A stretch of DNA of 64,000 nucleotides from assembly GCF_025144335.1 (NCBI RefSeq), contig NZ_CP083539.1, forward strand, positions 2,295,501-2,359,500, given 5' to 3'. Below, one piece after another: positions 1 through 64,000 of the stretch; positions within the stretch are counted from its first letter, which is position 1; every line of letters begins with the position of its first letter. The notes beneath the pieces are model-generated. The model saw only the letters and a program-made list of their open reading frames with translations, was not told the DNA's origin and ran no database searches. The translations under genes and the position numbers were made by a program. Source of the stretch: Jannaschia sp. W003. GTDB lineage: Bacteria > Pseudomonadota > Alphaproteobacteria > Rhodobacterales > Rhodobacteraceae.

Positions 1-10
1 CCCCGAGCCC

Positions 11-823
11 GTGCGCCGCGCCCTCGCCGTGGCGGGCCGCAAGGAGATCGCGACCGAGGGCTACCCCTACCCCGAATGGCTGTCCAAGAAGCGCTACGAG
101 CGCGATCTGGATGCGCTTCAGGTCGAGCTGGTGAAGTGCCAGCGCTGGATGCAGGAGAGCGGCGCTCGCCTCGCCGTCGTGTTCGAGGGCCGCGACGCGG
201 CCGGCAAGGGATCGACCATACGCCGCCTCACCGCCAACCTCTCCGCCCGCTCGGCCCGCGTCGTGGCGTTGTCGAAGCCCACCGAAACCGAGGCCGGCCA
301 GTGGTACTTCCAACGCTACCTCGCGCACCTGCCCACCGCCGGCGAGATGGCGATCTTCGACCGTTCCTGGTACAACCGCGCCGTGGTCGAGCATGTCTTT
401 GGCTTCTGCACCCCCGCCCAGCGCGAGGCGTTCTTCGCGCAAGTCCCGGAGGTCGAGCACCTGCTGGTCGAGGACGGCATCATCCTCGTGAAGCTGTGGA
501 TGAACGTCGGCCGCGTGGAGCAGCTGCGCCGCATGCTCCGCCGCGAGGGCGACCCCCTCAAGCAGTGGAAGCTGAGCCGCATCGACGTCGAGGGGCTGGC
601 CAAGTGGGACGAGTACACGGCCGCCATCGGCGAGACGCTGGAGCGCGCCTCGTTTCATTACGCGCCCTGGACCGTCGTGCGCTCGGACGACAAGCGCCGC
701 GCCCGGCTCGAGGCGATCCGCACCGTGCTCTCGGCCGTTCCCTACGAGGGCCGCGACGACGCGCTGACGGCGCCCGATCCGCAGATCGCCGGCGGCCCCG
801 ATCTCTGGCTGAATGGTGCCTAA
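11..823 (+). CDS. ppk2: Polyphosphate kinase 2 family protein (possibly 5' partial)
   Basis: This is a PPK2-family kinase, which moves phosphate between polyphosphate and nucleotides in the cytosol. The P-loop [10 protein letters not shown] lies at residues 60-69 of the stretch read here, and the Walker B/lid segment FDRSWYNRA at about 116-124. The region before the P-loop (YPYP, then QRWMQESG) matches the usual PPK2 N-terminal arm. The frame stays open to the left edge, so the GTG at 11 may be internal and the true start may lie outside the window. The 3' end overlaps the next gene, a TetR regulator, by 11 nt, so the two are probably cotranscribed. The nucleotide preference (ADP or GDP) cannot be read from the sequence. 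Confidence 0.9.
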
Positions 824-1433
824 GCAGGGCTACCATCACGGCAACCTCCGGCAGGCGCTGGTGGATGCGGCCCTCAGCCTGATCGAGGAGAAGGGCCCCA
901 CCGGCTTCACCCTCTCCGAGGCCGCGCGCGCCGCCGGCGTCACGCCCGCCGCCGTCTATCGCCACTTCGAGGGGCGCGAGGACCTCATCATCGAGTGCGC
1001 GCTCCAGGGCCACGCGATGTTCGCCGACCTCATGGCCCACGCCTGGCAGGAGGGGCAGCCCTCCGCGCTGGCCTCGTTCGAGGCGACCGGCCGCGCCTAC
1101 CTCGCCTTCGCGCGCCGCTTCCGGGGGCACTACACGGCGATGTTCGAGTCCGGCCTGAACCGCAACGCGACGCCCGAGCTGGCGCGCGCCTACGCCCGCT
1201 CCCGCGAGGTGCTGGACCGGGCGGCCGCCTCGCTGTCGGAGCGCATTCCGGAGGGCCGCCGCCCTCCCGCCGCGATGGTGACGGCCCATATATGGGCCAT
1301 GAGCCACGGCGTGGTGGAGCTGTTCGCGCGCGGCGAGCCGGGCAGCAACGCGCCCTACCCGCCCGAGGACCTGCTGGAGGCCGGCATCGGCATCTACCTG
1401 CGGGGCCTCGGCCTGATCGCGAAGGACGAGTGA
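813..1433 (+). CDS. TetR/AcrR family transcriptional regulator
   Basis: A 206-residue TetR-type repressor. An N-terminal helix-turn-helix spans about residues 10-55, with the recognition segment [18 protein letters not shown] typical of the family, followed by an all-helical ligand domain. The ligand is unknown. The gene starts inside the end of ppk2 (11-nt overlap), and its TGA overlaps the ATG of selO (TGATG). PPK2, regulator and SelO therefore form one tightly coupled unit, and the simplest inference is that the regulator controls this unit. Confidence 0.9.
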
Positions 1434-2809
1434 TGTTCCGCTTCGACAACTCCTACGCCCGCCTGCCCGAGCGATTCGGCACCAAGATGGCCCCTGCGCC
1501 CGTGGCCGATCCCGGTTGGGTCGCATGGAACGGGGCGCTCGCCGCGGAGATGGGCCTCGACCCGGCGGAGGTGGAGGCCTCGCTGGATGTGTTCGCCGGC
1601 AACCGCGTGCCCGAGGGCGCCGAGCCGATGGCGCAGCTCTACGCCGGCCACCAGTTCGGCGGCTGGTCGCCCCAGCTCGGCGACGGCCGCGCGATCCTCT
1701 TGGGCGAGCACGTGCACGGCGACCGGCGCTGGGACGTGGCGCTCAAGGGCTCCGGCCCCACCCCCTACAGCCGCATGGGCGACGGCCGCTCCGCGCTGGG
1801 GCCGGTGATCCGCGAGTACCTCGTGTCCGAGGCCATGCACGCCCTCGGTGTGCCCACGACGCGGGCGCTGGCCGCCGTCACCACGGGCGAGACCGTGCTG
1901 CGGCAGGAGGGCGACGTGGCGGGCGGCATCCTCACGCGGGTGGCGGCCTCCCACATCCGCGTCGGCACCTTCCAGGTCTTCGCCGCACGCGACGACGCCG
2001 AGGCGGTGCGGCTGCTGCTGGACCACGCCACCGCCCGCCACCATCCCACGGCCGGCGGCCCGCTCGGCTTCCTGCGCGCGGTGATGGAGCGGCAGGCGGA
2101 GCTCGTCGCGCAGTGGATGGGCCTCGGCTTCATCCACGGCGTCATGAACACCGACAACATGGCCGTCTCCGGCGAGACCATTGACTACGGGCCTTGCGCC
2201 TTCATGGAGGCCTACCACCCCGACACCGTATTCTCCTCGATCGACCAGTTCGGCCGCTATGCGTGGTCGAAGCAGCCCGACATCGCGCTTTGGAACCTCG
2301 CCCAGCTCGCGACGGCCCTCCTCCCGGTGATGGGCGAGCGCGAGGCCGCGGTGCGGGAGGCCACCGAGACGCTGGAGGGGTTCGCGGACCTCTTCGACGC
2401 GGCGTGGCGGCGGGTGCTGGGTGCCAAGATCGGCGTCAACGACCCCGCGCTCGGATCGGAGCTGCTGGCGATCATGGCCGAGCACCGCCTCGACTTCACC
2501 CTTACATTCCGCGCCCTCGCCGTGGACGGCGACGTGGTGGACGCGCCGCCCCGGCTGGAGGACTGGCTCGCCCGCTGGCGCGGCCTCGCCCCCGACAGCG
2601 AGGCCATGCGCCGCGCGAACCCTGCCGTGATCCCGCGCAACCACCGCGTCGAGGAGGCGATCCAGGCGGCCTACGCGGGGGACCTCGCGCCCTTCCACCG
2701 CCTCCACGAGGTGCTGCGCGACCCCTGGACCGAGACCGCCGCCAACCGCCCCTTCCGCGACCCCGCCCGCCCCGAGGAACGGGTGGAGCGGACGTTCTGC
2801 GGCACGTGA
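1433..2809 (+). CDS. selO: Protein adenylyltransferase SelO (YdiU/UPF0061 pseudokinase)
   Basis: A 458-residue SelO homologue. Members transfer AMP from ATP to Ser/Thr/Tyr of target proteins and are tied to redox homeostasis. Family-typical blocks are [18 protein letters not shown] near residues 70-87, the segment [20 protein letters not shown], and [23 protein letters not shown] for the inverted active site. The protein ends in FCGT; the C-terminal Cys sits where eukaryotic SelO carries selenocysteine and E. coli YdiU a Cys. The start is the ATG at 1433, coupled to the TetR stop by a TGATG overlap. The open frame extends upstream of this ATG but only antisense-like low-complexity sequence is found there. 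Confidence 0.93.
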
Positions 2810-2811
2810 CA

Positions 2812-3345
2812 ATGACGCAGGTAGGATGCCGGTGCGGCGCGGTCGCGCTCGCTGTCGAGGGGCCGCCCATCGCCGCCGTCGAGTGCCACTGCGCAAGCTG
2901 CCGCCGCGCCGGCGCGATGCTGGAGGCGCTTCCCGACGCCTTGCCCGTGCTGGACGCCCGCGGCGGCACCGCCTTCGTCATGCAGCGCAAGGACCGCGTC
3001 CGCTTCGAGCGGGGCACCGAACACCTGCGCGCCCTGCGCCTCGCCGAGGGCGGAACCCGCCGCGTGGTGGCAACCTGCTGCGGCACGCCCGTGTTCCTGG
3101 AGTTCCCCGGCGGCCACTGGCTCAGCCTCTACGCGGCAATCTGGACCGAGAGCGCCCGCCCCCGCACGGAGTTCCGCACCATGACCGGGGATCGCGACCT
3201 GCCCCACGACGTGCCCAACCTGCGCACCCACTCCCTCGGCTTCTACGCCCGCCTCCTCGTGGCCTGGGCGCGCATGGGCTTCCGCAACCCGCCCGCGCCC
3301 GACGCCGCGCCGCTGGACCTGCCACCCGCCCCGCCCCGGCCCTGA
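2812..3345 (+). CDS. GFA-like (glutathione-dependent formaldehyde-activating family) zinc protein
   Basis: A 177-residue protein with the cysteine pattern of the GFA/CENP-V fold: CRCG near residue 6, CHCASC near 26 and a CC pair near 90. These would hold structural and catalytic zinc. The match is to the fold rather than to a proven enzyme; DUF6151-type proteins look the same. It begins 2 nt after the selO stop and probably ends the ppk2-tetR-selO unit. Its last codons (PPAPPRP) and TGA lie inside a GC palindromic repeat, so the repeat has contributed the protein's tail. Confidence 0.75.
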   Translation: MTQVGCRCGAVALAVEGPPIAAVECHCASCRRAGAMLEALPDALPVLDARGGTAFVMQRKDRVRFERGTEHLRALRLAEGGTRRVVATCCGTPVFLEFPGGHWLSLYAAIWTESARPRTEFRTMTGDRDLPHDVPNLRTHSLGFYARLLVAWARMGFRNPPAPDAAPLDLPPAPPRP

Positions 3346-3429
3346 GCCGGGGCCTCCGGGACCCGTCGGCGCTGGAACTGCTGAGCGATGCGAATGCGGA
3401 TGGCGAAGGCCCCGGATCGAGTCCGGGGC
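3333..3429. repeat. Composite GC-palindromic repeat (two palindromes, 8-5-8)
   Basis: Two palindromes of identical layout flank a 55-nt spacer: arms GCCCCGGC/GCCGGGGC at 3333-3340 and 3346-3353 with loop CCTGA, and GCCCCGGA/TCCGGGGC at 3409-3416 and 3422-3429 with loop TCGAG. The same design recurs near 6.4-6.7 kb, 15.15 kb and 59.2-59.4 kb. Confidence 0.8.
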
Positions 3430-3712
3430 GGCCCATTCACCCCCCGTTAACCGCTCCCCCGGACAACCCGTCCTCGCGCGCAGGGGCCTCGGCCCCGACC
3501 GGAATGACGGAGATGGCGGGGCCCCCTTGGCACGGGGCCCATCGTCCGAACCGCATGCAACGAGGGGGGGATGACGCCCCCGAGGACACCCCGGACGTCC
3601 GTCCGGGCCGCCCGATCCGTCCGTTCGACCTCGAACGCGGCGCCGATCCCGGACCACGAGCACGACGGCTTCGGCCCTTCCGCCCACGGCCCCCGCGCCG
3701 TATTGGGGCGCC
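3346..3712. other. Intergenic region, GC repeat plus start-proximal promoter of fur
   Basis: A 367-nt gene-free stretch. Its left part is the composite palindromic repeat. The middle (about 3430-3690) shows no gene I can support. The right end has TATTGG at 3701-3706, exactly 6 nt before the ATG of the Fur-family gene and with no Shine-Dalgarno, which looks like a -10 element for a leaderless transcript. Confidence 0.5.
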
Positions 3713-4123
3713 ATGACCCGTCCCCCGATCCTCGCCCGCGCCGAGAGCCACGGCATGCGCCTCACCGGCCAGCGCCGCGTGATCGCCGAGGTGCTGGAGG
3801 CCGCCGACGACCACCCCGACACCGAGACCGTCCACGCCCGCGCCGCCGCGGTCGATCCGGCGATCTCGGTCGCCACGGTCTACCGCACCGTGAAGCTGTT
3901 CGAGGAGGCCGGCATCCTCGAGCGCCGCGAGTTCGGCGACGGGCGTGCCCGCTGGGAGGACGCCGAGCGCGAGCACCACGACCACCTGATCGACGTGCAG
4001 ACCGGCGAGGTCATCGAGTTCTGCGACCCCGAGATCGAGGCCCTGCAGGAGCGCATCGCCCGCCGCCTCGGCTACGAGCTGCGCGGCCACCGGCTGGAGC
4101 TGTTCGGCGTGCGCCGCCCGTGA
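3713..4123 (+). CDS. Fur/Mur family metal-responsive regulator
   Basis: A 136-residue Fur-superfamily repressor: winged helix in the first 80 residues (LTGQRRVIAEVLE, ISVATVYRTVKLFEEAGI) and a metal-binding dimerisation half with HHDHLID. It lacks the C-terminal CxxC zinc pairs of E. coli Fur, as is usual for the alphaproteobacterial Fur/Mur branch, where Mn2+ can be the physiological corepressor. I cannot tell Mn from Fe sensing by sequence. There is no Shine-Dalgarno, but TATTGG lies at -12. The GTG of the following EamA gene overlaps its TGA (GTGA), so the exporter is translationally coupled to the regulator. Confidence 0.88.
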   Translation: MTRPPILARAESHGMRLTGQRRVIAEVLEAADDHPDTETVHARAAAVDPAISVATVYRTVKLFEEAGILERREFGDGRARWEDAEREHHDHLIDVQTGEVIEFCDPEIEALQERIARRLGYELRGHRLELFGVRRP

Positions 4124-5070
4124 GCGCGCTGCCCCCCGGCTCCGCCGGCGCCCCCCTCGATCCCGAAGCCGGTGAGCGCGCGGCCACCTTGCGCGGCTGC
4201 GCGCTGATGACCGCCGCGATGGCCGGCTTCGCCTGCGAAGACGCGCTCATCAAGTCGCTGGGCGGCGCCCTGCCGCCGGCGCAGATCATCTGGATGCTGG
4301 GCCTCGGCGGCGCGCTCGTCCTCGGCCTCATCCTCGCCCTGCGCGGCGAGCCGCTGTGGGTCCCCGAGCTGCGCCACCCCCGCGTGCTGCTGCGCTCCGC
4401 CGCCGACGCCGTGGGCGCCTCGTTCTTCGTGCCCGCCGTCGTTCTGATCCCGCTCGCCACCGCCTCCGCCGTTATCCAGGCGACGCCGCTCGTGGTGGCG
4501 ATGGGCGCCGCCCTGTTCCTCGGGCAAACGGTGGGCTGGCGGCGCTGGACCGCGATCGCGGTGGGCTTCGGCGGGGTGCTCCTGATCCTGCGCCCCGGCG
4601 CCGACAGCTTCGATCCCTTGGTGCTGCTGGCCGTGGGCGGCATGCTCTGCCTCGCCGTGCGCGACCTCGCCACGCGCGGCTTGCCCAACGCGCTCTCGGG
4701 GCTGCTCCTGTCCATGGTCGCCTTCGCCGCGATCGTGCCCGCGGGCCTCCTGCTGCAGCTCGCCCTCGCCCAGCCCCTCGTGGTGCCCACCGCGCTCCAG
4801 CTCCTGACCATGGCGGGCTGCCTCGTGTTCGGGCTGGCCGGCTACGTCGCCATCGTCGGCGCCACCCGCGCCGGCGACATCGCGGTGATCTCCTCGTTCC
4901 GATATGCGCGCATGGTCTTCGCCCTCGTCCTCGCCGCGATCTTCTTCGGCGAGCGCCCCGACGCCTTCACCCTCGCAGGCATCGCCGTCGTGGTCGGCGC
5001 CGGCGTCTTCACCCTCCTGCGCGAGGCCCGGGCGCGGCGCCCGCTTCCCCAACGTGACCCGCCGCGCTAA
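4120..5070 (+). CDS. EamA/DMT family inner-membrane transporter
   Basis: A 316-residue protein with about ten hydrophobic segments forming two EamA repeats, the drug/metabolite exporter superfamily; the substrate is unknown. The start chosen is the GTG at 4120 that overlaps the fur stop; the ATG at 4207, just before the first membrane span, is an alternative that would remove a 29-residue hydrophilic leader. Coupling to the Fur/Mur gene is by position only and does not prove metal-related transport. Enolase follows after 33 nt with its own ribosome binding site. Confidence 0.85.
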   Translation: MSALPPGSAGAPLDPEAGERAATLRGCALMTAAMAGFACEDALIKSLGGALPPAQIIWMLGLGGALVLGLILALRGEPLWVPELRHPRVLLRSAADAVGASFFVPAVVLIPLATASAVIQATPLVVAMGAALFLGQTVGWRRWTAIAVGFGGVLLILRPGADSFDPLVLLAVGGMLCLAVRDLATRGLPNALSGLLLSMVAFAAIVPAGLLLQLALAQPLVVPTALQLLTMAGCLVFGLAGYVAIVGATRAGDIAVISSFRYARMVFALVLAAIFFGERPDAFTLAGIAVVVGAGVFTLLREARARRPLPQRDPPR

Positions 5071-6378
<1,308 letters not shown>

Positions 6379-6394
6379 GGGCTGGGCTGGGAGC

Positions 6395-6415
6395 GCCCCG
6401 GGCTTGGCCCGGGGC
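6395..6415. repeat. GC palindrome, 8-5-8, just after eno
   Basis: Arms GCCCCGGG (6395-6402) and CCCGGGGC (6408-6415) with loop CTTGG. It lies 17 nt after the enolase stop and could end eno transcription, although no T-run follows. Confidence 0.75.
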
Positions 6416-6574
6416 CTGTGGGGGCCGTCGGAGCTTCCTCCTGTGGAGGGGCGACGGCGTGTGGCGCCGCTTCCGCCCCGCTCCGCAACGCCACCGCCAA
6501 CCGCACCCCGAGGCCCCGACGCGGGGGCCGGGGCGTAGCGAGCGACGGGCGTCGCCTGCAACGAAGCGCGACAC

Positions 6575-6717
6575 GCCCCGGACCTGATCCGGGGCCTCCG
6601 GGCGCTGTTGGAACAGCCCTCCGGAACGGGGCGATGGCATATGGCGCCCCGACGTCCGTCCCCGCTCCGCAGCACCACCTCCACCGTCACCCCGAGGCCC
6701 CGGGTCGGGCCCGGGGC
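6575..6717. repeat. Composite GC-palindromic repeat, two palindromes
   Basis: GCCCCGGA/TCCGGGGC at 6575-6582 and 6588-6595 (loop CCTGA) and GCCCCGGG/CCCGGGGC at 6697-6704 and 6710-6717 (loop TCGGG). The intervening 101 nt include CTCCGGAACGGGGC, like the spacer of the 59-kb copies. Confidence 0.75.
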
Positions 6718-6777
6718 GAGGCTGCCGTCGCGCTTCCACCGGCGACCCCGCCGGTGCGGGGGCGCGCTCGGGCCTCG

Positions 6778-6798
6778 GATCGGTCCACCGGACCGATC
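6778..6798. repeat. 21-bp GATCGGTCC palindrome, copy 1
   Basis: Arms GATCGGTCC (6778-6786) and GGACCGATC (6790-6798) with ACC between. A second copy with the same arms lies at 15240-15260, also in intergenic DNA beside a GC palindrome. Confidence 0.8.
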
Positions 6799-6863
6799 CG
6801 TCCGCCGGAGGCGGACCGGCCCTCGCCATTGCCCCCCGCCCGCGCCCCGCGTAACCCCGTGCC

Positions 6864-7787
6864 ATGACCGCGCTCCTCCGTCCCTCCGACCGGCCGGTCC
6901 TCGGCGTGGCTCTGATGATGGGGTTCTGCGTGGCCGCCCCGCTCGCCGACGCCGCCGCCAAGATCCTCGCCGGCACCTTCCCCGTCCTGCAGCTCGTGCT
7001 CGCGCGCTTCGCCGCGCAGGTGGCGGTGCTGGTCCCCCTCGCGCTCGCCACGCGCCGCACGCTCGCCCTGTCGCGCCGGGGCTGGATGCTGACTGCCCTG
7101 CGCGCCGTGCTGCAGATCGCGGGCATCTTCCTGATGATCTCCGCCCTGCGCGTCCTGCCCCTCGCCGAGGCCATCGCGATCGCCTTCGTGATGCCCTTCG
7201 TGCTCCTGCTCCTCGGCCACGTGCTCCTCGGCGAGACCGTCGGTCCCCACCGCCTGCTCGCCTGCGCGGTGGGCTTCGGCGGCACGCTCCTCGTGATGCA
7301 GCCCACCTTCGCCGAGGCCGGCTGGGCGGTGCTGCTGCCGCTCGGCGTCGCGGTCGTCTTCGCGCTCTTCATCCTCGCCACCCGCGCGCTTGCCCGCGAG
7401 GCCGACCCGGTGGCGATGCAGGCCGACGCGGGTATCGTCGCGCTCGCCCTCCTCGGGGCGGGCTACGCGCTGGGCGGCGGCCCTCTCGTCGCGCTCGCCC
7501 CCGTGGGCGGCGACTGGCCGCTCCTGCTCCTCATGGGCCTTCTCGGCACCCTTGGGCATCTGATGATGACGTGGTCGCTGCGTTTCGCGCCCGCGGCCAC
7601 CCTCGCGCCCATGCAGTACGTCGAGATCCCCGTCGCGGCCCTGGTGGGGCTGTGGCTGTTCGGGGACTGGCCCGACCCGCTCGCCAACCTCGGCATCGCC
7701 GTCACGGTCGCCACCGGCCTCTACATCCTCTGGCGCGAGGCGCGTGCGGCCCCCGAGGCCGCGCCCGCCCGCGCCCCGACACCCTAG
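6864..7787 (+). CDS. EamA/DMT family inner-membrane transporter
   Basis: A 307-residue protein with ten predicted membrane spans in two EamA halves (first half to about residue 145). It shares only family-level likeness with the EamA gene at 4120. The substrate is unknown. The ATG at 6864 follows TAACCC at -12 without a Shine-Dalgarno, so the transcript may be leaderless. The antiporter gene begins 9 nt after its stop, so both probably share one mRNA. Confidence 0.87.
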   Translation: MTALLRPSDRPVLGVALMMGFCVAAPLADAAAKILAGTFPVLQLVLARFAAQVAVLVPLALATRRTLALSRRGWMLTALRAVLQIAGIFLMISALRVLPLAEAIAIAFVMPFVLLLLGHVLLGETVGPHRLLACAVGFGGTLLVMQPTFAEAGWAVLLPLGVAVVFALFILATRALAREADPVAMQADAGIVALALLGAGYALGGGPLVALAPVGGDWPLLLLMGLLGTLGHLMMTWSLRFAPAATLAPMQYVEIPVAALVGLWLFGDWPDPLANLGIAVTVATGLYILWREARAAPEAAPARAPTP

Positions 7788-7796
7788 GACGCCCCC

Positions 7797-9053
7797 ATGG
7801 ACATCCTCGCCATCGCCTCGCTGCTGCTCGTGGCCGCGGCCCTCTTCGGCGCCGTGAACCACCTCGTGCTCAAGCTGCCCTCGGCCATCGGCATCCTCGT
7901 GGTGGCCCTCGTCGCCTCGTTCCTGATCATCGGCGCGGACGCCGTGTTCCCGTGGCTCACGGTCGAGGAGTCGATCGAGGAGGTCGTGCTCGGCATCGAG
8001 TTCTCGGACGCCCTGCTGGAGGGGATGCTCGGCCTCCTCCTCTTCGCCGGCGCGCTCCACGTGAAGGTCGAGGCGCTGCGGCGCGAGTGGCTGCTCGTGC
8101 TCCTCATGGCGACCATCGGCGTCGGCCTCTCCACCGCCATCGCGGGCGTCGGCTTCTCTTGGCTCACCGGCACGCCGATCCTCGTGGCCCTCGTGTTCGG
8201 CGCGTTGATCTCGCCCACCGACCCCGTGGCCGTGCTGGGCGTGCTGCGCGCGGCCAAGCTGCCGAAGTCGCTGGAGACCAAGATCGCCGGCGAGTCGCTG
8301 TTCAACGACGGCGTAGGCTACGTGGTGTTCCTGGTCCTCGTCGGCATCGCCTTTCCGGCGGACGACGCCCACGGCTCGGGCCTGTCGGGCGCCGCGCTCC
8401 TCTTCGCGCAGGAGGCGTTCGGCGGGGCGCTGCTGGGCGCCGCCCTCGGCTTCGTGACGTTCCGCATCATGCGGCGCATCGACGACCCGCCGCTGGAGGT
8501 CCTGATCACCTTGGCGCTCGCCTTCGGGGGCTATCAGCTCTCGCTCTGGCTCCACGTCTCGGCGCCGATCATGGCGGTGGTGGCGGGCCTCCTGATCGGC
8601 GACGTAGGCACGCGCCACGGCATGAGCGCCGAGACCCGCGCCCACGTGGACACCTTCTGGACGCTCGTCGACGAGATCCTGAACGCCGTGCTCTTCCTCC
8701 TGATCGGCATCGAGGTCTTCGCGGTGGCCTTCGACGCGAGCTATCTCGTGGCCGGGCTGGGGGCGATCGTGCTGCACCTCGTCGCGCGCTTCGCCGCCGT
8801 GGCCGTGCCGGTGGCGATCCTGAAGCCCTTCTCGGCCAACCTCGAGCAGGGCGTGACGCGGATCATGACCTGGGGCGGCCTCAAGGGCGGGATCTCGGTG
8901 GCCCTCGTGCTGGCGCTGCCCGAGAACGAGTGGAAGCCGCTGATGCTGACCGCCTGCTACATGGTGGTCCTCTTCTCGATCATCGTGCAGGGCCTGACGG
9001 TCGCGCCCCTCGCCCGCCGCCTGGGCGGCGAGCCGGAGCTGGACGTGGGCTAG
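7797..9053 (+). CDS. CPA1-family Na+(K+)/H+ antiporter (NhaP-like)
   Basis: A 418-residue membrane protein with about twelve spans. Signature segments of monovalent cation:proton antiporter-1 are present: SPTDPVAVLGVL and, in the ion-binding core, GESLFNDGVGYVVF, which holds the Asn-Asp pair of electroneutral CPA1 members. A late TWGGLKGGISVALVLALP block is also typical. It would exchange Na+ or K+ for protons across the inner membrane in pH and salt homeostasis. It lies 9 nt after an EamA transporter in the same direction. Confidence 0.92.
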   Translation: MDILAIASLLLVAAALFGAVNHLVLKLPSAIGILVVALVASFLIIGADAVFPWLTVEESIEEVVLGIEFSDALLEGMLGLLLFAGALHVKVEALRREWLLVLLMATIGVGLSTAIAGVGFSWLTGTPILVALVFGALISPTDPVAVLGVLRAAKLPKSLETKIAGESLFNDGVGYVVFLVLVGIAFPADDAHGSGLSGAALLFAQEAFGGALLGAALGFVTFRIMRRIDDPPLEVLITLALAFGGYQLSLWLHVSAPIMAVVAGLLIGDVGTRHGMSAETRAHVDTFWTLVDEILNAVLFLLIGIEVFAVAFDASYLVAGLGAIVLHLVARFAAVAVPVAILKPFSANLEQGVTRIMTWGGLKGGISVALVLALPENEWKPLMLTACYMVVLFSIIVQGLTVAPLARRLGGEPELDVG

Positions 9054-9139
9054 GCGTTCCCATTCTCGTGTGCACGGTTCACGGGGCCGGGGCCGTGCCC
9101 TACCTCTGGGGTCTCACCCCGCCGCAAGGGAGCCTCGCC

Positions 9140-9631
9140 ATGATCCCCGCCACCCGCCGCAGCGTCCTCGCCACCGGAGCCGCCGCGCTCGCGGGCCTCG
9201 CCGTGCCCGCCTACGGCGCGCTCGCGCCCACGCCGACCATGCGCGGCGGCGCCAACAACTACCGCCCCGGCGCCCCGGTGGTGGAGCGGATCGGGGCCGG
9301 CGGGTTCCTGATGACCGGCACGGTCCGCCGTGCGGGCGACGGCGCCCCGCTGCCGGGGCGGCGCATCCAGATCTGGGCCCACACCACCGAGGGCCACGAG
9401 CGCGACGCCCGCAGCCACGGCGCCACCCTTACGGCGGCGGACGGCAGCTTCCGCATGGACATGCCGCAGATCGTGCCCGCCTTCGGCCAGCCCCACGGCC
9501 ATCTCGCCTTCGACGCAGAACAGGATGCGGCCTTCGGCGGCGGCGGCTTCGAGACCGTGTTCCTGCGCCCCGTCATGGCTCGCCCCGACCAGACGGCGCT
9601 GCACGTCGACTTCGTGCTTCAACCTGCCTGA
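9140..9631 (+). CDS. Tat-exported intradiol-dioxygenase-like protein
   Basis: A 163-residue exported protein. The N-terminus carries a twin-arginine motif (TRRSVLATG) and a hydrophobic stretch ending near PAYGA, so export folded to the periplasm is likely. The mature part has the beta-sandwich signature of intradiol dioxygenases (LMTGTVRRAGDGAPLPGRRIQIWAH region and a following GxF segment), but it is short and I do not see the full Tyr-Tyr-His-His iron set, so enzyme activity is doubtful. GGGAG upstream is the ribosome binding site. The next gene, a ferric-reductase-like membrane protein, begins 10 nt later, which hints at a paired periplasmic redox function. Confidence 0.7.
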   Translation: MIPATRRSVLATGAAALAGLAVPAYGALAPTPTMRGGANNYRPGAPVVERIGAGGFLMTGTVRRAGDGAPLPGRRIQIWAHTTEGHERDARSHGATLTAADGSFRMDMPQIVPAFGQPHGHLAFDAEQDAAFGGGGFETVFLRPVMARPDQTALHVDFVLQPA

Positions 9632-9641
9632 CCCGCGCATC

Positions 9642-10241
9642 GTGGCGCGTGCCGCCCTGATCTGGGGAGCGCTCGCCGCCGCGATCGCCGTCCCCCTCTG
9701 GATCGCGTCCACCAGCCCGCTGCTGGCCTGGCGCGAGCCGGTCTACGTCGCGGCGGGGCTCGCGGGCGTGGTGGGACTGGCGTGCCTCCTCCTGCAGCCG
9801 TTGCTGGCCACCGGGGCGCTGCCCGGCCTCGGCGCGCGGCGGGGGCGCCGGGTGCACCGCGCCGCGGGCGTGCTGCTGATCGCGGCGATCCTCGTGCACG
9901 TGGGCGGCCTATGGGTCACCAGCCCGCCGGACGTCGTCGACGCCCTGCTCCTGCGCTCGCCCACGCCGTTCTCGCCCTGGGGCGTCGCCGCGATGTGGGC
10001 CGCCTTCGCCGCCGCCGTGGTGGCGGTGGGTCGGCGACGCCTGCGCCCTGCCACGTGGCGGCGGGCGCACCTCGCGCTGGGCGCGGCAGTGGTCGGGGGC
10101 ACGGCGGCGCACGCGCTGCTGATCGAGGGGACGATGGGCACCGTGTCGAAGGCCGCGCTCTGCCTACTGGCCGTCCTGGCGACGGCGTGGGCGGCGATGC
10201 GGGGCTGGCGGCGTCAGGCGTCCAGCTCGGCATCCCAGTAG
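9642..10241 (+). CDS. Ferric-reductase-like b-type haem membrane protein
   Basis: A 199-residue protein with about six spans. Two helices carry His pairs with similar spacing (VHRAAGVLLIAAILVH and AHLALGAAVVGGTAAH), the layout used to bind two b-haems in the ferric reductase/MsrQ-like superfamily. There is no FAD/NAD domain, so an electron-accepting partner is needed; the exported protein just upstream is a candidate. The GTG at 9642 is the best start, since upstream in-frame sequence overlaps the preceding gene. The end overlaps the convergent HNH gene by 28 nt. Confidence 0.6.
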   Translation: MARAALIWGALAAAIAVPLWIASTSPLLAWREPVYVAAGLAGVVGLACLLLQPLLATGALPGLGARRGRRVHRAAGVLLIAAILVHVGGLWVTSPPDVVDALLLRSPTPFSPWGVAAMWAAFAAAVVAVGRRRLRPATWRRAHLALGAAVVGGTAAHALLIEGTMGTVSKAALCLLAVLATAWAAMRGWRRQASSSASQ

Positions 10242-10828
10242 AGGAAGTCCATCCAGCTCTCGTGCAGATGCCCGGGCGGGAACTTGCGCCCGAGGTTCAT
10301 GAGCTGCGCGGGCGACGGGCGGCGCGGCGGGCGGCGCAGGGTGAAGCCCACCTGGCGCAGCGACTTCGAGCCCTTGCGCAGGTTGCAGCGCCCGCAGGCG
10401 GCGACCACGTTCTCCCACGAGGTGATGCCGCCGCGGGCGCGGGGGATCACGTGGTCGAAGGTCAGGTCGCCCCGCGAGCCGCAGTACTGGCACCGGAACT
10501 CGTCGCGCAGGAACAGGTTGAAGCGCGTGAACGCCGCCGTCCGCTGCGGCGCCACGTAGTCGCGCAGCACCACCACCGAGGGGATGCGGATCTCGATGCT
10601 CGGCGAGCGGACCACCTCCTCGTACTCGGCGACGATGGTCACGCGGTCGAGCACGGCCGCCTTGACCGCTTCCTGCCAGGGCCAGAGCGACAGCGGGTAG
10701 TAGCTGAGCGGGCGGTAGTCGGCGTTCAGCACCAGCGCCGGGAAGTGCCGCGTGCCCGCCGCCTCGCGCACGAAGGCGGAGCGGAAGTCGCCGCTGCGTG
10801 GGGCGCCGGACGGGCTGGGGGCGGGCAT
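10214..10828 (-). CDS. HNH endonuclease
   Basis: A 204-residue HNH nuclease. The zinc-stabilised core has Cys pairs at 113/116 (CQYC) and 145/148 (CGRC), the catalytic DH at 125-126 and Asn near 140. This compact form, without a methyltransferase or specificity partner, is widespread in alphaproteobacteria as a chromosomal gene of unknown role. A GGAGG lies before the ATG. About 275 nt upstream of its start there is a consensus CtrA box, and the AT-rich TATATA near 10888-10893 could serve as a -10. No phage genes are nearby. Confidence 0.9.
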   Translation of the reverse strand: MPAPSPSGAPRSGDFRSAFVREAAGTRHFPALVLNADYRPLSYYPLSLWPWQEAVKAAVLDRVTIVAEYEEVVRSPSIEIRIPSVVVLRDYVAPQRTAAFTRFNLFLRDEFRCQYCGSRGDLTFDHVIPRARGGITSWENVVAACGRCNLRKGSKSLRQVGFTLRRPPRRPSPAQLMNLGRKFPPGHLHESWMDFLYWDAELDA

Positions 10829-11167
10829 CGCGCAATCCTCCGGGGCCAGGGGCGCATCTGCGATGCGGCGGGCCCTCGGTGGAAACTATATATCGCGTCG
10901 GAAGCCGTGCAACCTTCCAGATGACGTGGCCGATCACGGCTCCGACAGGGCCGGAGCGATCGCGTCGTCCGCGGTGGAAGGTGGGGTGCCCCCGGTACGG
11001 CGGGACTGCCGCACGCCGGACCGGAGGCGAAGGTCCTGAAACCCCCATGGCACGGATCGGATCAACGAGGAGTGCCTTGGTCCGGGATTATGCCTAAAAG
11101 GTTAACGAATGGTTAACGAGCGGCGTCCTCGTCCCGTAAGTCCGCGTGAAACCTGGCGAACGTCGCG
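10829..11167. other. 339-nt intergenic region with CtrA box
   Basis: Contains TATATA near 10888 in otherwise GC-rich DNA, moderately GC-rich sequence to about 11040, and an AT-richer block at 11085-11120 with two GGTTAACGA repeats. No ORF with a credible start or RNA gene of known family was recognised. An unannotated small RNA is possible but unsupported. Confidence 0.5.
11102..11117. promoter_or_regulatory. Consensus CtrA binding site TTAA-N7-TTAAC
   Basis: TTAA at 11102-11105, seven bases, then TTAAC at 11113-11117: an exact match to the full CtrA box of Caulobacter and relatives. It sits within two direct copies of GGTTAACGA 11 bp apart (one helical turn). The only promoter it can plausibly serve is that of the leftward HNH gene or an unrecognised transcript, since the esterase gene converges on it. 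chpT, which feeds CtrA, is in this same window. Confidence 0.7.
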
Positions 11168-11827
11168 TCACCCCTCGAGCTTCAGCACGTCGCGCATGAA
11201 GGCCAGCGCCACGGAAAGGCCATCGGGGGCGATGCCGTGGCCGGTGCCCTTCATGACGTGGGCGTAGATGCGCTCGAACCCCGCGGCCTCCAGCGCCTCG
11301 GCGGCCTCGGGCAGCGACTGGGGCGGCACCACGTCGTCCATGTCGCCGTGGACCAGCAGCACCGGCGGGCGCACCCGCACCTCGTCGGCGAGCCGCTCGG
11401 GCGCAAGCAGGCGGCCCGCGATGCCCACGACGCCCGCGACGGCCTCGGCGCGGCGCGGGGCCACGTGGAGGGCCATCATGCAGCCCTGGCTGAAACCGGC
11501 GAGCACCACGTCCTTCGCGGCCACGCCCTCGCGCGCCAGCGTCTCGTCGAGGAAGGCGTCGAGGTCGGCCACGGCGCGCTCCATGCCGGCGGCGGCCTCC
11601 TCCTCGCTCGACCCGTCGATCCAGGGAATCGGGAACCACTGGAGGCCGGCGGGATTGGCGGTGCTTGCCTCGGGCGCATCGGGGGCGAGGAAGGCCGTGC
11701 CGGGCATGTGCTCGGCCAGGGGGTCGGCCAGCCCGATAAGGTCGGCGCCGTTGGCCCCGTAGCCATGGAGGAAGATCACCAGTCGCTCGGGGGCATCGGG
11801 GCCCCGCCGTTCGTATCGCAGCGTCAT
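11168..11827 (-). CDS. Phospholipase/carboxylesterase (alpha/beta hydrolase)
   Basis: A 219-residue serine hydrolase of the small carboxylesterase/lysophospholipase family (YpfH/acyl-protein-thioesterase-like). The nucleophile is Ser113 in GFSQG, with an acid in HGDMDD (162-165) and His197 in GTGHG; the oxyanion segment HGYGANG is near 21-27. It is soluble with no signal peptide. The ATG overlaps the stop of the glycosylase gene upstream (ATGA), so it is the last gene of the leftward cbiD-cobK-glycosylase-esterase unit. The natural ester substrate is unknown. Confidence 0.9.
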   Translation of the reverse strand: MTLRYERRGPDAPERLVIFLHGYGANGADLIGLADPLAEHMPGTAFLAPDAPEASTANPAGLQWFPIPWIDGSSEEEAAAGMERAVADLDAFLDETLAREGVAAKDVVLAGFSQGCMMALHVAPRRAEAVAGVVGIAGRLLAPERLADEVRVRPPVLLVHGDMDDVVPPQSLPEAAEALEAAGFERIYAHVMKGTGHGIAPDGLSVALAFMRDVLKLEG

Positions 11828-12483
11828 AGGGTTCCTTCCCGGCTCTTGGCGACGTGGTAGTAGGACCACAGCAGGCGTGCCGCAACCGCGCGCCAGGGCG
11901 ACCATGCCTCGGCCATGGCGCGCATCTCGCGCTCCTTGGGGCGGTGGGGCATGGCGAACAGCAGGCGCGCCGCCTCCTGCAGGGCGAGGTCGTTGGGCGC
12001 GAACACGTCCGCGTGGCCCAGCGAGAACATCGCGTAGATCTCGGCGGTCCAGCGGCCGATGCCGGGCACGCGGATCAGCTCCTCGACCACGGCGTCGGTG
12101 GGCGCGGTGCGCAAAGACTTCCAGTCGATGCCGGCCTGCGACAGCTCGCGCAGGTAGCGGACCTTCTGGCGCGACAGGCCGCAGGCGCGCAGCTCCTCGT
12201 CCGTGGCCCACATCACCTTGCGCGGGCCGGTGATGCCGGCGGCGGTGCAGCGGGCGAGGATCGCGCGCGCGGCGGCGACCGAGACCTGCTGCGAGACGAT
12301 CGCCGCGAGCAGCGCCGCGAAGCCGTCGCGGCGCCGCCGCAGCGGCAGCGGTCCGGTGAGATCGAGCGCGTGGGCGAAGCGCGGCTCGGTCGCAGCCAGC
12401 CACGCCGCGCCCTCCCTCACGTCCTCAAGCGTCGCGATGATCCGCGTGGGCGGCGACGAAGCGGACGGCGGCATCGATGTCAT
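11824..12483 (-). CDS. DNA-3-methyladenine glycosylase II (AlkA-like, HhH-GPD)
   Basis: A 219-residue base-excision glycosylase. The helix-hairpin-helix LIRVPGIGRWTAE and the following catalytic Asp in FAPNDLAL match the AlkA/HhH-GPD pattern, and IVSQQVS in the first helical part is also typical. It removes alkylated purines from DNA. There is no N-terminal AlkA TBP-like domain, as in the short bacterial form. The start is placed at the ATG at 12483, which overlaps cobK by 59 nt; the ATG at 12474 is equally possible. The stop overlaps the esterase start by 4 nt. Confidence 0.88.
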   Translation of the reverse strand: MTSMPPSASSPPTRIIATLEDVREGAAWLAATEPRFAHALDLTGPLPLRRRRDGFAALLAAIVSQQVSVAAARAILARCTAAGITGPRKVMWATDEELRACGLSRQKVRYLRELSQAGIDWKSLRTAPTDAVVEELIRVPGIGRWTAEIYAMFSLGHADVFAPNDLALQEAARLLFAMPHRPKEREMRAMAEAWSPWRAVAARLLWSYYHVAKSREGTL

Positions 12484-13153
12484 GGGTCTCCTCTCCCCCG
12501 GCGGGCGGGGCCGGGCGGTCGACGATGTGGATCTCGGCACCCACGAGGTGGGCCGCGGCGAGCTTGCAGCGGCCCGAGCCGCCGGAGTTGCGGGCCACGA
12601 GGTGGGTGATGCCCCGCTCGCGCATGGTGGCGACCTCCTCGGCCATCTCGGCGGGGCCGCCGACGATCCACTCCACGCCCTCCATCGGCGGCGCCGGGTC
12701 GACGCGCCGGCACCAGAGATGCAGGCCGCGTCCGAGGAAGGGCGACAGCCCGCCGGGGCCCGCGGTCACGAGCACCTGCGCGCCTTCCGGCATGGCCTCG
12801 GCCGCCTCGGCGAGGGTGGCGTGGTGATGCCAGTGCGGCTCTGCCTCCCAGGGGGGGCGGGTGAGGCGCAGGTGGGGCGTGCCGGTCTCGGCGCACAGGC
12901 GCGCGGCGCGCTCGGTTATGCGCTCGGCGAAGGGATGGGTCGCGTCCACCACGGCGGAGAACTCCGCGAGGGCGGCGCGGAAGCCCCCGTCGCCGCCGAA
13001 GCCGCCGATGCGCATCTCGCCGGGCAGCGCGGGCGCGCGCGTCAGCCCCGCCAGCGATCCCACCACCTCGCGGTCGCGCACGCGCAGGAGCAGTTCGCGC
13101 GCCTCCCACGTGCCGGCGAGTACCAGCGCGCGGCGGCGGTTGGGCCTAGGCAT
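12425..13153 (-). CDS. cobK: Precorrin-6A reductase
   Basis: A 242-residue CobK/CbiJ protein, the NADPH-dependent reductase that converts precorrin-6A to 6B in the aerobic corrin pathway. Family blocks are LVLAGTWEARELL at the N-terminus, VVDATHPFAERI near 68-79, and THLVARNSGG near 185-194. The start overlaps the end of cbiD by 8 nt, and the end overlaps the glycosylase gene. It belongs with cbiD, cobA and cobB in this window; other cob genes must lie elsewhere. Confidence 0.93.
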   Translation of the reverse strand: MPRPNRRRALVLAGTWEARELLLRVRDREVVGSLAGLTRAPALPGEMRIGGFGGDGGFRAALAEFSAVVDATHPFAERITERAARLCAETGTPHLRLTRPPWEAEPHWHHHATLAEAAEAMPEGAQVLVTAGPGGLSPFLGRGLHLWCRRVDPAPPMEGVEWIVGGPAEMAEEVATMRERGITHLVARNSGGSGRCKLAAAHLVGAEIHIVDRPAPPAGGEETHDIDAAVRFVAAHADHRDA

Positions 13154-14168
13154 GTCCGAGCACCGTTCCGGCCCGGTCCACCACCACGGCGTCCACCCGC
13201 GCGTCCGGCAGGCGCCGGGCCACCTCCGCCCGCGCCGCCTCGGCGACGCGCTGGCCGAGGCCGGGCACGCGGCCCGCCGCCTCCAGCGCGGTGTTGCAGC
13301 CCGTCAGGTCCGTGCCCGCGAGCCGCGACAACCACGCGAAGTCCACCCGGCTGCGCGCGGAGTGCAGGTCGGCCGCCCCTTGAGCGAGCTTCGTCATCTT
13401 TCCGATCCCCCCCCCGATCGTAACCCATGGAACGGGGTTGCGGGCGAGATACTTGAGCAGCCCGCCCGCGAAGTCTCCCATGTCGAGCATGGCCCCGTCG
13501 GGCAGGCGGTGGAGCGCCTGCACGGTCCGCTCCGAGGTGGCGCCGGTGCAGCCCGCCACGTGGAGGAGGCCGGAGGCGCGCGCCACGTCCACGCCCCGGT
13601 GGATTGAGGCGATCCAGGCGGCGCAGGAGAAGGGGCGCACGATGCCCGTGGTGCCGAGGATCGACAGCCCCCCCTCGATGCCGAGGCGGGGGTTCCAGGT
13701 CTTCAGCGCCAATGCGGCGCCGCCTGGGACGGAGACGGTGATCTCCACGTCCGGGCCGCGCCCGTGGCGGGCGGCGGCGGCGGCCACCGCCTCGTCCAGC
13801 ATGGCACGGGGCACGGGGTTGATGGCGGGCTCGCCCACGGCGATCGGCAGGCCCGGCTTGGTGACCGTGCCGACGCCCTCGCCCGCGCGGAACACGACGC
13901 CGCCCGCCGAGGGGGCGACGCGCACGCGGATCTCGGCGCCGTGGGTCACGTCGGGGTCGTCGCCGGCGTCCTTGACGATGCCGGCCTCGGCCCAGCCGTC
14001 GCCGATGCGCGGGTGCACCACCGCGAAGGTGGGCCGCTCGCCGCGCGGGAGCACGATCGAGACCGTCCCGGGGATGCCCTCGCCCCACAGGCCTTCCAGC
14101 GCCGCGGCGCAGGCCGCGGTCGCGCAGGCGCCGGTGGTCCAGCCGCGCCGGAGGGGCTTGGTCTCCAT
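13146..14168 (-). CDS. cbiD: Cobalt-precorrin-5B C1-methyltransferase
   Basis: A 340-residue CbiD homologue. Recognised blocks are RRGWTTGACATAAC at the start, KPGLPIAVGEPAINPVPR in the middle, and GCTGATSERTVQ with IGGGIGKMTKLAQG. In the anaerobic route CbiD makes cobalt-precorrin-6A; many Rhodobacteraceae carry cbiD together with otherwise aerobic-pathway genes such as cobK, a mixed set. The ATG at 14168 (METKP) is preferred over an upstream in-frame start at 14204. It diverges from cobA across 77 nt. Confidence 0.9.
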   Translation of the reverse strand: METKPLRRGWTTGACATAACAAALEGLWGEGIPGTVSIVLPRGERPTFAVVHPRIGDGWAEAGIVKDAGDDPDVTHGAEIRVRVAPSAGGVVFRAGEGVGTVTKPGLPIAVGEPAINPVPRAMLDEAVAAAAARHGRGPDVEITVSVPGGAALALKTWNPRLGIEGGLSILGTTGIVRPFSCAAWIASIHRGVDVARASGLLHVAGCTGATSERTVQALHRLPDGAMLDMGDFAGGLLKYLARNPVPWVTIGGGIGKMTKLAQGAADLHSARSRVDFAWLSRLAGTDLTGCNTALEAAGRVPGLGQRVAEAARAEVARRLPDARVDAVVVDRAGTVLGHA

Positions 14169-14245
14169 GCCCCATGTCGTGCCACGCGCGCGCACGGTCG
14201 CCAACTCCCTTCCGCGCGCCGCGCCTCCCCGTTAAGGCTCGGGAC

Positions 14246-15091
14246 ATGACCGACCTGCCCCACTTCGACTGGCCCGAGATGCTGCCCGGCTGGGTCTGGC
14301 TCGTGGGGGCCGGCCCGGGCGATCCGGGGCTGCTGACGCTCCACGCGCTGCACGCGCTGCGGCAGGCGGACGTGGTGGTGTACGACGCGCTGGTCTCGGA
14401 GGCGGTGCTCGAATGGGCCGCGCCGGGGGCGGAGCGCATCTACGCCGGCAAGCGCGGCGGCAAGCCTTCCCCCAAGCAGCGCGACATCTCGCTGCGGCTG
14501 GTGGCCCTGGCGCGGGCCGGGCGGCGGGTGCTGCGGCTGAAGGGCGGCGATCCCTTCGTGTTCGGGCGCGGCGGGGAGGAAGCGCAGACGCTGGTGCAGC
14601 ACGGCGTCCCGATCCGCATCGTGCCGGGCATCACCGCGGGCATCGCGGGGCTTGCCTATGCGGGCATCCCGGTGACGCACCGCGACGTGAACCAGTCCGT
14701 GACCTTCGTGACGGGGCACGACGCCACCGGCAAGGCGCCAGCCTCGCTGGACTGGGGCGCGATCGCGCGCGGGTCGCAGGTGATCGTGATCTACATGGGG
14801 ATGAAGCACCTCGGGGCAATCCGCGACGCGCTCGTCGCCGGGGGCCGCGCGGCGGACGAGCCGGTGGCGATCACGTCGACGGCCACGCTCGCGGAACAGC
14901 GCACCGTGGAGACCACGCTGGCGCGTTGCGTCGAGGATGGGGAGGCGGCGGGACTCGCGCCCCCGGCGATCATCTGCGTGGGGCGGGTGGTGCGGCTGCG
15001 GGACGTGCTGGACTGGCAGGCGCAGGCGGCGGGGGAGGCGCCGCGCGACCTCGATCCGCTCGGGCGCGGGCGGCCGGCGGAGAGTGCGTGA
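14246..15091 (+). CDS. cobA: Uroporphyrinogen-III C-methyltransferase (SUMT)
   Basis: A 281-residue SAM-dependent methyltransferase that makes precorrin-2, the branch point to B12 and sirohaem. The VGAGPGDPGLLT loop, VVYDALVS, RLKGGDPFVFGRGGEE and the C-terminal STATLAEQRT segment are those of CobA-type SUMT. No CysG dehydrogenase domain is fused. TAAGGC lies at -13 without a Shine-Dalgarno, so a leaderless start at 14246 is likely. No cobalamin riboswitch is visible upstream. Confidence 0.95.
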   Translation: MTDLPHFDWPEMLPGWVWLVGAGPGDPGLLTLHALHALRQADVVVYDALVSEAVLEWAAPGAERIYAGKRGGKPSPKQRDISLRLVALARAGRRVLRLKGGDPFVFGRGGEEAQTLVQHGVPIRIVPGITAGIAGLAYAGIPVTHRDVNQSVTFVTGHDATGKAPASLDWGAIARGSQVIVIYMGMKHLGAIRDALVAGGRAADEPVAITSTATLAEQRTVETTLARCVEDGEAAGLAPPAIICVGRVVRLRDVLDWQAQAAGEAPRDLDPLGRGRPAESA

Positions 15092-15152
15092 CGGGGGGCG
15101 AGGTGAGGGGTAGCGCTTCCGGTCGGGCGACGGTGCATGTCGATGGCCGAGA

Positions 15153-15171
15153 CCCCGGCTCGAGGCCGGGG
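15153..15171. repeat. GC palindrome after cobA
   Basis: CCCCGGC (15153-15159), loop TCGAG, GCCGGGG (15165-15171); a 7-bp version of the 8-5-8 family. It may double as the cobA transcript end. Confidence 0.65.
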
Positions 15172-15196
15172 CGTGTGACGCGAACCGTCCCCCTCC

Positions 15197-15223
15197 CTCA
15201 TCTTGCCGGAAATACCGAGGGGG
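15197..15223. repeat. CTCATNTTGCC element, copy 1
   Basis: Starts CTCATCTTGCCGGAAATACC and ends GAGGGGG. It aligns with 31902-31928 at most positions. Here no GC hairpin follows directly. Confidence 0.65.
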
Positions 15224-15239
15224 TTCGCAGGCTTCTCGG

Positions 15240-15260
15240 GATCGGTCCAGTGGACCGATC
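15240..15260. repeat. 21-bp GATCGGTCC palindrome, copy 2
   Basis: GATCGGTCCA and TGGACCGATC around one central G, a 10-bp perfect inverted repeat. It shares arms with the copy at 6778-6798, and CCGNC-rich sequence follows both copies. Confidence 0.8.
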
Positions 15261-15329
15261 CGCCTGCGGACGGGCGAAGCCCCGGACGTGTGCAGCGCGG
15301 GGGCAAAGCCCCCTCCCGCGCCCCCACCC

Positions 15330-16601
15330 ATGCCCGGCCTCCTGATCGCCGCGCCCGCGTCGGGCGCCGGCAAGACCACCGTGACGCTGGGCCTCCTGCG
15401 CGCCCTGCGCGACCGGGGCGAGGCGGTGCGCGGCGCCAAATCGGGGCCGGACTACATCGACCCGCGCTTCCACGAGGCGGCTAGCGGCGCCCCCTGCCCC
15501 AACCTCGACGCTTGGGCGATGGACGCCGCCACCCTGCGGGGCCTCGCCGCCGGGCCCGGCACGCTGGTGGTCGAGGGCGCGATGGGCTTGTTCGACGCGA
15601 GCGCGGACGGGCGCGGCTCGGCGGCGGACGTGGCGAAAGCGCTTGGCATCCCCGTCGTGCTGGTGATCGACGCCGCGCGCATGGCGCAGTCGGTGGCGCC
15701 CCTCGTGGCGGGGTTCGCGGCGCACGACCCCGGGACGGAGGTCGCGGGCGTGATCCTGAACCGCGTCGGGTCGGACCGTCACGAAGCCATGCTGCGCGAG
15801 GCCTGCCCGCTGCCGGTGCTGGGCGCGATCCGCCGCGACCGGGCGCTCGCCCTGCCCTCGCGCCATCTCGGGCTGGTGCAGGCCGAGGAGCGGGACGATC
15901 TCGACGCGCTCCTCGCCCGCGCCGGACAAGCGGTCGCGGAGGCGGTCGACCTCGATGACCTGCTCGCCCTCGCCCGCCCCCTACCCGACGCCCCGCCGCC
16001 GCTCTTCGCGCCGCCCGCGCAGCGCATCGCCGTGGCCCGCGACCGGGCCTTCGCGTTCAGCTACCCGCACCTGCTCGAAGGCTGGCGCCGGGCGGGCGCC
16101 GAGATCGCGGTCTTCTCGCCCCTCGCCGACGAGCCGGCGCCCGAGGCGGGGCTGGTCTACCTGCCCGGCGGCTACCCCGAGCTCCATGCGGGACGCATCG
16201 CCGCCGCGGGTCACTTCCTCGGCTCGCTGCGGGGCCGGCGGGTCTGGGGCGAGTGCGGGGGCTTCATGGTGATGGGCGACGCGCTGACGGACGCTGAGGG
16301 CCACGCGCACCGCATGGCGGGCCTCCTGCGGCTGGAGACGAGCTTCGCCGAGCGCCGCCTCCACCTCGGCTATCGTGCTCTGCGCGCGCGGCACGGCCCG
16401 CTGGAGGGCCGCTGGGCCGCGCACGAGTTCCACTACGCCACCACGCTGCGTGCCGAGGGCGTGCCGCTATTCGAGGAGGCCTCGGATGCGGCCGGCGCGC
16501 GGCTGGCGCCCATGGGGCTGCGCGAGGGGCCGGCCTTCGGCTCGTTCGCGCATCTGATCGCGCCCGCGCCCGCGCTGGACCCTGCCGCGGCGGCCCCGTA
16601 A
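15330..16601 (+). CDS. cobB: Cobyrinate a,c-diamide synthase
   Basis: A 423-residue two-domain enzyme. The N-terminal ATP-dependent domain starts with a P-loop-like APASGAGKTT and KSGPDYIDPRFH; the C-terminal class I glutaminase-like half has GGYPELHA and the nucleophile Cys in WGECGGFMVMG. It amidates hydrogenobyrinate or cobyrinate with glutamine and ATP. The ATG at 15330 gives family length. The MFS gene follows after 9 nt, so they are probably one transcript. Confidence 0.94.
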   Translation: MPGLLIAAPASGAGKTTVTLGLLRALRDRGEAVRGAKSGPDYIDPRFHEAASGAPCPNLDAWAMDAATLRGLAAGPGTLVVEGAMGLFDASADGRGSAADVAKALGIPVVLVIDAARMAQSVAPLVAGFAAHDPGTEVAGVILNRVGSDRHEAMLREACPLPVLGAIRRDRALALPSRHLGLVQAEERDDLDALLARAGQAVAEAVDLDDLLALARPLPDAPPPLFAPPAQRIAVARDRAFAFSYPHLLEGWRRAGAEIAVFSPLADEPAPEAGLVYLPGGYPELHAGRIAAAGHFLGSLRGRRVWGECGGFMVMGDALTDAEGHAHRMAGLLRLETSFAERRLHLGYRALRARHGPLEGRWAAHEFHYATTLRAEGVPLFEEASDAAGARLAPMGLREGPAFGSFAHLIAPAPALDPAAAAP

Positions 16602-16610
16602 GCCTCGGGA

Positions 16611-17828
16611 ATGACGGCGATCCCCGATTCACTCAATGCCCCGGACGACCGCGCCGCGCGGCGCAACGTCGCCGTGCTGGTGGCCGCGCAGGCGTTCCTC
16701 GGGGCGCAGATGCCGCTGCATTTCGTGGCCGGGGGGCTGGCCGGGATGTCGCTGGCGCCCACGCCGCTGCTGGCGACGATGCCGATCTCGGTCACGGTGT
16801 TCGCGTCGATGACCACCGCGCCGTGGATCAGTCCGCTGATGCAGCGCTTCGGGCGCCGCGCGGGCTTCGTGATCGGCGCATTGGCGGGCGCGGCGGGGGC
16901 GCTCCTGTGCGCCTTCGGCCTGCTCTGGGCCTCGTTCGCCACGTTCCTGCTCGGGTCGTTCGGCATCGGCGTCTACATGAGCGCGCAGGGCTTCTACCGC
17001 TTCGCCGCTGCCGACACCGCGTCGGACGCGTTCAAGCCCAAGGCGATCTCCTACGTGATGGCCGGGGGCCTCCTGAGCGCGCTGATCGGACCTCAGCTCG
17101 TGAAGGCCACGGCGGACGTGACCGCCGTCCCCTTCGTGCTGACCTACGTGGCCGCCGTGGCGGTGAACCTCGTGGGGCTGCTCCTGTTCTTCGGGCTGCG
17201 CATCCCGCGCCCACCCCGGCCCGAGCCGGGGGCGCGGCGGGGCCGCACGCGGCGGGAACTGCTGCGCGATCCGGCGATCGCGGTGTCGATCGTGTGCGCC
17301 ATGGTGGCCTACGCGCTGATGAACCTCGTGATGACATCCACGCCCCTCGCCGTCGTTGGTTGCGGCTTCGCCACCGGGCACGCCGCCGACATCGTGTCCG
17401 CCCACGTGCTGGCGATGTTCGCGCCCTCGTTCTTCACCGGCCACCTGATTGCCCGCTTCGGCACCGCGCGGATCGTGGGCACCGGGCTGGCCCTCCTCGC
17501 GGGCGCGGGGCTGTTCGCGCTGGCCGGCACGGAGCTCGTGAACTTCTACGGCGCGTTGATCCTGCTCGGGCTCGGCTGGAACTTCGGCTTCATCGGCGCG
17601 ACCACGATGCTCACGCGCCACCACGCCCCCGAGGAGCGGGGCACGGTCCAGGGGCTGAACGACGCGCTGGTGATGGGGATGGTGACCGTCGCCTCGCTGT
17701 CGTCGGGCGGGCTGATGAACGCGGCCGCCTCTACGGTGGCGGGGTGGACGGCCGTGAACCTCGCGATGGTGCCGTTCCTGGCGCTCGCCGCCGGGTCGCT
17801 CGTCTGGATGCGCCGCCGCACGGCCTGA
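16611..17828 (+). CDS. MFS transporter
   Basis: A 405-residue major facilitator with about twelve spans. The cytoplasmic loop between spans 2 and 3 reads QRFGRRAG, the usual MFS A-motif remnant. It begins with a 15-residue hydrophilic segment and follows cobB by 9 nt; TAAGCC at -12 overlaps the cobB stop, so it may also have its own leaderless promoter. Position suggests, but does not prove, a link to cobalamin metabolism. The substrate is unknown. Confidence 0.85.
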   Translation: MTAIPDSLNAPDDRAARRNVAVLVAAQAFLGAQMPLHFVAGGLAGMSLAPTPLLATMPISVTVFASMTTAPWISPLMQRFGRRAGFVIGALAGAAGALLCAFGLLWASFATFLLGSFGIGVYMSAQGFYRFAAADTASDAFKPKAISYVMAGGLLSALIGPQLVKATADVTAVPFVLTYVAAVAVNLVGLLLFFGLRIPRPPRPEPGARRGRTRRELLRDPAIAVSIVCAMVAYALMNLVMTSTPLAVVGCGFATGHAADIVSAHVLAMFAPSFFTGHLIARFGTARIVGTGLALLAGAGLFALAGTELVNFYGALILLGLGWNFGFIGATTMLTRHHAPEERGTVQGLNDALVMGMVTVASLSSGGLMNAAASTVAGWTAVNLAMVPFLALAAGSLVWMRRRTA

Positions 17829-17865
17829 CGGCGGAACCCTCGGCGGGCCGCGCCGTTGCGGCCCC

Positions 17866-18597
17866 ATGCTTCCCTCTCTCCTCGCCGCCCTCGCCCTCGT
17901 CCTCGTCCACTGGATCACGCCGCAGCTGCGCTTCCTGTCGAACCGCCCCCGCTCGCGCTGGCTCAGCTTCGCGGGCGGCGCGTCGATCGCCTACGTTTTC
18001 CTCCATCTCCTGCCCGAGATCGCCGAGGGACACGAGCTGTTGGTCGAAGAGACGGGCGAGGCCCCGCTGGGCGGCTTCGGCATCTGGCTCGTGTCGCTGG
18101 GCGCGCTGCTCGCCTTCTACGGTGTGGAGCGGGCGGTCCAGTCGCGAGAACTGCGCGCGGATGCCGAGAAGGACCACGAGTCCCACCCCGGCGTGTACCG
18201 CGTCCACCTCGCCAGCTTCGCGCTCTACAACCTCGTTACCGGCTACCTTCTGGTGGATCGCGGCGCGGGCGAGCACGGGCTGCTGCCGCTCGTCACCTAC
18301 GCCGTGGCGATGGCGCTGCACCTGCTCATCACCGACTTCGGCCTGCTTGAGGCGTTCCGCGCCGGATACCTGCGCCACGGGCGGCCGATCCTCTCGGCGG
18401 CGGTGCTGCTGGGCTGGGGCATCGGCGCGGCGACCGAGGTGCCCGAGCTGTGGATCGCGCTGGTGATGGCGGCCCTCGGCGGCAGCGTGATCCTCAACGT
18501 GCTGAAGGAGGAGCTGCCGAAGGAGCGGGAGTCCCGGTTCTCCGCGCTCCTCCTCGGCGCCGCCGCCTTCGCGCTGCTGCTCTGGCTGGAGGGCTAG
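17866..18597 (+). CDS. ZIP-like membrane protein of unknown function
   Basis: A 243-residue protein with about eight hydrophobic segments. The motif YVFLHLLPEI near residues 43-52 resembles the HLLPE of ZIP metal transporters, a second His occurs in MALHLLITDFG, and ILNVLKEELP near the C-terminus resembles the late ZIP helix. There is no His-rich loop; the only acidic loop reads DAEKDHESHPG. A divalent-metal role is an inference from these motifs only. The stop codon shares a CTAG with the stop of the convergent tauC. Confidence 0.6.
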   Translation: MLPSLLAALALVLVHWITPQLRFLSNRPRSRWLSFAGGASIAYVFLHLLPEIAEGHELLVEETGEAPLGGFGIWLVSLGALLAFYGVERAVQSRELRADAEKDHESHPGVYRVHLASFALYNLVTGYLLVDRGAGEHGLLPLVTYAVAMALHLLITDFGLLEAFRAGYLRHGRPILSAAVLLGWGIGAATEVPELWIALVMAALGGSVILNVLKEELPKERESRFSALLLGAAAFALLLWLEG

Positions 18598-19865
18598 CTG
18601 CGGCCCTTCCACGGGACCAGCACCGACTCGGCCTTGCGCATCAGGATGTCGATGCCGAAGCCGATCACGCCGATCAGGATGATGCCCATGACCACGATAT
18701 AGGTCTGCTGGAACTTCGACGCGGTGGTAATCATCATTCCCGCGCCCACGTTCGCGGCCACCAGCTCGGCGGCCACCACGGTGCCCCAGCAGACCCCCAT
18801 CGCCACGCGGGCGGCGGTGAAGATCTCCGGCAGGCTGTTGGGGATGATGACGTGGCGCAGGATCTGCCACTTCGAGGCGCCAAGACTGTAGGCCGCGTGG
18901 ACCTTGGTGATGTTCACGCCCGAGACGCCCGCGCGCGCGCCGATGGCCATGATCCAGAGGGCGGCCAGGAACAGCAGGACGATCTTGCCGGTCTCGTCGA
19001 TGCCGAACCAGATGATGACCAGCGGGATCAGGGCCAGCGGAGGCACCGGGCGCATGAACTCGACGATGGGGTCGAACCAGCCGCGGAACCAGTCGCTTAG
19101 GCCCATGGCGTAGCCCAGCGGGATGCCGACGAGGGCGCCGAGGGCGAAGCCCACCAGCACGCGGAACAGCGAGTAGCCCAGATGCTCCCACAACGTCGAG
19201 TTGCGGAAGCCGTCGGTGGCCACCTCCACGGCTGCCTGCACCACCCGCTCGGGGCTGGGCAGGTAGAGGGGCTGCATCTGGTAGCCCTGGAAGGGCACGA
19301 AGTTGAGCGAGCCACGCTCGGTCATGGTCACGCGGCCCTCGGGGAAGCGGACCGTGGCGTTGGCCTCGATCGGCTCGCCGTTCACGGCGACCACGCGGTA
19401 GCCGTCGACGTCGCCGCCCGCGTCGTTGCGCTCCACCCGCAGGATCTTGGAGCGGTAGATGCCCAGCGTGTCCGCATCATTGAGGGCGAAGCCGTCGCCC
19501 GGCTCGACCACCGGCGTCTCGACGTCGGCGCCCACCTCGTGGACGCGCACCACCACCTCGGCGTCGTCGCGGTCCCCGGCCGCGGTTTCGGCGGTGTAGG
19601 TGAAGCGCGCGTCGCCCTGGAACGGGCCGGGCACGTGCAGCGGCGACAGGGCCGAGCCGGTGAAGGCGGCCCAGATCAGGAACAGCACCAGCACCGAGAT
19701 CACCGAGGCCCAGCGGTTCGGGCGCACGGCGCTCTCGTCGCCGAAGGTCACGGTCTTGAGCGAGGTGTAGTCGCGCCGCCGGAAGCGCGCAGTCGCGGCG
19801 CCCACCACGAGCATGGAGGCGACGAAGAGGGCCACGTAGGCGGCGGCGATCAGCAGTCCGGTCAT
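18594..19865 (-). CDS. tauC: Taurine ABC transporter permease with a large inserted domain
   Basis: A 423-residue permease of the TauC/SsuC/NrtB family. The core begins at about residue 202 with LPSPERVVQAA and contains the EAA-like loop HAAYSLGASKWQILRHVIIPNSLPEIF. Unlike a standard 250-270-residue TauC, it has an extra first span (3-25) and about 118 residues, rich in acidic residues and probably periplasmic, inserted between the second span and the LPSP segment. The start is 1 nt after tauB. It carries taurine with TauA and TauB and converges on the ZIP-like gene. Confidence 0.88.
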   Translation of the reverse strand: MTGLLIAAAYVALFVASMLVVGAATARFRRRDYTSLKTVTFGDESAVRPNRWASVISVLVLFLIWAAFTGSALSPLHVPGPFQGDARFTYTAETAAGDRDDAEVVVRVHEVGADVETPVVEPGDGFALNDADTLGIYRSKILRVERNDAGGDVDGYRVVAVNGEPIEANATVRFPEGRVTMTERGSLNFVPFQGYQMQPLYLPSPERVVQAAVEVATDGFRNSTLWEHLGYSLFRVLVGFALGALVGIPLGYAMGLSDWFRGWFDPIVEFMRPVPPLALIPLVIIWFGIDETGKIVLLFLAALWIMAIGARAGVSGVNITKVHAAYSLGASKWQILRHVIIPNSLPEIFTAARVAMGVCWGTVVAAELVAANVGAGMMITTASKFQQTYIVVMGIILIGVIGFGIDILMRKAESVLVPWKGRS

Positions 19866-19866
19866 G

Positions 19867-20685
19867 TCAGGCGTCCTCCGTCCGGCCCATGATCTCCTCT
19901 TCCATTTCCCAGATCATCGAGAGGATCTCCTCGCGAACGCGCCCGAACTCGGGGTCCTTCTTGACCTGGCGCAGGTCGGCGCTGACGCCGGCCTCGGCGA
20001 AGGGCAGACGGTACTCGCGGTGGATGCGCCCCGGCCGCGGGGCCATCACGAGCAGACGCTCGCCCAGCAGCAGCGCCTCCTCCACGGAGTGGGTGATGAG
20101 GATGATGGTCTTGCCGGTCTCCTTCCAGAGCTCCAGCACCAGGCCTTGCATCTTCTCGCGCGTCAGCGCGTCGAGCGCGCCGAGCGGCTCGTCCATCAGG
20201 ATCACGTCGGGGTCGTTGGCGAGGCAGCGGGCCAGGGCCACGCGCTGCTGCATGCCGCCCGACAGCTCGTAGATCGCCTTGTCCTTGAAGTCCGCCAGCC
20301 CGGTGATCTCCAGCAGGCGGTCCGCGGTGGCACGGCGCTCGGCGACGGGCGTGCCGCGCATGCGGGGCCCGAACTCCACGTTCTCACGCACGCTCATCCA
20401 CTCGAACAGCGCGCCCTGCTGGAACACCATGCCGCGCTCGGCGTCGGGGCCGCGCACGTCGTGGCCGTTCAGGATCACGCGTCCCTCGGTGGGGGCCAGG
20501 AAGCCGGCCACGATGTTCAGGAGCGTGGTCTTGCCGCAGCCCGAGGGCCCCAGCACCGACATCAGCTCCCCCGCCTGCAACTGCAGCGAGACGTCCTTGA
20601 GCGCCTGCACGTGGGAGCCGTTGGGGAGGTCGAAGCGCATCGAGAGGTTCTCGATCGCGAGGCCGGTTGCCGGGCCTGTCGTCAT
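19867..20685 (-). CDS. tauB: Taurine ABC transporter ATP-binding protein
   Basis: A 272-residue ABC ATPase. Walker A GPSGCGKTT is near residues 46-54, Q-loop MVFQQGALF, signature LSGGMQQRVALARCLA, Walker B VILMDEP and switch HSVEEA. It powers TauC. It lies between tauA (82 nt upstream, separated by a strong hairpin) and tauC (1 nt downstream), the usual tauABC order. Confidence 0.94.
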   Translation of the reverse strand: MTTGPATGLAIENLSMRFDLPNGSHVQALKDVSLQLQAGELMSVLGPSGCGKTTLLNIVAGFLAPTEGRVILNGHDVRGPDAERGMVFQQGALFEWMSVRENVEFGPRMRGTPVAERRATADRLLEITGLADFKDKAIYELSGGMQQRVALARCLANDPDVILMDEPLGALDALTREKMQGLVLELWKETGKTIILITHSVEEALLLGERLLVMAPRPGRIHREYRLPFAEAGVSADLRQVKKDPEFGRVREEILSMIWEMEEEIMGRTEDA

Positions 20686-20733
20686 GGCGGTCCCTTCCTC
20701 GCCCCGCGGGCGGGGCGCGCGGGTGGATGGGGT

Positions 20734-20759
20734 GCCGGGGGGCGGCGTCGCCCCCCGGC
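20734..20759 (-). terminator. Hairpin between tauA and tauB
   Basis: GCCGGGGGGCG (20734-20744) pairs with CGCCCCCCGGC (20749-20759) around GCGT, 11 perfect GC-rich pairs. No T-run follows on the minus strand. In ABC operons such hairpins after the binding-protein gene usually protect its mRNA or attenuate read-through, giving more TauA than TauBC. Confidence 0.7.
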
Positions 20760-20767
20760 GGAGCGGA

Positions 20768-21772
20768 TCACATGCTCGAGGCGTCGTTCAGCGGCCCGGT
20801 GTTCACCGCGTCCTCGTAGCTGTCGAGCGCGGACGGGATCGAGCCCGCCTCCACGAACACGTCCGAGACGCCCTTCATGAAGGTGGCCGCGTTGCCGCCG
20901 AGCCACTTCTCGGAAAGCTGCTCCTCCATGGTGGGGAACTCGAAGGTCGACATCGACTGCGCGGCGGCCTCGGGCTCCATGCCCGACTCCTGCGCGATCT
21001 TGGCGAGCATCTCGTCGCTCTGGGACTCGGCCCACTCGGCGTTGGCGTCCGCGGTCACCTTCACGAACTTGGCCATCAGCTCAGGGTTCTCGGCGATGAA
21101 GTCGGCGGGCGCCGAGGTCACGTCGAAGACCAGGATGCCCAGCTCCTCCTTCTCGGCGCCGGTCAGCAGCGTGTTGCCGGCCTCCTTCATGCGCGCGAGG
21201 CCGCCGCCCCAGCCGCAGGCCATGCCCACGTCGCCCTGGTTCAGGGCCGCGGCGCCGGTCGGCGGGTCCATGTCGACGACGTCGAGCGAGGCCACGTCCA
21301 CGCCGAAGTGGTCCATCTGGCGCAGGAAGCCGTAATGGGCGGCGGTGCCCAGCGGCACGGCGACCTTCTGGCCGGCGAGGTCGGCCACGGTGTCCTTGTC
21401 GATCTCGAGGTCGGAGCGCACGACGCAGTTGTCGTTCTCCGAATAGCTCACGGCCACGTCCACGATCTCGAGGTCCTGGCCCGCGGAGGTGGCGACCACG
21501 AAGGGCGGCACGCCCTGGGAGACGGAGATGTGCACGTCGCCCGAGGCCATGGCGGCGGACATCGCGGTGCCGGTCTCGAAGCTGACCCACTTCACGGGGA
21601 TCCCGAGCGCCTCGTCGTAGGCGCCGTCGGCCTTGGCGGCGAGGAAGGGCATGGGCCATTCCAGGAAGTAGCCGACGGTCAGCTCCTCGAGGTGGGCGTC
21701 GGCGTGGGCGGCCTGGGCGGCGGCGATCGCGGCGAGGGCCGTGGAGGCGGCGAGGAAGGTTCTCTTGAGCAT
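20768..21772 (-). CDS. tauA: Taurine ABC transporter substrate-binding protein
   Basis: A 334-residue periplasmic binding protein. The Sec signal runs from MLKRTFLA to about AAHADA (cleavage near residue 25). The mature start LTVGYFLEWPMPFLAAKADG and GTAMSAAMASGDVHISVSQG are typical of the taurine/nitrate-type binding fold. A clear AAGGAG precedes the ATG. Taurine specificity is inferred from the adjacent tpa, tauR and xsc. It is transcribed away from tpa across a 314-nt regulatory region. Confidence 0.93.
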   Translation of the reverse strand: MLKRTFLAASTALAAIAAAQAAHADAHLEELTVGYFLEWPMPFLAAKADGAYDEALGIPVKWVSFETGTAMSAAMASGDVHISVSQGVPPFVVATSAGQDLEIVDVAVSYSENDNCVVRSDLEIDKDTVADLAGQKVAVPLGTAAHYGFLRQMDHFGVDVASLDVVDMDPPTGAAALNQGDVGMACGWGGGLARMKEAGNTLLTGAEKEELGILVFDVTSAPADFIAENPELMAKFVKVTADANAEWAESQSDEMLAKIAQESGMEPEAAAQSMSTFEFPTMEEQLSEKWLGGNAATFMKGVSDVFVEAGSIPSALDSYEDAVNTGPLNDASSM

Positions 21773-22086
21773 GGGGCTCTCCTTGTTGGATCGGAGCCGG
21801 CGGCGGCCGCCGCGGCTCCCGGTGCCCGGCTCGGGCCGGGTCGTTGTTGGGGGGTCGCCCCCCTCGGGTCCATGAGTGACCGGCGCGGCCCCCCCTGTCC
21901 AGACCGGAGGCCCCCGCGGGGAGGGCCGGTCCGCGAAATCCTAGGAAGACGCCTTCCGTTCGCGCAACGGCGCCGGCAGACTGGACTCAAGGCAATTGAT
22001 CGGCTGGCATCATCGGCGCGCCCCGCTTCGGTGCTAGGCGCAGGGCATGAGCGGCGCGCGCGGGCGCGCCCGCGGGGAGGACACCC
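21773..22086. promoter_or_regulatory. Divergent tauA/tpa control region
   Basis: A 314-nt gene-free region. On the tauA side there are GC-rich stretches, a GGGGGG(T)CGCCCCCC hairpin near 21849-21863 and one CTGGAC on the minus strand (21902-21897). On the tpa side lies a CTGGAC/CTGGC repeat pair (21981-22016) and TAGG near 22035. GGGGAGGAC precedes the tpa ATG. Confidence 0.65.
21981..22016 (+). promoter_or_regulatory. Putative TauR operator upstream of tpa
   Basis: CTGGACTCAA at 21981 and CTGGCATCATCGG at 22004, direct repeats exactly 23 bp (about two turns) apart. The second half matches the repeat before xsc (CTGGCCCTATCGG) at 11 of 13 positions. From memory, TauR of Rhodobacter capsulatus binds CTGGAC-type direct repeats before tpa. 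A TAGG that could be part of a -10 lies 31 nt after the second CTGG. Confidence 0.65.
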
Positions 22087-23481
22087 ATGAAGGATTTCAC
22101 GCAGAACGACCTGAGCGCCGTGGTGGAGGCCGACCGCCGCCACGTCTGGCACCACCTCCTGCCCCACAAGCCGCTGGAGACGACCGATCCGCGGATCATC
22201 GTCGAGGGCAAGGGCATGCGGGTCTGGGACGGGCTCGGCAAGGAGCATCTCGACGCCACCTCGGGCGGCGTGTGGACCGTGAACGTCGGCTACGGGCGCA
22301 CCGAGATCGCGGACGCCGTGCGCAACCAGCTCGTGCAGCTCAACTACTTCGCGCAGACCATGGGCTCCATTCCCGGCTCGCTCTTCGCGGAGCGGCTGAT
22401 CGAGAAGATGCCCGGATTGAGCCGCATCTACTACGCGAACTCCGGGTCCGAGGCGAACGAGAAGGCCTTCAAGATGGTGCGCCAGATCGCGCACCGCCAG
22501 CACGGCGGCCGCAAGTGGAAGATCCTCTACCGCGAGCGCGACTACCACGGCACCACCATCGCCAACCTCTCGGCCGGTGGCCAGGACGAGCGCAACGCGC
22601 AGTACGGCCCCTTCACGCCCGGCTTCGTCCGCGTGCCGCACTGCCTGGAGTACCGCGCCGAGGCGCAGGGCTGGGGCGACCTCTCGGGCGAGGCCTACGG
22701 CCGCCGCGCCGCCGACGCCATCGAGGAGGTGATCCTCGCCGAGGGCCCCGACACCGTGGGCGCGCTGTGCCTCGAGCCGATCACCGCCGGCGGCGGCGTC
22801 ATCACGCCCCCGCCCGGCTACTGGGAGCGGGTGATGGAAATCGTGCGCAAGTACGACCTGCTCCTGCACATCGACGAGGTCGTCTGCGGCGTGGGCCGGA
22901 CGGGCAAGTGGTTCGGCTACCAGCACTACGGCATCGAGCCCGACTTCGTGTCGATGGCGAAGGGCGTGGCCTCGGGCTACGCGGCCATCTCCTGCCTCGC
23001 CACCTCGGAGCGGGTCTTCGAGATGTTCAAGGACGACCCTTCGGACCCGATGGGCTACTTCCGCGACGTGTCCACCTTCGGCGGCTGCACCGCCGGGCCG
23101 ACCGCGGGCCTCAAGAACATGGAGATCATCGAGCGCGAAGGCCTCCTGGAGAACACCGTCCGAATGGGCGAGCGCCTCGTCGCCAACATGGAGGCACTGT
23201 CGGAGAAGCACCGCGTGATCGGCCAGGTGCGCGGCAAAGGCCTCTTCGCGGGCGCCGAGCTGGTCGCCGACCGCACCACCCGCGAGCCGGTGCCCGAGGC
23301 GCAGGTCAAGGCGGTGGTCGCGGACTGCATGGCGCAGGGCGTGATCCTCGGGGCCTCGAACCGCTCGCTCCCGGGCTTCAACAACTGCCTGCTGTTCTCG
23401 CCCGCCCTCATCGCCACCGAGTCCGACATCGACGCCATCACCGGCGCCGTGGACGAGGCGCTGGGCCGGGTGTTCGCCTGA
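22087..23481 (+). CDS. tpa: Taurine--pyruvate aminotransferase
   Basis: A 464-residue class III PLP aminotransferase that converts taurine and pyruvate to sulfoacetaldehyde and alanine. The PLP Lys is residue 292 in SMAKGVASGY; YYANSGSEANEKAFKM and LLHIDEVVCGVGRTGKWFG are cofactor-binding blocks. Assignment to taurine rather than a generic omega-amino donor rests on tauABC, tauR and xsc around it. It has a strong Shine-Dalgarno and is followed by a GC hairpin and tauR. Confidence 0.93.
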   Translation: MKDFTQNDLSAVVEADRRHVWHHLLPHKPLETTDPRIIVEGKGMRVWDGLGKEHLDATSGGVWTVNVGYGRTEIADAVRNQLVQLNYFAQTMGSIPGSLFAERLIEKMPGLSRIYYANSGSEANEKAFKMVRQIAHRQHGGRKWKILYRERDYHGTTIANLSAGGQDERNAQYGPFTPGFVRVPHCLEYRAEAQGWGDLSGEAYGRRAADAIEEVILAEGPDTVGALCLEPITAGGGVITPPPGYWERVMEIVRKYDLLLHIDEVVCGVGRTGKWFGYQHYGIEPDFVSMAKGVASGYAAISCLATSERVFEMFKDDPSDPMGYFRDVSTFGGCTAGPTAGLKNMEIIEREGLLENTVRMGERLVANMEALSEKHRVIGQVRGKGLFAGAELVADRTTREPVPEAQVKAVVADCMAQGVILGASNRSLPGFNNCLLFSPALIATESDIDAITGAVDEALGRVFA

Positions 23482-23489
23482 CCCGCGGG

Positions 23490-23511
23490 CGGGCGGGCCC
23501 CGGCCCGCCCG
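23490..23511 (+). terminator. GC hairpin between tpa and tauR
   Basis: CGGGCGGGC (23490-23498) and GCCCGCCCG (23503-23511) around CCCG, 9 perfect pairs starting 9 nt after the tpa stop. There is no T-run. It may end or attenuate tpa transcription; a TAGCCT at -13 suggests tauR has its own promoter. Confidence 0.6.
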
Positions 23512-23553
23512 TGCCGTTGCGGGCGCCCGGACGCGGGCGCTAGCCTCGCCCCG

Positions 23554-25026
23554 ATGCCCATCCCGGCCGAATCCTTCGCGCTAGACCCCGCGCATCCGGG
23601 CACGCTCCAGCGGCAGGTGCGCGAGCTGGTGGTGGACGGCATCCTCGCGGGGCGCTTCCGGCCCGGCGACCGGATGCCCTCGACCCGGGGCCTCGCGCGG
23701 CACCTCGGGATCAGCCGGATCACCGTGACGCTCGCCTATGCCGACCTCGTGGCGGGCGACTACCTCGACGCGCGCGGCCGCTCAGGAACCTTCGTCAGCC
23801 GCGACGCCCCGAGTCCCGCCGCCGCGCCGTCCCGCCCCGCGTCCCCGCCGCCGCCCGAGGCGCGGGTGGACTGGAGCCGCGCCCTCGGCCCGCGCTTCCC
23901 CGCCCCCCGCGCCCCCGAGCGGCCCGCGGACTGGCGCAGCTACCGCTTCCCGTTCATCTACGGCCAGACCGACGCGCGCCTGTTCGACCACGCCAACTGG
24001 CGCCGCTGCGCGCTGCAGGCCTTGGGCGCGCGCGACTTCAACGCCATGACCGAGGACAGCTACGGCCGCGACGACCCCCTGCTGGTCGAGCAGATCGCCA
24101 CCCGCATCCTGCCGCGCCGGGGCATCCTCGCCGGGCCGGGCGAGATCCTCGTGACCATGGGCGCGCAGAACGCCCTGTGGCTGGTGGCGCAGGTGCTGCT
24201 GACCCAGCGCCGCCTCGCCGTGATGGAGGACCCCGGCTACCCCGCCCTGCGCGAGATCCTGGAGCTGTCGCGCTGCTCCCTGCGCGCCGTGGCCGTGGAC
24301 GCGGACGGCCTGCCGCCCGAGGCCGTGCCCGCGGCCACGGACGTGCTCTTCGTCACCCCCTCGCACCACTGCCCCACCGCCGTCACCATGCCCACCGCCC
24401 GGCGCCGCGCGCTCCTCGCGCGGGCCGAGGCCGAGAACTTCCTCGTGGTCGAGGACGACTACGAATTCGAGCTGGCCTTCCTCGCCCCGCCCTCGCCGGC
24501 GCTCAAGTCGCTCGATCGCGCGGGGCGGGTGATCTACATCGGCTCCTTCGCGAAGTCGCTCTTTCCGGGCCTGCGCCTCGGCTACGTCGCCGCCGCCGAG
24601 CCGCTGGTGGCCGAGCTGCGGCGCCTGCGCTCCCTCGTGCTGCGCCACCCGCCGGGCCACCTGCAGCGCGCCGCCGCGCATTTCCTGGCCGAGGGGCACT
24701 ACGACGCGCAGGTCACGCGCATGACCCGCGCCCTGCGCGAGCGCCGCGCCGCCGCCGTCTCGGCCCTCGCAGACTGCGGCCTTGCCCCCGAGAGCAGCAG
24801 CGCCTTCGGCGGCTCCTCGCTGTGGATGCGCGCCCCCATCCACGTGCGCGCGCGCGACCTGGCCGAGCGCCTGCGCCCCGCCTCCGTGCTGATCGAGCCG
24901 GCCGACGCCTTCCGCGCCGCGCCCGCGCCCGGCCCCTTTTACCGCCTGGGCTACGGCGCCATCGGCCCGGACCGCATCCCCGAGGGCATCCGCCGCATCG
25001 CCGAGACCGCCGCGCGCATGGCCTGA
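23554..25026 (+). CDS. tauR: TauR, MocR-type (GntR plus aminotransferase) taurine regulator
   Basis: A 490-residue MocR-subfamily activator. A GntR winged helix occupies about residues 15-80 (DRMPSTRGLARHLGISRITVTLAYADL), then a class I aminotransferase-like domain runs to the end. The PLP Lys lies in YIGSFAKSLFPGLRLGY. In characterised taurine degraders TauR activates tpa and xsc; the domain probably binds PLP and a taurine-derived effector. No Shine-Dalgarno is seen, but TAGCCT lies at -13, so it may be leaderless. It sits between tpa and xsc, both carrying the paired repeats. Confidence 0.9.
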   Translation: MPIPAESFALDPAHPGTLQRQVRELVVDGILAGRFRPGDRMPSTRGLARHLGISRITVTLAYADLVAGDYLDARGRSGTFVSRDAPSPAAAPSRPASPPPPEARVDWSRALGPRFPAPRAPERPADWRSYRFPFIYGQTDARLFDHANWRRCALQALGARDFNAMTEDSYGRDDPLLVEQIATRILPRRGILAGPGEILVTMGAQNALWLVAQVLLTQRRLAVMEDPGYPALREILELSRCSLRAVAVDADGLPPEAVPAATDVLFVTPSHHCPTAVTMPTARRRALLARAEAENFLVVEDDYEFELAFLAPPSPALKSLDRAGRVIYIGSFAKSLFPGLRLGYVAAAEPLVAELRRLRSLVLRHPPGHLQRAAAHFLAEGHYDAQVTRMTRALRERRAAAVSALADCGLAPESSSAFGGSSLWMRAPIHVRARDLAERLRPASVLIEPADAFRAAPAPGPFYRLGYGAIGPDRIPEGIRRIAETAARMA

Positions 25027-25027
25027 T

Positions 25028-25063
25028 CTGGACCGACCGGCCCCGCCGCGCTGGCCCTATCGG
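25028..25063 (+). promoter_or_regulatory. Putative TauR operator upstream of xsc
   Basis: CTGGACCGAC at 25028 and CTGGCCCTATCGG at 25051, again 23 bp apart and beginning 2 nt after the tauR stop. TAGAGG, a possible -10, lies 30 nt after the second CTGG, as before tpa. It implies xsc has its own TauR-dependent promoter. Confidence 0.6.
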
Positions 25064-25178
25064 CCGCTTGACCGCCCCGGTAGAGGACGGCAGACCGTGG
25101 GGAAGCGGGCCGGCGACCGGGCCCCGATTTCCTGCAGACGCGGCACGGCCGGCGCACGCCCGGCGAGGGGAGACAGCC

Positions 25179-26957
25179 ATGAAGATGACCACCGAGGAGG
25201 CCTTCGTGAAAGTCCTCCAGCGCCACGGCATCCGCCACGCCTTCGGCATCATCGGCTCGGCCATGATGCCGATCTCGGACCTGTTCCCCACGGCCGGGAT
25301 CACCTTCTGGGACTGCGCGCACGAAGGCTCGGCGGGGTTCATGGCCGACGGCTACACCCGCGCCACCGGCGAGATGTCGATGATGATCGCCCAGAACGGC
25401 CCGGGCATCACCAACTTCGTGACGGCCGTGAAGACCGCCTACTGGAACCACACGCCGCTGCTGCTGGTGACGCCGCAGGCCGCCAACAAGACGATCGGCC
25501 AGGGTGGCTTCCAGGAAGTCGAGCAGATGAAGCTGTTCGAGGACATGGTCGCCTACCAGGAGGAGGTCCGCGACCCCTCGCGCATCGCCGAGGTGCTGGC
25601 GCGCGTGATCGCCAAGGCCAAGCGCCTGTCGGGCCCGGCCCAGATCAACGTCCCCCGCGACTTCTGGACCCAGGTCGTGGACATCGAGATCCCGGAGCCG
25701 GTCGAGTTCGAGCGCTCGCCCGGGGGCCGCCAGTCCATCCGCCAGGCCGCCGAGCTGCTGTCCTCGGCCAAGTTCCCGGTCATCCTGAACGGCGCCGGCG
25801 TGGTGCTGTCCGAGGGCGGCATCGACGCCTCCCGGCGCCTCGCCGAGCGGCTCGATGCGCCAGTCTGCGTCGGCTACCAGCACAACGACGCCTTCCCCGG
25901 CTCGCACCCCCTCTTCGCCGGCCCCCTGGGCTACAACGGCTCGAAGGCGGCGATGGAGCTGATCGCGAAGGCCGACGTGGTGCTGGCCCTCGGCACCCGT
26001 CTGAACCCCTTCAGCACCCTGCCCGGCTACGGCATCGACTACTGGCCCCGGGACGCCAAGGTGATTCAGGTCGACCTGAACCCCGACCGCATCGGCCTGA
26101 CCAAGAAGGTCGCCGTGGGGATCGTGGGGGACGCGGCGCAGGTCGCCGAGGGCATCCTCGAGAGCCTCGCGGACGGCGCCGGGGACGCGGGCCGCGACGA
26201 CCGCCGCGGCCTCGTCGCCGACACCAAGTCCCGGTGGAAGCAGGAGCTGTCCTCGCTCGACCACGAGGAGGACGATCCCGGCACCACCTGGAACGAGCGC
26301 GCCCGCGCCGACAAGCCCGACTGGATGAGCCCCCGCATGGCGTGGCGCGCAATCCAGTCGGCCCTGCCGCGCGATGCGATCATCAGCAGCGACATCGGCA
26401 ACAACTGCGCCATCGGCAACGCCTACCCGGACTTCGACGCGGGCCGGAAATACTTGGCTCCCGGCCTCTTCGGCCCCTGCGGCTACGGCCTGCCCTCCAT
26501 CGTGGGCGCCAAGATCGGGCAGCCGGACGTGCCTGTGGTGGGCTTCGCCGGCGACGGCGCGTTCGGCATCGCGGTGAACGAGCTGACCGCGATCGGGCGC
26601 GAGGAATGGCCCGCGATCACCCAGATCGTGTTCCGCAACTTCCAGTGGGGCGCCGAGAAGCGGAACTCCACGCTCTGGTTCGACGACAACTTCGTGGGCA
26701 CCGAGCTGGACGACGGGGTGGACTACAGCAAGATCGCCGAGGCCTGCGGCCTGCGCGGCGTGCGCGTTCGGACCCAGGACGAACTGCGCGACGCGCTGTC
26801 CGAGGCCATCGACGCGCAGATGAAGCGCGGCGAGACCACGCTGATCGAGGTGCTGCTGAACCAGGAGCTGGGCGAGCCCTTCCGCCGCGACGCCATGAAG
26901 AAGCCGGTGCGCGTGGCGGGCATCTCGAAGGACGACATGCGGATCGCCGCGGAGTGA
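25179..26957 (+). CDS. xsc: Sulfoacetaldehyde acetyltransferase
   Basis: A 592-residue ThDP enzyme that turns sulfoacetaldehyde and phosphate into sulfite and acetyl phosphate. The three ThDP-enzyme domains are in order: Pyr domain with ATGEMSMMIAQNGPGITN, central domain, and PP domain with GDGAFGIAVNELTAIGREEWPAITQIVFRN regions. SDIGNNCAIGNAYPDFD and the WGAEKRNSTLWFDDN segment are typical of Xsc rather than acetolactate synthase. GGGGAGA precedes the ATG at 25179. It converges on pta with 19 nt between stops. Confidence 0.95.
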   Translation: MKMTTEEAFVKVLQRHGIRHAFGIIGSAMMPISDLFPTAGITFWDCAHEGSAGFMADGYTRATGEMSMMIAQNGPGITNFVTAVKTAYWNHTPLLLVTPQAANKTIGQGGFQEVEQMKLFEDMVAYQEEVRDPSRIAEVLARVIAKAKRLSGPAQINVPRDFWTQVVDIEIPEPVEFERSPGGRQSIRQAAELLSSAKFPVILNGAGVVLSEGGIDASRRLAERLDAPVCVGYQHNDAFPGSHPLFAGPLGYNGSKAAMELIAKADVVLALGTRLNPFSTLPGYGIDYWPRDAKVIQVDLNPDRIGLTKKVAVGIVGDAAQVAEGILESLADGAGDAGRDDRRGLVADTKSRWKQELSSLDHEEDDPGTTWNERARADKPDWMSPRMAWRAIQSALPRDAIISSDIGNNCAIGNAYPDFDAGRKYLAPGLFGPCGYGLPSIVGAKIGQPDVPVVGFAGDGAFGIAVNELTAIGREEWPAITQIVFRNFQWGAEKRNSTLWFDDNFVGTELDDGVDYSKIAEACGLRGVRVRTQDELRDALSEAIDAQMKRGETTLIEVLLNQELGEPFRRDAMKKPVRVAGISKDDMRIAAE

Positions 26958-26976
26958 TCCGCCGGGGGGCCGGGCC

Positions 26977-27828
26977 TCAGGCCAGCGCGCAGGTGATCAC
27001 GGCGGCGTCCACGATGTCGTCCACCCGCGCGCCCCGGCTCAGGTCGCAGACCGGGCGGCGGAAGCCCTGCAGCACGGGGCCCACCGCCTGCGCGCCCGCC
27101 AGTTCCTGCGCCAGCTTGTAGGCGATGTTGCCCGCGTCCAGCGAAGGGAAGACCAGCACGTTGACCGCCTCCACCGCCACGCCCTTGCGCCGGCCCACCT
27201 CCGGGTCGAGAGCGGCGTCCGCCTGCACCGGCCCGGCGAAGCCGGTCGCCTCGGCGGCGGCGCGCACGGCGTCCACGCTCGGCCCCGTGCCGGACGTGCC
27301 GGTGGAGAAGCTGAGCAGCGCCACCTCGGCCCGTCCCAGCAGGCGCCGCGCGCTGGCGGCCGACGCCTGCGCGATGGCCGCCAGTCCCTCCGCGTCGGGC
27401 GCCACGGTCACGGCGCAGTCGGCCCAGATCATCTCGCGCCCGTCGCGCAGGCGCATGAGGAAGAACGACGAGGGCGCCGCGATGCCCTCGGCCAGCCCGA
27501 TGCCCATGGCGGCGGCCTCGATCACTCGACGCGTGGGCGCGTCGGCCCCGGCCACCATCGCGTCGGCCTCACCGGCGGCGACCATCGCCGCGGCGCGCAT
27601 CAGCGGCTTGCGCAGGAGCCGCCGGGCCATGCCCTCGGCCATGCCGCGCGCCTCGACCAGCGCGGCGACCTGTGCCTCGCTCGGCTCCGCCAGCGGCACG
27701 GCCAGGCACAGGCCTTCCGCGGTCAGCCGCGCGGCCGCCTCGGCCACCCGCGGCTCCGCCAGCTCGGGGAACACCACGCGCGCCGCGCGCCTCCGGGCCG
27801 CAGCCCTCGCCTCGTCCATCACGCTCAT
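26977..27828 (-). CDS. pta: Phosphate acetyltransferase (short EutD/Pta form)
   Basis: A 283-residue phosphotransacetylase without the N-terminal regulatory domains of long Pta. It converts the acetyl phosphate from Xsc to acetyl-CoA. Blocks are MVAGADAPTRRVIEA, FSTGTSGTGPSVDAV and NVLVFPSLDAGNIAYKL. The start is the ATG at 27828, with an alternative 9 nt further in. In other taurine degraders I recall pta co-directional with xsc; here it is inverted, tail-to-tail with xsc and only 18 bp from the start of a divergent citrate synthase. Confidence 0.93.
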   Translation of the reverse strand: MSVMDEARAAARRRAARVVFPELAEPRVAEAAARLTAEGLCLAVPLAEPSEAQVAALVEARGMAEGMARRLLRKPLMRAAAMVAAGEADAMVAGADAPTRRVIEAAAMGIGLAEGIAAPSSFFLMRLRDGREMIWADCAVTVAPDAEGLAAIAQASAASARRLLGRAEVALLSFSTGTSGTGPSVDAVRAAAEATGFAGPVQADAALDPEVGRRKGVAVEAVNVLVFPSLDAGNIAYKLAQELAGAQAVGPVLQGFRRPVCDLSRGARVDDIVDAAVITCALA

Positions 27829-27846
27829 CGCCCCGGGAGACCCAAG

Positions 27847-28980
27847 ATGACCGAGACCGTCAAGATCAACCGCGGGCTGAAGGGCATCTATTTCGAGCGC
27901 TCCGGCGTCAGCCACATCGACGGCGCGAAGGGCGAGCTGCTCTACCGCGGCCATACCATCCACGACCTCGCCGAGCACGCCACCTTCGAGGAGGTCTGCT
28001 ACCTGCTGATCCACGGCGACCTGCCGGACCGCGACGCGCTGGAGGCGTTCGACGCCGAGTTGCGGCAGGGCCGCGCCGTGCCGGACGCCGTGCTGGACGT
28101 GATCGCGACCTGCAAGGCGGGGCACCCGATGGACGTGCTGCGGACCGCCGTCTCGGCCCTTGCCGCGCTGGAGGACGGCACCGACGACGCATCCGAGGAA
28201 GGCTTCCTTCGCAACGGCATGCGCCTCATGGCGCAGGTGCCGACGCTGATCGCCGCCCACGAGGCGATCCGGAACGGTCGCGACCCCGTGGCGCCGGACC
28301 CCGCGCTGGGCCACGCCGCGAACTGGCTGTGGATGCTGAAGGGCGAGCGCCCGTCCGAGGACGCCGCGCGCCTCGCGGACGTGGACCTCATCCTCCACGC
28401 CGAGCACGGGGCGAACGCATCCGCATTCGCGGCCCGCGTGGTGGTGGGGACCGACGCCGACCTTCATGGCGCGATCACCGCCGGGCTCGCGGCCCTCGCC
28501 GGCCCGGCCCACGGCGGCGCCGCCGAGGACGTGATGAAGATGGTGCGCGAGATCGGCGCGCCCGAGAACGCAGCCGACTACGTGAAGGCGAAGCGCGCCG
28601 CGCGCGAGCCCGTCACCGGCTTCGGCCACCGCGTCTACCGCGCCGAGGACCCCCGCGCCCGCCACATGCGCGAGGGCGTGCGGAAACTGGGCGAGGAGAT
28701 GGGCGCGCCGGAATGGTACGAGATCCTCCAGGCCGTGGTGGAGGCGATGAAGCCCTACAGCCGCCACGGGCTGAACGTGAACGTCGATTTCTACTCTGGC
28801 GTGATCTACCAGCTCCACTCCATCCCGATGGACCTCTACGTGCCCATCTTCGCGATCGGCCGCATGCCCGGCTGGATCGTGCAATGCCTCGAGCAGCGGC
28901 GCCGCAACATCCTGATCCGGCCCCTGACGCTCTACGACGGCCCGGACGCGCGCCCGTGGGTGCCTCTGGAGGACCGGTGA
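27847..28980 (+). CDS. Citrate synthase (or 2-methylcitrate synthase)
   Basis: A 377-residue short-type citrate synthase. The catalytic His/His/Asp segments are LILHAEHGANAS, GFGHRVYR and NVNVDFYSG. It would condense acetyl-CoA with oxaloacetate; the short type also includes methylcitrate synthases, and sequence alone does not separate them. GGGAGA upstream is the ribosome binding site. Its divergence from pta across 18 bp places it at the end of the taurine carbon route, where acetyl-CoA is used. A main gltA may exist elsewhere. Confidence 0.85.
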   Translation: MTETVKINRGLKGIYFERSGVSHIDGAKGELLYRGHTIHDLAEHATFEEVCYLLIHGDLPDRDALEAFDAELRQGRAVPDAVLDVIATCKAGHPMDVLRTAVSALAALEDGTDDASEEGFLRNGMRLMAQVPTLIAAHEAIRNGRDPVAPDPALGHAANWLWMLKGERPSEDAARLADVDLILHAEHGANASAFAARVVVGTDADLHGAITAGLAALAGPAHGGAAEDVMKMVREIGAPENAADYVKAKRAAREPVTGFGHRVYRAEDPRARHMREGVRKLGEEMGAPEWYEILQAVVEAMKPYSRHGLNVNVDFYSGVIYQLHSIPMDLYVPIFAIGRMPGWIVQCLEQRRRNILIRPLTLYDGPDARPWVPLEDR

Positions 28981-29059
28981 GCGCCGCGTCCCGCCGCCGC
29001 GCCCCCTTTCGGGCGGCGCACCCGCGCGCTTACATGCGTGGCGCCGGAAGGGGACCGCT

Positions 29060-31888
29060 ATGACCGAGCCCGAGATCGACCTGCACCCCCGGACCGGCGA
29101 CGCGGTGCGCAAGACCACCTGCTACATGTGCGCCTGCCGCTGCGGGATCGACGTGCACGTCAAGCGCGACGCCGAGGGCGTGGAGCGCGTCGCCTACATC
29201 GACGGCAACCGCGATCACCCGGTGAACCGCGGCGTGCTGTGCGCGAAGGGCTCCGCGGGCATCATGCAGCACAACGCGCCCTCGCGCCTGCGCGCGCCCC
29301 TCAAGCGCACCGGCCCCCGCGGCTCCGGCGAGTTCGAGGAGATCACCTGGGACGAGGCCTACGAGATCGCCGTCGGCCTGCTGAAACCGATCCGTGAGAC
29401 CGACCCCTCGAAGCTCGCCTTCTTCACCGGGCGCGACCAGTCCCAGAGCTTCACCTCGTGGTGGGCACAGGCCTTCGGCACGCCCAACTACGCGGCGCAC
29501 GGCGGCTTCTGCTCGGTGAACATGGCGGCGGCGGGCATCTACACCATCGGCGGCGCCTTCTGGGAGTTCGGCCAGCCCGACTGGGACCGCACCAAGCTGT
29601 TCGTGCTGTTCGGCGTGGCCGAGGACCACGACTCGAACCCCCTCAAGATGGGCATCGGGCGGATCAAGGCGCGCGGCGCCCGCGTGGTCGGCGTGAACCC
29701 GGTGCGCTCGGGCTACAACGCGGTGGCCGACGACTGGTTCGGCGTCACCCCCGGCACAGACGGGCTGTTCATCCTCTCGGTGGTCCACTGCCTCCTGAAG
29801 GCGGGCCGCGTGGACCTGCCCTACCTGCGCGACTTCACCGACGCCCCCGTGCTGATCGACGCGCGCGAGGGGCCGACGAAGGGCTTGCCGCTGAAGGACG
29901 ACGACGGCCACGCGCTGGTCTGGTGCCGCCGGGAGCAGCGCCCCCGCTGCTTCGACGGCGACGGCGTGGACCCCGACCTCAACGGCGCGTGGGAGGACGG
30001 CGGCGTCACCCACCGCACCGTGTTCCACCACATGGCCCACAAGTATCTGCGCGCCGACTATGCCCCCGAGGCGGTGGCCGAGCGCGTCGGCATCCCCGCC
30101 CCCCGCATCCGCGCCTTCGCCGCCGAGATCGCCCGCGTGGCCTTCGACGAGGCCTTCGAGCTGGAGCGCGAGTGGACCGACTTCCGGGGCCGCGTCCACA
30201 AGACGATGCAGGGCAGGCCCGTCAGCTTCCACGCCATGCGCGGCATCTCGGCCCACGCCAACGGCTTCCAGACCTGCCGCGCGCTGCACATGCTGCAGGT
30301 GCTGATCGGCAGCGTGGAGGCGCCCGGCGGCTTCCGCTTCAAGCCGCCCTATCCCAAGCCGGCCACGGCGCACCCGAAGCCCCACGCGGGCTTCAACCCC
30401 GGCGCGCCGCTGAACGGCCCGCATCTCGGCTTCGTGCATGGCCCCGACGACCTCGCCCTGATGGAGGACGGCACGCCCGCGCGCATCGACAAGGCGTTCT
30501 CCTGGGAGAACCCCATGTCGGCCCACGGGCTGATGCACATGGTGATCTCGAATGCCCACGCGGGCGATCCCTACCGGATCGACACGCTGTTCCTCTACAT
30601 GGCGAACATGGCGTGGAACTCGTCCATGAACACGTCCGGCACCATGGCGATGCTGGCCGACACGAACCCCGACGGCTCCTACGTGATCCCGAACATCATC
30701 TACTCCGACGCCTACTCGTCGGAGATGGTGGCCTACGCCGACCTCGTGCTGCCCGACACCACGTATCTCGAGCGCCACGACTGCATCTCGCTCCTCGACC
30801 GCCCCATCTGCGAGGCCGAGGCCGCCGCCGACGCGATCCGCTGGCCCGTGGTCGAGCCGGACCGCGACGTGCGGGGCTTCCAGTCCGCGATGATCGACAT
30901 CGGCGCCCGCCTTGGCCTGCCTGGCTTCGTCAAAGACGACGGCAGCCAGAAGTTCGCGGACTTCGCCGACTACATGGTCCGCCACGAGCGGCGCCCCGGC
31001 GTCGGCCCCCTCATGGGCTGGCGCGGCGAGGACGGCGCGCAGACCGGGCGCGGGGCGCCGAACCCGGACCAGCTCGCCCGCTACATCGAGAACGGAGGCT
31101 TCGCGGTCGCGGACATCCCCGACGAGGCGCAGTTCATGAAGCCGTGGAACAAGGCCTATCAGGACTGGGCCGTGCGGATCGGCCTCTACGACAAGCCGAC
31201 CCCTTACCTCTTCACCCTATGGTGCGAGCCCCTGCGCCGCTTCCAGCTCGCCGCCGAGGGCTTTGGGGAGCGCCAGCCGCCCGACCACCTGCGCGCGCGC
31301 ATCCGCGAGACCTTCGACCCCCTGCCGATCTGGTGGGACCCGACCGAGGCGCACGGGACCGAAGCGCGCTTCGACACCGTGGCGCTGACCCAGCGCCCCA
31401 TGGCGATGTACCACTCCTGGGGCACCCAGAACGCCTGGCTGCGCCAGATCCACGGCCGCAACCCGCTCTACGTCCCCACCGCGATCTGGGAGCGCGAAGG
31501 GTTCCGCGAAGGCGACTGGGCCCGCGTCGCCTCGCCCCACGGCGAGATCGTCGTGCCCGTGGCCCACATGCCCGCCCTGAACGCCCGCACGGTCTGGACC
31601 TGGAACGCCATCGGCAAGCGCAAGGGCGCCTGGGCGCTCCACGACGACGCTCCGGAAGTGAACAAGGGGTTCCTCCTGAACCACCTCATCCACGAACTGA
31701 TGCCCCCCCGGGCCGACGGGATGCGCTGGTCGAACTCCGATCCGATCACCGGCCAGGCCGCCTGGTTCGACCTCAAGGTCGAGGTGCGCCACTGTCCCGC
31801 CCCCGCGGACGCCCGCAGCCAGCCCCACGTCGCGCCGCAGGCCAGCCCGGTGGGCAAAGGTCCGGAGGTCGTCGCATGGAAGGTCTGA
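29060..31888 (+). CDS. soeA: Molybdopterin oxidoreductase, SoeA-like sulfite dehydrogenase catalytic subunit
   Basis: A 942-residue DMSO-reductase-family protein. The N-terminal 4Fe-4S cluster ligands are CYMCACRC, then the later VLC, and a molybdopterin-binding C-terminal domain lies at about 770-920. There is no twin-arginine signal, so it acts in the cytoplasm, as SoeABC does. With the four-cluster ferredoxin and the membrane anchor that follow, it forms a quinone-reducing complex. Sulfite as substrate is inferred from the xsc neighbourhood and the family; thiosulfate or other reductases share this architecture. GGAAGGGG precedes the ATG. Confidence 0.8.
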   Translation: MTEPEIDLHPRTGDAVRKTTCYMCACRCGIDVHVKRDAEGVERVAYIDGNRDHPVNRGVLCAKGSAGIMQHNAPSRLRAPLKRTGPRGSGEFEEITWDEAYEIAVGLLKPIRETDPSKLAFFTGRDQSQSFTSWWAQAFGTPNYAAHGGFCSVNMAAAGIYTIGGAFWEFGQPDWDRTKLFVLFGVAEDHDSNPLKMGIGRIKARGARVVGVNPVRSGYNAVADDWFGVTPGTDGLFILSVVHCLLKAGRVDLPYLRDFTDAPVLIDAREGPTKGLPLKDDDGHALVWCRREQRPRCFDGDGVDPDLNGAWEDGGVTHRTVFHHMAHKYLRADYAPEAVAERVGIPAPRIRAFAAEIARVAFDEAFELEREWTDFRGRVHKTMQGRPVSFHAMRGISAHANGFQTCRALHMLQVLIGSVEAPGGFRFKPPYPKPATAHPKPHAGFNPGAPLNGPHLGFVHGPDDLALMEDGTPARIDKAFSWENPMSAHGLMHMVISNAHAGDPYRIDTLFLYMANMAWNSSMNTSGTMAMLADTNPDGSYVIPNIIYSDAYSSEMVAYADLVLPDTTYLERHDCISLLDRPICEAEAAADAIRWPVVEPDRDVRGFQSAMIDIGARLGLPGFVKDDGSQKFADFADYMVRHERRPGVGPLMGWRGEDGAQTGRGAPNPDQLARYIENGGFAVADIPDEAQFMKPWNKAYQDWAVRIGLYDKPTPYLFTLWCEPLRRFQLAAEGFGERQPPDHLRARIRETFDPLPIWWDPTEAHGTEARFDTVALTQRPMAMYHSWGTQNAWLRQIHGRNPLYVPTAIWEREGFREGDWARVASPHGEIVVPVAHMPALNARTVWTWNAIGKRKGAWALHDDAPEVNKGFLLNHLIHELMPPRADGMRWSNSDPITGQAAWFDLKVEVRHCPAPADARSQPHVAPQASPVGKGPEVVAWKV

Positions 31889-31901
31889 CCCCGATGCGCC
31901 C

Positions 31902-31950
31902 CTCATTTTGCCCGAAATACCTCGGGGGCCCGGGGGCGGAGCCCCCGGCG
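31902..31950. repeat. CTCATNTTGCC element with GC hairpin between soeA and soeB
   Basis: CTCATTTTGCCCGAAATACC starts at 31902 and is followed by CCGGGGGC (31930-31937), GGA, and GCCCCCGG (31941-31948), an 8-bp stem. The first part recurs at 15197-15223. It separates soeA and soeB within one operon, so it is either a mobile-type insertion or an mRNA processing/attenuation signal. Confidence 0.7.
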
Positions 31951-31973
31951 CTTCCCATATGCGGGACCAAGCC

Positions 31974-32774
31974 ATGACCGCCCTGCCCCCGCCGTCCCAG
32001 AAGAAGCTCGGCCTCGTCATCGACCTCGACACCTGCGTCGGCTGCCACGCCTGCGTGATCGCCTGCAAAGGCTGGAACACGCAGAACTACGGCGCGCCCC
32101 TCAGCGACCGGAACGCCTACGGCGACAGCGAGGGCACCTTCCTCAACCGCATCCACGCCTACGAGGTGCAGCCCGACCCCACCCTCGCCGAGGCCGTCCC
32201 CCCGCGCCTCGCGCAGACCGTCCACTTCCCGAAGTCCTGCCTCCACTGCGAGGACGCGCCCTGCGTCACGGTCTGCCCCACGGGCGCCTCCTACAAGCGC
32301 GCCGAGGACGGCATCGTGCTGGTGAACGAGGACGCCTGCATGGGCTGCGGCCTGTGCGCCTGGGCCTGCCCCTACGGCGCGCGCGAGGTCGACGAGCTGG
32401 CCGGCGTCATGAAGAAGTGCACCCTGTGCGTGGACCGCATCTACAATGAGACGCTGGAGGAGGTGGACCGCGTCCCCGCCTGCGTCCGCACCTGCCCCGC
32501 CGGCGCCCGCCACTTCGGCGACCTTGGCGACGCGGAGTCGGACGTCTCGAAGCTGGTCGCGGCGCGCGGCGGCGTCGACCTCATGCCCGAGCAGGGCACG
32601 CGCCCCGTGAACAAGTACCTCCCCCCGCGCCCCAAGGACACGCTCGGCGCCCCCGTGATGGAGGGCGACGAGGACGTCCTCGCCCCGTTCCTGGCCCCCG
32701 TCTACGCCGAGACCGGCGATGCCGAGCCGGCGGGCTTCCTCGGCTGGCTCGACCGGGCGCTGGAGCGGATCTGA
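31974..32774 (+). CDS. soeB: SoeB-like 4Fe-4S ferredoxin subunit
   Basis: A 266-residue protein carrying four CxxCxxC(x)nC clusters: CVGCHACVIAC near 22-32, CLHCEDAPCVTVC, CMGCGLCAWACP, and CTLCVDR with CVRTCPAGA. It relays electrons from SoeA to the membrane anchor. An in-frame ATG at 31959 is an alternative, but 31974 gives the usual N-terminus. Its TGA is 1 nt before the ATG of soeC. Confidence 0.9.
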   Translation: MTALPPPSQKKLGLVIDLDTCVGCHACVIACKGWNTQNYGAPLSDRNAYGDSEGTFLNRIHAYEVQPDPTLAEAVPPRLAQTVHFPKSCLHCEDAPCVTVCPTGASYKRAEDGIVLVNEDACMGCGLCAWACPYGAREVDELAGVMKKCTLCVDRIYNETLEEVDRVPACVRTCPAGARHFGDLGDAESDVSKLVAARGGVDLMPEQGTRPVNKYLPPRPKDTLGAPVMEGDEDVLAPFLAPVYAETGDAEPAGFLGWLDRALERI

Positions 32775-32775
32775 G

Positions 32776-33660
32776 ATGCACCCCGCGCCTTCCGTCATCC
32801 TCTTCTCGTCGCTCTCGGGCGCCGGCTTCGGCCTCCTGTTCTTCCTCGGCCTCATGCCCGACCCGCCGCGCGGCTGGGTGGCCTTCGTGTTCTTCCTGGT
32901 CGCCTACGCCCTCGCCGTGGGCGGCCTGCTGGCGGCCACCTTCCACCTCAAGAACCCCCGCAACGCCTGGAAGGCCTACCGCGAGTGGCGCACCTCGTGG
33001 CTCAGCCGCGAGATGTGGGCCGCCATCGCCGCGCTGCTGACCATGGGCCTCTACGCCGCCGCCCTCGTGTTCCTCGACCTGCACGTCGCCCCCTTGGGCT
33101 GGCTCGGCGCCGCGCTCTCGATGCTGACCGTGTTCACCACCTCGATGATCTACGCCCAGCTCCGCGCCGTGCCGCGCTGGAACCAGCCCGCGACCCCGGC
33201 GATGTTCCTCGCCTACAGCCTCGCCGGCGGCGCGCTGCTCGCCGGTCAGGCCACGCTGGCGGGCGTGCTCCTGCTCCTCGCCGGCGCGATAAACGTTTGG
33301 CATTGGTGGAAGGGCGACCGGCGCTTCGCCGAGGCCGGCACCACGATCCGCACCGCGACGCGCCTCGACGGCACCGTCACCCTGTTCGAGAAGCCCCACA
33401 CCGGCGACAACTACCTGACCCGCGAGATGGTCTTCACCGTCGCCCGCCGCCACGCCGCCAAGCTGCGGATCATTGCGATCCTCCTCGCCTCGCTGATCCC
33501 GGCGGCCATGATGCTGCTGACCCTGCACCACTGGACGGCGGCGGTGGCCGTCCTCCTCCACATCGCCGGCGTCGGCGTCGCCCGCTGGCTGTTCTTCGCC
33601 GAGGCCGAGCACGTGGTGGGCCTCTACTACGGCGCGCATCTGGACCGGCAGGCGGCGTAA
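32776..33660 (+). CDS. soeC: SoeC-like membrane anchor (DmsC/NrfD-type)
   Basis: A 294-residue protein with eight predicted spans, matching the DmsC-type anchor. HLKNPRNAWKAYREWRTSWLSREMW near residues 56-80 is the characteristic cytoplasmic loop. It anchors SoeAB to the inner membrane and passes electrons to ubiquinone. It ends the soeABC operon, and a 248-nt spacer with two small palindromes separates it from the next gene. Confidence 0.87.
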   Translation: MHPAPSVILFSSLSGAGFGLLFFLGLMPDPPRGWVAFVFFLVAYALAVGGLLAATFHLKNPRNAWKAYREWRTSWLSREMWAAIAALLTMGLYAAALVFLDLHVAPLGWLGAALSMLTVFTTSMIYAQLRAVPRWNQPATPAMFLAYSLAGGALLAGQATLAGVLLLLAGAINVWHWWKGDRRFAEAGTTIRTATRLDGTVTLFEKPHTGDNYLTREMVFTVARRHAAKLRIIAILLASLIPAAMMLLTLHHWTAAVAVLLHIAGVGVARWLFFAEAEHVVGLYYGAHLDRQAA

Positions 33661-33908
33661 GGCGCGACGCCGCTTTCGCGCAGACCTCTTTGAACGGACG
33701 GCCTTGGAATGCGCTGCGCGTGACAATGTCACCCGCTCCGCGCCGTCCTTCCCGGCGCCACGCGGACGGTGTGCCATTAGGCACCGCCGGCCAAATTCCT
33801 CCCGCAGCGCAAAGAGATCACCATAGCCGTACCTTGTTGCGGACAGAAAGGCGATCTAGTCCGCCGATGCCGGTTTCGCTCTCGCGACGCGTCCAGGAGG
33901 ATTGCCGA
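33661..33908. promoter_or_regulatory. Upstream region of the adenylation-acyltransferase fusion gene
   Basis: 248 nt with lower GC than the surroundings. Palindromes: GTGACA-A-TGTCAC (33720-33732) and GTGCC-ATTA-GGCAC (33771-33784). The first could be a repressor or activator site, the second a weak terminator for soeC. An alternative in-frame ATG at 33867 has no ribosome binding site. Confidence 0.45.
33895..33900 (+). promoter_or_regulatory. Ribosome binding site fixing the fusion gene start
   Basis: AGGAGG, a full Shine-Dalgarno, ends 8 nt before the ATG at 33909. This decides the start against the upstream ATG at 33867. Confidence 0.8.
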
Positions 33909-36605
33909 ATGCTCAACGACCATGGCTTCGGTCAGGACTCCCGTCGCGCACCCGCCGATTCCGCGGTCACCGAGCTGGGTGGCACCCGCGTCCTCGAAAT
34001 CGCCGCCCAGAGCTCGCACGACTTTCTCGACGCGGCGTTCGCAGCCTATGCGCGCCGGCAAGTCTTCGCGATCTCGCGGCCCGACACGTCGCTCCGCGGC
34101 ATGGTGGGTTCGGTCGAGCGGCTGGAGCTTCCCGAACGGCCCCGCCTCGGATGGGGCCATCCCTCCCACGAGCCGTCCGACGCGACGGACGCCGCGCAGA
34201 TCGTCTTCACCTCGGGCACCGAAGGCCCGCCGAAGGCCATCGTGCTTAGCCACCGCAATCTCGCCGACGTGGTGGAACGCCTCAACGCCATCATGGAACT
34301 GACCGGGGAGGTACGCGAGTACGTCGGCGTTCCGGTGACCTACTCCTTCGGCCTTGGGCGCGCGCGCGCCGTGGCGGCGGTGGGCGGCCAGATCTATCTG
34401 CCCGAACGGTTCGACCCAGCGGAGATCGGCCGGATGCTCGCGCGCGGCGAGATCAACGCCGCCTCGGCCGTGCCCTCGCTTTGGCGGCTCGTGCTCGCGA
34501 ACCGCGATGCGATCGGCGCCGCGGGTTCGCAGATGCGCTGGATCGAGATCGGCAGCCAGTACATGTCCGGCCCGGACAAGTCGGCGATGCGCGAACTCTT
34601 CCCCAACGCGCGGATCGTCCAGCATTACGGCCTGACCGAGGCTTCGCGCTCGACCTTCCTCGACGTCTCGCGTGCGCCCGAGATGCTTCTGGACTCGGTG
34701 GGCCGTGCGGCGGGATCGGTCGCGCTGAAGATCGCGCAGGACGGCGCCGTGCACATCCGCGGCGACCACATCGCCCTTGGACGCCTCGGACCGGGCGGCA
34801 CGGTCGTTCCGCTGACCGAAGGAGAAGGTTGGCTGGCCACACGCGATCGCGGCGAGATCCGCGAGGACCACCTCTGGTACCTCGGCCGCCTCGACGACCA
34901 GATCAACCTGGCGGGCATCAAGGTCGGTGCCGAGATGATCGAACGGGCGGTCGCCGAAATCGTACCTGCGGCTGCGGGGCGCATCGCCGCCGCCGCCCTC
35001 TCCGATCCCGCGCGCGGCGAGGTCGTCCTGCTGGCCTACGAGGAGGACACCGCACAGTTGGCCCCGGTCATTGAGGCCGCAGCGCGTACGGTGCTCGCGC
35101 GAAGAGGAATCGAAGCACCCGGAGCCCTCCGCGTCATGGCCGTGGACGCCCTGCCGCGCACTGGAACAGACAAGATCCGGCGCGCGGCGCTGCCGGCCCT
35201 GTGGGAAGAGATCCAAGGCGACGCGGTCGCCACGGATGTGACTCCGGGCGCGGACCTTACCGACGACGAAGCGCGCGTCGCGGCGGTGTGGCAGCGTGTG
35301 CTCGGACCGGTGCCGCTCTCGCCCGAATCCTCATACTACGATGCGGGGGGGGACTCGCTGTCCTCCGTCCAGATCGGCCTGGTGATGGAGGCCGAAAGGT
35401 GGTCGCGGAAATCGGTGCGCGCGACCCTCGAGGGCCGCACGATCGGGGAGATCGCAGGCTTGGAAGGGGTGGTCCCCTTCTCCGAAGAACCCTTGGGGGC
35501 CGATCCCGCAACCGCCGCACCAGCCCACGCGTCGGATACCCTGCCGGATCGGACCGTGCGCAACTGGTCGGTCTCGATCGCACGCGGGGTGATGGCCCTC
35601 TCCGTGCTCGTTTCGCACTGGGGTCCGGGCCTGTTCGGCGCACTCGGCGTCGGAGATTTCGTCGAACGCTGGTTCTCCACGATCTATCGCGCAGGCACAC
35701 CCGGCTTCGCCGCGGTGTTCGGCATCGGCGTCGGCTTCTACATGCTTCCGGACTTCGCGGCGCGGCGCGAAGGAATCTTCCGGCGCATGGCGACCTCGTT
35801 CCGCCTCGTTGCGACCGGCCTCGTACTGCTCGCCTTCATCGATCTCCTGAACGGATACATGGCCGGCGAACAGATCGGCACGCGCAGGTTCGCGAACGCG
35901 TTCTACGGAGTGCTGGCCTACTATGCCTTCATCCTCGGCACGGCTCGGTACTGGCTGCCGGCGCTGGCAGCGCTGCGCGACCCGCGCATCGTCCTCGTGC
36001 CGCTGGTTCCAGCGTTCTGGATCGCGTGGCAAGGCTCCGCGGTCATCCTGCCCGGTGATCAGTTCGACATTCTCGAGATCGCGCGCCTCATGGCAGGGCA
36101 AGGTGGTTACAACGTCTTCAAGATGACCATGGTAGCGGCGGCGGGAGCCGCGATCGGCTACTGGATCGCACGTCAGGACGATACCCGCGCATTGTCCGGC
36201 ACCCTCCTGCTGGGAGGGGGGTCCGCCGCGGCGCTCTGCTTCCTAGCGATGGGCCAGGTGGGAGGCTTCGACAACCTTGGCGATCGAGATAGTATGGCCT
36301 TCACCTCAGTACCCGGCCTGATGTTCTACGTCGCGGCCGCGGCGACGCTCATCGGCGGCGGGATGCGGATCCTGCCGTACTGGGAACGGCTCTCGCACGC
36401 GGTCCGTCTGCCCCTTAAGTTCCTCGTCGTCGCCGGCAGCTTGGCCCTGCCGATATACGTGCTGCACCAACTGGTCATTCCCGGACGCAACCTCCTGCTG
36501 CACGCCGGGTTGCCGAACCTTCCCGCACTTGCCCTGGCCATGTCGCTCTTCCTTACGGCGATGGGCTATGCGGGGCGCCGCTTGTGGCGAATGTACTTCG
36601 GCTAA
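33909..36605 (+). CDS. NRPS-like adenylation-carrier protein fused to an acyltransferase-3 membrane domain
   Basis: An 898-residue single chain in three parts. Residues 1-440: an AMP-forming adenylation domain with A3 TSGTEGPPKA at 101-110, A5 YGLTEAS, GRLDDQINLAGIKV near 324-337 and the A10 Lys in TGTDKIRRAAL. A3 lies about 70 residues earlier than usual, so the N-terminal subdomain is short. Residues 445-515: a carrier domain with the phosphopantetheine Ser483 in GGDSLSS. Residues 550-898: about ten spans starting ARGVMALSVLVSHW, like the OafA/AT3 acyltransferase entry with its His. There is no condensation or thioesterase domain. It probably activates an acid, loads it on its own carrier and transfers it across the membrane to an unknown acceptor. 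No biosynthetic neighbours; GC is visibly lower than flanks, suggesting transfer. Confidence 0.8.
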   Translation: MLNDHGFGQDSRRAPADSAVTELGGTRVLEIAAQSSHDFLDAAFAAYARRQVFAISRPDTSLRGMVGSVERLELPERPRLGWGHPSHEPSDATDAAQIVFTSGTEGPPKAIVLSHRNLADVVERLNAIMELTGEVREYVGVPVTYSFGLGRARAVAAVGGQIYLPERFDPAEIGRMLARGEINAASAVPSLWRLVLANRDAIGAAGSQMRWIEIGSQYMSGPDKSAMRELFPNARIVQHYGLTEASRSTFLDVSRAPEMLLDSVGRAAGSVALKIAQDGAVHIRGDHIALGRLGPGGTVVPLTEGEGWLATRDRGEIREDHLWYLGRLDDQINLAGIKVGAEMIERAVAEIVPAAAGRIAAAALSDPARGEVVLLAYEEDTAQLAPVIEAAARTVLARRGIEAPGALRVMAVDALPRTGTDKIRRAALPALWEEIQGDAVATDVTPGADLTDDEARVAAVWQRVLGPVPLSPESSYYDAGGDSLSSVQIGLVMEAERWSRKSVRATLEGRTIGEIAGLEGVVPFSEEPLGADPATAAPAHASDTLPDRTVRNWSVSIARGVMALSVLVSHWGPGLFGALGVGDFVERWFSTIYRAGTPGFAAVFGIGVGFYMLPDFAARREGIFRRMATSFRLVATGLVLLAFIDLLNGYMAGEQIGTRRFANAFYGVLAYYAFILGTARYWLPALAALRDPRIVLVPLVPAFWIAWQGSAVILPGDQFDILEIARLMAGQGGYNVFKMTMVAAAGAAIGYWIARQDDTRALSGTLLLGGGSAAALCFLAMGQVGGFDNLGDRDSMAFTSVPGLMFYVAAAATLIGGGMRILPYWERLSHAVRLPLKFLVVAGSLALPIYVLHQLVIPGRNLLLHAGLPNLPALALAMSLFLTAMGYAGRRLWRMYFG

Positions 36606-36766
36606 GTTGGCCGGGCCCGACGGGATCGAATCCAACCAGCAACCCCTACGATCGTCGTTGCGGTACCGCGGCGAGGCGTTGCCAGCGGACGTAGGTCCGG
36701 GGGCAAACACACGGTTCGAACGGGGTCATCCCGTGAACCGCTTCGAGGCTCCAACCCAGCCGAGCC

Positions 36767-36810
36767 TTGACCGAATCCCACCACCGTGAAAATCTCCCCC
36801 CAGATTTCAC
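36767..36810 (+). promoter_or_regulatory. Promoter and operator of the XRE-cupin regulator
   Basis: TTGACC at 36767-36772 is a good -35. About 17 bp later an inverted repeat GTGAAAATCT/AGATTTCAC (36786-36795 and 36802-36810, one base bulged) around six C covers the presumed -10 and start region. This is where an autorepressor would bind. The ATG follows 10 nt later. Confidence 0.55.
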
Positions 36811-36820
36811 GGGACACCCC

Positions 36821-37378
36821 ATGCCCACCGGCGACGACCTCCGCGCCCTGCGCCGCACCCGCGGCCTCACCCTCGCCGAGGCCGCCGGCCGCGTGGGCCG
36901 CTCCATCGGCTGGCTCAGTCAGGTCGAACGCGGCCGCTCCACCCCCGACCCGGACGACCTCGCCAGCTTGGCCCGCGCCATGGACGCCCCCCTGTCCCTC
37001 CTCGCCCCCCGCGGCCCCGAGGCCGAACGGGGCCGCATCGTGCGAACAGCCCACCGCCGCCCCCTCGGCGAGCGCGTCCTCGGCCTCACCGAATACCTCC
37101 TCTCCCCCGACCTCACCGACGGCTTCGAGGTGATCCACTCCACCTTCGCCCCCGGTGCTTGGCGCGACGACCCCGTCACCCGCGCCACCACCGAGATCGC
37201 CCACCTCGTCTCGGGCCGCCTCGACCTCACCATCGGCGGCGCCCCCTTCTCGCTCGCCCCCGGCGACACCGCCCGCATCCGCGGCGAGCCCTTCACCTGG
37301 GCCAACCCCTACCGGGAGCCGGCGGTCGCCATCTGGACCATCACACCCGCCCTCTACTCGCAGGACAGCCAATGCTAG
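36821..37378 (+). CDS. XRE family regulator with cupin domain
   Basis: A 185-residue regulator: helix-turn-helix at about 5-60 (LAEAAGRVGRSIGWLSQVERGRSTP) and a C-terminal cupin (about 115-180, with GRLDLTIGGAPFSLAPGD). Such proteins repress amine, polyamine or amino-acid catabolic genes and sense a small ligand through the cupin. The ATG at 36821 is preferred to one at 36767 that lies inside the promoter. It overlaps the first FAD-GcvT gene by 7 nt, so it most likely controls that gene and perhaps the next one. Confidence 0.88.
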   Translation: MPTGDDLRALRRTRGLTLAEAAGRVGRSIGWLSQVERGRSTPDPDDLASLARAMDAPLSLLAPRGPEAERGRIVRTAHRRPLGERVLGLTEYLLSPDLTDGFEVIHSTFAPGAWRDDPVTRATTEIAHLVSGRLDLTIGGAPFSLAPGDTARIRGEPFTWANPYREPAVAIWTITPALYSQDSQC

Positions 37379-39750
37379 ATCAGGCCCGCATCGTCATCAT
37401 CGGGGGCGGCGCCGTCGGCTGCTCGGCCCTGTGGCACCTCGCGAAGATGGGCCAGACCGACGCCCTCCTGCTCGAGCGCAACGAGCTGACCGCCGGCAGC
37501 ACATGGCACGCCGCCGGCAACTGCCCGACCTTCGCGGGCTCCCTCGGCGTGATGAAGATGCAGCGCTACTCCGCCGACCTCTACCGCCGGCTGGAGCGGG
37601 AGACCGGCACCCCCTTCACCTACAACGTCACCGGGTCCGTCCGCCTCGCCCACACCGAGGACCGGATGCGCGAGTTCGAGCACGTCCGCAGTTGGGGCCG
37701 CCGCGAGGACATGCCCGTGGAGATGATGAGCGTGGCCGACATCGAAGACGCTTACCCCTTCATCGAGACCCACGACCTCCGGGGCGGCTTCTGGGACGCC
37801 CACGACGGCGACGCCGATCCTGCCAGCCTGACGCAGGCCTTCGCCACCGGCGCCCGCGCCCTCGGCGCCCGCATCCGCCGCCACTCGGCCGCGACGGGTA
37901 TCCGCCGGGAAGGCGACGAGTGGGTGGTCGAGACGACGCAGGGCGACGTCCGCTGCGAGATCGTCGTCAATGCCGCCGGCTACTACGCCCAGCGCGTCGG
38001 CGCGTGGTTCGAGCCCTTCGGCGCCCGCCGTGTCCCGATGTGCGTGCTCCAGCACCAGTACCTGCTGACCGAAGAGATTCCCGAGCTGGAGGGGTGGACG
38101 CACGAGAACGGCCGCAAGGTCCCCCTCCTGCGCGACCCCGACGTCTCCTACTACCTGCGCCAGGAGAAGGCCGGCCTGAACCTCGGCCCCTACGAGCGCG
38201 GCGGCCAGGGCGCGTGGATGGACGGCTCGATGCCCGACGACTTCAGCTTCCAGCTCTACCCCGACGACCTCGACCGGCTGGAGCCGTACATCGAGGACGC
38301 CTGCGCCCGCGTCCCCCTGCTGGCCTCGGCGGGCATCAGCAAGGTCATCAACGGCCCCATCCCCTACGCCCCCGACGGCCTGCCGCTGGTCGGCCCCATG
38401 CCCGGCGTGCCGAACGCCTTCGAGGCCTGCGTCTTCACCTTCGGCATCGCCCAAGCGGGCGGCGCCGGAAAGGTGCTGGCCGAGTGGATCACCGAGGGCG
38501 CCACCGAGTGGGACATGTGGGCCGTCGACCCCCGCCGCTACGGAGGCCACCTCGGCCAGGACGCCGTAAATGCGCGCGGCCTGCAGGTCTACCGCCACGA
38601 ATACGCCATCCACCACCCCCGCCACGCCTGGCCCGCGGGCCGCGACCTGCGCCTCTCGCCCGTGGACGACCGCATCCGCGCCGCCGGCGGCCAGATGGGC
38701 AGCTTCGGCGACTGGGAGCGCGCCCTCTGGTACGCCCGCCCCGGCGACGACACGTCGGAAGCCGCCTCTGAAACCTTTGATCGGAAGGGCCCGTGGTGGG
38801 ACGCCGTGGCCGAGGAATGCGCCGCCGTGCGGGACTCCGTGGGCGTGATCGACATCTGCGGCTTCTCGCGCTTCAACCTCGATGGCGAGGGCGCCGCCGC
38901 GTGGCTGGAATCGAAGATGTCCGGCCGCCTGCCGAAGCCCGGCCGCGTGGGTCTCGCCTACTTCGCCGACCACCGGGGCCGCTGCGTGACCGAGATGAGC
39001 GTCATTCGCCACGGCACGGACCACTTTACCCTCATCACCGCCGCCGTGGCCCAGCTCCACGACCGCGACTGGCTGACGCGGGACATGCCCGAGGGCGTCA
39101 CCCTCACCGACCACACGGATGCCTTCGACACCCTCCTCGTCACCGGCCCCGAGGCCCGCGTCCTGCTTCAGCGCATCGCCACCGACTACGACCTCGCGAA
39201 GCCCTGGCTCACCCACGGCACGGCGACGGTCGCGGGCCGGCCCTGCCACCTCGTCCGCGTCAGCTTCGCCGGCGACCTCGGCTGGGAGATCCACGCCGCG
39301 AACGAGCACGTCCCCGCCCTCTGGGACGCCGTGTCCGCGGCGGGCGCCCGCCCCTTCGGCATGATCGCCCTCGACTCCATGCGGCTCGAGAAGGGCTGGC
39401 TCGCGTGGAAGCAGGACCTGTCCACCGACTACACCCTGCGCGAACTCGGGCTCGCGCGCTTCATGCGCGACCCCGGCCCCGAGCCGGAGCGCCGCCTCGC
39501 CTTGCTCCGCTACGAGGGCGACCTCGATCCCCTCTACATGGCGAACGTCAGCGCGGGCGGCGCGATCGTCGGCGAGGTCACCTCCGCCGGCTGGGGCCAC
39601 CGCAGCGGCATGGCCCTCGCCCTCGCCATGATCCCCGCCGGGCTGGACGAGGGCACGGCGCTCATCATCGACGTGTTCGGCGAATCCGTCCCCGCCAACG
39701 TCCTCGCCGGCCCCGCATGGGACGCCGACTTCGCCCGGATCCGCGCGTGA
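37372..39750 (+). CDS. FAD-dependent oxidoreductase with GcvT domain (dimethylglycine/sarcosine dehydrogenase type), paralogue 1
   Basis: A 792-residue protein. N-terminal DAO domain with the FAD fingerprint VIIGGGAVGCSALWHLA, and STWHAAG whose His is the covalent flavin site in DMGDH/SARDH; then an FAO-M linker, and GcvT plus GcvT-C domains from about residue 430 to the end. Such enzymes demethylate N-methyl amines and pass the one-carbon unit to tetrahydrofolate. The exact amine (dimethylglycine, sarcosine, another) is not readable. It overlaps the XRE-cupin gene by 7 nt and precedes a paralogue by 97 nt. Confidence 0.85.
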   Translation: MLDQARIVIIGGGAVGCSALWHLAKMGQTDALLLERNELTAGSTWHAAGNCPTFAGSLGVMKMQRYSADLYRRLERETGTPFTYNVTGSVRLAHTEDRMREFEHVRSWGRREDMPVEMMSVADIEDAYPFIETHDLRGGFWDAHDGDADPASLTQAFATGARALGARIRRHSAATGIRREGDEWVVETTQGDVRCEIVVNAAGYYAQRVGAWFEPFGARRVPMCVLQHQYLLTEEIPELEGWTHENGRKVPLLRDPDVSYYLRQEKAGLNLGPYERGGQGAWMDGSMPDDFSFQLYPDDLDRLEPYIEDACARVPLLASAGISKVINGPIPYAPDGLPLVGPMPGVPNAFEACVFTFGIAQAGGAGKVLAEWITEGATEWDMWAVDPRRYGGHLGQDAVNARGLQVYRHEYAIHHPRHAWPAGRDLRLSPVDDRIRAAGGQMGSFGDWERALWYARPGDDTSEAASETFDRKGPWWDAVAEECAAVRDSVGVIDICGFSRFNLDGEGAAAWLESKMSGRLPKPGRVGLAYFADHRGRCVTEMSVIRHGTDHFTLITAAVAQLHDRDWLTRDMPEGVTLTDHTDAFDTLLVTGPEARVLLQRIATDYDLAKPWLTHGTATVAGRPCHLVRVSFAGDLGWEIHAANEHVPALWDAVSAAGARPFGMIALDSMRLEKGWLAWKQDLSTDYTLRELGLARFMRDPGPEPERRLALLRYEGDLDPLYMANVSAGGAIVGEVTSAGWGHRSGMALALAMIPAGLDEGTALIIDVFGESVPANVLAGPAWDADFARIRA

Positions 39751-39780
39751 CCCGCCCCGCCGTGATGTGCCCCTGCGTAT

Positions 39781-39820
39781 GCACGGGGGGTGTACGGGGG
39801 GTGCACGGGGGGCGCCCCCC
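39781..39820. repeat. G-tract tandem repeat and GC palindrome between paralogues
   Basis: Three 11-bp units of the form GYACGGGGGGT give G6 tracts at 39785-39790, 39796-39801 and 39807-39812, followed by CG and C6 (39815-39820), so the last tract is a perfect GGGGGGCGCCCCCC palindrome. Such tracts can form a quadruplex or a strong hairpin in the mRNA. Confidence 0.7.
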
Positions 39821-39847
39821 TGAATCCAGTGCTCTGGAGGCCCTCCG

Positions 39848-42277
39848 ATGACCCCTCCCACCACCGCCCGCGTCGTCGTCATCGGCGGCGGCGTCGTTGG
39901 CTGCTCGGTCGCCTATCATCTGGCGAAACTCGGGTGGAATCCGGTACTTCTGGAGCGAAAGCGCCTCACCTCCGGCACCACATGGCACGCCGCCGGCCTC
40001 ATCGCCCAGCTCCGCGCGACCCCCGCCATGACGCGGCTGGCCAAGTACAGCCAGGAACTCTACGGCACCCTCGAATCCGAGACCGGCGTCGCCACCGGCT
40101 TCCGTCGCTGCGGCTCCATCACCGTCGCGCTAACCCCCGCCCGCGCCGAGGAAATCCGCCGCCAGGCCGGCATGGCCCGCGCCTGGGGCGTGGAGGTCGA
40201 GGAGATCGGCGCCGCCGACGTGAAGGCCTGCTACCCACACCTGCGCACCGACGACGTGCAGGCCGCCGTCTGGCTGCCGAAGGACGGTCAGGGCGACCCC
40301 GCCAACATCGCCCACGCGCTGGCCAAGGGGGCGCGCCAGAACGGCGCGCAAGTGTTTGAGAACACGGCCCTGACCGGCGTCCGGCGGCAGGGCGACCGCG
40401 TCACCCACGTCGAGTGGCGGCAGGGTGAGGACACCGGCACCATCGCCTGCGATCACGTCGTCAACTGCGGCGGCATGTGGGCCCGCGACCTCGGGTGGAT
40501 GCTCGGCGCCAACGTCCCCCTACAAGCCTGCGAGCACTTCTACATCGTCACGGAAGCCATTGAGAACCTTGGAACGCTGCCCGTCCTGCGCGTCCCCGAC
40601 GAGTGCGCCTACTACAAGGAAGACGCGGGCAAGATGCTGCTCGGCGCCTTCGAGCCGGTGGCGAAACCGTGGGGTCCGATCCCCGAGGACTTCGAGTTCG
40701 ACCAGCTCCCCGAGGACTTCGACCACTTCGAGCCGATCCTGGAACGCGCCGTCGCCCGCATGCCGATGCTGGAATCCGCCGGCATCCACACGTTCTTTAA
40801 CGGTCCCGAAAGCTTTACCCCCGATGATGCGTACCACCTCGGACCGTGCCCCGGCACGGCCAACGTCTGGGTCGCGGCGGGCTTCAACTCCATCGGCATC
40901 CAGTCCGCCGGGGGTGCGGGGCTGGCGCTCTCGCAGTGGATGGAGGGCGGCGAGATGCCCTTCGACCTTGTGGACGTCGACGTCGCCCGGATGGAGCCGT
41001 TCCAGGGCAACCGCCGCTACCTGCGCGAGCGGGCGAGCGAGACGCTGGGCCTGCTCTATGCGGACCACTTCCCGTTCCGCCAGAAGGCGACGGCCCGGGG
41101 CGTGCGCCGCTCGCCGATCCACCGCGAGCTGCTCGACCGCGGCGCGGTGATGGGCGAACTGGCCGGCTGGGAGCGCGCCAACTGGTTCGCCCGCGAAGGT
41201 CAAGCGGCTGTCTACGACTACGACTGGCACCGCCCCGCGTGGTGGGAGAACCGCCGCGCGGAGCACATGGCGGTGCGCGAGGGCGTCGGCCTCTACGACA
41301 TGTCCAGCTTCGGCAAGCTGCGCATCGAGGGCCGCGACGCCCTGCGCCTCCTCCTCATCGCCTGCGGCGCCGAGATGGACGTCGCCGCGGGCCGCATCGT
41401 CTACACCCAGATGCTCAACGCCCGCGGCGGCATCGAGGCCGACGTCACCGTCACCCGCCTCTCCGAGACCGCCTTCCTCATGGTCACCCCCGCCGCCACC
41501 CGCCTGCGCGACGAGACCCGCCTGCGCCGCCTCGCGGGTAACATGGCGGTCACGATCACCGACGTCACGGCCGGCGAGGCGGTGATGGCCGTGATGGGCC
41601 CGGACGCCCGCGCGGTGCTGGCCGATGCCTGCGCGGACGACATGAGCGACGCCGCGCAACCCTTTGGAACGGCACGGAACGTCGAGCTGGGCCTCGGCCT
41701 CGCGCGCCTTCACCGCGTTTCCTACGTAGGCGAGTTGGGCTACGAGGTCTACGTCTCCGCCGACATGGCCGCCCATGCCTTCGAGACACTCGTGGCGGCA
41801 GGCGATCCGCACGGGCTGCGCCTCGTCGGCCTCCACGCCATGGACACCCTGCGCATGGAGAAGGCGTTCCGCCACATGGGCCATGACATCACCCCCGAGG
41901 ACCACGTCGTCGAGGCCGGCCTAGCCTTCGCCTGCCGCAAGTCGGGCGACTACGTCGGCGCGAATGCGGTTGCCGCCAAGCGCGAGAGCGGCCCCGCCCG
42001 CCGCCTCCTTCAGTTCCGCCTCCGCGACCCGGAGCCCGAGCTGCACCACGCCGAGCCGATCCTGCGCGACGGCGAGATGGTCGGCCACCTCACCTCGGGC
42101 GGCTACGGCCATGCCCTTGGGGCGGCCGTGGGGCTGGGCTACGTGCCCTGCGCGGGGGAAAAGGTCGCAGACTTGGTCGCCAGCCAGTGGGAGATCGAGA
42201 TCGCCGGAACGCGCGTGGCGGCGGAGGCGTCGCTCCGCCCGATGTACGACCCTACCGGCGAGCGCATGCGCGCCTGA
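39848..42277 (+). CDS. FAD-dependent oxidoreductase with GcvT domain, paralogue 2
   Basis: An 809-residue protein with the same domain order as the preceding gene: FAD fingerprint VVIGGGVVGCSVAYHLAKLG, TTWHAAG with the flavin-linking His, FAO-M, GcvT (NARGGIEADVTVTRL) and GcvT-C ending near SLRPMYDPTGERMRA. The two differ widely in sequence, so they probably handle different substrates or successive demethylations. The ATG at 39848 lies after a GGAGG ribosome binding site. Two perfect hairpins follow its stop. Confidence 0.87.
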   Translation: MTPPTTARVVVIGGGVVGCSVAYHLAKLGWNPVLLERKRLTSGTTWHAAGLIAQLRATPAMTRLAKYSQELYGTLESETGVATGFRRCGSITVALTPARAEEIRRQAGMARAWGVEVEEIGAADVKACYPHLRTDDVQAAVWLPKDGQGDPANIAHALAKGARQNGAQVFENTALTGVRRQGDRVTHVEWRQGEDTGTIACDHVVNCGGMWARDLGWMLGANVPLQACEHFYIVTEAIENLGTLPVLRVPDECAYYKEDAGKMLLGAFEPVAKPWGPIPEDFEFDQLPEDFDHFEPILERAVARMPMLESAGIHTFFNGPESFTPDDAYHLGPCPGTANVWVAAGFNSIGIQSAGGAGLALSQWMEGGEMPFDLVDVDVARMEPFQGNRRYLRERASETLGLLYADHFPFRQKATARGVRRSPIHRELLDRGAVMGELAGWERANWFAREGQAAVYDYDWHRPAWWENRRAEHMAVREGVGLYDMSSFGKLRIEGRDALRLLLIACGAEMDVAAGRIVYTQMLNARGGIEADVTVTRLSETAFLMVTPAATRLRDETRLRRLAGNMAVTITDVTAGEAVMAVMGPDARAVLADACADDMSDAAQPFGTARNVELGLGLARLHRVSYVGELGYEVYVSADMAAHAFETLVAAGDPHGLRLVGLHAMDTLRMEKAFRHMGHDITPEDHVVEAGLAFACRKSGDYVGANAVAAKRESGPARRLLQFRLRDPEPELHHAEPILRDGEMVGHLTSGGYGHALGAAVGLGYVPCAGEKVADLVASQWEIEIAGTRVAAEASLRPMYDPTGERMRA

Positions 42278-42281
42278 CCCC

Positions 42282-42304
42282 GCAAACTCTTCCGAAGAGT
42301 TTGC
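42282..42304. terminator. Perfect 11-bp hairpin after FAD-GcvT paralogue 2
   Basis: GCAAACTCTTC (42282-42292) and GAAGAGTTTGC (42294-42304) around one C. It lies 4 nt after the stop codon of the rightward gene and before the stop of the leftward carboxypeptidase gene, so it can act on both transcripts. Confidence 0.75.
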
Positions 42305-42308
42305 CCCC

Positions 42309-42334
42309 GCCATTTCCTTGCCGAAGGAAATGGC
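42309..42334. terminator. Second perfect 11-bp hairpin, same gap
   Basis: GCCATTTCCTT (42309-42319) and AAGGAAATGGC (42324-42334) around GCCG, 4 nt beyond the first hairpin and 3 nt before the end of the leftward gene. Both are much less GC-rich than the other palindromes in the window. Confidence 0.75.
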
Positions 42335-42337
42335 CCC

Positions 42338-43819
42338 TCAGGGATAGAGGTCACCGAACTTCGCCTCGAGGTACCTCAACAATGGCTCCGCCGACGGCTC
42401 CGCGCCCGTCGCCTCGCGGATCGTGTCCCCCGGCATCCGCAGCGCCCCGAAGCGCTGCAGACGGTCCCGCAACCACTTCGTCGCAGGCGACGGATCGCCC
42501 GCGGCCAGCGATGCGTCGAGACCGGGAAGATCGCCGCGCAAGGCACTGAAAAGACAGCCGGCGTAGAGGTTGCCCAAGCTGTAGGTCGGGAAGTAGCCCA
42601 TCAGCCCCACCGACCAGTGCACGTCCTGCATGAACCCGTTGGACGGCCTGTCCACCGCCACGCCGAAGTCCGCCGCGAAGCGCTCGTTCCAGGCCGCTTC
42701 CAGGTCGGCCACCTCCAGCTCTCCTCGGATCAGCGCGCGTTCCAGGTCGAAGCGCAGCATGACGTGGAGGTTGTAGTTCACCTCGTCCGCCTCGGTGCGG
42801 ATGTAGCCGGCGCGCACGGCGTTCACCGCGCGGTAGAAGTCCCGCTCGCTGCCGACGCCGATGTCGCCGAACGTCTCGCGCATCCGTCCGAACAGCCAGC
42901 CGCAGAACGCCTCGGACCGGCCCATCTGGTTCTCGTAGGAGCGCGATTGGGACTCGTGCACGCCCATCGACACCCCACGCCCGATCGGCGTCAGCAGGTG
43001 CGCGGGGTCCACGCCCTGCTCGTAGGCGGCGTGGCCGACCTCGTGGATCGTGGAGTAGAGGCAGCTGAACGGATCGGCCTCGTCCACCCGCGTGGTGATC
43101 CGCACGTCGAGGCCGGAGCCGGAGGAGAACGGGTGCACCGCAAGGTCCAGCCGCCCGCGCCCGAAGTCGTATCCGAACCGCTCGGCGATCTCGCGCGAGA
43201 GCGCCAGTTGCGCGTCCTTCGGGAAGTGGCCCGCCAGCCGAGGCGCCGGCTCGGCGGCCAGGGCGCGGCGGCGCAGCTCCACCAGCCGGGGGCGCATCTC
43301 GGCGAACATGGCGGCCATCAGCGCGCCGTTCCCGCCCGGCTCGTAGTCCTGCACCAGCGCGTCGTAGGGATCGCCCTCGGACAGGGCTGCGGCCTCCTCG
43401 CGGCGCAGGCGCACGACCTCTGAGAGCACGGGGCGGAAGGCGTCGGCGTCCTCGTTCGCGCGGGCGCGGGCCCACTGTCCCTGGGCCAACGACGTGACGC
43501 GGGCGATCTCGGAGGCGAGCGCGGCGGGGACCCGACGGTTGCGCTCGAACGAGCGGCGCAGCTCGCGCAGGTTGGCCTCGGCGGCGAGGTCAGGCGCCTC
43601 GGCGGCCTCCAGCCACGCGCCGATGCGCGGGTCGGTGCGGCGTGCGTGCAGCACCTCCTCCAGCGCGCCCATCTCTTCGGCCCTTTGGGGCGCGGCCCCG
43701 GGGGGCATCACCGTCTCCTGGTCCCAGCCGGTGCGGCCCGCCACGGCCGCCAGCGCCTCGGTGGTGCGCTGAAACGCCATGAGCTGGTCGTAGGGCGAGG
43801 TGCGGGTGGGCGCGTTCAT
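42338..43819 (-). CDS. Carboxypeptidase M32 (thermostable carboxypeptidase Taq family)
   Basis: A 493-residue zinc metallocarboxypeptidase. The HExxH motif is HEVGHA near residue 258, preceded by HPFSSGSGLDVRITTRV, and followed by GVSMGVHESQSR and YIRTEADEVNYNLHVMLRF, all M32 hallmarks. It is cytoplasmic with no signal peptide. The ATG overlaps the ctaA stop (ATGA). M32 enzymes trim C-terminal residues broadly; the role here is general peptide turnover. Confidence 0.95.
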   Translation of the reverse strand: MNAPTRTSPYDQLMAFQRTTEALAAVAGRTGWDQETVMPPGAAPQRAEEMGALEEVLHARRTDPRIGAWLEAAEAPDLAAEANLRELRRSFERNRRVPAALASEIARVTSLAQGQWARARANEDADAFRPVLSEVVRLRREEAAALSEGDPYDALVQDYEPGGNGALMAAMFAEMRPRLVELRRRALAAEPAPRLAGHFPKDAQLALSREIAERFGYDFGRGRLDLAVHPFSSGSGLDVRITTRVDEADPFSCLYSTIHEVGHAAYEQGVDPAHLLTPIGRGVSMGVHESQSRSYENQMGRSEAFCGWLFGRMRETFGDIGVGSERDFYRAVNAVRAGYIRTEADEVNYNLHVMLRFDLERALIRGELEVADLEAAWNERFAADFGVAVDRPSNGFMQDVHWSVGLMGYFPTYSLGNLYAGCLFSALRGDLPGLDASLAAGDPSPATKWLRDRLQRFGALRMPGDTIREATGAEPSAEPLLRYLEAKFGDLYP

Positions 43820-44949
43820 GGCTGTCTCACGGATTGGGGGAGCGGTGTGCCGGCACGATGCCGCGCGCGGATCACGAGCACCAGCAGCACCACGGCGCCG
43901 AGCTGGTGGACGATCGCGAAGTACCACGGGGACGAGTACATCACCGTCACGACCCCGAGCACGATCTGCAGCACGGTCATGTGCAGCGCGGCGGTGAAGG
44001 CCAGCCGCGTCTTGCGGTGGGCCGAGCGGCGCGCGGCGACGGCGGCGGCAATCACCAGCCCCAGCAGCGCGTAGCCCCAGAGGCGGTGGAAGAACTGCAC
44101 CGTGCCGTCGTTCTCGAACAGGTTGCGCCACCACGGCTCCAGCGCCCACATGTCTGGCGGCGTCAGGCCCCCGGCCATCAGCGGCCAGTCGGTGTAGTTG
44201 CGCCCGGCGTCGATCCCCGCGACCAGCGCGCCCAAGATCACTTGGAACAGCACCGCGGCGATCAGCACCGTGCCCCACGTCGCGAGGCGCGGCTCGGCCA
44301 AGCGGCGGGCCTGCAGGAGGTCCGCGGCGGAGCGCGACAGGTCGAGCATGAACCACGCGATGAGCCCTAGGATCACGAAGGCCAGCCCGAGATGCGTGGC
44401 GAGGCGGTAGGACGCCACGTCGAGCATCGTGCCCTCCAGCCCCGAGGAGACCATCCACCAGCCGATCGCCCCTTGGAGGCCGCCGAGCGCGCCCAGGAGC
44501 ACGAGGCGTCCGGTCCAGCCGGGCGGGATCTTCTTCGTCGCCAGCAGACCGACGAATCCCAGCAGCCACACGAGGCCGATCACGCGGCCGAGCTGCCGGT
44601 GCCCCCACTCCCACCAGTAGATGGTCTGGAACTCGGCCAGCGTCATGCCGCGGTTCTGGAGCTGGTACTCGGGGATCGCGCGGTAGAGCGCGAACTCCGC
44701 CTCCCACGCCTCGGCCGACAGGGGCGGCAGTGCACCGGTGACGGGTCGCCATTCGGTGATCGAGAGGCCGGAGTCGGTCAGGCGCGTCAGGCCGCCCACG
44801 GCGATCATGGCGACCACCAGCGCGAAGAGGACCGCGAGGAAGACGCGCACCGCGCCCCGGTCGCCGCGCCTGCCGGCGTCGATGCCGCCCGCCCGCGCCT
44901 CGGCCCGCGCGCCGGTACCGACATCCTCGAAGATCGCCCGTTTCGCCAT
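43816..44949 (-). CDS. ctaA: Haem A synthase (COX15/CtaA)
   Basis: A 377-residue membrane protein with about eight spans. It hydroxylates the C8 methyl of haem O to make haem A for aa3-type cytochrome oxidase. Motifs include GGLTRLTDSGLSITEW, YWWEWGHRQLGR and VQFFHRLWGYAL, with haem-ligating His in each half, as in alphaproteobacterial COX15. The ATG at 44949 follows GGAGG and is preferred to a start at 44997. Confidence 0.95.
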   Translation of the reverse strand: MAKRAIFEDVGTGARAEARAGGIDAGRRGDRGAVRVFLAVLFALVVAMIAVGGLTRLTDSGLSITEWRPVTGALPPLSAEAWEAEFALYRAIPEYQLQNRGMTLAEFQTIYWWEWGHRQLGRVIGLVWLLGFVGLLATKKIPPGWTGRLVLLGALGGLQGAIGWWMVSSGLEGTMLDVASYRLATHLGLAFVILGLIAWFMLDLSRSAADLLQARRLAEPRLATWGTVLIAAVLFQVILGALVAGIDAGRNYTDWPLMAGGLTPPDMWALEPWWRNLFENDGTVQFFHRLWGYALLGLVIAAAVAARRSAHRKTRLAFTAALHMTVLQIVLGVVTVMYSSPWYFAIVHQLGAVVLLVLVIRARHRAGTPLPQSVRQP

Positions 44950-44971
44950 GTCCACCTCCGTCGCGGAGGAC

Positions 44972-45745
44972 TTAAGGGTTTCGCGGCGGGGGCGCATCCC
45001 CCGCGTCGCGCGGCGCCGCGTCGCGGCCGGCCCAGCGGACCATCTGGCGCATCATGCCGTGGAAGGTCTGCACGTCGGCGCGCGTCAGCGGCATCCGCGA
45101 CCAGAGGTTGCGCAGGTTGCGCTTCATCGCGGGCGCCTTGCCCGCCGGGAAGAAGAAGCCCGCCTCGTCCAGCCGCTCCTCGAAGTGGTCCCCCAGCGCC
45201 GCCATCTCGGCCGCGCTGGCCCACTCGGTCCCGGCCATCTCGACGGCGGGGGCGGCGACGCCCCGGGTGCGGCGCCATTCGTAGCCCATCAGGAGCACGC
45301 ATTGCGCGAGGTTCAGCGACGGAAAGGCGGGGTTGGTCGGCACCGAGACGATGGCATTGGCGAGCGCCACGTCGTCGTTCTCCAGCCCCGTGCGCTCGGG
45401 GCCGAAGAGGACGGCCACGCGCTGGCCTTCCGCGATGCGGCGTGCCGCCTCGCGCATGGCCGCCTCGGGGTCGTACACCGGCTTGGTCAGGTCGCGGTCG
45501 CGTGCGGTCGTTGCCAGAACCCAGTGCGCCCCCGCCACGGCGTCCGCGGTGGTGTCCGAGACCACGGCGGCGTCCAGCACCCGGCCCGCGCCGGAGGCCA
45601 GCGCCACGGCGCGCTCGTTCGGCCAGCCGTCGCGGGGGGCGACGACGCGCATGCGCTCCAGCCCGAAGTTCAGCATGGCGCGCGCGGCGGCGCCGACGTT
45701 CTCGCCCATCTGCGGGCGCACGAGCACGAAGTCGGGAGTGTCCAT
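44972..45745 (-). CDS. trmJ: tRNA (cytidine/uridine-2'-O-)-methyltransferase TrmJ family
   Basis: A 257-residue SPOUT methyltransferase: VLVRPQMGENVGAAARAMLNFG at the N-terminus, VLFGPERTGLENDDV, and SLNLAQCVLLMGYEW forming the SAM-binding knot. TrmJ methylates the ribose at position 32 of tRNAs. TAGGCG lies at -14 without a Shine-Dalgarno. ctaA begins 22 nt after its stop. It diverges from the thiE-like gene across 62 nt. Confidence 0.9.
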   Translation of the reverse strand: MDTPDFVLVRPQMGENVGAAARAMLNFGLERMRVVAPRDGWPNERAVALASGAGRVLDAAVVSDTTADAVAGAHWVLATTARDRDLTKPVYDPEAAMREAARRIAEGQRVAVLFGPERTGLENDDVALANAIVSVPTNPAFPSLNLAQCVLLMGYEWRRTRGVAAPAVEMAGTEWASAAEMAALGDHFEERLDEAGFFFPAGKAPAMKRNLRNLWSRMPLTRADVQTFHGMMRQMVRWAGRDAAPRDAGDAPPPRNP

Positions 45746-45807
45746 GGCCGCCGCGCCTAGCGCCGCCGCGCTTGCGGCGCAACGGTGCGCGCGATACCCC
45801 CCGCCCC

Positions 45808-46410
45808 ATGGACGCCCCCCGGATCTACCTCGTCACGCCGCCCGAGATCGACGCCGCCTTCGCAGGCCGCCTCCGCGCCGTGCTCGACGCTCACGACGTG
45901 GCCTGCCTGCGCCTCGCTCTCGCCACGCAGGACCGCGACCGCATCACCCGCGCCGCCGACATGGTGCGCGAGGTGGCGCACCCGTTCGAGGTGCCGCTGG
46001 TGATCGCCGACCACGCCGCGCTGGTGGAGCCGCTGGGACTGGACGGCGTGCACCTCACCGACCCCCGATCCTTGCGCAAGCTGCGCGCCGACTGGGGCGA
46101 CGACCCGATCATCGGCGCGTTCTGCGGCACGTCCCGCCACGACGGGATGGTGGCCGGCGAGAACGGAGCCGACTACGTGGCGTTCGGCCCCGTGGGCGCG
46201 AGCCTTGGCGCGGGCGAGCCCGCGGGGCGCGATCTCTTCGCGTGGTGGTCCGAGATGGTGGAGGTGCCGGTGGTGGCCGAGGGCAACCTCGACCCGGCCG
46301 CGGTGGAATCCCTGCGCGACGCCACCGACTTCCTCGCGCTCGGCGAGGAGGTGTGGTCGGCCGAGGACGCGGCGGCGCGGCTGGCGGAGATCCTCGCGCC
46401 GCTGCGGTGA
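45808..46410 (+). CDS. Thiamine phosphate synthase family protein
   Basis: A 200-residue TIM-barrel protein resembling ThiE, with IYLVTPPEID at the start, LVIADHAALVEPLGLDGVHL (diphosphate/substrate side) and DYVAFGPVGAS (phosphate loop). It keeps the order of ThiE motifs but changes several, for example the usual IGP-F-T-K loop, so it may be a divergent ThiE or a paralogue. No thi operon partners are adjacent. A TA at -13 and no Shine-Dalgarno suggest a leaderless transcript. Confidence 0.75.
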   Translation: MDAPRIYLVTPPEIDAAFAGRLRAVLDAHDVACLRLALATQDRDRITRAADMVREVAHPFEVPLVIADHAALVEPLGLDGVHLTDPRSLRKLRADWGDDPIIGAFCGTSRHDGMVAGENGADYVAFGPVGASLGAGEPAGRDLFAWWSEMVEVPVVAEGNLDPAAVESLRDATDFLALGEEVWSAEDAAARLAEILAPLR

Positions 46411-46411
46411 G

Positions 46412-46558
46412 CTACTTGCTCGTGTCGAAGTGCATGTCGGAGTGCATGAACGCCGCGCGGTCCTCCAGCGAGGGGATCGCGGCGCCGCAGCCGGCCAGCA
46501 GGAGGACGGCGGCGGCAGCCAGGAGGCACGCCGCCAGTCGGTTCGGGTATCGGGTCAT
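46412..46558 (-). CDS. Small lipoprotein (48 residues)
   Basis: Reads as a 48-residue protein beginning MTRYPNRLAACLLAAAA and having the lipobox LLAGC with Cys24. The mature part is only 25 residues (GAAIPSLEDRAAFMHSDMHF and a short tail). A GGAG is suitably placed before the ATG. It is very probably an inner- or outer-membrane-anchored lipoprotein of unknown function. Its end lies 1 nt after the stop of the convergent thiE-like gene. Confidence 0.75.
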   Translation of the reverse strand: MTRYPNRLAACLLAAAAVLLLAGCGAAIPSLEDRAAFMHSDMHFDTSK

Positions 46559-46612
46559 CGGTTCAACTCCGGACGCGCCCGCGGCCCGTCCATTGCCCCT
46601 CGCGGCCCGAAC

Positions 46613-47485
46613 CTAGCACAATTCGGGCACCTCGCGGTCCGCGGCCGTTCCCCCCGCCCGCGCGTCCAGGGCTTCGCGCAGTCCCTCGCGCACCCGCTCC
46701 TCGGCCGCCCGCGCGAGCGCCTTGCGCCCCTCGAACGCCGCGACCGGCATCGGCTCGTGATAGATCACCTCGACGTGCCCCTGCCGCCGCCGCGCCAGCA
46801 CCCGCAGGACCGCCTCGGCGAAGCCCGCCTCGCCCCACCACCCGTAGAAGGCCGGATCGGCGCCCGCGGGCGCGTGGTAGGCGAGCGTGACGGGCTGCAC
46901 GTGCATCCGCTCGCGCAAAGTCTCCGAGAACAGCGCGGCGAAGAGCGTGGGCTTGAAGGCGAGGACGCGCAGGCCATCGGTGCTGGTGCCCTCGGGGAAG
47001 AACAGGAGACGGTGGCCGGCGCGGAGGCGCCGCTCGAACAGGGCGGCCTGCCGGGCCGCCTCGCGCGGGTCGCGGCGGATGAACACGGTGCCGGTGGCGC
47101 GGGCCAACCAGCCGATCGCGGGCCATCCCGCCACCTCGTGCTTCGACACGAAATAGATGCGCTTCGACGCATTCAGCGCGAAGATGTCGAGCCACGACGC
47201 GTGGTTCGCCACGCAGATCCCGTCGCGCCGCATCACCCGGCCCCGCACGCGGCGCGGCAGGCCGAGGAGGCGGAACGCGGCGCGGCACACGAACTGGGTC
47301 ACGTAGGGCGTCACCGGGCGGCGCAGACCGCATAGGGGCCGCTCCGCCACGCGCAGGAGCAGCAGCACCGCGAGCCCACCGGCCAGCACGAGCGCCAGCG
47401 GCACGCCCCGGCGCAGCACCCGCAGCCAGTCCCGCGCGCCGAGCTGCGGAGGCGCGAGCTGCGGCGCCGCGTCCCAGGAGATCAC
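46613..47485 (-). CDS. olsA: Lyso-ornithine lipid O-acyltransferase (PlsC family)
   Basis: A 290-residue acyltransferase of the PlsC family. The HX4D box is NHASWLDIF, and FFPEGTSTDG is the acyl-acceptor site; one or two N-terminal hydrophobic helices give membrane attachment. Alone it could be an sn-2 lysophosphatidate acyltransferase, but it is coupled (GTGA overlap) to an OlsB-type GNAT, the pair that makes ornithine lipids in Rhodobacteraceae. It starts with GTG at 47485. Confidence 0.82.
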   Translation of the reverse strand: MISWDAAPQLAPPQLGARDWLRVLRRGVPLALVLAGGLAVLLLLRVAERPLCGLRRPVTPYVTQFVCRAAFRLLGLPRRVRGRVMRRDGICVANHASWLDIFALNASKRIYFVSKHEVAGWPAIGWLARATGTVFIRRDPREAARQAALFERRLRAGHRLLFFPEGTSTDGLRVLAFKPTLFAALFSETLRERMHVQPVTLAYHAPAGADPAFYGWWGEAGFAEAVLRVLARRRQGHVEVIYHEPMPVAAFEGRKALARAAEERVREGLREALDARAGGTAADREVPELC

Positions 47486-48171
47486 CGCGGGCGCTCCGCA
47501 AGGCGCCGCAGCGCCGCCGGCGGCCGCAGGCGCGCGAGGTCGAGCACGAGGCACACGTCCACGCAGTCCATGGCGCGGTCGACCCAGGCCCCCTCGCCCA
47601 CCCAGGCGCCCGCGCGCAGGTAGCTCTTGAGGATCGGCGGCACCCGCCGCATGTCGCCGGGCCGCCCGCCCTCGCCCACCGTCACCGCCTCGGGTCCGCG
47701 GGCGCGGGGGCGCAGGGCATCGGGCGCAAGGGCCGCGGCCCGCAGGGCGCGCAGGGCGGGCATGTGCGCCTCGGGGTCCGCGCCGGGCAGCGAGCCGGTG
47801 CCCACCACCAGTTCCACTCCGCGCGCCCGCAGGCGCTCCACCGCGGCCGCCAGCAGCGCCACGGCACCGGCCCCGCCCCGGTAGGCGGGCGCCACGCACA
47901 TGCGTCCCAGCTCGCCCATGCGCCTGCCGCTGCGCTCCAGCTTCGAGATGTCGAACTCGCCGGCCGTGTAGCGCGCGCCCTCGGCCAGCCGCAGCGTGGC
48001 GATCACCGCGCCGCCTTCGCCGCGCAGCACCATGTGCTCGGCCTCGGCGTCGAAGCGGTCCGCCTCGGCACCCGCATCGGCGCCCAGCTCGTCCACGAAC
48101 ACCGCGCGGCGCAGCGCGGCGGCGGCCGCGATCTCGGGGCCGGAGGCGACGTGCGGGGCGTGCGGCAGCAT
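47482..48171 (-). CDS. olsB: L-ornithine N-alpha-acyltransferase (GNAT/hemolysin-like)
   Basis: A 229-residue OlsB homologue, which transfers a 3-hydroxyacyl chain from ACP to ornithine, the first step to ornithine lipid. RRAVFVDELG and ELGRMCVAPAYRGG match the family's GNAT core, as do the late segments MPALRAL and PPILKSYLRAGAWVGEGAWVDR. It is somewhat shorter than the 290-residue Sinorhizobium OlsB. TACTGC at -12 without a Shine-Dalgarno suggests leaderless transcription; olsA is coupled through its GTG. Confidence 0.82.
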   Translation of the reverse strand: MLPHAPHVASGPEIAAAAALRRAVFVDELGADAGAEADRFDAEAEHMVLRGEGGAVIATLRLAEGARYTAGEFDISKLERSGRRMGELGRMCVAPAYRGGAGAVALLAAAVERLRARGVELVVGTGSLPGADPEAHMPALRALRAAALAPDALRPRARGPEAVTVGEGGRPGDMRRVPPILKSYLRAGAWVGEGAWVDRAMDCVDVCLVLDLARLRPPAALRRLAERPR

Positions 48172-48215
48172 GGCGGCGCAGTAGCGCCCGCCCCCGCCCC
48201 GCGCAACCGCGCCGG

Positions 48216-48404
48216 TTAGCCCGGATCGACCACGAGCTGCACGTGCCTCCCGTCGATGGTGCGCTTGCCCGCATGCTCGAAGTTCACGGTCACCTTGCCG
48301 CCGATGTTGGACTGCACCTGCCCGCGCCCCCAATCCTCGGCGCCGGGGTGGCGCACGAGCATTCCGGGCTCCAGAAAGGCGTTGAGATCGTGCGAATCCA
48401 CCAC
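48216..48404 (-). CDS. DUF3553 protein
   Basis: A 62-residue soluble protein with the DUF3553 pattern: LEPGMLVRHPGAEDWGRGQVQS followed by GKVTVNFEHAGKR. The SH3-like beta-barrel resembles the CarD-like interaction modules but is not characterised. It starts with GTG at 48404 (second GTG at 48401). The two start codons of this gene and chpT are separated by 12 bp that hold both ribosome binding sites. Confidence 0.88.
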   Translation of the reverse strand: MVDSHDLNAFLEPGMLVRHPGAEDWGRGQVQSNIGGKVTVNFEHAGKRTIDGRHVQLVVDPG

Positions 48405-48416
48405 GGGGAGGCCTCC
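48405..48416. promoter_or_regulatory. Palindromic double ribosome binding site
   Basis: GGGGAGGCCTCC, including the perfect palindrome GGAGGCCTCC at 48407-48416. On the plus strand GGGGAGG precedes the chpT ATG; on the minus strand GGAGG precedes the DUF3553 GTG. The promoters of both genes must lie inside each other's coding sequence. Confidence 0.8.
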
Positions 48417-49040
48417 ATGTCAGACACACGTCCTAGCGCATCCGATGCCGCCGGCCAGCCCGACCTCGCCGCCCTGCTCGGCTCGCGCATCTGCCACGAC
48501 CTCGCCGGACCGCTGGGCGCCGTGGCGAACGGGCTGGAGCTGCTGGAGATGGCCCACGGCGAAAGCGAGGAGCTGGCGCTGGTGCGGGGCGCGGTGGACG
48601 CGGGCCTGGCTCGGCTGCGGCTGTTCCGCCTCGCCTTCGGCGCGGGCGGCGGCGACGGCCCGGTGCCCGCGCGCGAGGTGTCGGCACTGCTGACGTCGGT
48701 CTACGGGGACACGCGCATCGAGGCGGCATGGCGCGACGCGGGCGACCGCCCTCGCGCGGAGATGCGGCTGGCGCTGCTGGCCCTCCTGTGCGTCGAGACG
48801 GCGATGCCCCGAGGCGGGCGCATCGAAGTGCGGCGCGACGCAGAGGCCTGGGCGATCCGGGCCGAGGCCGAGCGCCTGCGCATCGACCACCTGCTGTGGG
48901 AGGCGTTGGGCCGCGCCGCCCTGCCCGCGGACCTGCGCGGCGCCGAGGTGCAGTTCGGCCTGCTCGCCGCCGAGTCGCGCGCCCTGCGCCGACCCGTCTC
49001 GGTGGAAGCCGACGAGCGGCGCCTCGCGCTGGTGGTCTAG
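48417..49040 (+). CDS. chpT: ChpT histidine phosphotransferase
   Basis: A 207-residue ChpT. The DHp-like N-terminal half carries the phosphoaccepting His27 in [22 protein letters not shown]; the C-terminal half is a degenerate ATPase-like domain. In Caulobacter it moves phosphate from CckA to CtrA and CpdR, and in Rhodobacteraceae it controls motility, gene transfer agents and cell-cycle traits. A CtrA box lies in this window at 11102. The stop shares CTAG with the stop of the convergent carbonic anhydrase gene. Confidence 0.92.
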
Positions 49041-49558
49041 CCCATCGGACGCAGGCCGGCGCGGAACGCCGCCGCCTTCGCGCGGTAGCCCGCCGCCGAG
49101 CCGAGCAGCGCCGCCACCGCCGCCTCGTCGAGCTGGCGCACCACCTTGCCCGGCGCGCCCACGACCAGCGCGCCCGGCGGGATCACCTTTCCTTCCGGGA
49201 TCAGCGCGTTCGCCCCGATCAGCGCCCCCGCCCCGATAACCGCGCCGTTCAGCACCGTCGCCCCCATGCCGATCAGCGCGCCGTCCTCGACGGTGCAGCC
49301 GTGCAGGATGGCCCGGTGGCCCACGGTGACGTCCGCGCCCACCGTGAGCGGGCAGCCCGGATCGGTGTGGAAGACGCAGCTCTCCTGCACGTTCGAGCCG
49401 CGCCCGACCACGATCGGCTCGTTGTCGCCGCGCAGGGTGGCGCCGAACCAGACCGAGGACTCGGCCTCCAGCCGCACCCGGCCGATCACGTTGGCGTCGG
49501 GCGCCACCCAGGCGTCGGGGGCGATCTCGGGGGCGATGCCGTCCAGCGAGTAGATCAT
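49037..49558 (-). CDS. Gamma carbonic anhydrase family protein
   Basis: A 173-residue left-handed beta-helix protein with hexapeptide repeats ([33 protein letters not shown]). The His residues in VFHTDPG and GHRAILHGC match the zinc ligands. YrdA/CaiE-type members often lack measurable anhydrase activity. ATGA overlap with gmk upstream places it in the yicC-gmk unit. Confidence 0.9.
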
Positions 49559-50205
49559 CGGGCCGCGAACTCCTCCATCAGGCCGCCCACGTGGGCGGTG
49601 AGCCAGGGCTGGCGGACGCGGCGCAGGCGCTCGGCGCGCAGGATCGTGCGCAGCCGCTCCTCGCAGGCGTCGGCGTCGTCGTTCACCAGCACGTAGTCGT
49701 ACTCGGCCCAGTGGCTGATCTCTACGGCCGACTTCTCCATGCGGCCCCGGATCACGTCGTCGCTGTCCTGCCCGCGCTCGCGCAGGCGGCGCTCCAGCTC
49801 CCGGATCGAGGGCGGCAGGATGAAGATCGAGATCACGTCGGCCCGCAGCGCGGAGTTGGCGATCTGCTGGGCGCCCTGCCAGTCGATGTCGAAGATCACG
49901 TCCCGCCCCTCGCCGAGCGCCGTCTCCACGGGCGCGCGGGGCGAGCCGTAGTGGTTCCCGAACACCTCGGCGTGCTCCAGCATCTCGCCGTCAAGCACGA
50001 GGCGGCCGAACTCGTCGCGCGAGCGGAAGTAGTAGTGGATGCCCTCCACCTCGCCGGGGCGCGGCGGGCGCGTAGTGGCCGAGACGCTGAAGGTCAGCGT
50101 CGGGTCCCAGGCCATCAGGCGCCGCGCCATGGTGGACTTTCCGGCCCCGGACGGGCTGGAGAGGATCACGGCGAGGCCGCGGCGGCGGGCGGCGGCGGCG
50201 CTCAT
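49555..50205 (-). CDS. gmk: Guanylate kinase
   Basis: A 216-residue enzyme making GDP from GMP and ATP. The P-loop is [10 protein letters not shown] near residues 16-25; [18 protein letters not shown] and the Lys/Asp-rich GMP site match the family. It follows yicC by a 4-nt overlap, an order common in proteobacteria, and overlaps the carbonic anhydrase gene. Confidence 0.97.
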
Positions 50206-51056
50206 TCGACGTTCATGGCCTGCTCGCGCAGGCGGTCGATGGCGGCCTTCATCTCAAGCCCCACGGCAGTGAGCCCTGCGTGCGCGGACTTCGAGCAGAG
50301 CGTGTTCGCCTCGCGCACGAACTCCTGCACGAGGAAGTCGAGGCGGCGGCCCACGGGGCCTTCGGCGTCCAGCAGGTCGCGCGCGGCGGCCACGTGGACG
50401 CGCAGGCGGTCCAGCTCCTCGGCCACGTCGCCGCGCACGAGCAGCAGGGCCACCTCGGCCTCGATGCGCGCGCCGTCCGCCTGCGCGCCGAGCCGCGCGA
50501 GCGCTTCGCGCAGCGCCGCGGCGGCGGCCTCGGCCCGCTCGGGGCCGAGCGCGTCGGCCCGTGCCACGAGGGCCTCGATCGCGTCCACCTGCGCGGCGAG
50601 GATCGTGCGCAGCGCCTCGCCCTCCTTCGCGCGCGCGGCGTCGAACGCCTCGACCAGCGAGGCGAGTTCGGCCTTCAGGTCCCCGAGCGACACCTCCGCC
50701 GCGGCACCCGCGCCCCACACGCCCGGCAGCGCGAGGATGCGGGCCGGGTCGGTGGCCACGAGGTCGAGATGACGCGCCGCGGCGCGGTCCGACACGGCGG
50801 CGACGGCATCGAGCGCCGCTTCCAGCGCGGCAGGGTCGAGGCGCGGCCCGGCGGCTTCGTCGCCGCCGAGGCGCAGCGAGAGCGTCAGGCTGCCCCGTGC
50901 GACGCGCGCCTGCAGCAGCCGGCGGGCCTCGGGCTCCAGCCCCGCGGGGCGGTCGGGCAGGCGGAAGCGCAGGTCCAGCCCGCGGCCGTTCACGCCCCGC
51001 AGCTCCCAGCGCCGCCCCGGCGCATCCAGCGCCGCGTATCCCGTCATGGACTTCAC
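50202..51056 (-). CDS. yicC: YicC family endoribonuclease
   Basis: A 284-residue YicC/YloC protein, with SMTGYAALD at the N-terminus and the conserved C-terminal [23 protein letters not shown]. coli YicC is an endoribonuclease acting on small RNAs. The start is taken as the GTG at 51056; the ATG at 51047 (MTGY) is an alternative. It is the first gene of yicC-gmk-carbonic anhydrase. Confidence 0.93.
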
Positions 51057-51243
51057 CGGCCCCGCCTAGCCCCTGGCCCCGGCGGCGGCAAGCGGGGCCG
51101 CGCTCGCCCGGAAGGCGAGAGACACGTTAACCAGCAGTCAAGGAATTGCGGGCATTTCGAACGGACGAGGGCTACCTTTCGGGTCCTGCGACCGCGGCTC
51201 CCGTTCGGGGTCCGCACGCGGGCCGAATGCGGAGGGGGCGATC

Positions 51244-51903
51244 ATGGGCGACTTCGACTACGGAGGGTACGGCGGCGCGGGCAGCTTCGGCGCCTCCCGC
51301 GGTCCGGGCGCGCCGGGCGGCGACGCGGCGCCCGCCTCGCCGATCCTCGCCCGCGCCTGGGCGCTCTGGTCCGCGATGCGCGAGGACGGCGCCCTGCCCC
51401 TGCGCACGGATCTCGACCCGATGGCCATGCGGACGATCCTCGGCCACGCGGTGATGCTGGAGCGGGTGCGCCCCGGCACGGTGCGCGTGCGCCTCGGGGG
51501 GCGCGTCGCCAACGGCGTGATGGGGATGGAGCTGCGCGGCCTGCCCGTGCGCGCCTTCTTCGAGACCGACCAGCGCGCCCGCGCCGTGCGGCTGTTCGAG
51601 CGCCCCTTCGCCGAATCGGCCTCGCTCGAGCTGGACCTCATCTCGCCGGGCGCGGAGGGGCCGCTGGCCGCGCGAATGCTGGTGCTGCCCCTGTGCGAGG
51701 CGTCGGGCCGGGTGTGCCGCGCGCTCGGGGTGCTGGTGCCGGACCGGGTGGTGGTGGAGGGGCCGCGCCGCTTCGCGATCCTGCGCGACCACGTCGCGCC
51801 GCTGCTGGCCCCGCGGCCCGCGCGCCGCCCCGTGCTCGCCGAGGCCGCCGAGGCGCAGGCGCCCTACCGTCCCGGCCCGCCGCACCTGCGCGTGGTCAAG
51901 TAG
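51244..51903 (+). CDS. PAS-domain protein (PAS_5 family)
   Basis: A 219-residue protein with a Gly-rich N-terminus (MGDFDYGGYGG) and a PAS_5-like core from about residue 35 (LARAWALWSAMREDGALPLRTDLDP) to 165. It has no output domain, signal peptide or membrane span. The family is alphaproteobacterial and uncharacterised. A weak CtrA-like half (TTAA-N7-TCAAG, 51127-51142) lies 100 nt upstream. A perfect 13-bp hairpin ends the gene. Confidence 0.75.
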   Translation: MGDFDYGGYGGAGSFGASRGPGAPGGDAAPASPILARAWALWSAMREDGALPLRTDLDPMAMRTILGHAVMLERVRPGTVRVRLGGRVANGVMGMELRGLPVRAFFETDQRARAVRLFERPFAESASLELDLISPGAEGPLAARMLVLPLCEASGRVCRALGVLVPDRVVVEGPRRFAILRDHVAPLLAPRPARRPVLAEAAEAQAPYRPGPPHLRVVK

Positions 51904-51944
51904 CCCTCGGGCCGCGGGCGTGCGCGTGCGATCCCGAAGGTGAT

Positions 51945-51976
51945 GCCCGCCGCCGCGATCCGACGCGGCGGCGGGC
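51945..51976. terminator. Perfect 13-bp hairpin between convergent genes
   Basis: GCCCGCCGCCGCG (51945-51957) and CGCGGCGGCGGGC (51964-51976) around ATCCGA. It lies between the stop of the PAS gene and the end of the RTX-CAP gene, so it may end both transcripts. Confidence 0.75.
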
Positions 51977-51982
51977 AGGGTC

Positions 51983-53497
51983 TCAAACGAACTCGACCTG
52001 GTCCGAGATCTGGTGGAACCGGTCGAGGCCGCGCAGCAGCAGCTCGTCCTCGCCGAAGTCCAGCAGGAGCCCGTCGTCGGTGATCTCGCCGTACCGGCCC
52101 ACGACCTGCCAGATGCCGAGGTTCGCGTTGCCCCACAGGTTGTCGTCGAGCTTCAGGATGTCCTCGCCGTCGGTCATGTCGTTGACGACGTCCCGGTCGT
52201 AGCCCTTGCGGAAGATGAACGTGTCGTTGCCCTTGCTGCCGGTCATGGCGTCGTTGCCCGAGCCGCCCGCGAGGATGTCGTCGCCGCCGCCGCCGTTCAT
52301 CAGGTCGCGGCCGTTGTAGCCCCACAGCACGTCGTCGCCGTTGTAGCCCAGCAGCCGGTCGAAGCCCGCGCCGCCCACGATCTTGTCGTTGCCCGCCTGC
52401 CCGTGGAGCCGGTCGTCGCCCGCCCCGCCGTTCAGCGTGTCGTCGTCGCGGCCGCCGATCAGCTTGTCGTCGCCGTGGCCGCCGTTGAGCCGGTCGTTGC
52501 CGTCGCTGCCGCGGAACACGTCGTTGCCGCCGCCGCCGTGCATGACGTCGTTGCCGCGCCCGCCGTCGACCCAGTCGGCGCCGTCGGGCCCGCGCTCGAA
52601 CACGTCGCGGAACACGTCGTCGCCGTCGCGCAGCTCCACCCGGTCGCGGCCCCGGCCCGCGTTCACGACGTCGTCGCCGTCGCCCGCGTTGATGACGTCG
52701 TTTCCGTCGTCGCCCCAGACCTGGTCGTTGCCGTCCGACGTGACGATCCGGTCGTCGCCGTCGCCGCCGCGCACCTTGTCGTGGCCGGCGCCGGAGCGGA
52801 TCAGGTCGTCGCCCGCGCCGCCTTCGACGCGGTCGTTGCCGCGCCCCGAGTCGACCACGTCGTCGCCGCCGCCGGCGCGGATCACGTCCGCCTTGTCGCC
52901 GGTGACGATGCGGTCGTCCGCGTTGCCCTTCTCGGTCGCGCCACTATTGGTCGTGCCGCTTCCGGCCGTCGGCGACGCGTCGTCGTCGGCGTCGGCAGTC
53001 TCCGTCCGGGAGGTGCCGCCGCCGCCGAGGATCTGCTCGTCCACGGAGCCCGCGGTGCCGCCGAACAGCTGCACGCCGAGCATCGACTGCGCACCGCCGA
53101 GGATGGTGTGCGTGCCGGTCTCGATGCCGATGCCGACATGCGTGTACTTGTCCTTGAGCATGTTCTCGTAGTGCGATGGGCTGTTCACCAGCGCGTCGAA
53201 CACCTTCTGCACCTCGTCGAGCTGGTCGGCGTCGCCGTCGGCGCCGGCGATGCCGAGGTTCTCGCCCACGGTCGAGGGCGCCACGAAGTCGAAGCCCGCC
53301 GCGGTGGCGCGGTCGCGCGCGGAGGAGCCGTCGGGTCCGGTGTGGCTCCAGTGGTTCCGGGCCAGCAGCGTCTCGGCGTAGTCCTCGGCGGCCTCGTTGA
53401 GGTTCTTCTCGAGCGTCAGCTCCGCCTTGCCGTTCTTGCGGCGCAGGTCGTTGAGCATGTTCAGCATCGCGATTTCGAGGCTATCGGCGTTCGTCAT
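51983..53497 (-). CDS. RTX protein with N-terminal CAP (SCP/PR1) domain
   Basis: A 504-residue protein. The CAP domain spans about residues 8-150 (NHWSHTGPDG and GENLGIAG are its usual blocks), then an acidic Thr/Ser/Asp linker. From about 195 to 440 there are many nonapeptide repeats of the GGxGxDxLx type forming a calcium-binding beta roll, followed by a C-terminal tail suited to type I secretion. There is no N-terminal signal peptide. Secreted CAP-RTX proteins are common in roseobacters; function is unknown. No type I secretion genes are adjacent. Confidence 0.9.
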   Translation of the reverse strand: MTNADSLEIAMLNMLNDLRRKNGKAELTLEKNLNEAAEDYAETLLARNHWSHTGPDGSSARDRATAAGFDFVAPSTVGENLGIAGADGDADQLDEVQKVFDALVNSPSHYENMLKDKYTHVGIGIETGTHTILGGAQSMLGVQLFGGTAGSVDEQILGGGGTSRTETADADDDASPTAGSGTTNSGATEKGNADDRIVTGDKADVIRAGGGDDVVDSGRGNDRVEGGAGDDLIRSGAGHDKVRGGDGDDRIVTSDGNDQVWGDDGNDVINAGDGDDVVNAGRGRDRVELRDGDDVFRDVFERGPDGADWVDGGRGNDVMHGGGGNDVFRGSDGNDRLNGGHGDDKLIGGRDDDTLNGGAGDDRLHGQAGNDKIVGGAGFDRLLGYNGDDVLWGYNGRDLMNGGGGDDILAGGSGNDAMTGSKGNDTFIFRKGYDRDVVNDMTDGEDILKLDDNLWGNANLGIWQVVGRYGEITDDGLLLDFGEDELLLRGLDRFHQISDQVEFV

Positions 53498-53511
53498 GGC
53501 AGGTCGTCCCT

Positions 53512-53595
53512 CTATCCCCCCGCTTCCGCGGGCGTCCCCCGTTCGGCGGAGAACTGTTTCGCGTTTCAGGCTACCGCGTGCCTGCGGGGGGATAG
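53512..53595. repeat. Long-range inverted repeat before the RTX-CAP gene
   Basis: CTATCCCCCCGC (53512-53523) and GCGGGGGGATAG (53584-53595) are perfect 12-bp inverted repeats separated by 60 bp, 14 bp upstream of the RTX-CAP start. They may form a stem in its leader RNA. Confidence 0.65.
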
Positions 53596-53719
53596 GGGCG
53601 CCTTCAAGGCCGCCGCGCTACGATCCATGACATAAGCGCGGCAACGTCCGGGCATTGGGCGAAGTTCCGCCGCAACGCGGCGAAATCCGCCACGCCCGAC
53701 GGAACGGCTCCGCCACGCG

Positions 53720-55081
53720 TCAGGAGACGGCGCGCGCCTCCTCGCGGCGGCCCTGCAGCTCCTCGGCCACGAGGAACGCCAGCTCCAGCGACTGCGAGGC
53801 GTTGAGGCGCGGATCGCAGGCCGTGTGGTAGCGGTCGCTCAGGTCCTCGTCGGTGACGGCGCGCACGCCGCCGGTGCACTCGGTGACGTCCTGCCCCGTC
53901 ATCTCGAAGTGGACGCCGCCCGGCACGGTGCCCTCGGCGCGGTGCACCGCGAAGAACTCGCGCACCTCGCGCAGGATCGAGTCGAAGGGCCGCGTCTTGT
54001 AGCCCGTGGACGACTTGATGACGTTGCCGTGCATCGGGTCGCACGACCACACCACGTTGGCGCCCTCCTCCTGCACCGTGCGCACGAGGCGCGGCAGGTG
54101 GTCGCCGACCTTGCCGGCGCCGAAGCGCGCGATCAGCGTCAGCCTGCCCATCTCGTTGTCGGGGTTCAGCGTGGCCAGCAGGCGCTTGAGGTCGTCCGCC
54201 TCCATCGACGGGCCGCACTTGAGCCCGATCGGGTTCAGCACGCCGCGCGCGAACTCCACGTGAGCGCCATCCGGCTGGCGCGTGCGGTCGCCGATCCAGA
54301 TCATGTGCCCCGACCCGGCCAGCCACTGCCCGGTAAGGGAGTCGCGGCGGCACAGCGCCTCCTCGTACTCCAGCAGCAGCGCCTCGTGCGAGGTGTAAAA
54401 GTCGACCGTCGCCAGCTCGGCGTTGTTCTCGGCCGTGAGCCCCGCGGCGGTCATGAAGTCCAGCGTGTCCTGGAGGCGCCCGGCCATGTCGCGGTACTGC
54501 GCCGCGCGCTCGCCCTCGGCGAAGCCCAGAGTCCAGGCGTGGACCTGGTGCACATCCGCGAAGCCGCCCTTCGAGAAGGCGCGCAGGAGGTTCAGCGTGG
54601 CGGCGGCCTGGGTGTAGGCCTCCAGCATCTTCGCGGGCGCGGGGATGCGCGCCTCGGGCGTGAAGGGCAGCTCGTTTATGATGTCGCCGCGGTAGGAAGG
54701 CAGCTCGACGCCGTCCTTCACCTCCGTCGGCGCCGAGCGGGGCTTGGCGAACTGGCCGGCCATGCGGCCCACCTTCACCACCGGCACCTTGGCGCCGTAG
54801 GTCAGCACCATCGCCATCTGCAGCATCACCTTGAAGGTGTCGCGGATGGTGTCGGCGGAGAACTCCGCGAAGCTCTCGGCACAGTCGCCGCCCTGCAGGA
54901 GGAACGCCTCGCCCCGGCCGGCGGCGGCCAGCTCCGAGCGCAGCGTGCGCGCCTCGCCGGCGAACACCAGCGGCGGGTAGCGGCGCAGACGCGCCTCGGT
55001 GGCCTCCAGCGCGTCCGCATCGGGATACTCGGGCATCTGCACCCGCGGCTTCGCGCGCCAATCGCTCCTGGTCCAGCCCAT
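53720..55081 (-). CDS. aroG: 3-deoxy-7-phosphoheptulonate synthase, class II
   Basis: A 453-residue plant-type (class II) DAHP synthase, the first step of the shikimate pathway. [30 protein letters not shown] [27 protein letters not shown], and DPMHGNVIK with CTGG are family hallmarks. The ATG at 55081 follows GGAGGAC. A longer frame to 55207 runs into the divergent promoter region. The end of the gene is followed by a 222-nt spacer before the RTX-CAP start. Confidence 0.95.
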
Positions 55082-55209
55082 GATCCGTCCTCCAGAGGTT
55101 CGCGGGAGGCGCCCTACCCCATCCGCAGGGGCGCGGAAAGGCTGGGGGGCGCAGATTCCGATTGATTGGGTGGGGGAATCGCGGTTTCCCGGCCGTGGGA
55201 GGCCCACCG

Positions 55210-56193
55210 ATGCCCGAGCCGAGCCGTCACTTCACCTTCGCCCTGATGCGGGACTTCACGCTCGTGAGCTTCGCCTGCGCGGTCGACACCCTGCGGCTCG
55301 CCAACCACATGGCCGAGGCGGCGCCCTACAGCTGGGACGTGGTGGGCGAGGGCGGCGGCGCGGCGCGCAGCTCCAGCGGCGTCGAGGTCGCGCTCGACGG
55401 CCCCCTCGGCGAGCTGCGCCGCGACGCCGTGCTGGTCGTGGTGGGCGGCACCGACATCCGTGCCGCCACGAGCCGGCCGCTCCTGTCCTGGCTGCGCCGC
55501 GAGGCCCGCCGCGGCGGGCCCGTCGCGGGCCTGTGCACCGCCGCCTGGCCGATGGCCGAGGCCGGCCTGATCGACGGGCGCCGCGCCACGATCCACTGGG
55601 AGAACGCGGACGGATTCGCCGAGGCCTTCCCGGACGTCGACCTCACGGGCGGCATCTACACCATCGACGGGCGCTGGATGACCACCGCGGGCGGCACCGC
55701 CTCGGTGGACCTGTTCCTCAAGCTGATCTCCGACGACATGGGCGAGGGCTTCGCCACCGCCGTGGCCGACCAGCTGATCTACAGCTCGATCCGCACCGAC
55801 CGCGACAGCCAGCGCCTCTCGATCCCCACCCGCATCGGCGTGCGCCACCCGCGCCTCGGCACGGTGATCCGCGCCATGGAGGAGAACATCGAAGAGCCGG
55901 TCTCGCCCGCGATCCTCGCCGAGCGGGTCGGCATGTCCACGCGCCAGCTCGAGCGCCTGTTCCGCCGCTACCTGAACCGGAGCCCGAAGCGCTACTACAT
56001 GGAGCTGCGCCTCGCCCGCGCGCGCAACCTGCTGATGCAGACCGATCTGAGCATCATCGAGGTCGCGCTTGCCTGCGGCTTCACCTCGCCGTCGCACTTC
56101 TCGAAGTGCTACCGCGCCCAGTACGGCACCACCCCCTACCGCGAGCGCGGCACCCGCCAGACACCGGGCGAGGAGCGTCCGACCCGGCCCTAG
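55210..56193 (+). CDS. GlxA family transcriptional regulator (DJ-1/AraC)
   Basis: A 327-residue activator with an N-terminal class I glutamine amidotransferase-like domain (about 8-185) and a C-terminal AraC helix-turn-helix pair (about 215-315: [42 protein letters not shown]). Family members control amino-acid or methylated-amine catabolism. The FAD-GcvT genes are about 13 kb away, so a functional link is possible but not shown. GGGAGG precedes the ATG at 55210. It shares CTAG with the convergent 82-residue gene. Confidence 0.9.
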
Positions 56194-56438
56194 CTGCGCC
56201 GCGCGGCCCGTCCGCCGCGGCGCGCGGGCCGCGCCTCGCCCAGCCCCTCGCGCAGCACGGCGGTCATGGGGTGGTCGGGCGCGCCGTGGCGCTCCAGCAG
56301 CACGGGGATCGCGGCGCGCGCGTCGTCGACGCTGAGCGCCCAGTCGAGGAAGATCGAGCGCGCCTCGGACTCCGACAGCCCCGGCATGGCGTAGGCGTCG
56401 GCGACGAGGGTCTTGGGATCGAGCGGATCGCGTTCCAT
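56190..56438 (-). CDS. Conserved small protein downstream of glnE
   Basis: An 82-residue soluble protein (MERDPLDPKTLVADAYAMPG start; basic, Arg-rich end [13 protein letters not shown]). The central GLSESEARSIFLDWALSVDD looks helical. I do not recognise a family. It begins 8 nt after glnE and probably shares its transcript; the stop overlaps the stop of the GlxA gene in a CTAG. Confidence 0.6.
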   Translation of the reverse strand: MERDPLDPKTLVADAYAMPGLSESEARSIFLDWALSVDDARAAIPVLLERHGAPDHPMTAVLREGLGEARPARRGGRAARRS

Positions 56439-56446
56439 GGCGCCCT

Positions 56447-59125
56447 CTACCCCGCCCCGCGCGCGAGCGCGCGCCGGATCGCGTCCTCGGCGCGCCCGGC
56501 GGCGACATCGCAGGCCTCGGCCACCGCCTCGGCGCCCCGCATCCCCACCGTGTCGGCCAGAAGGTCCGCCGCGCCCCGCCCCGGCGGCGCCTCGCGCGCC
56601 CCCACCAGCCGCATCACCGACAGCACGTCCCACTGCAGCCGGTGCGCCTCGCGCAGCGCCGCGCGCTCGTCCGGCAGGAGCCAGCCCTCGACCGCCAGTT
56701 GCGCGTCCGCCGTGCGCTCGAAGCAGCGGGCCAGCAGCGCGTGCGCCTGCGCCGCAAGCTCGATCCGCTGCATGCCGCCCGCGCCGCCGCGCACGTCGAG
56801 CCCGCCGCCGGGGCGCGCTGTCTTCAGCCGCTCCAGCATCGCGGCGGTCTGGTCCAGCACCTCCCCGGGCGCGAACCGGCTCCCCTCGATCGCCTCGCAC
56901 CGCGCCGCCTCGGCCGCCTCGCGCAAGGCGGGATCGCCCGCCACCGGGCGCGCGCGCGTCAGCGCCAGGTGCTCCCACGCCCAGGCCTCGCTCGCCTGGT
57001 AGGAGCGGAAGCCCGACAGCGGCACCGCGACGGGGCCCTGCCGCCCCGAGGGCCGCAGGCGCATGTCCACCTCGTAGAGCCGCCCCGCCCCCATCTGCGC
57101 GCTCAGCGCCGTGATCAGCACTTGCGTGAACCGCGCCGCCCACTGCCCCGGCTCCAACGCGCGGCGCCCGTCGGACGGCCCCTCGCCGCCGTCGTGGAGC
57201 ACCACGAGGTCGAGGTCCGACGCCGCGGTCAGGCGCCCCGCGCCCAGCGAGCCCATGCCCATCGCCGCCAGCCGCTGCCCCGGCACGCGCCCGTAGCGCC
57301 GCGCGGTCTCGGCCTCGGCGGCCTCCCACGCGGCATTCAGCGTCGCCTCGGCCAACCGCGCATAGGCCGCGCCCGCGTCGTCGGGACTGACGAGCCGGCG
57401 CAGGAGATGCACGCCGATGCGGAAGTGCGTCTCGGCCTGCCAGCGGCGCAGCGTGTCCAGCCGCGTCTCGAAGTCGCCCTCCGCCCGGGGCGCCTCGAAC
57501 GCCCCCAGCCCGGCGAAGAACGAGCCGTCCAGCACCGCGTCCATCACCTCCGCGTGGTCCGACAGGTAGCGCGCCATCGACGGCGCCGTGGCGCAGATGT
57601 CGGCGATGAGCGACACGAGCTGCGGGTTCGCCTCGAACAGCGCGAAGAGCTGCACGCCCGCCGGCAGCCCCCGCAGGAAGCCGTCGAAGGCCTGCAGCGC
57701 CTCGGCGGGCTTCGCGGCCCGCGCGAACCCGGCCATCAGCGCCGGGCGCAGCCGCGCGAAGTGCCCCCGCGCCCGCTCCGAGCGCAGCGCGGGATAGGTG
57801 AGCCACCGCTCCTCGAAGGCCTCGGCCTCGGGGATCGCCTCGGCCTCGCGCGGCTCCGAGGGGGCGAAGAACGGATCGACGATGCGCTCCACGCCCCGCA
57901 GCGTCTCGCGCAGGTTCGCCACGAACGGCTCCACGTCCTCGCCCGCGAGGCAGGCGATCCGGCGCAGCCCCTCGGCATCGTTCGGCATCCGGTGGGTCTG
58001 CTGGTCGTTCACCATCTGAATCCGGTGCTCGGCGTCGCGCAGGCGCCCGTAGGCCGCCGCCAGCCGCTCCGCATGGTCGTCCGGCACCCAGCCCGCCGCG
58101 GCCAGCCGCTCCAGCCCCTCGAGCGTGCCGCGGACCCGCAAGCTCGGGTCGCGCCCGCCGGCGATGATCTGGCGGGTCTGGGTGAAGAACTCGATCTCGC
58201 GGATGCCGCCCTGCCCCAGCTTCAGGTCGTGCCCCGGCACGGCCCAGTCCTGGCGGATCTCCTTGTGGGCGCGGATGCCGAGCCGCATGGCATGGGCGTC
58301 CTCCACGGCGGCGAAGTCGAGATGCCGGCGCCACACGAAGGGCCGCAGTGTCTCCAGGAACGCCTCGCCCGCCCGGAGGTCGCCCGCGCAAGGTCTGGCC
58401 TTGATCCAGGCAGCCCGCTCCCAGGCCCGCCCGAAGCCCTCGTAGTAGCGCTCGGCCGCCTCCATCGCCATGACGATGGGGGTCGAGGCCGGGTCGGGCC
58501 GCAGACGCAGGTCGGTGCGGAAGACGTAGCCATCCGCCGTCACGTCCTGCATCAGCGCCACCGCCCGCCGCGCCGCCTTCAGGAGCGCGGCGCGCACGGT
58601 GGCGTAGTCCGAGGGGTCGTGGCGCGACTGGTCGAACAGCAGGATCACGTCGATGTCGCTGCTGTAGTTCAGCTCGAACGCGCCCCCCTTGCCCATCGCG
58701 AAGGCCACCAGCCCGTGATCCTCGGGCAGCCCCTTCTGGCGCGCGCAGGCGTGGGCGAGCGCCCGGTCGAGGGCGGCGTCCGCCAGCCGCGTGAGGGCGG
58801 CGGTCGCCTGCATCGTGGTCCACACGCCGCCCAGGTCGCACAGCGCCACGAGAAGAGCCGCGCGCCGCTTGGCCCGGCGCAGGGCGGGGCCGACGTCGTC
58901 GTCGGTGGCGGCCTCCGCGAGGATCGCGTCCAGCGTCGCGCCGGGGTCCGCGTCCCACGCGCCCTCCAGCCACGCCGCCTCGCGCTCGATCAGCCCGGCG
59001 AGGTAGGGGGCGGAGCCGGCCGCGCCGCGCACTACCTCGGCCCAGTCGTCCGGCGGCGCGCAGACGGCCACGCCCCGCGCGCCGGCATCGGGGTCGAAGG
59101 GGATCGGCGCTCGGGTCGGTCGCAT
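56447..59125 (-). CDS. glnE: Bifunctional glutamine synthetase adenylyltransferase/deadenylase
   Basis: An 892-residue GlnE. Two nucleotidyltransferase halves are visible: NYSSDIDVILLFDQ near residue 155 and SDLDLVVLHDGGE near 620, each with DxD metal ligands, in the usual deadenylase-then-adenylase order; helical regulatory segments lie between. It modifies glutamine synthetase according to nitrogen status through PII. The ATG at 59125 follows AGGAGG. It is slightly shorter than the usual 940-980. Confidence 0.95.
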   Translation of the reverse strand: MRPTRAPIPFDPDAGARGVAVCAPPDDWAEVVRGAAGSAPYLAGLIEREAAWLEGAWDADPGATLDAILAEAATDDDVGPALRRAKRRAALLVALCDLGGVWTTMQATAALTRLADAALDRALAHACARQKGLPEDHGLVAFAMGKGGAFELNYSSDIDVILLFDQSRHDPSDYATVRAALLKAARRAVALMQDVTADGYVFRTDLRLRPDPASTPIVMAMEAAERYYEGFGRAWERAAWIKARPCAGDLRAGEAFLETLRPFVWRRHLDFAAVEDAHAMRLGIRAHKEIRQDWAVPGHDLKLGQGGIREIEFFTQTRQIIAGGRDPSLRVRGTLEGLERLAAAGWVPDDHAERLAAAYGRLRDAEHRIQMVNDQQTHRMPNDAEGLRRIACLAGEDVEPFVANLRETLRGVERIVDPFFAPSEPREAEAIPEAEAFEERWLTYPALRSERARGHFARLRPALMAGFARAAKPAEALQAFDGFLRGLPAGVQLFALFEANPQLVSLIADICATAPSMARYLSDHAEVMDAVLDGSFFAGLGAFEAPRAEGDFETRLDTLRRWQAETHFRIGVHLLRRLVSPDDAGAAYARLAEATLNAAWEAAEAETARRYGRVPGQRLAAMGMGSLGAGRLTAASDLDLVVLHDGGEGPSDGRRALEPGQWAARFTQVLITALSAQMGAGRLYEVDMRLRPSGRQGPVAVPLSGFRSYQASEAWAWEHLALTRARPVAGDPALREAAEAARCEAIEGSRFAPGEVLDQTAAMLERLKTARPGGGLDVRGGAGGMQRIELAAQAHALLARCFERTADAQLAVEGWLLPDERAALREAHRLQWDVLSVMRLVGAREAPPGRGAADLLADTVGMRGAEAVAEACDVAAGRAEDAIRRALARGAG

Positions 59126-59439
59126 GGCGGGCCTCCTGGGCCGACATGTCCGCCATGCGCCCCTGTCGGGCAAGGGCGAGCGTCGTCCGCGCCCCGGCCC
59201 CGCGCCGGGGCCACCGCGTCGGAGCGTGCTTACCGCTCCGGAACGGCAGCACCAACGTCAGCCAGAGACCCCAGCGCAAGGCCGGGGCGACGCGGTCCGC
59301 GGGAAACCAAGAAATCCCGCCCCGGGCCTGACCCGGGGCCTCGACGTCGAACGAGCGCAACGCTCGGGAACGGCAGCGCCAATGGCAGCCGGAGGCCCCG
59401 GCTCAAGGCCGGGGCGTCACCGTCGAGTGATGGTGCCCG
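59126..59439. other. 314-nt intergenic repeat-rich region between sufS and glnE
   Basis: No gene is supported. It holds three intact GC palindromes and a degenerate one, with similar spacers. The suf operon ends at its right side and glnE begins at its left, so the region holds the sufS transcript end and the glnE promoter. Confidence 0.6.
59191..59416. repeat. Two composite GC-palindromic repeats in tandem
   Basis: Palindromes GCCCCGGC/GCCGGGGC at 59191-59211, GCCCCGGG/CCCGGGGC at 59320-59340 (loop CCTGA), and GCCCCGGC/GCCGGGGC at 59396-59416 (loop TCAAG). After the first and the second comes the same spacer design, with TCCGGAACGGCAGCACCAA or TCGGGAACGGCAGCGCCAA. A degenerate palindrome lies near 59268-59288. 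Confidence 0.8.
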
Positions 59440-60656
<1,217 letters not shown>

Positions 60657-60660
<4 letters not shown>

Positions 60661-61148
60661 GCCGCCTCCATGCCCCGCTCGGCCACGGCCAGCGATGCGA
60701 TCCAAATCCAGAGGAAGAGGCCCAGCAGCGCCAGGCCCACACCCGTCAGTGCCGCAGATGGCCCTATGAACCCCGCGGTCAATCCGTGCAGCAGCCAGAC
60801 GGGTGCGACGCATAGAAGCGACCAGAACAGGGCGAGGCGTGCGCCGTACCAGCTGCCCCGCCCGCCCGCGAGCCTGGCCACCAGATGCGAGAGGGCGGCC
60901 AGCCCGTAGAACAGCAGCGGGGCGATGAAGACCCAGGCCATGAGCGCGGCGCCCATCAGCGGCTCCAGCGCCTCGCCCTCGAGATAGGCCTGCCGGGCCA
61001 GCCGGGGCCACTGGGCCACGAACACCAGACCGCAGGCGGCGAGCAGGAACAGGAAGGCCCGGTCTTCGCGCACCGGCTCGGCCAGCCGCTCGCGCATCAC
61101 CGCGCCGGGGCGGACCCAGGCGCGGATCATGTCGCGCGAGACAGGCAT
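60657..61148 (-). CDS. Yip1-family membrane protein in the suf operon
   Basis: A 163-residue protein with four or five spans, starting MPVSRDMIRAW; Yip1-type hydrophobic pattern. The ATG at 61148 shares a base with the sufD stop (TGATG), and the end overlaps the sufS ATG (ATGA), so it is a true member of the suf operon. Function is unknown; a membrane role near cluster assembly is speculative. Confidence 0.8.
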
Positions 61149-62391
61149 CAGCCCCGCAGCCACTCCGCGAGGGTCTCGGTGATCCGCTCGCGCAGGTCCT
61201 CCTCCTCGATCTCCTCGACGGCCTCCGCGAGGAAGCTGAGGACGAGGAGGTCGGTCGCCTCCTTCTCCGGCACGCCGCGCGAGCGCAGGTAGAACAGCGC
61301 GGTCTCGTCGATCGCCCCGGTGGTGGAGCCGTGGGAGCAGGCGACATCGTCGGCGTAGATCTCCAGCTCGGGCTTAGCCAGGAACTGGGCGTCGTCGTCC
61401 AGCAGCAAGGATTGGCTGATCTGGTAGCCGTCGGTCTTCTGCGCGCCCTCCTTCACCAGGATCTTGCCCTGGAACACGCCCGTGGCGCCGGAGCGGAGCA
61501 CCTTCTTGAACACCTGCCGCGACTCGCCGCGTAGGGCGCCGTGGGTCACGAACACGGTGTCGTCGTGGTGGAACTTGCCCTCGCCGATCGCCGCGCCGCC
61601 CACATGGGCCAGCGCGTCGTCGCCCGCGAGGTCCAGCACGGCCTCGTTGCGCATGACGGTCCCGTTCTGTGACAGGGTGAACGAGCGGAACGCCGCCCCC
61701 TCGCCCAGCCGCCCGAACAGGTGCGTGTGGGCATGGCGGTCGTCGCCGCGGCCCTGCACCCGCACGTGGTGGAACGATCCGTTCGCCGCCACGTCGACCT
61801 CGGCCACGGTGGCGTGGCGCGCGCCGGCAAAACCGGTTTCCAGCAGCACGAGCGCGGCATCCGCCTCGACCTTGACGACGTGATGCAGCACCGCGTCGCC
61901 CGCGCCCTCGTAGCGCAGGTGCACGGGCCGCTTGACCTCCGCCGTCGCGCGGATCACCACGCCGCCGGTGGCGAACGCCGTGTTCATCATCGCATGCGGC
62001 CGCGACACGGGCCGCGATCCGGCCGCCTCCAGCACGCCGTAGAGGTCGCGCGCCCAGTGGATGTCGGCCGCGCCGGCCTCCGTCAGCGTCGTGATCTCCA
62101 GCCCGTCGGGCAGCGCGCCGTCCCACGACGCACCGTCGGCGGTCACGCGCACGACCAGCGCGTCCACGCCGCCGAACACGTCCTCGCCCGCGGCGCCGTT
62201 CGCCCCGGGCGCGGCGGCGTTGAACGGCGCCGGGTCGGTGTAGCGCCAGTACTCGTCGCGGCGATCGGGCAGGCCCACGGCCCGCACCCGCGCCAGCGCA
62301 TCCTCGCGCGCGGCCCGCAGCCATCCGCCGCCCTCGGGCAGGGCGAGGCCGTCCAGCCGCGCCTCGGTCGCCTCTACCTTGCGCGGCAGCA

Positions 62392-62392
<1 letters not shown>
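61148..62392 (-). CDS. sufD: Fe-S cluster assembly protein SufD
   Basis: A 414-residue SufD with the right-handed beta-helix C-terminal domain (LEIYADDVACSHGSTTGAIDE, FYLRSRGVPEKEA), which contains the Cys-His pair used at the SufB-SufD interface. It scaffolds clusters with SufB and SufC. Its ATG overlaps the sufC stop (TGATG). Confidence 0.95.
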
Positions 62393-63147
<755 letters not shown>

Positions 63148-63198
63148 GTCGTCATCCTTCCCGCGCCCGGTGGCGCGTCCTGTCCTATGGGGCGGGCC

Positions 63199-64000
<802 letters not shown>

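Follow-up and report, generated by a model that had tools for sequence, protein, structure and literature searches.

A gene of Jannaschia sp. W003 raises the question of why an adenylation (A) domain, a carrier and a membrane acyltransferase domain should be joined in one protein, and what such a protein would acylate. The gene lies in a 64-kb window, by which we mean the whole stretch of DNA analysed. Our best explanation, held at a probability of about 0.6, is that a single chain first activates an acid and then exports the acyl group onto an extracytoplasmic exopolysaccharide (EPS) acceptor. As judged from sequence, the fusion protein probably decorates a secreted sugar polymer with an acid that it has activated itself.

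Overall architecture and family of the fusion protein

The reading frame of the fusion gene is open upstream as far as position 32985, and the ATG at 33909 is favoured as the start because AGGAGG lies 8 nt before it (Table 1). TSGTEGPPKA, GGDSLSS (residues 480-486) and ARGVMALSVLVSHW (residues 558-571) were all found where the preliminary description had placed them. Pfam models matched the protein at AMP-binding (E = 6.7e-26, residues 78-278) and PP-binding (E = 2.6e-5, residues 456-517), with no further domain in the whole protein at E <= 0.1, in agreement with the reported absence of condensation and thioesterase domains. Structure prediction, proposed earlier as a check, yielded folded ANL, carrier and ten-helix TmAT domains. 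In the full-length model (pLDDT 87.5, pTM 0.55) the domains are well folded and joined by low-confidence linkers at residues 438-448 and 522-541; the model does not fix the mutual placement of the A, carrier and TmAT domains. The units for activation, carrying and membrane transfer thus sit on a single chain, as had been described.

Table 1. Features of the fusion gene and its flanks, in positions of the 64-kb window.
Feature	Position	Strand	Evidence or remark
DmsC-like membrane subunit gene, flanking, outside the system	32719..33660	+	PF04976; match in 20/20 genus genomes
Stretch (~3.1 kb) with the fusion gene, no counterpart in congener G005	33642..36828	+	blastn blocks on either side
Ribosome-binding site AGGAGG	33895..33900	+	8 nt 5' of ATG, read directly
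A-carrier-TmAT fusion CDS (P0001), 898 aa	33909..36605	+	118 full-length homologues
Adenylation (ANL) domain, aa 25-433, short N-terminus	33981..35207	+	
A3 motif TSGTEGPPKA, aa 101-110	34209..34238	+	Lys109 invariant
A4 region YSFGLGRAR, aa 145-153	34341..34367	+	Alignment with LgrA; conservation in homologues
A10 catalytic Lys422 (presumed name)	35172..35174	+	118/118 close homologues, 75/75 wider set
Carrier domain, aa 452-519; phosphopantetheine Ser483 at 35355-35357	35262..35465	+	PF00550, 24.8 bits against a cut-off of 20.8
Low-confidence linker, aa 520-546, carrier to first membrane helix	35466..35546	+	pLDDT < 50 at 522-530 and 532-541
Predicted ten-helix TmAT/AT3-fold domain, aa 547-898	35547..36602	+	Hydropathy, structure model
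Arg559-x10-His570, first membrane helix	35583..35618	+	118/118 close homologues
FxxxxG (Phe600, Gly605), second helix by motif	35706..35723	+	Phe 118/118, Gly 117/118
Tyr850 and His853 (LPIYVLH), ninth helix by motif	36456..36467	+	Conservation in 118
HTH-cupin regulator gene, flanking, outside the system, start uncertain	36767..37378	+	Match in 7/20 genus genomes

A protein search gave 669 matches at E <= 0.001; candidates had 0.55-1.75 times the query length and shared words with it, and one listed match (693 aa) was dropped for its length. Among the best 120 of the 669, 119 exceed 820 residues, including the fusion protein itself. The other 118, hereafter the close homologues, show 44-56% identity and the same domain order; of the 131 columns with 98% conservation or more among them, the fusion protein keeps 130. 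Since the order is shared and these columns are kept, the A-carrier-TmAT layout is, on the strength of sequence conservation, not due to chance. All 118 include the membrane domain rather than ending after the carrier, a pattern against which the preliminary description had cautioned. The original observation is right, and it is more general than a single gene.

Loci of relatives were retrieved with the patterns QHYG[LM]TEA or YSFGLGR[AVI]R; 153 were found, of which the 80 best were kept. These come mainly from Rhodobacterales, and also from Chlorobium, Methylophaga, other gammaproteobacteria, sphingomonads, cyanobacteria and Planctomycetes. Their C-terminal parts fall into two types, a long one, to which the Jannaschia protein belongs, and a short one of ~290 residues. 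The phylogeny of the A domain (72 rows), also suggested at the outset, placed the fusion protein in a set of 25 (100/100), which consists of 22 named Rhodobacterales rows, the fusion protein and L004 and L005 of its own genus; the tree resolves this set but not the position of the fusion protein inside it. Because L004, L005 and L094 combine the short membrane type with A domains of this set, the sequences suggest that the membrane module has been exchanged. Residue counts below refer to the 118 close homologues and to a wider set of 75. Alignment A1 comprises 25 of the 120 listed matches, chosen by hand, and alignment A3 the fusion protein with 38 of 44 candidates prefiltered for Arg559, His570, Trp571, strand and length; invariance at 559, 570 and 571 is built into A3 by this prefilter, so the unfiltered counts are those of the 118 and 75 sets.

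The A domain probably activates an acid other than a plain alpha-amino acid

The domain has the features of an ANL enzyme: motifs that we take to be A3, A5, A7 and A8 are all present, as is Lys422, presumably the A10 lysine. It is short, as had been stated, with 100 residues before the A3 motif, the first ~20 of them at low confidence; in many alignment rows, model residues 24-26 have their counterpart at residue 45-61 in the solved enzyme. In a pairwise alignment with LgrA, Gly148 occupies the position of the Asp (D235 of GrsA) that binds the amino group, and it is found in 118/118 close homologues, so that the Asp expected of an NRPS domain for alpha-amino acids is missing. Arg151 and Arg153 of the A4 region are likewise present in 118/118, and we know of no amino-acid code with arginines of this kind. 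In the wider set the counts for Gly148, Arg151 and Arg153 (72-73/75) are partly built in by the pattern search, which makes the 118 set the better count. Because Gly stands where the amino-group-binding Asp is expected, the acid activated is probably not a plain alpha-amino acid.

These invariant residues speak against a reading in which the A-carrier part loads an amino acid and the whole, as in Dlt or Alm, serves aminoacylation. We consider that reading rather unlikely, even though the closest solved sequence matches include LgrA and a beta-aminoacyl-ACP synthetase. McyG, as described in PMC11253843, carries Val at the Asp position and yet accepts Phe; the Gly148 criterion is therefore not absolute and leaves room for an amino acid.

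The membrane domain is predicted to adopt the TmAT fold

The C-terminal part has ten hydropathy peaks, and the model folds it into the ten helices expected of a TmAT superfamily member. The earlier by-eye assignment as AT3-like has the backing of structure and relatives. Arg-x10-His is an AT3 motif, the Arg of which has been connected with the binding of CoA in other members (PMC9833829). Both residues are invariant in the close homologues, and a wholesale loss of AT3 catalytic residues, the other outcome that had been cautioned against, was not observed. In the wider set, Arg559 is kept in 73 and His570 in 72 of 75, the exceptions being L039 (Arg at 570), L081_284 (a different protein of 2022 residues) and L084 (a thioesterase). 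FxxxxG, described as a TMH2 motif (PMC12423673), was assigned by motif and not by superposition; at its two positions the wider set has Phe in 62 and Leu in 10, and Gly in all 75. The TMH9 Tyr, also assigned by motif, is Tyr in 112 and Phe in 6 of the close homologues (Tyr 45 and Phe 26 in the wider 75), and position 853 is His in 115 and Gln in 3. The Asp of the TMH1 DxxR motif is replaced by Ser556, and the close homologues have Thr (62), Asn (33), Ser (19), Gly (3) or Ala (1) at this position. We do not hold the missing Asp to exclude the fold, because GWT1 also lacks DxxR and the Asp is apparently dispensable in OacB (PMC12423673).

The fusion protein has no PF01757 match against the 31-bit cut-off, and its C-terminal piece alone has no Pfam match at E <= 10. 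PF01757 was matched at E <= 1 by 11 of the 39 alignment members, and of the 10 relatives scanned whole, L077, L083 and L063 exceed the cut-off. A Foldseek search ranked HGSNAT first, with a probability of 0.99 but an E value of 0.06. When profiles were compared with 5 neighbour AT3 proteins, the match fell short of significance (probability 0.5%), though Arg and His were aligned, and a PDB sequence search with the profile returned no match. No [RK]xxR, the RxxR signature of strict AT3 proteins, occurs in the aligned TMH3 segment of the fusion protein. As the model has it, the TmAT fold is present, yet the domain falls short of a strict AT3 match.

The carrier as the likely acyl donor

The intact ANL motifs suggest that the A domain would use ATP to convert a carboxylic acid into its acyl-adenylate. 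The acyl group would then pass to the phosphopantetheine thiol on carrier Ser483, a residue conserved in 118/118 close homologues and 75/75 of the wider set. On its flexible linker, the carrier would bring the loaded arm to the modelled TmAT domain at its cytoplasmic mouth, by analogy the site where other members take acyl-CoA and on whose path their equivalents of Arg559 and His570 lie. Finally, as the neighbourhoods of relatives suggest, the acyl group may be transferred to a hydroxyl or amine of an extracytoplasmic polysaccharide or lipid-linked repeat, made by the XrtD-linked EPS cluster, here on another contig.

Several relatives speak to the handover from carrier to TmAT. L067, L070 and L075 have 4, 3 and 3 carriers in tandem ahead of the TmAT domain, each with the Ser (in L075 identified by motif only). 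Within a chain these repeats are 60-91% identical in protein and 61-90% in DNA, and having diverged this far they are unlikely to be assembly copies or products of decay. In L067, L070, L071, L075 and L080, a gene of the TauD family is found at most two genes away from the fusion (family verified for L067), which would fit oxidation of the carrier-bound acid. L084 has the same A-carrier part with a thioesterase at its end and no TmAT domain, in a locus rich in glycosyltransferases; judging from its sequence, the thioesterase may be an alternative route to unload the same carrier. Sfp-type phosphopantetheinyl transferase genes occur within two genes in 4 loci (one verified). Because the fusion is kept, carriers are repeated, a thioesterase replaces the TmAT domain in L084 and Sfp-type genes lie nearby, we infer that the carrier feeds the TmAT domain.

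The TmAT domain might instead use ordinary cytoplasmic acyl-CoA, with the A-carrier part serving another step, such as loading a substrate for a diffusible enzyme. A review holds that the AT3 donor is acyl-CoA and not ACP (PMC9558356), Arg559, whose equivalent in other members is connected with CoA binding (PMC9833829), is kept, Arg626 is present in 118/118 close homologues, and 33 of 52 long-type fusions keep [RK]xxR in the TMH3 segment. However, this motif is found in only 34 of 73 fusions, being absent from the other 39, the Jannaschia protein among them, and from 20 of 21 of the short type. The fusion is maintained in 118/118 long homologues, three relatives place tandem carriers ahead of the TmAT domain, and, besides sugar-polymer genes, no enzyme that would draw on the carrier is seen within two genes of the fusion at more than 5 loci. 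An acyl-CoA donor thus appears improbable. We give even odds to the fuller proposal that the TmAT domain is fed by a carrier thioester in the same chain (sometimes with 3-4 carriers, perhaps with on-carrier oxidation) and not by free acyl-CoA, which would make the protein a one-gene machine placing acids other than metabolic acyl-CoAs on exopolysaccharides.

The term self-contained, used in the preliminary description, is too strong, as a phosphopantetheinyl transferase and an acceptor are needed from elsewhere. The Jannaschia genome has a single PF01648 match, judged by eye to be an AcpS, its gene flanked by pdxJ- and lepB-like genes. That a lone AcpS-like PF01648 protein would have to load a GGDS carrier is a point against our best explanation, as is the location of the EPS cluster on a different contig from the fusion gene.

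Gene neighbourhoods point to exopolysaccharide as the likely acceptor

The gene had been called an orphan without neighbours that make or use a product. Within the 64-kb window the latter part stands, none of the other called genes matching the glycan or exosortase clusters defined here; it fails for the genome and for most relatives. Nor is the gene an orphan, since many relatives sit in exopolysaccharide or exosortase loci and a matching XrtD cluster lies elsewhere in the genome.

The genome-context comparison that had been suggested covered 55 loci of at least 20 kb, of which 51 were typed (40 long-type, 11 short-type). Genes were called by an in-house script, which mis-called some anchors. 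'Glycosyltransferase' stands for clusters 1, 3, 5, 7, 14, 21, 35 and 44 (members or homologues on contig C7 verified by family models for 1, 3, 5 and 7, the others named by eye), and 'exosortase' for cluster 4 (verified through its C7 member). A glycosyltransferase-cluster gene lies within 10 kb in 35/40 long-type loci. An exosortase does so in 18/40, a figure without a matched control; by arithmetic, two exosortases per 3.4-Mb genome would put one in ~1.3% of 22-kb stretches. WecG/TagA-type genes occur in 15/40, a particular GT2 gene (c3) in 16/40, and a membrane-protein cluster that we read as resembling a polymerase in 13/40. The 11 short-type loci have glycosyltransferases in 5, exosortases in 0, and WecG/TagA-type, polymerase-like and c3 genes in 2 each. 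Loci lacking a glycosyltransferase cluster number 5/40 and 6/11, respectively. In 12 loci, c3 is found at most two genes away from the fusion.

The Jannaschia genome has two exosortases, one of which is XrtD (TIGR04152, 619 bits) on the 63-kb contig C7. This contig also carries a c3 gene, which in its best three matches shares 72-78% identity with the c3 genes of relatives, glycosyltransferases that come closest to EpsA, EpsE and EpsH, yet under the cut-offs of those models, chain-length-protein-like genes (by eye), a VPLPA-CTERM protein and a stand-alone PF01757 gene. Among 295 genomes, one per genus, the C-terminal domain was found in 4, all with XrtD, which overall occurs in 71/295 (68 above cut-off; at most 6 candidates per genome were scored, so absences are soft). 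Leaving out the Jannaschia genome, 3/3 have XrtD, a chance of ~0.013 by our own arithmetic on a small sample. In G169 and G292 the fusion gene lies on the same contig as XrtD, in G316 and in Jannaschia sp. W003 on a different one. Because of the EPS and exosortase loci of relatives and this XrtD cluster, we narrow the acceptor to an extracellular polysaccharide or lipid-linked precursor; on these genomic grounds, EPS or its lipid-linked precursor would be the likeliest. AT3 proteins are required for polysaccharide assembly in other alphaproteobacteria (PMC11340318).

With the same chemistry, the acyl group could end up on a membrane lipid, on a small molecule that is exported or on a protein processed by an exosortase, a reading that we consider unlikely. 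The superfamily includes GWT1/PIGW (inositol of GPI) and TraX (pilin), so the fold leaves the acceptor free (PMC12423673); 11 of the 51 typed loci have no glycosyltransferase cluster, and the Jannaschia genome encodes both XrtD and a VPLPA-CTERM protein. Weighing more heavily with us are the glycosyltransferase clusters of the long-type loci and the compiled AT3 functions, which act on sugar-containing structures (PMC9558356).

Comparison with known systems

In Dlt (DltA, DltC, DltB, DltD), as proposed for the fusion, a carrier is charged by an ANL ligase, and the acyl group reaches an extracytoplasmic polymer by way of membrane proteins (PMC4792211). Dlt differs in its separate genes, including DltD, in the MBOAT fold of DltB (PMC12423673), in contrast to the TmAT fold predicted here, and in the D-Ala substrate of DltA. 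By analogy, the fusion would function in the manner of Dlt without being a Dlt system. The AT3 proteins OafB, OatA and stand-alone Oac share the ten-helix fold, Arg-x10-His, FxxxxG and, as proposed for the fusion, surface glycan acylation, and differ in using an acyl-CoA donor. AlmEFG, for lipid A glycylation in Vibrio cholerae, likewise has an ANL enzyme and a carrier, which feed a surface modification as proposed for the fusion. Its components are encoded by separate genes, with a different transferase, AlmG. AlmE, unlike the fusion, retains the Asp, D247 (PMC11253843). The human lysosomal acetyltransferase HGSNAT uses acetyl-CoA, has no carrier and has Asn where AT3 proteins and the fusion have His (PMC12423673). 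TIGR03098, the acyl-CoA ligase associated with exosortase A and thus exosortase-linked by name, ranks second among the NCBIfam matches of the A domain, with 99 bits over residues 91-278, far under its 592-bit cut-off; at 517 positions, the model is too short to include a TmAT domain. PrmO and UppZ are AT3 proteins required for alphaproteobacterial EPS or polysaccharide assembly, proposed to act on a lipid-linked intermediate, with no built-in activation described in the consulted parts of PMC11340318.

The layout combines known parts in a new way. We found no description of such a fusion in the literature searched, which lay mostly outside subscription journals. The AT3 fusions named in the consulted parts of PMC9558356 and PMC12423673 involve SGNH, NRF and racemase domains, none with ANL or a carrier, and the terms 'AMP-binding' and 'adenylation' are absent from them. 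Both papers treat acyl-CoA as the donor; a carrier donor, if true, would be a second way to feed the TmAT fold, would explain how rarer acids get onto exopolysaccharides, and would offer a one-gene testable model of transmembrane acyl transfer from a carrier. Found in loci of Rhodobacterales, Chlorobium, Methylophaga, cyanobacteria and Planctomycetes, the fusion is a widespread gene marker in EPS loci for uncharted glycan decorations.

The fusion gene was probably acquired by insertion

Horizontal transfer had been suspected from a lower GC content and the isolated position. The GC content is indeed lower (68.0% vs 72.5% for the window), and GC3 is 0.831, compared with a mean of 0.948 and a minimum of 0.855 in the 36 other called window genes and an average of 0.878 for C7 genes. 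In the congener G005, the DmsC-like and HTH-cupin genes lie ~100 bp apart with no fusion gene between them, and blastn matched window positions 29056-33641 and 36829-42865, with small gaps, skipping 33642-36828. From this site without the gene and the deviant GC3, acquisition by insertion into the chromosome is probable, in keeping with the suspected transfer, and is more economical than loss. Of the 6 other genomes with the HTH-cupin gene, only G005 has the DmsC-like gene beside it (in the other five the regulator gene lies elsewhere), so the empty site is that of one genome. G005 also has no nucleotide match to window positions 26963-29055 (the citrate synthase stretch), and the region therefore differs from G005 at more than one place.

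A recent arrival might be non-functional, its carrier not activated or its acceptor lacking; the absence of the segment from G005, the single PF01648 match and the location of the EPS cluster on a different contig would fit. We judge this very improbable in view of the intact ORF with its good ribosome-binding site, the near-complete set of conserved columns and the presence of the XrtD EPS cluster in the genome. Among 20 genomes of the genus, the full-length form occurs in 1, Jannaschia sp. W003, and the A-carrier part (E <= 1e-60) in 3, two of them with the shorter membrane domain; XrtD is present in 15 of the 20, including all 3 with the A-carrier part.

Variation in fusion relatives and their neighbouring genes

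The number of carrier domains varies among relatives of the fusion, the 898-aa protein in which adenylation (A), carrier and transmembrane acyltransferase (TmAT) domains are joined. The attachment serine is kept in every tandem carrier of the relatives at loci L067, L070, and L075, and L080 likewise has three carrier motifs, its fusion being truncated by the contig end. A TauD/TfdA-family dioxygenase gene lies at most two genes from the fusion in L067 and also in L070, L071, L075, and L080, and on-carrier hydroxylation by this enzyme is possible.

The membrane module varies as well. The L084 protein has the same kind of A-carrier part, with a C-terminal thioesterase in place of TmAT; its gene adjoins glycosyltransferase-type genes. 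A shorter membrane type is joined to A domains of the Rhodobacterales set in L004, L005, and L094, where the module has apparently been swapped.

In Roseovarius and relatives, a protein of about 1200 aa (cluster c17) is encoded near the fusion in L024 and 8 other loci and is a possible surface partner of it.

Features in the window, in relative loci and elsewhere in the window's own genome
Feature	Location	Remarks
Molybdopterin oxidoreductase, 4Fe-4S and DmsC-like genes	window 29060-33660	
TauD/TfdA-family dioxygenase gene	L067:8988-9956	at most 2 genes from fusion
Relative with 4 tandem carriers	L067:9968-13378	carriers between A and TmAT
Relative with 3 tandem carriers	L070:9944-13126	carriers between A and TmAT
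Relative with 3 tandem carriers	L075:9950-13156	carriers between A and TmAT
Cluster c17 large-protein gene	L024:4138-7734	G8, PA14, Ig-type domains in this member
A-carrier protein ending in thioesterase (PF00975)	L084:9974-12217	Methylophaga lonarensis
Stand-alone AT3 gene	L100:9074-10204	contig C7, with XrtD/VPLPA-CTERM cluster
AMP ligase gene	L098:3416-4921	contig C7, with XrtD/VPLPA-CTERM cluster
Second XrtD-type exosortase gene	L101:9061-10614	own genome, contig C1; 497 bits to TIGR04152

Upstream DNA and exosortase loci in the same genome

The oxidoreductase genes upstream of the fusion gene may encode a sulfite dehydrogenase, SoeABC; the DmsC-like gene is matched in all 20 of the 20 genus genomes. 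The corresponding region of the congener G005 aligns with the window at nucleotide level except over the stretch that includes the citrate synthase gene (window 26963-29055). About 1.1 kb stands there in G005, which makes this a second difference between the window and G005 near the fusion gene.

The XrtD/VPLPA-CTERM exopolysaccharide cluster of this genome (L098-L100) lies on a separate 63-kb contig, C7. The second exosortase gene, on a chromosome-size contig, adjoins homologues of clusters c15, c29, and c8 of the genes called in relative loci.
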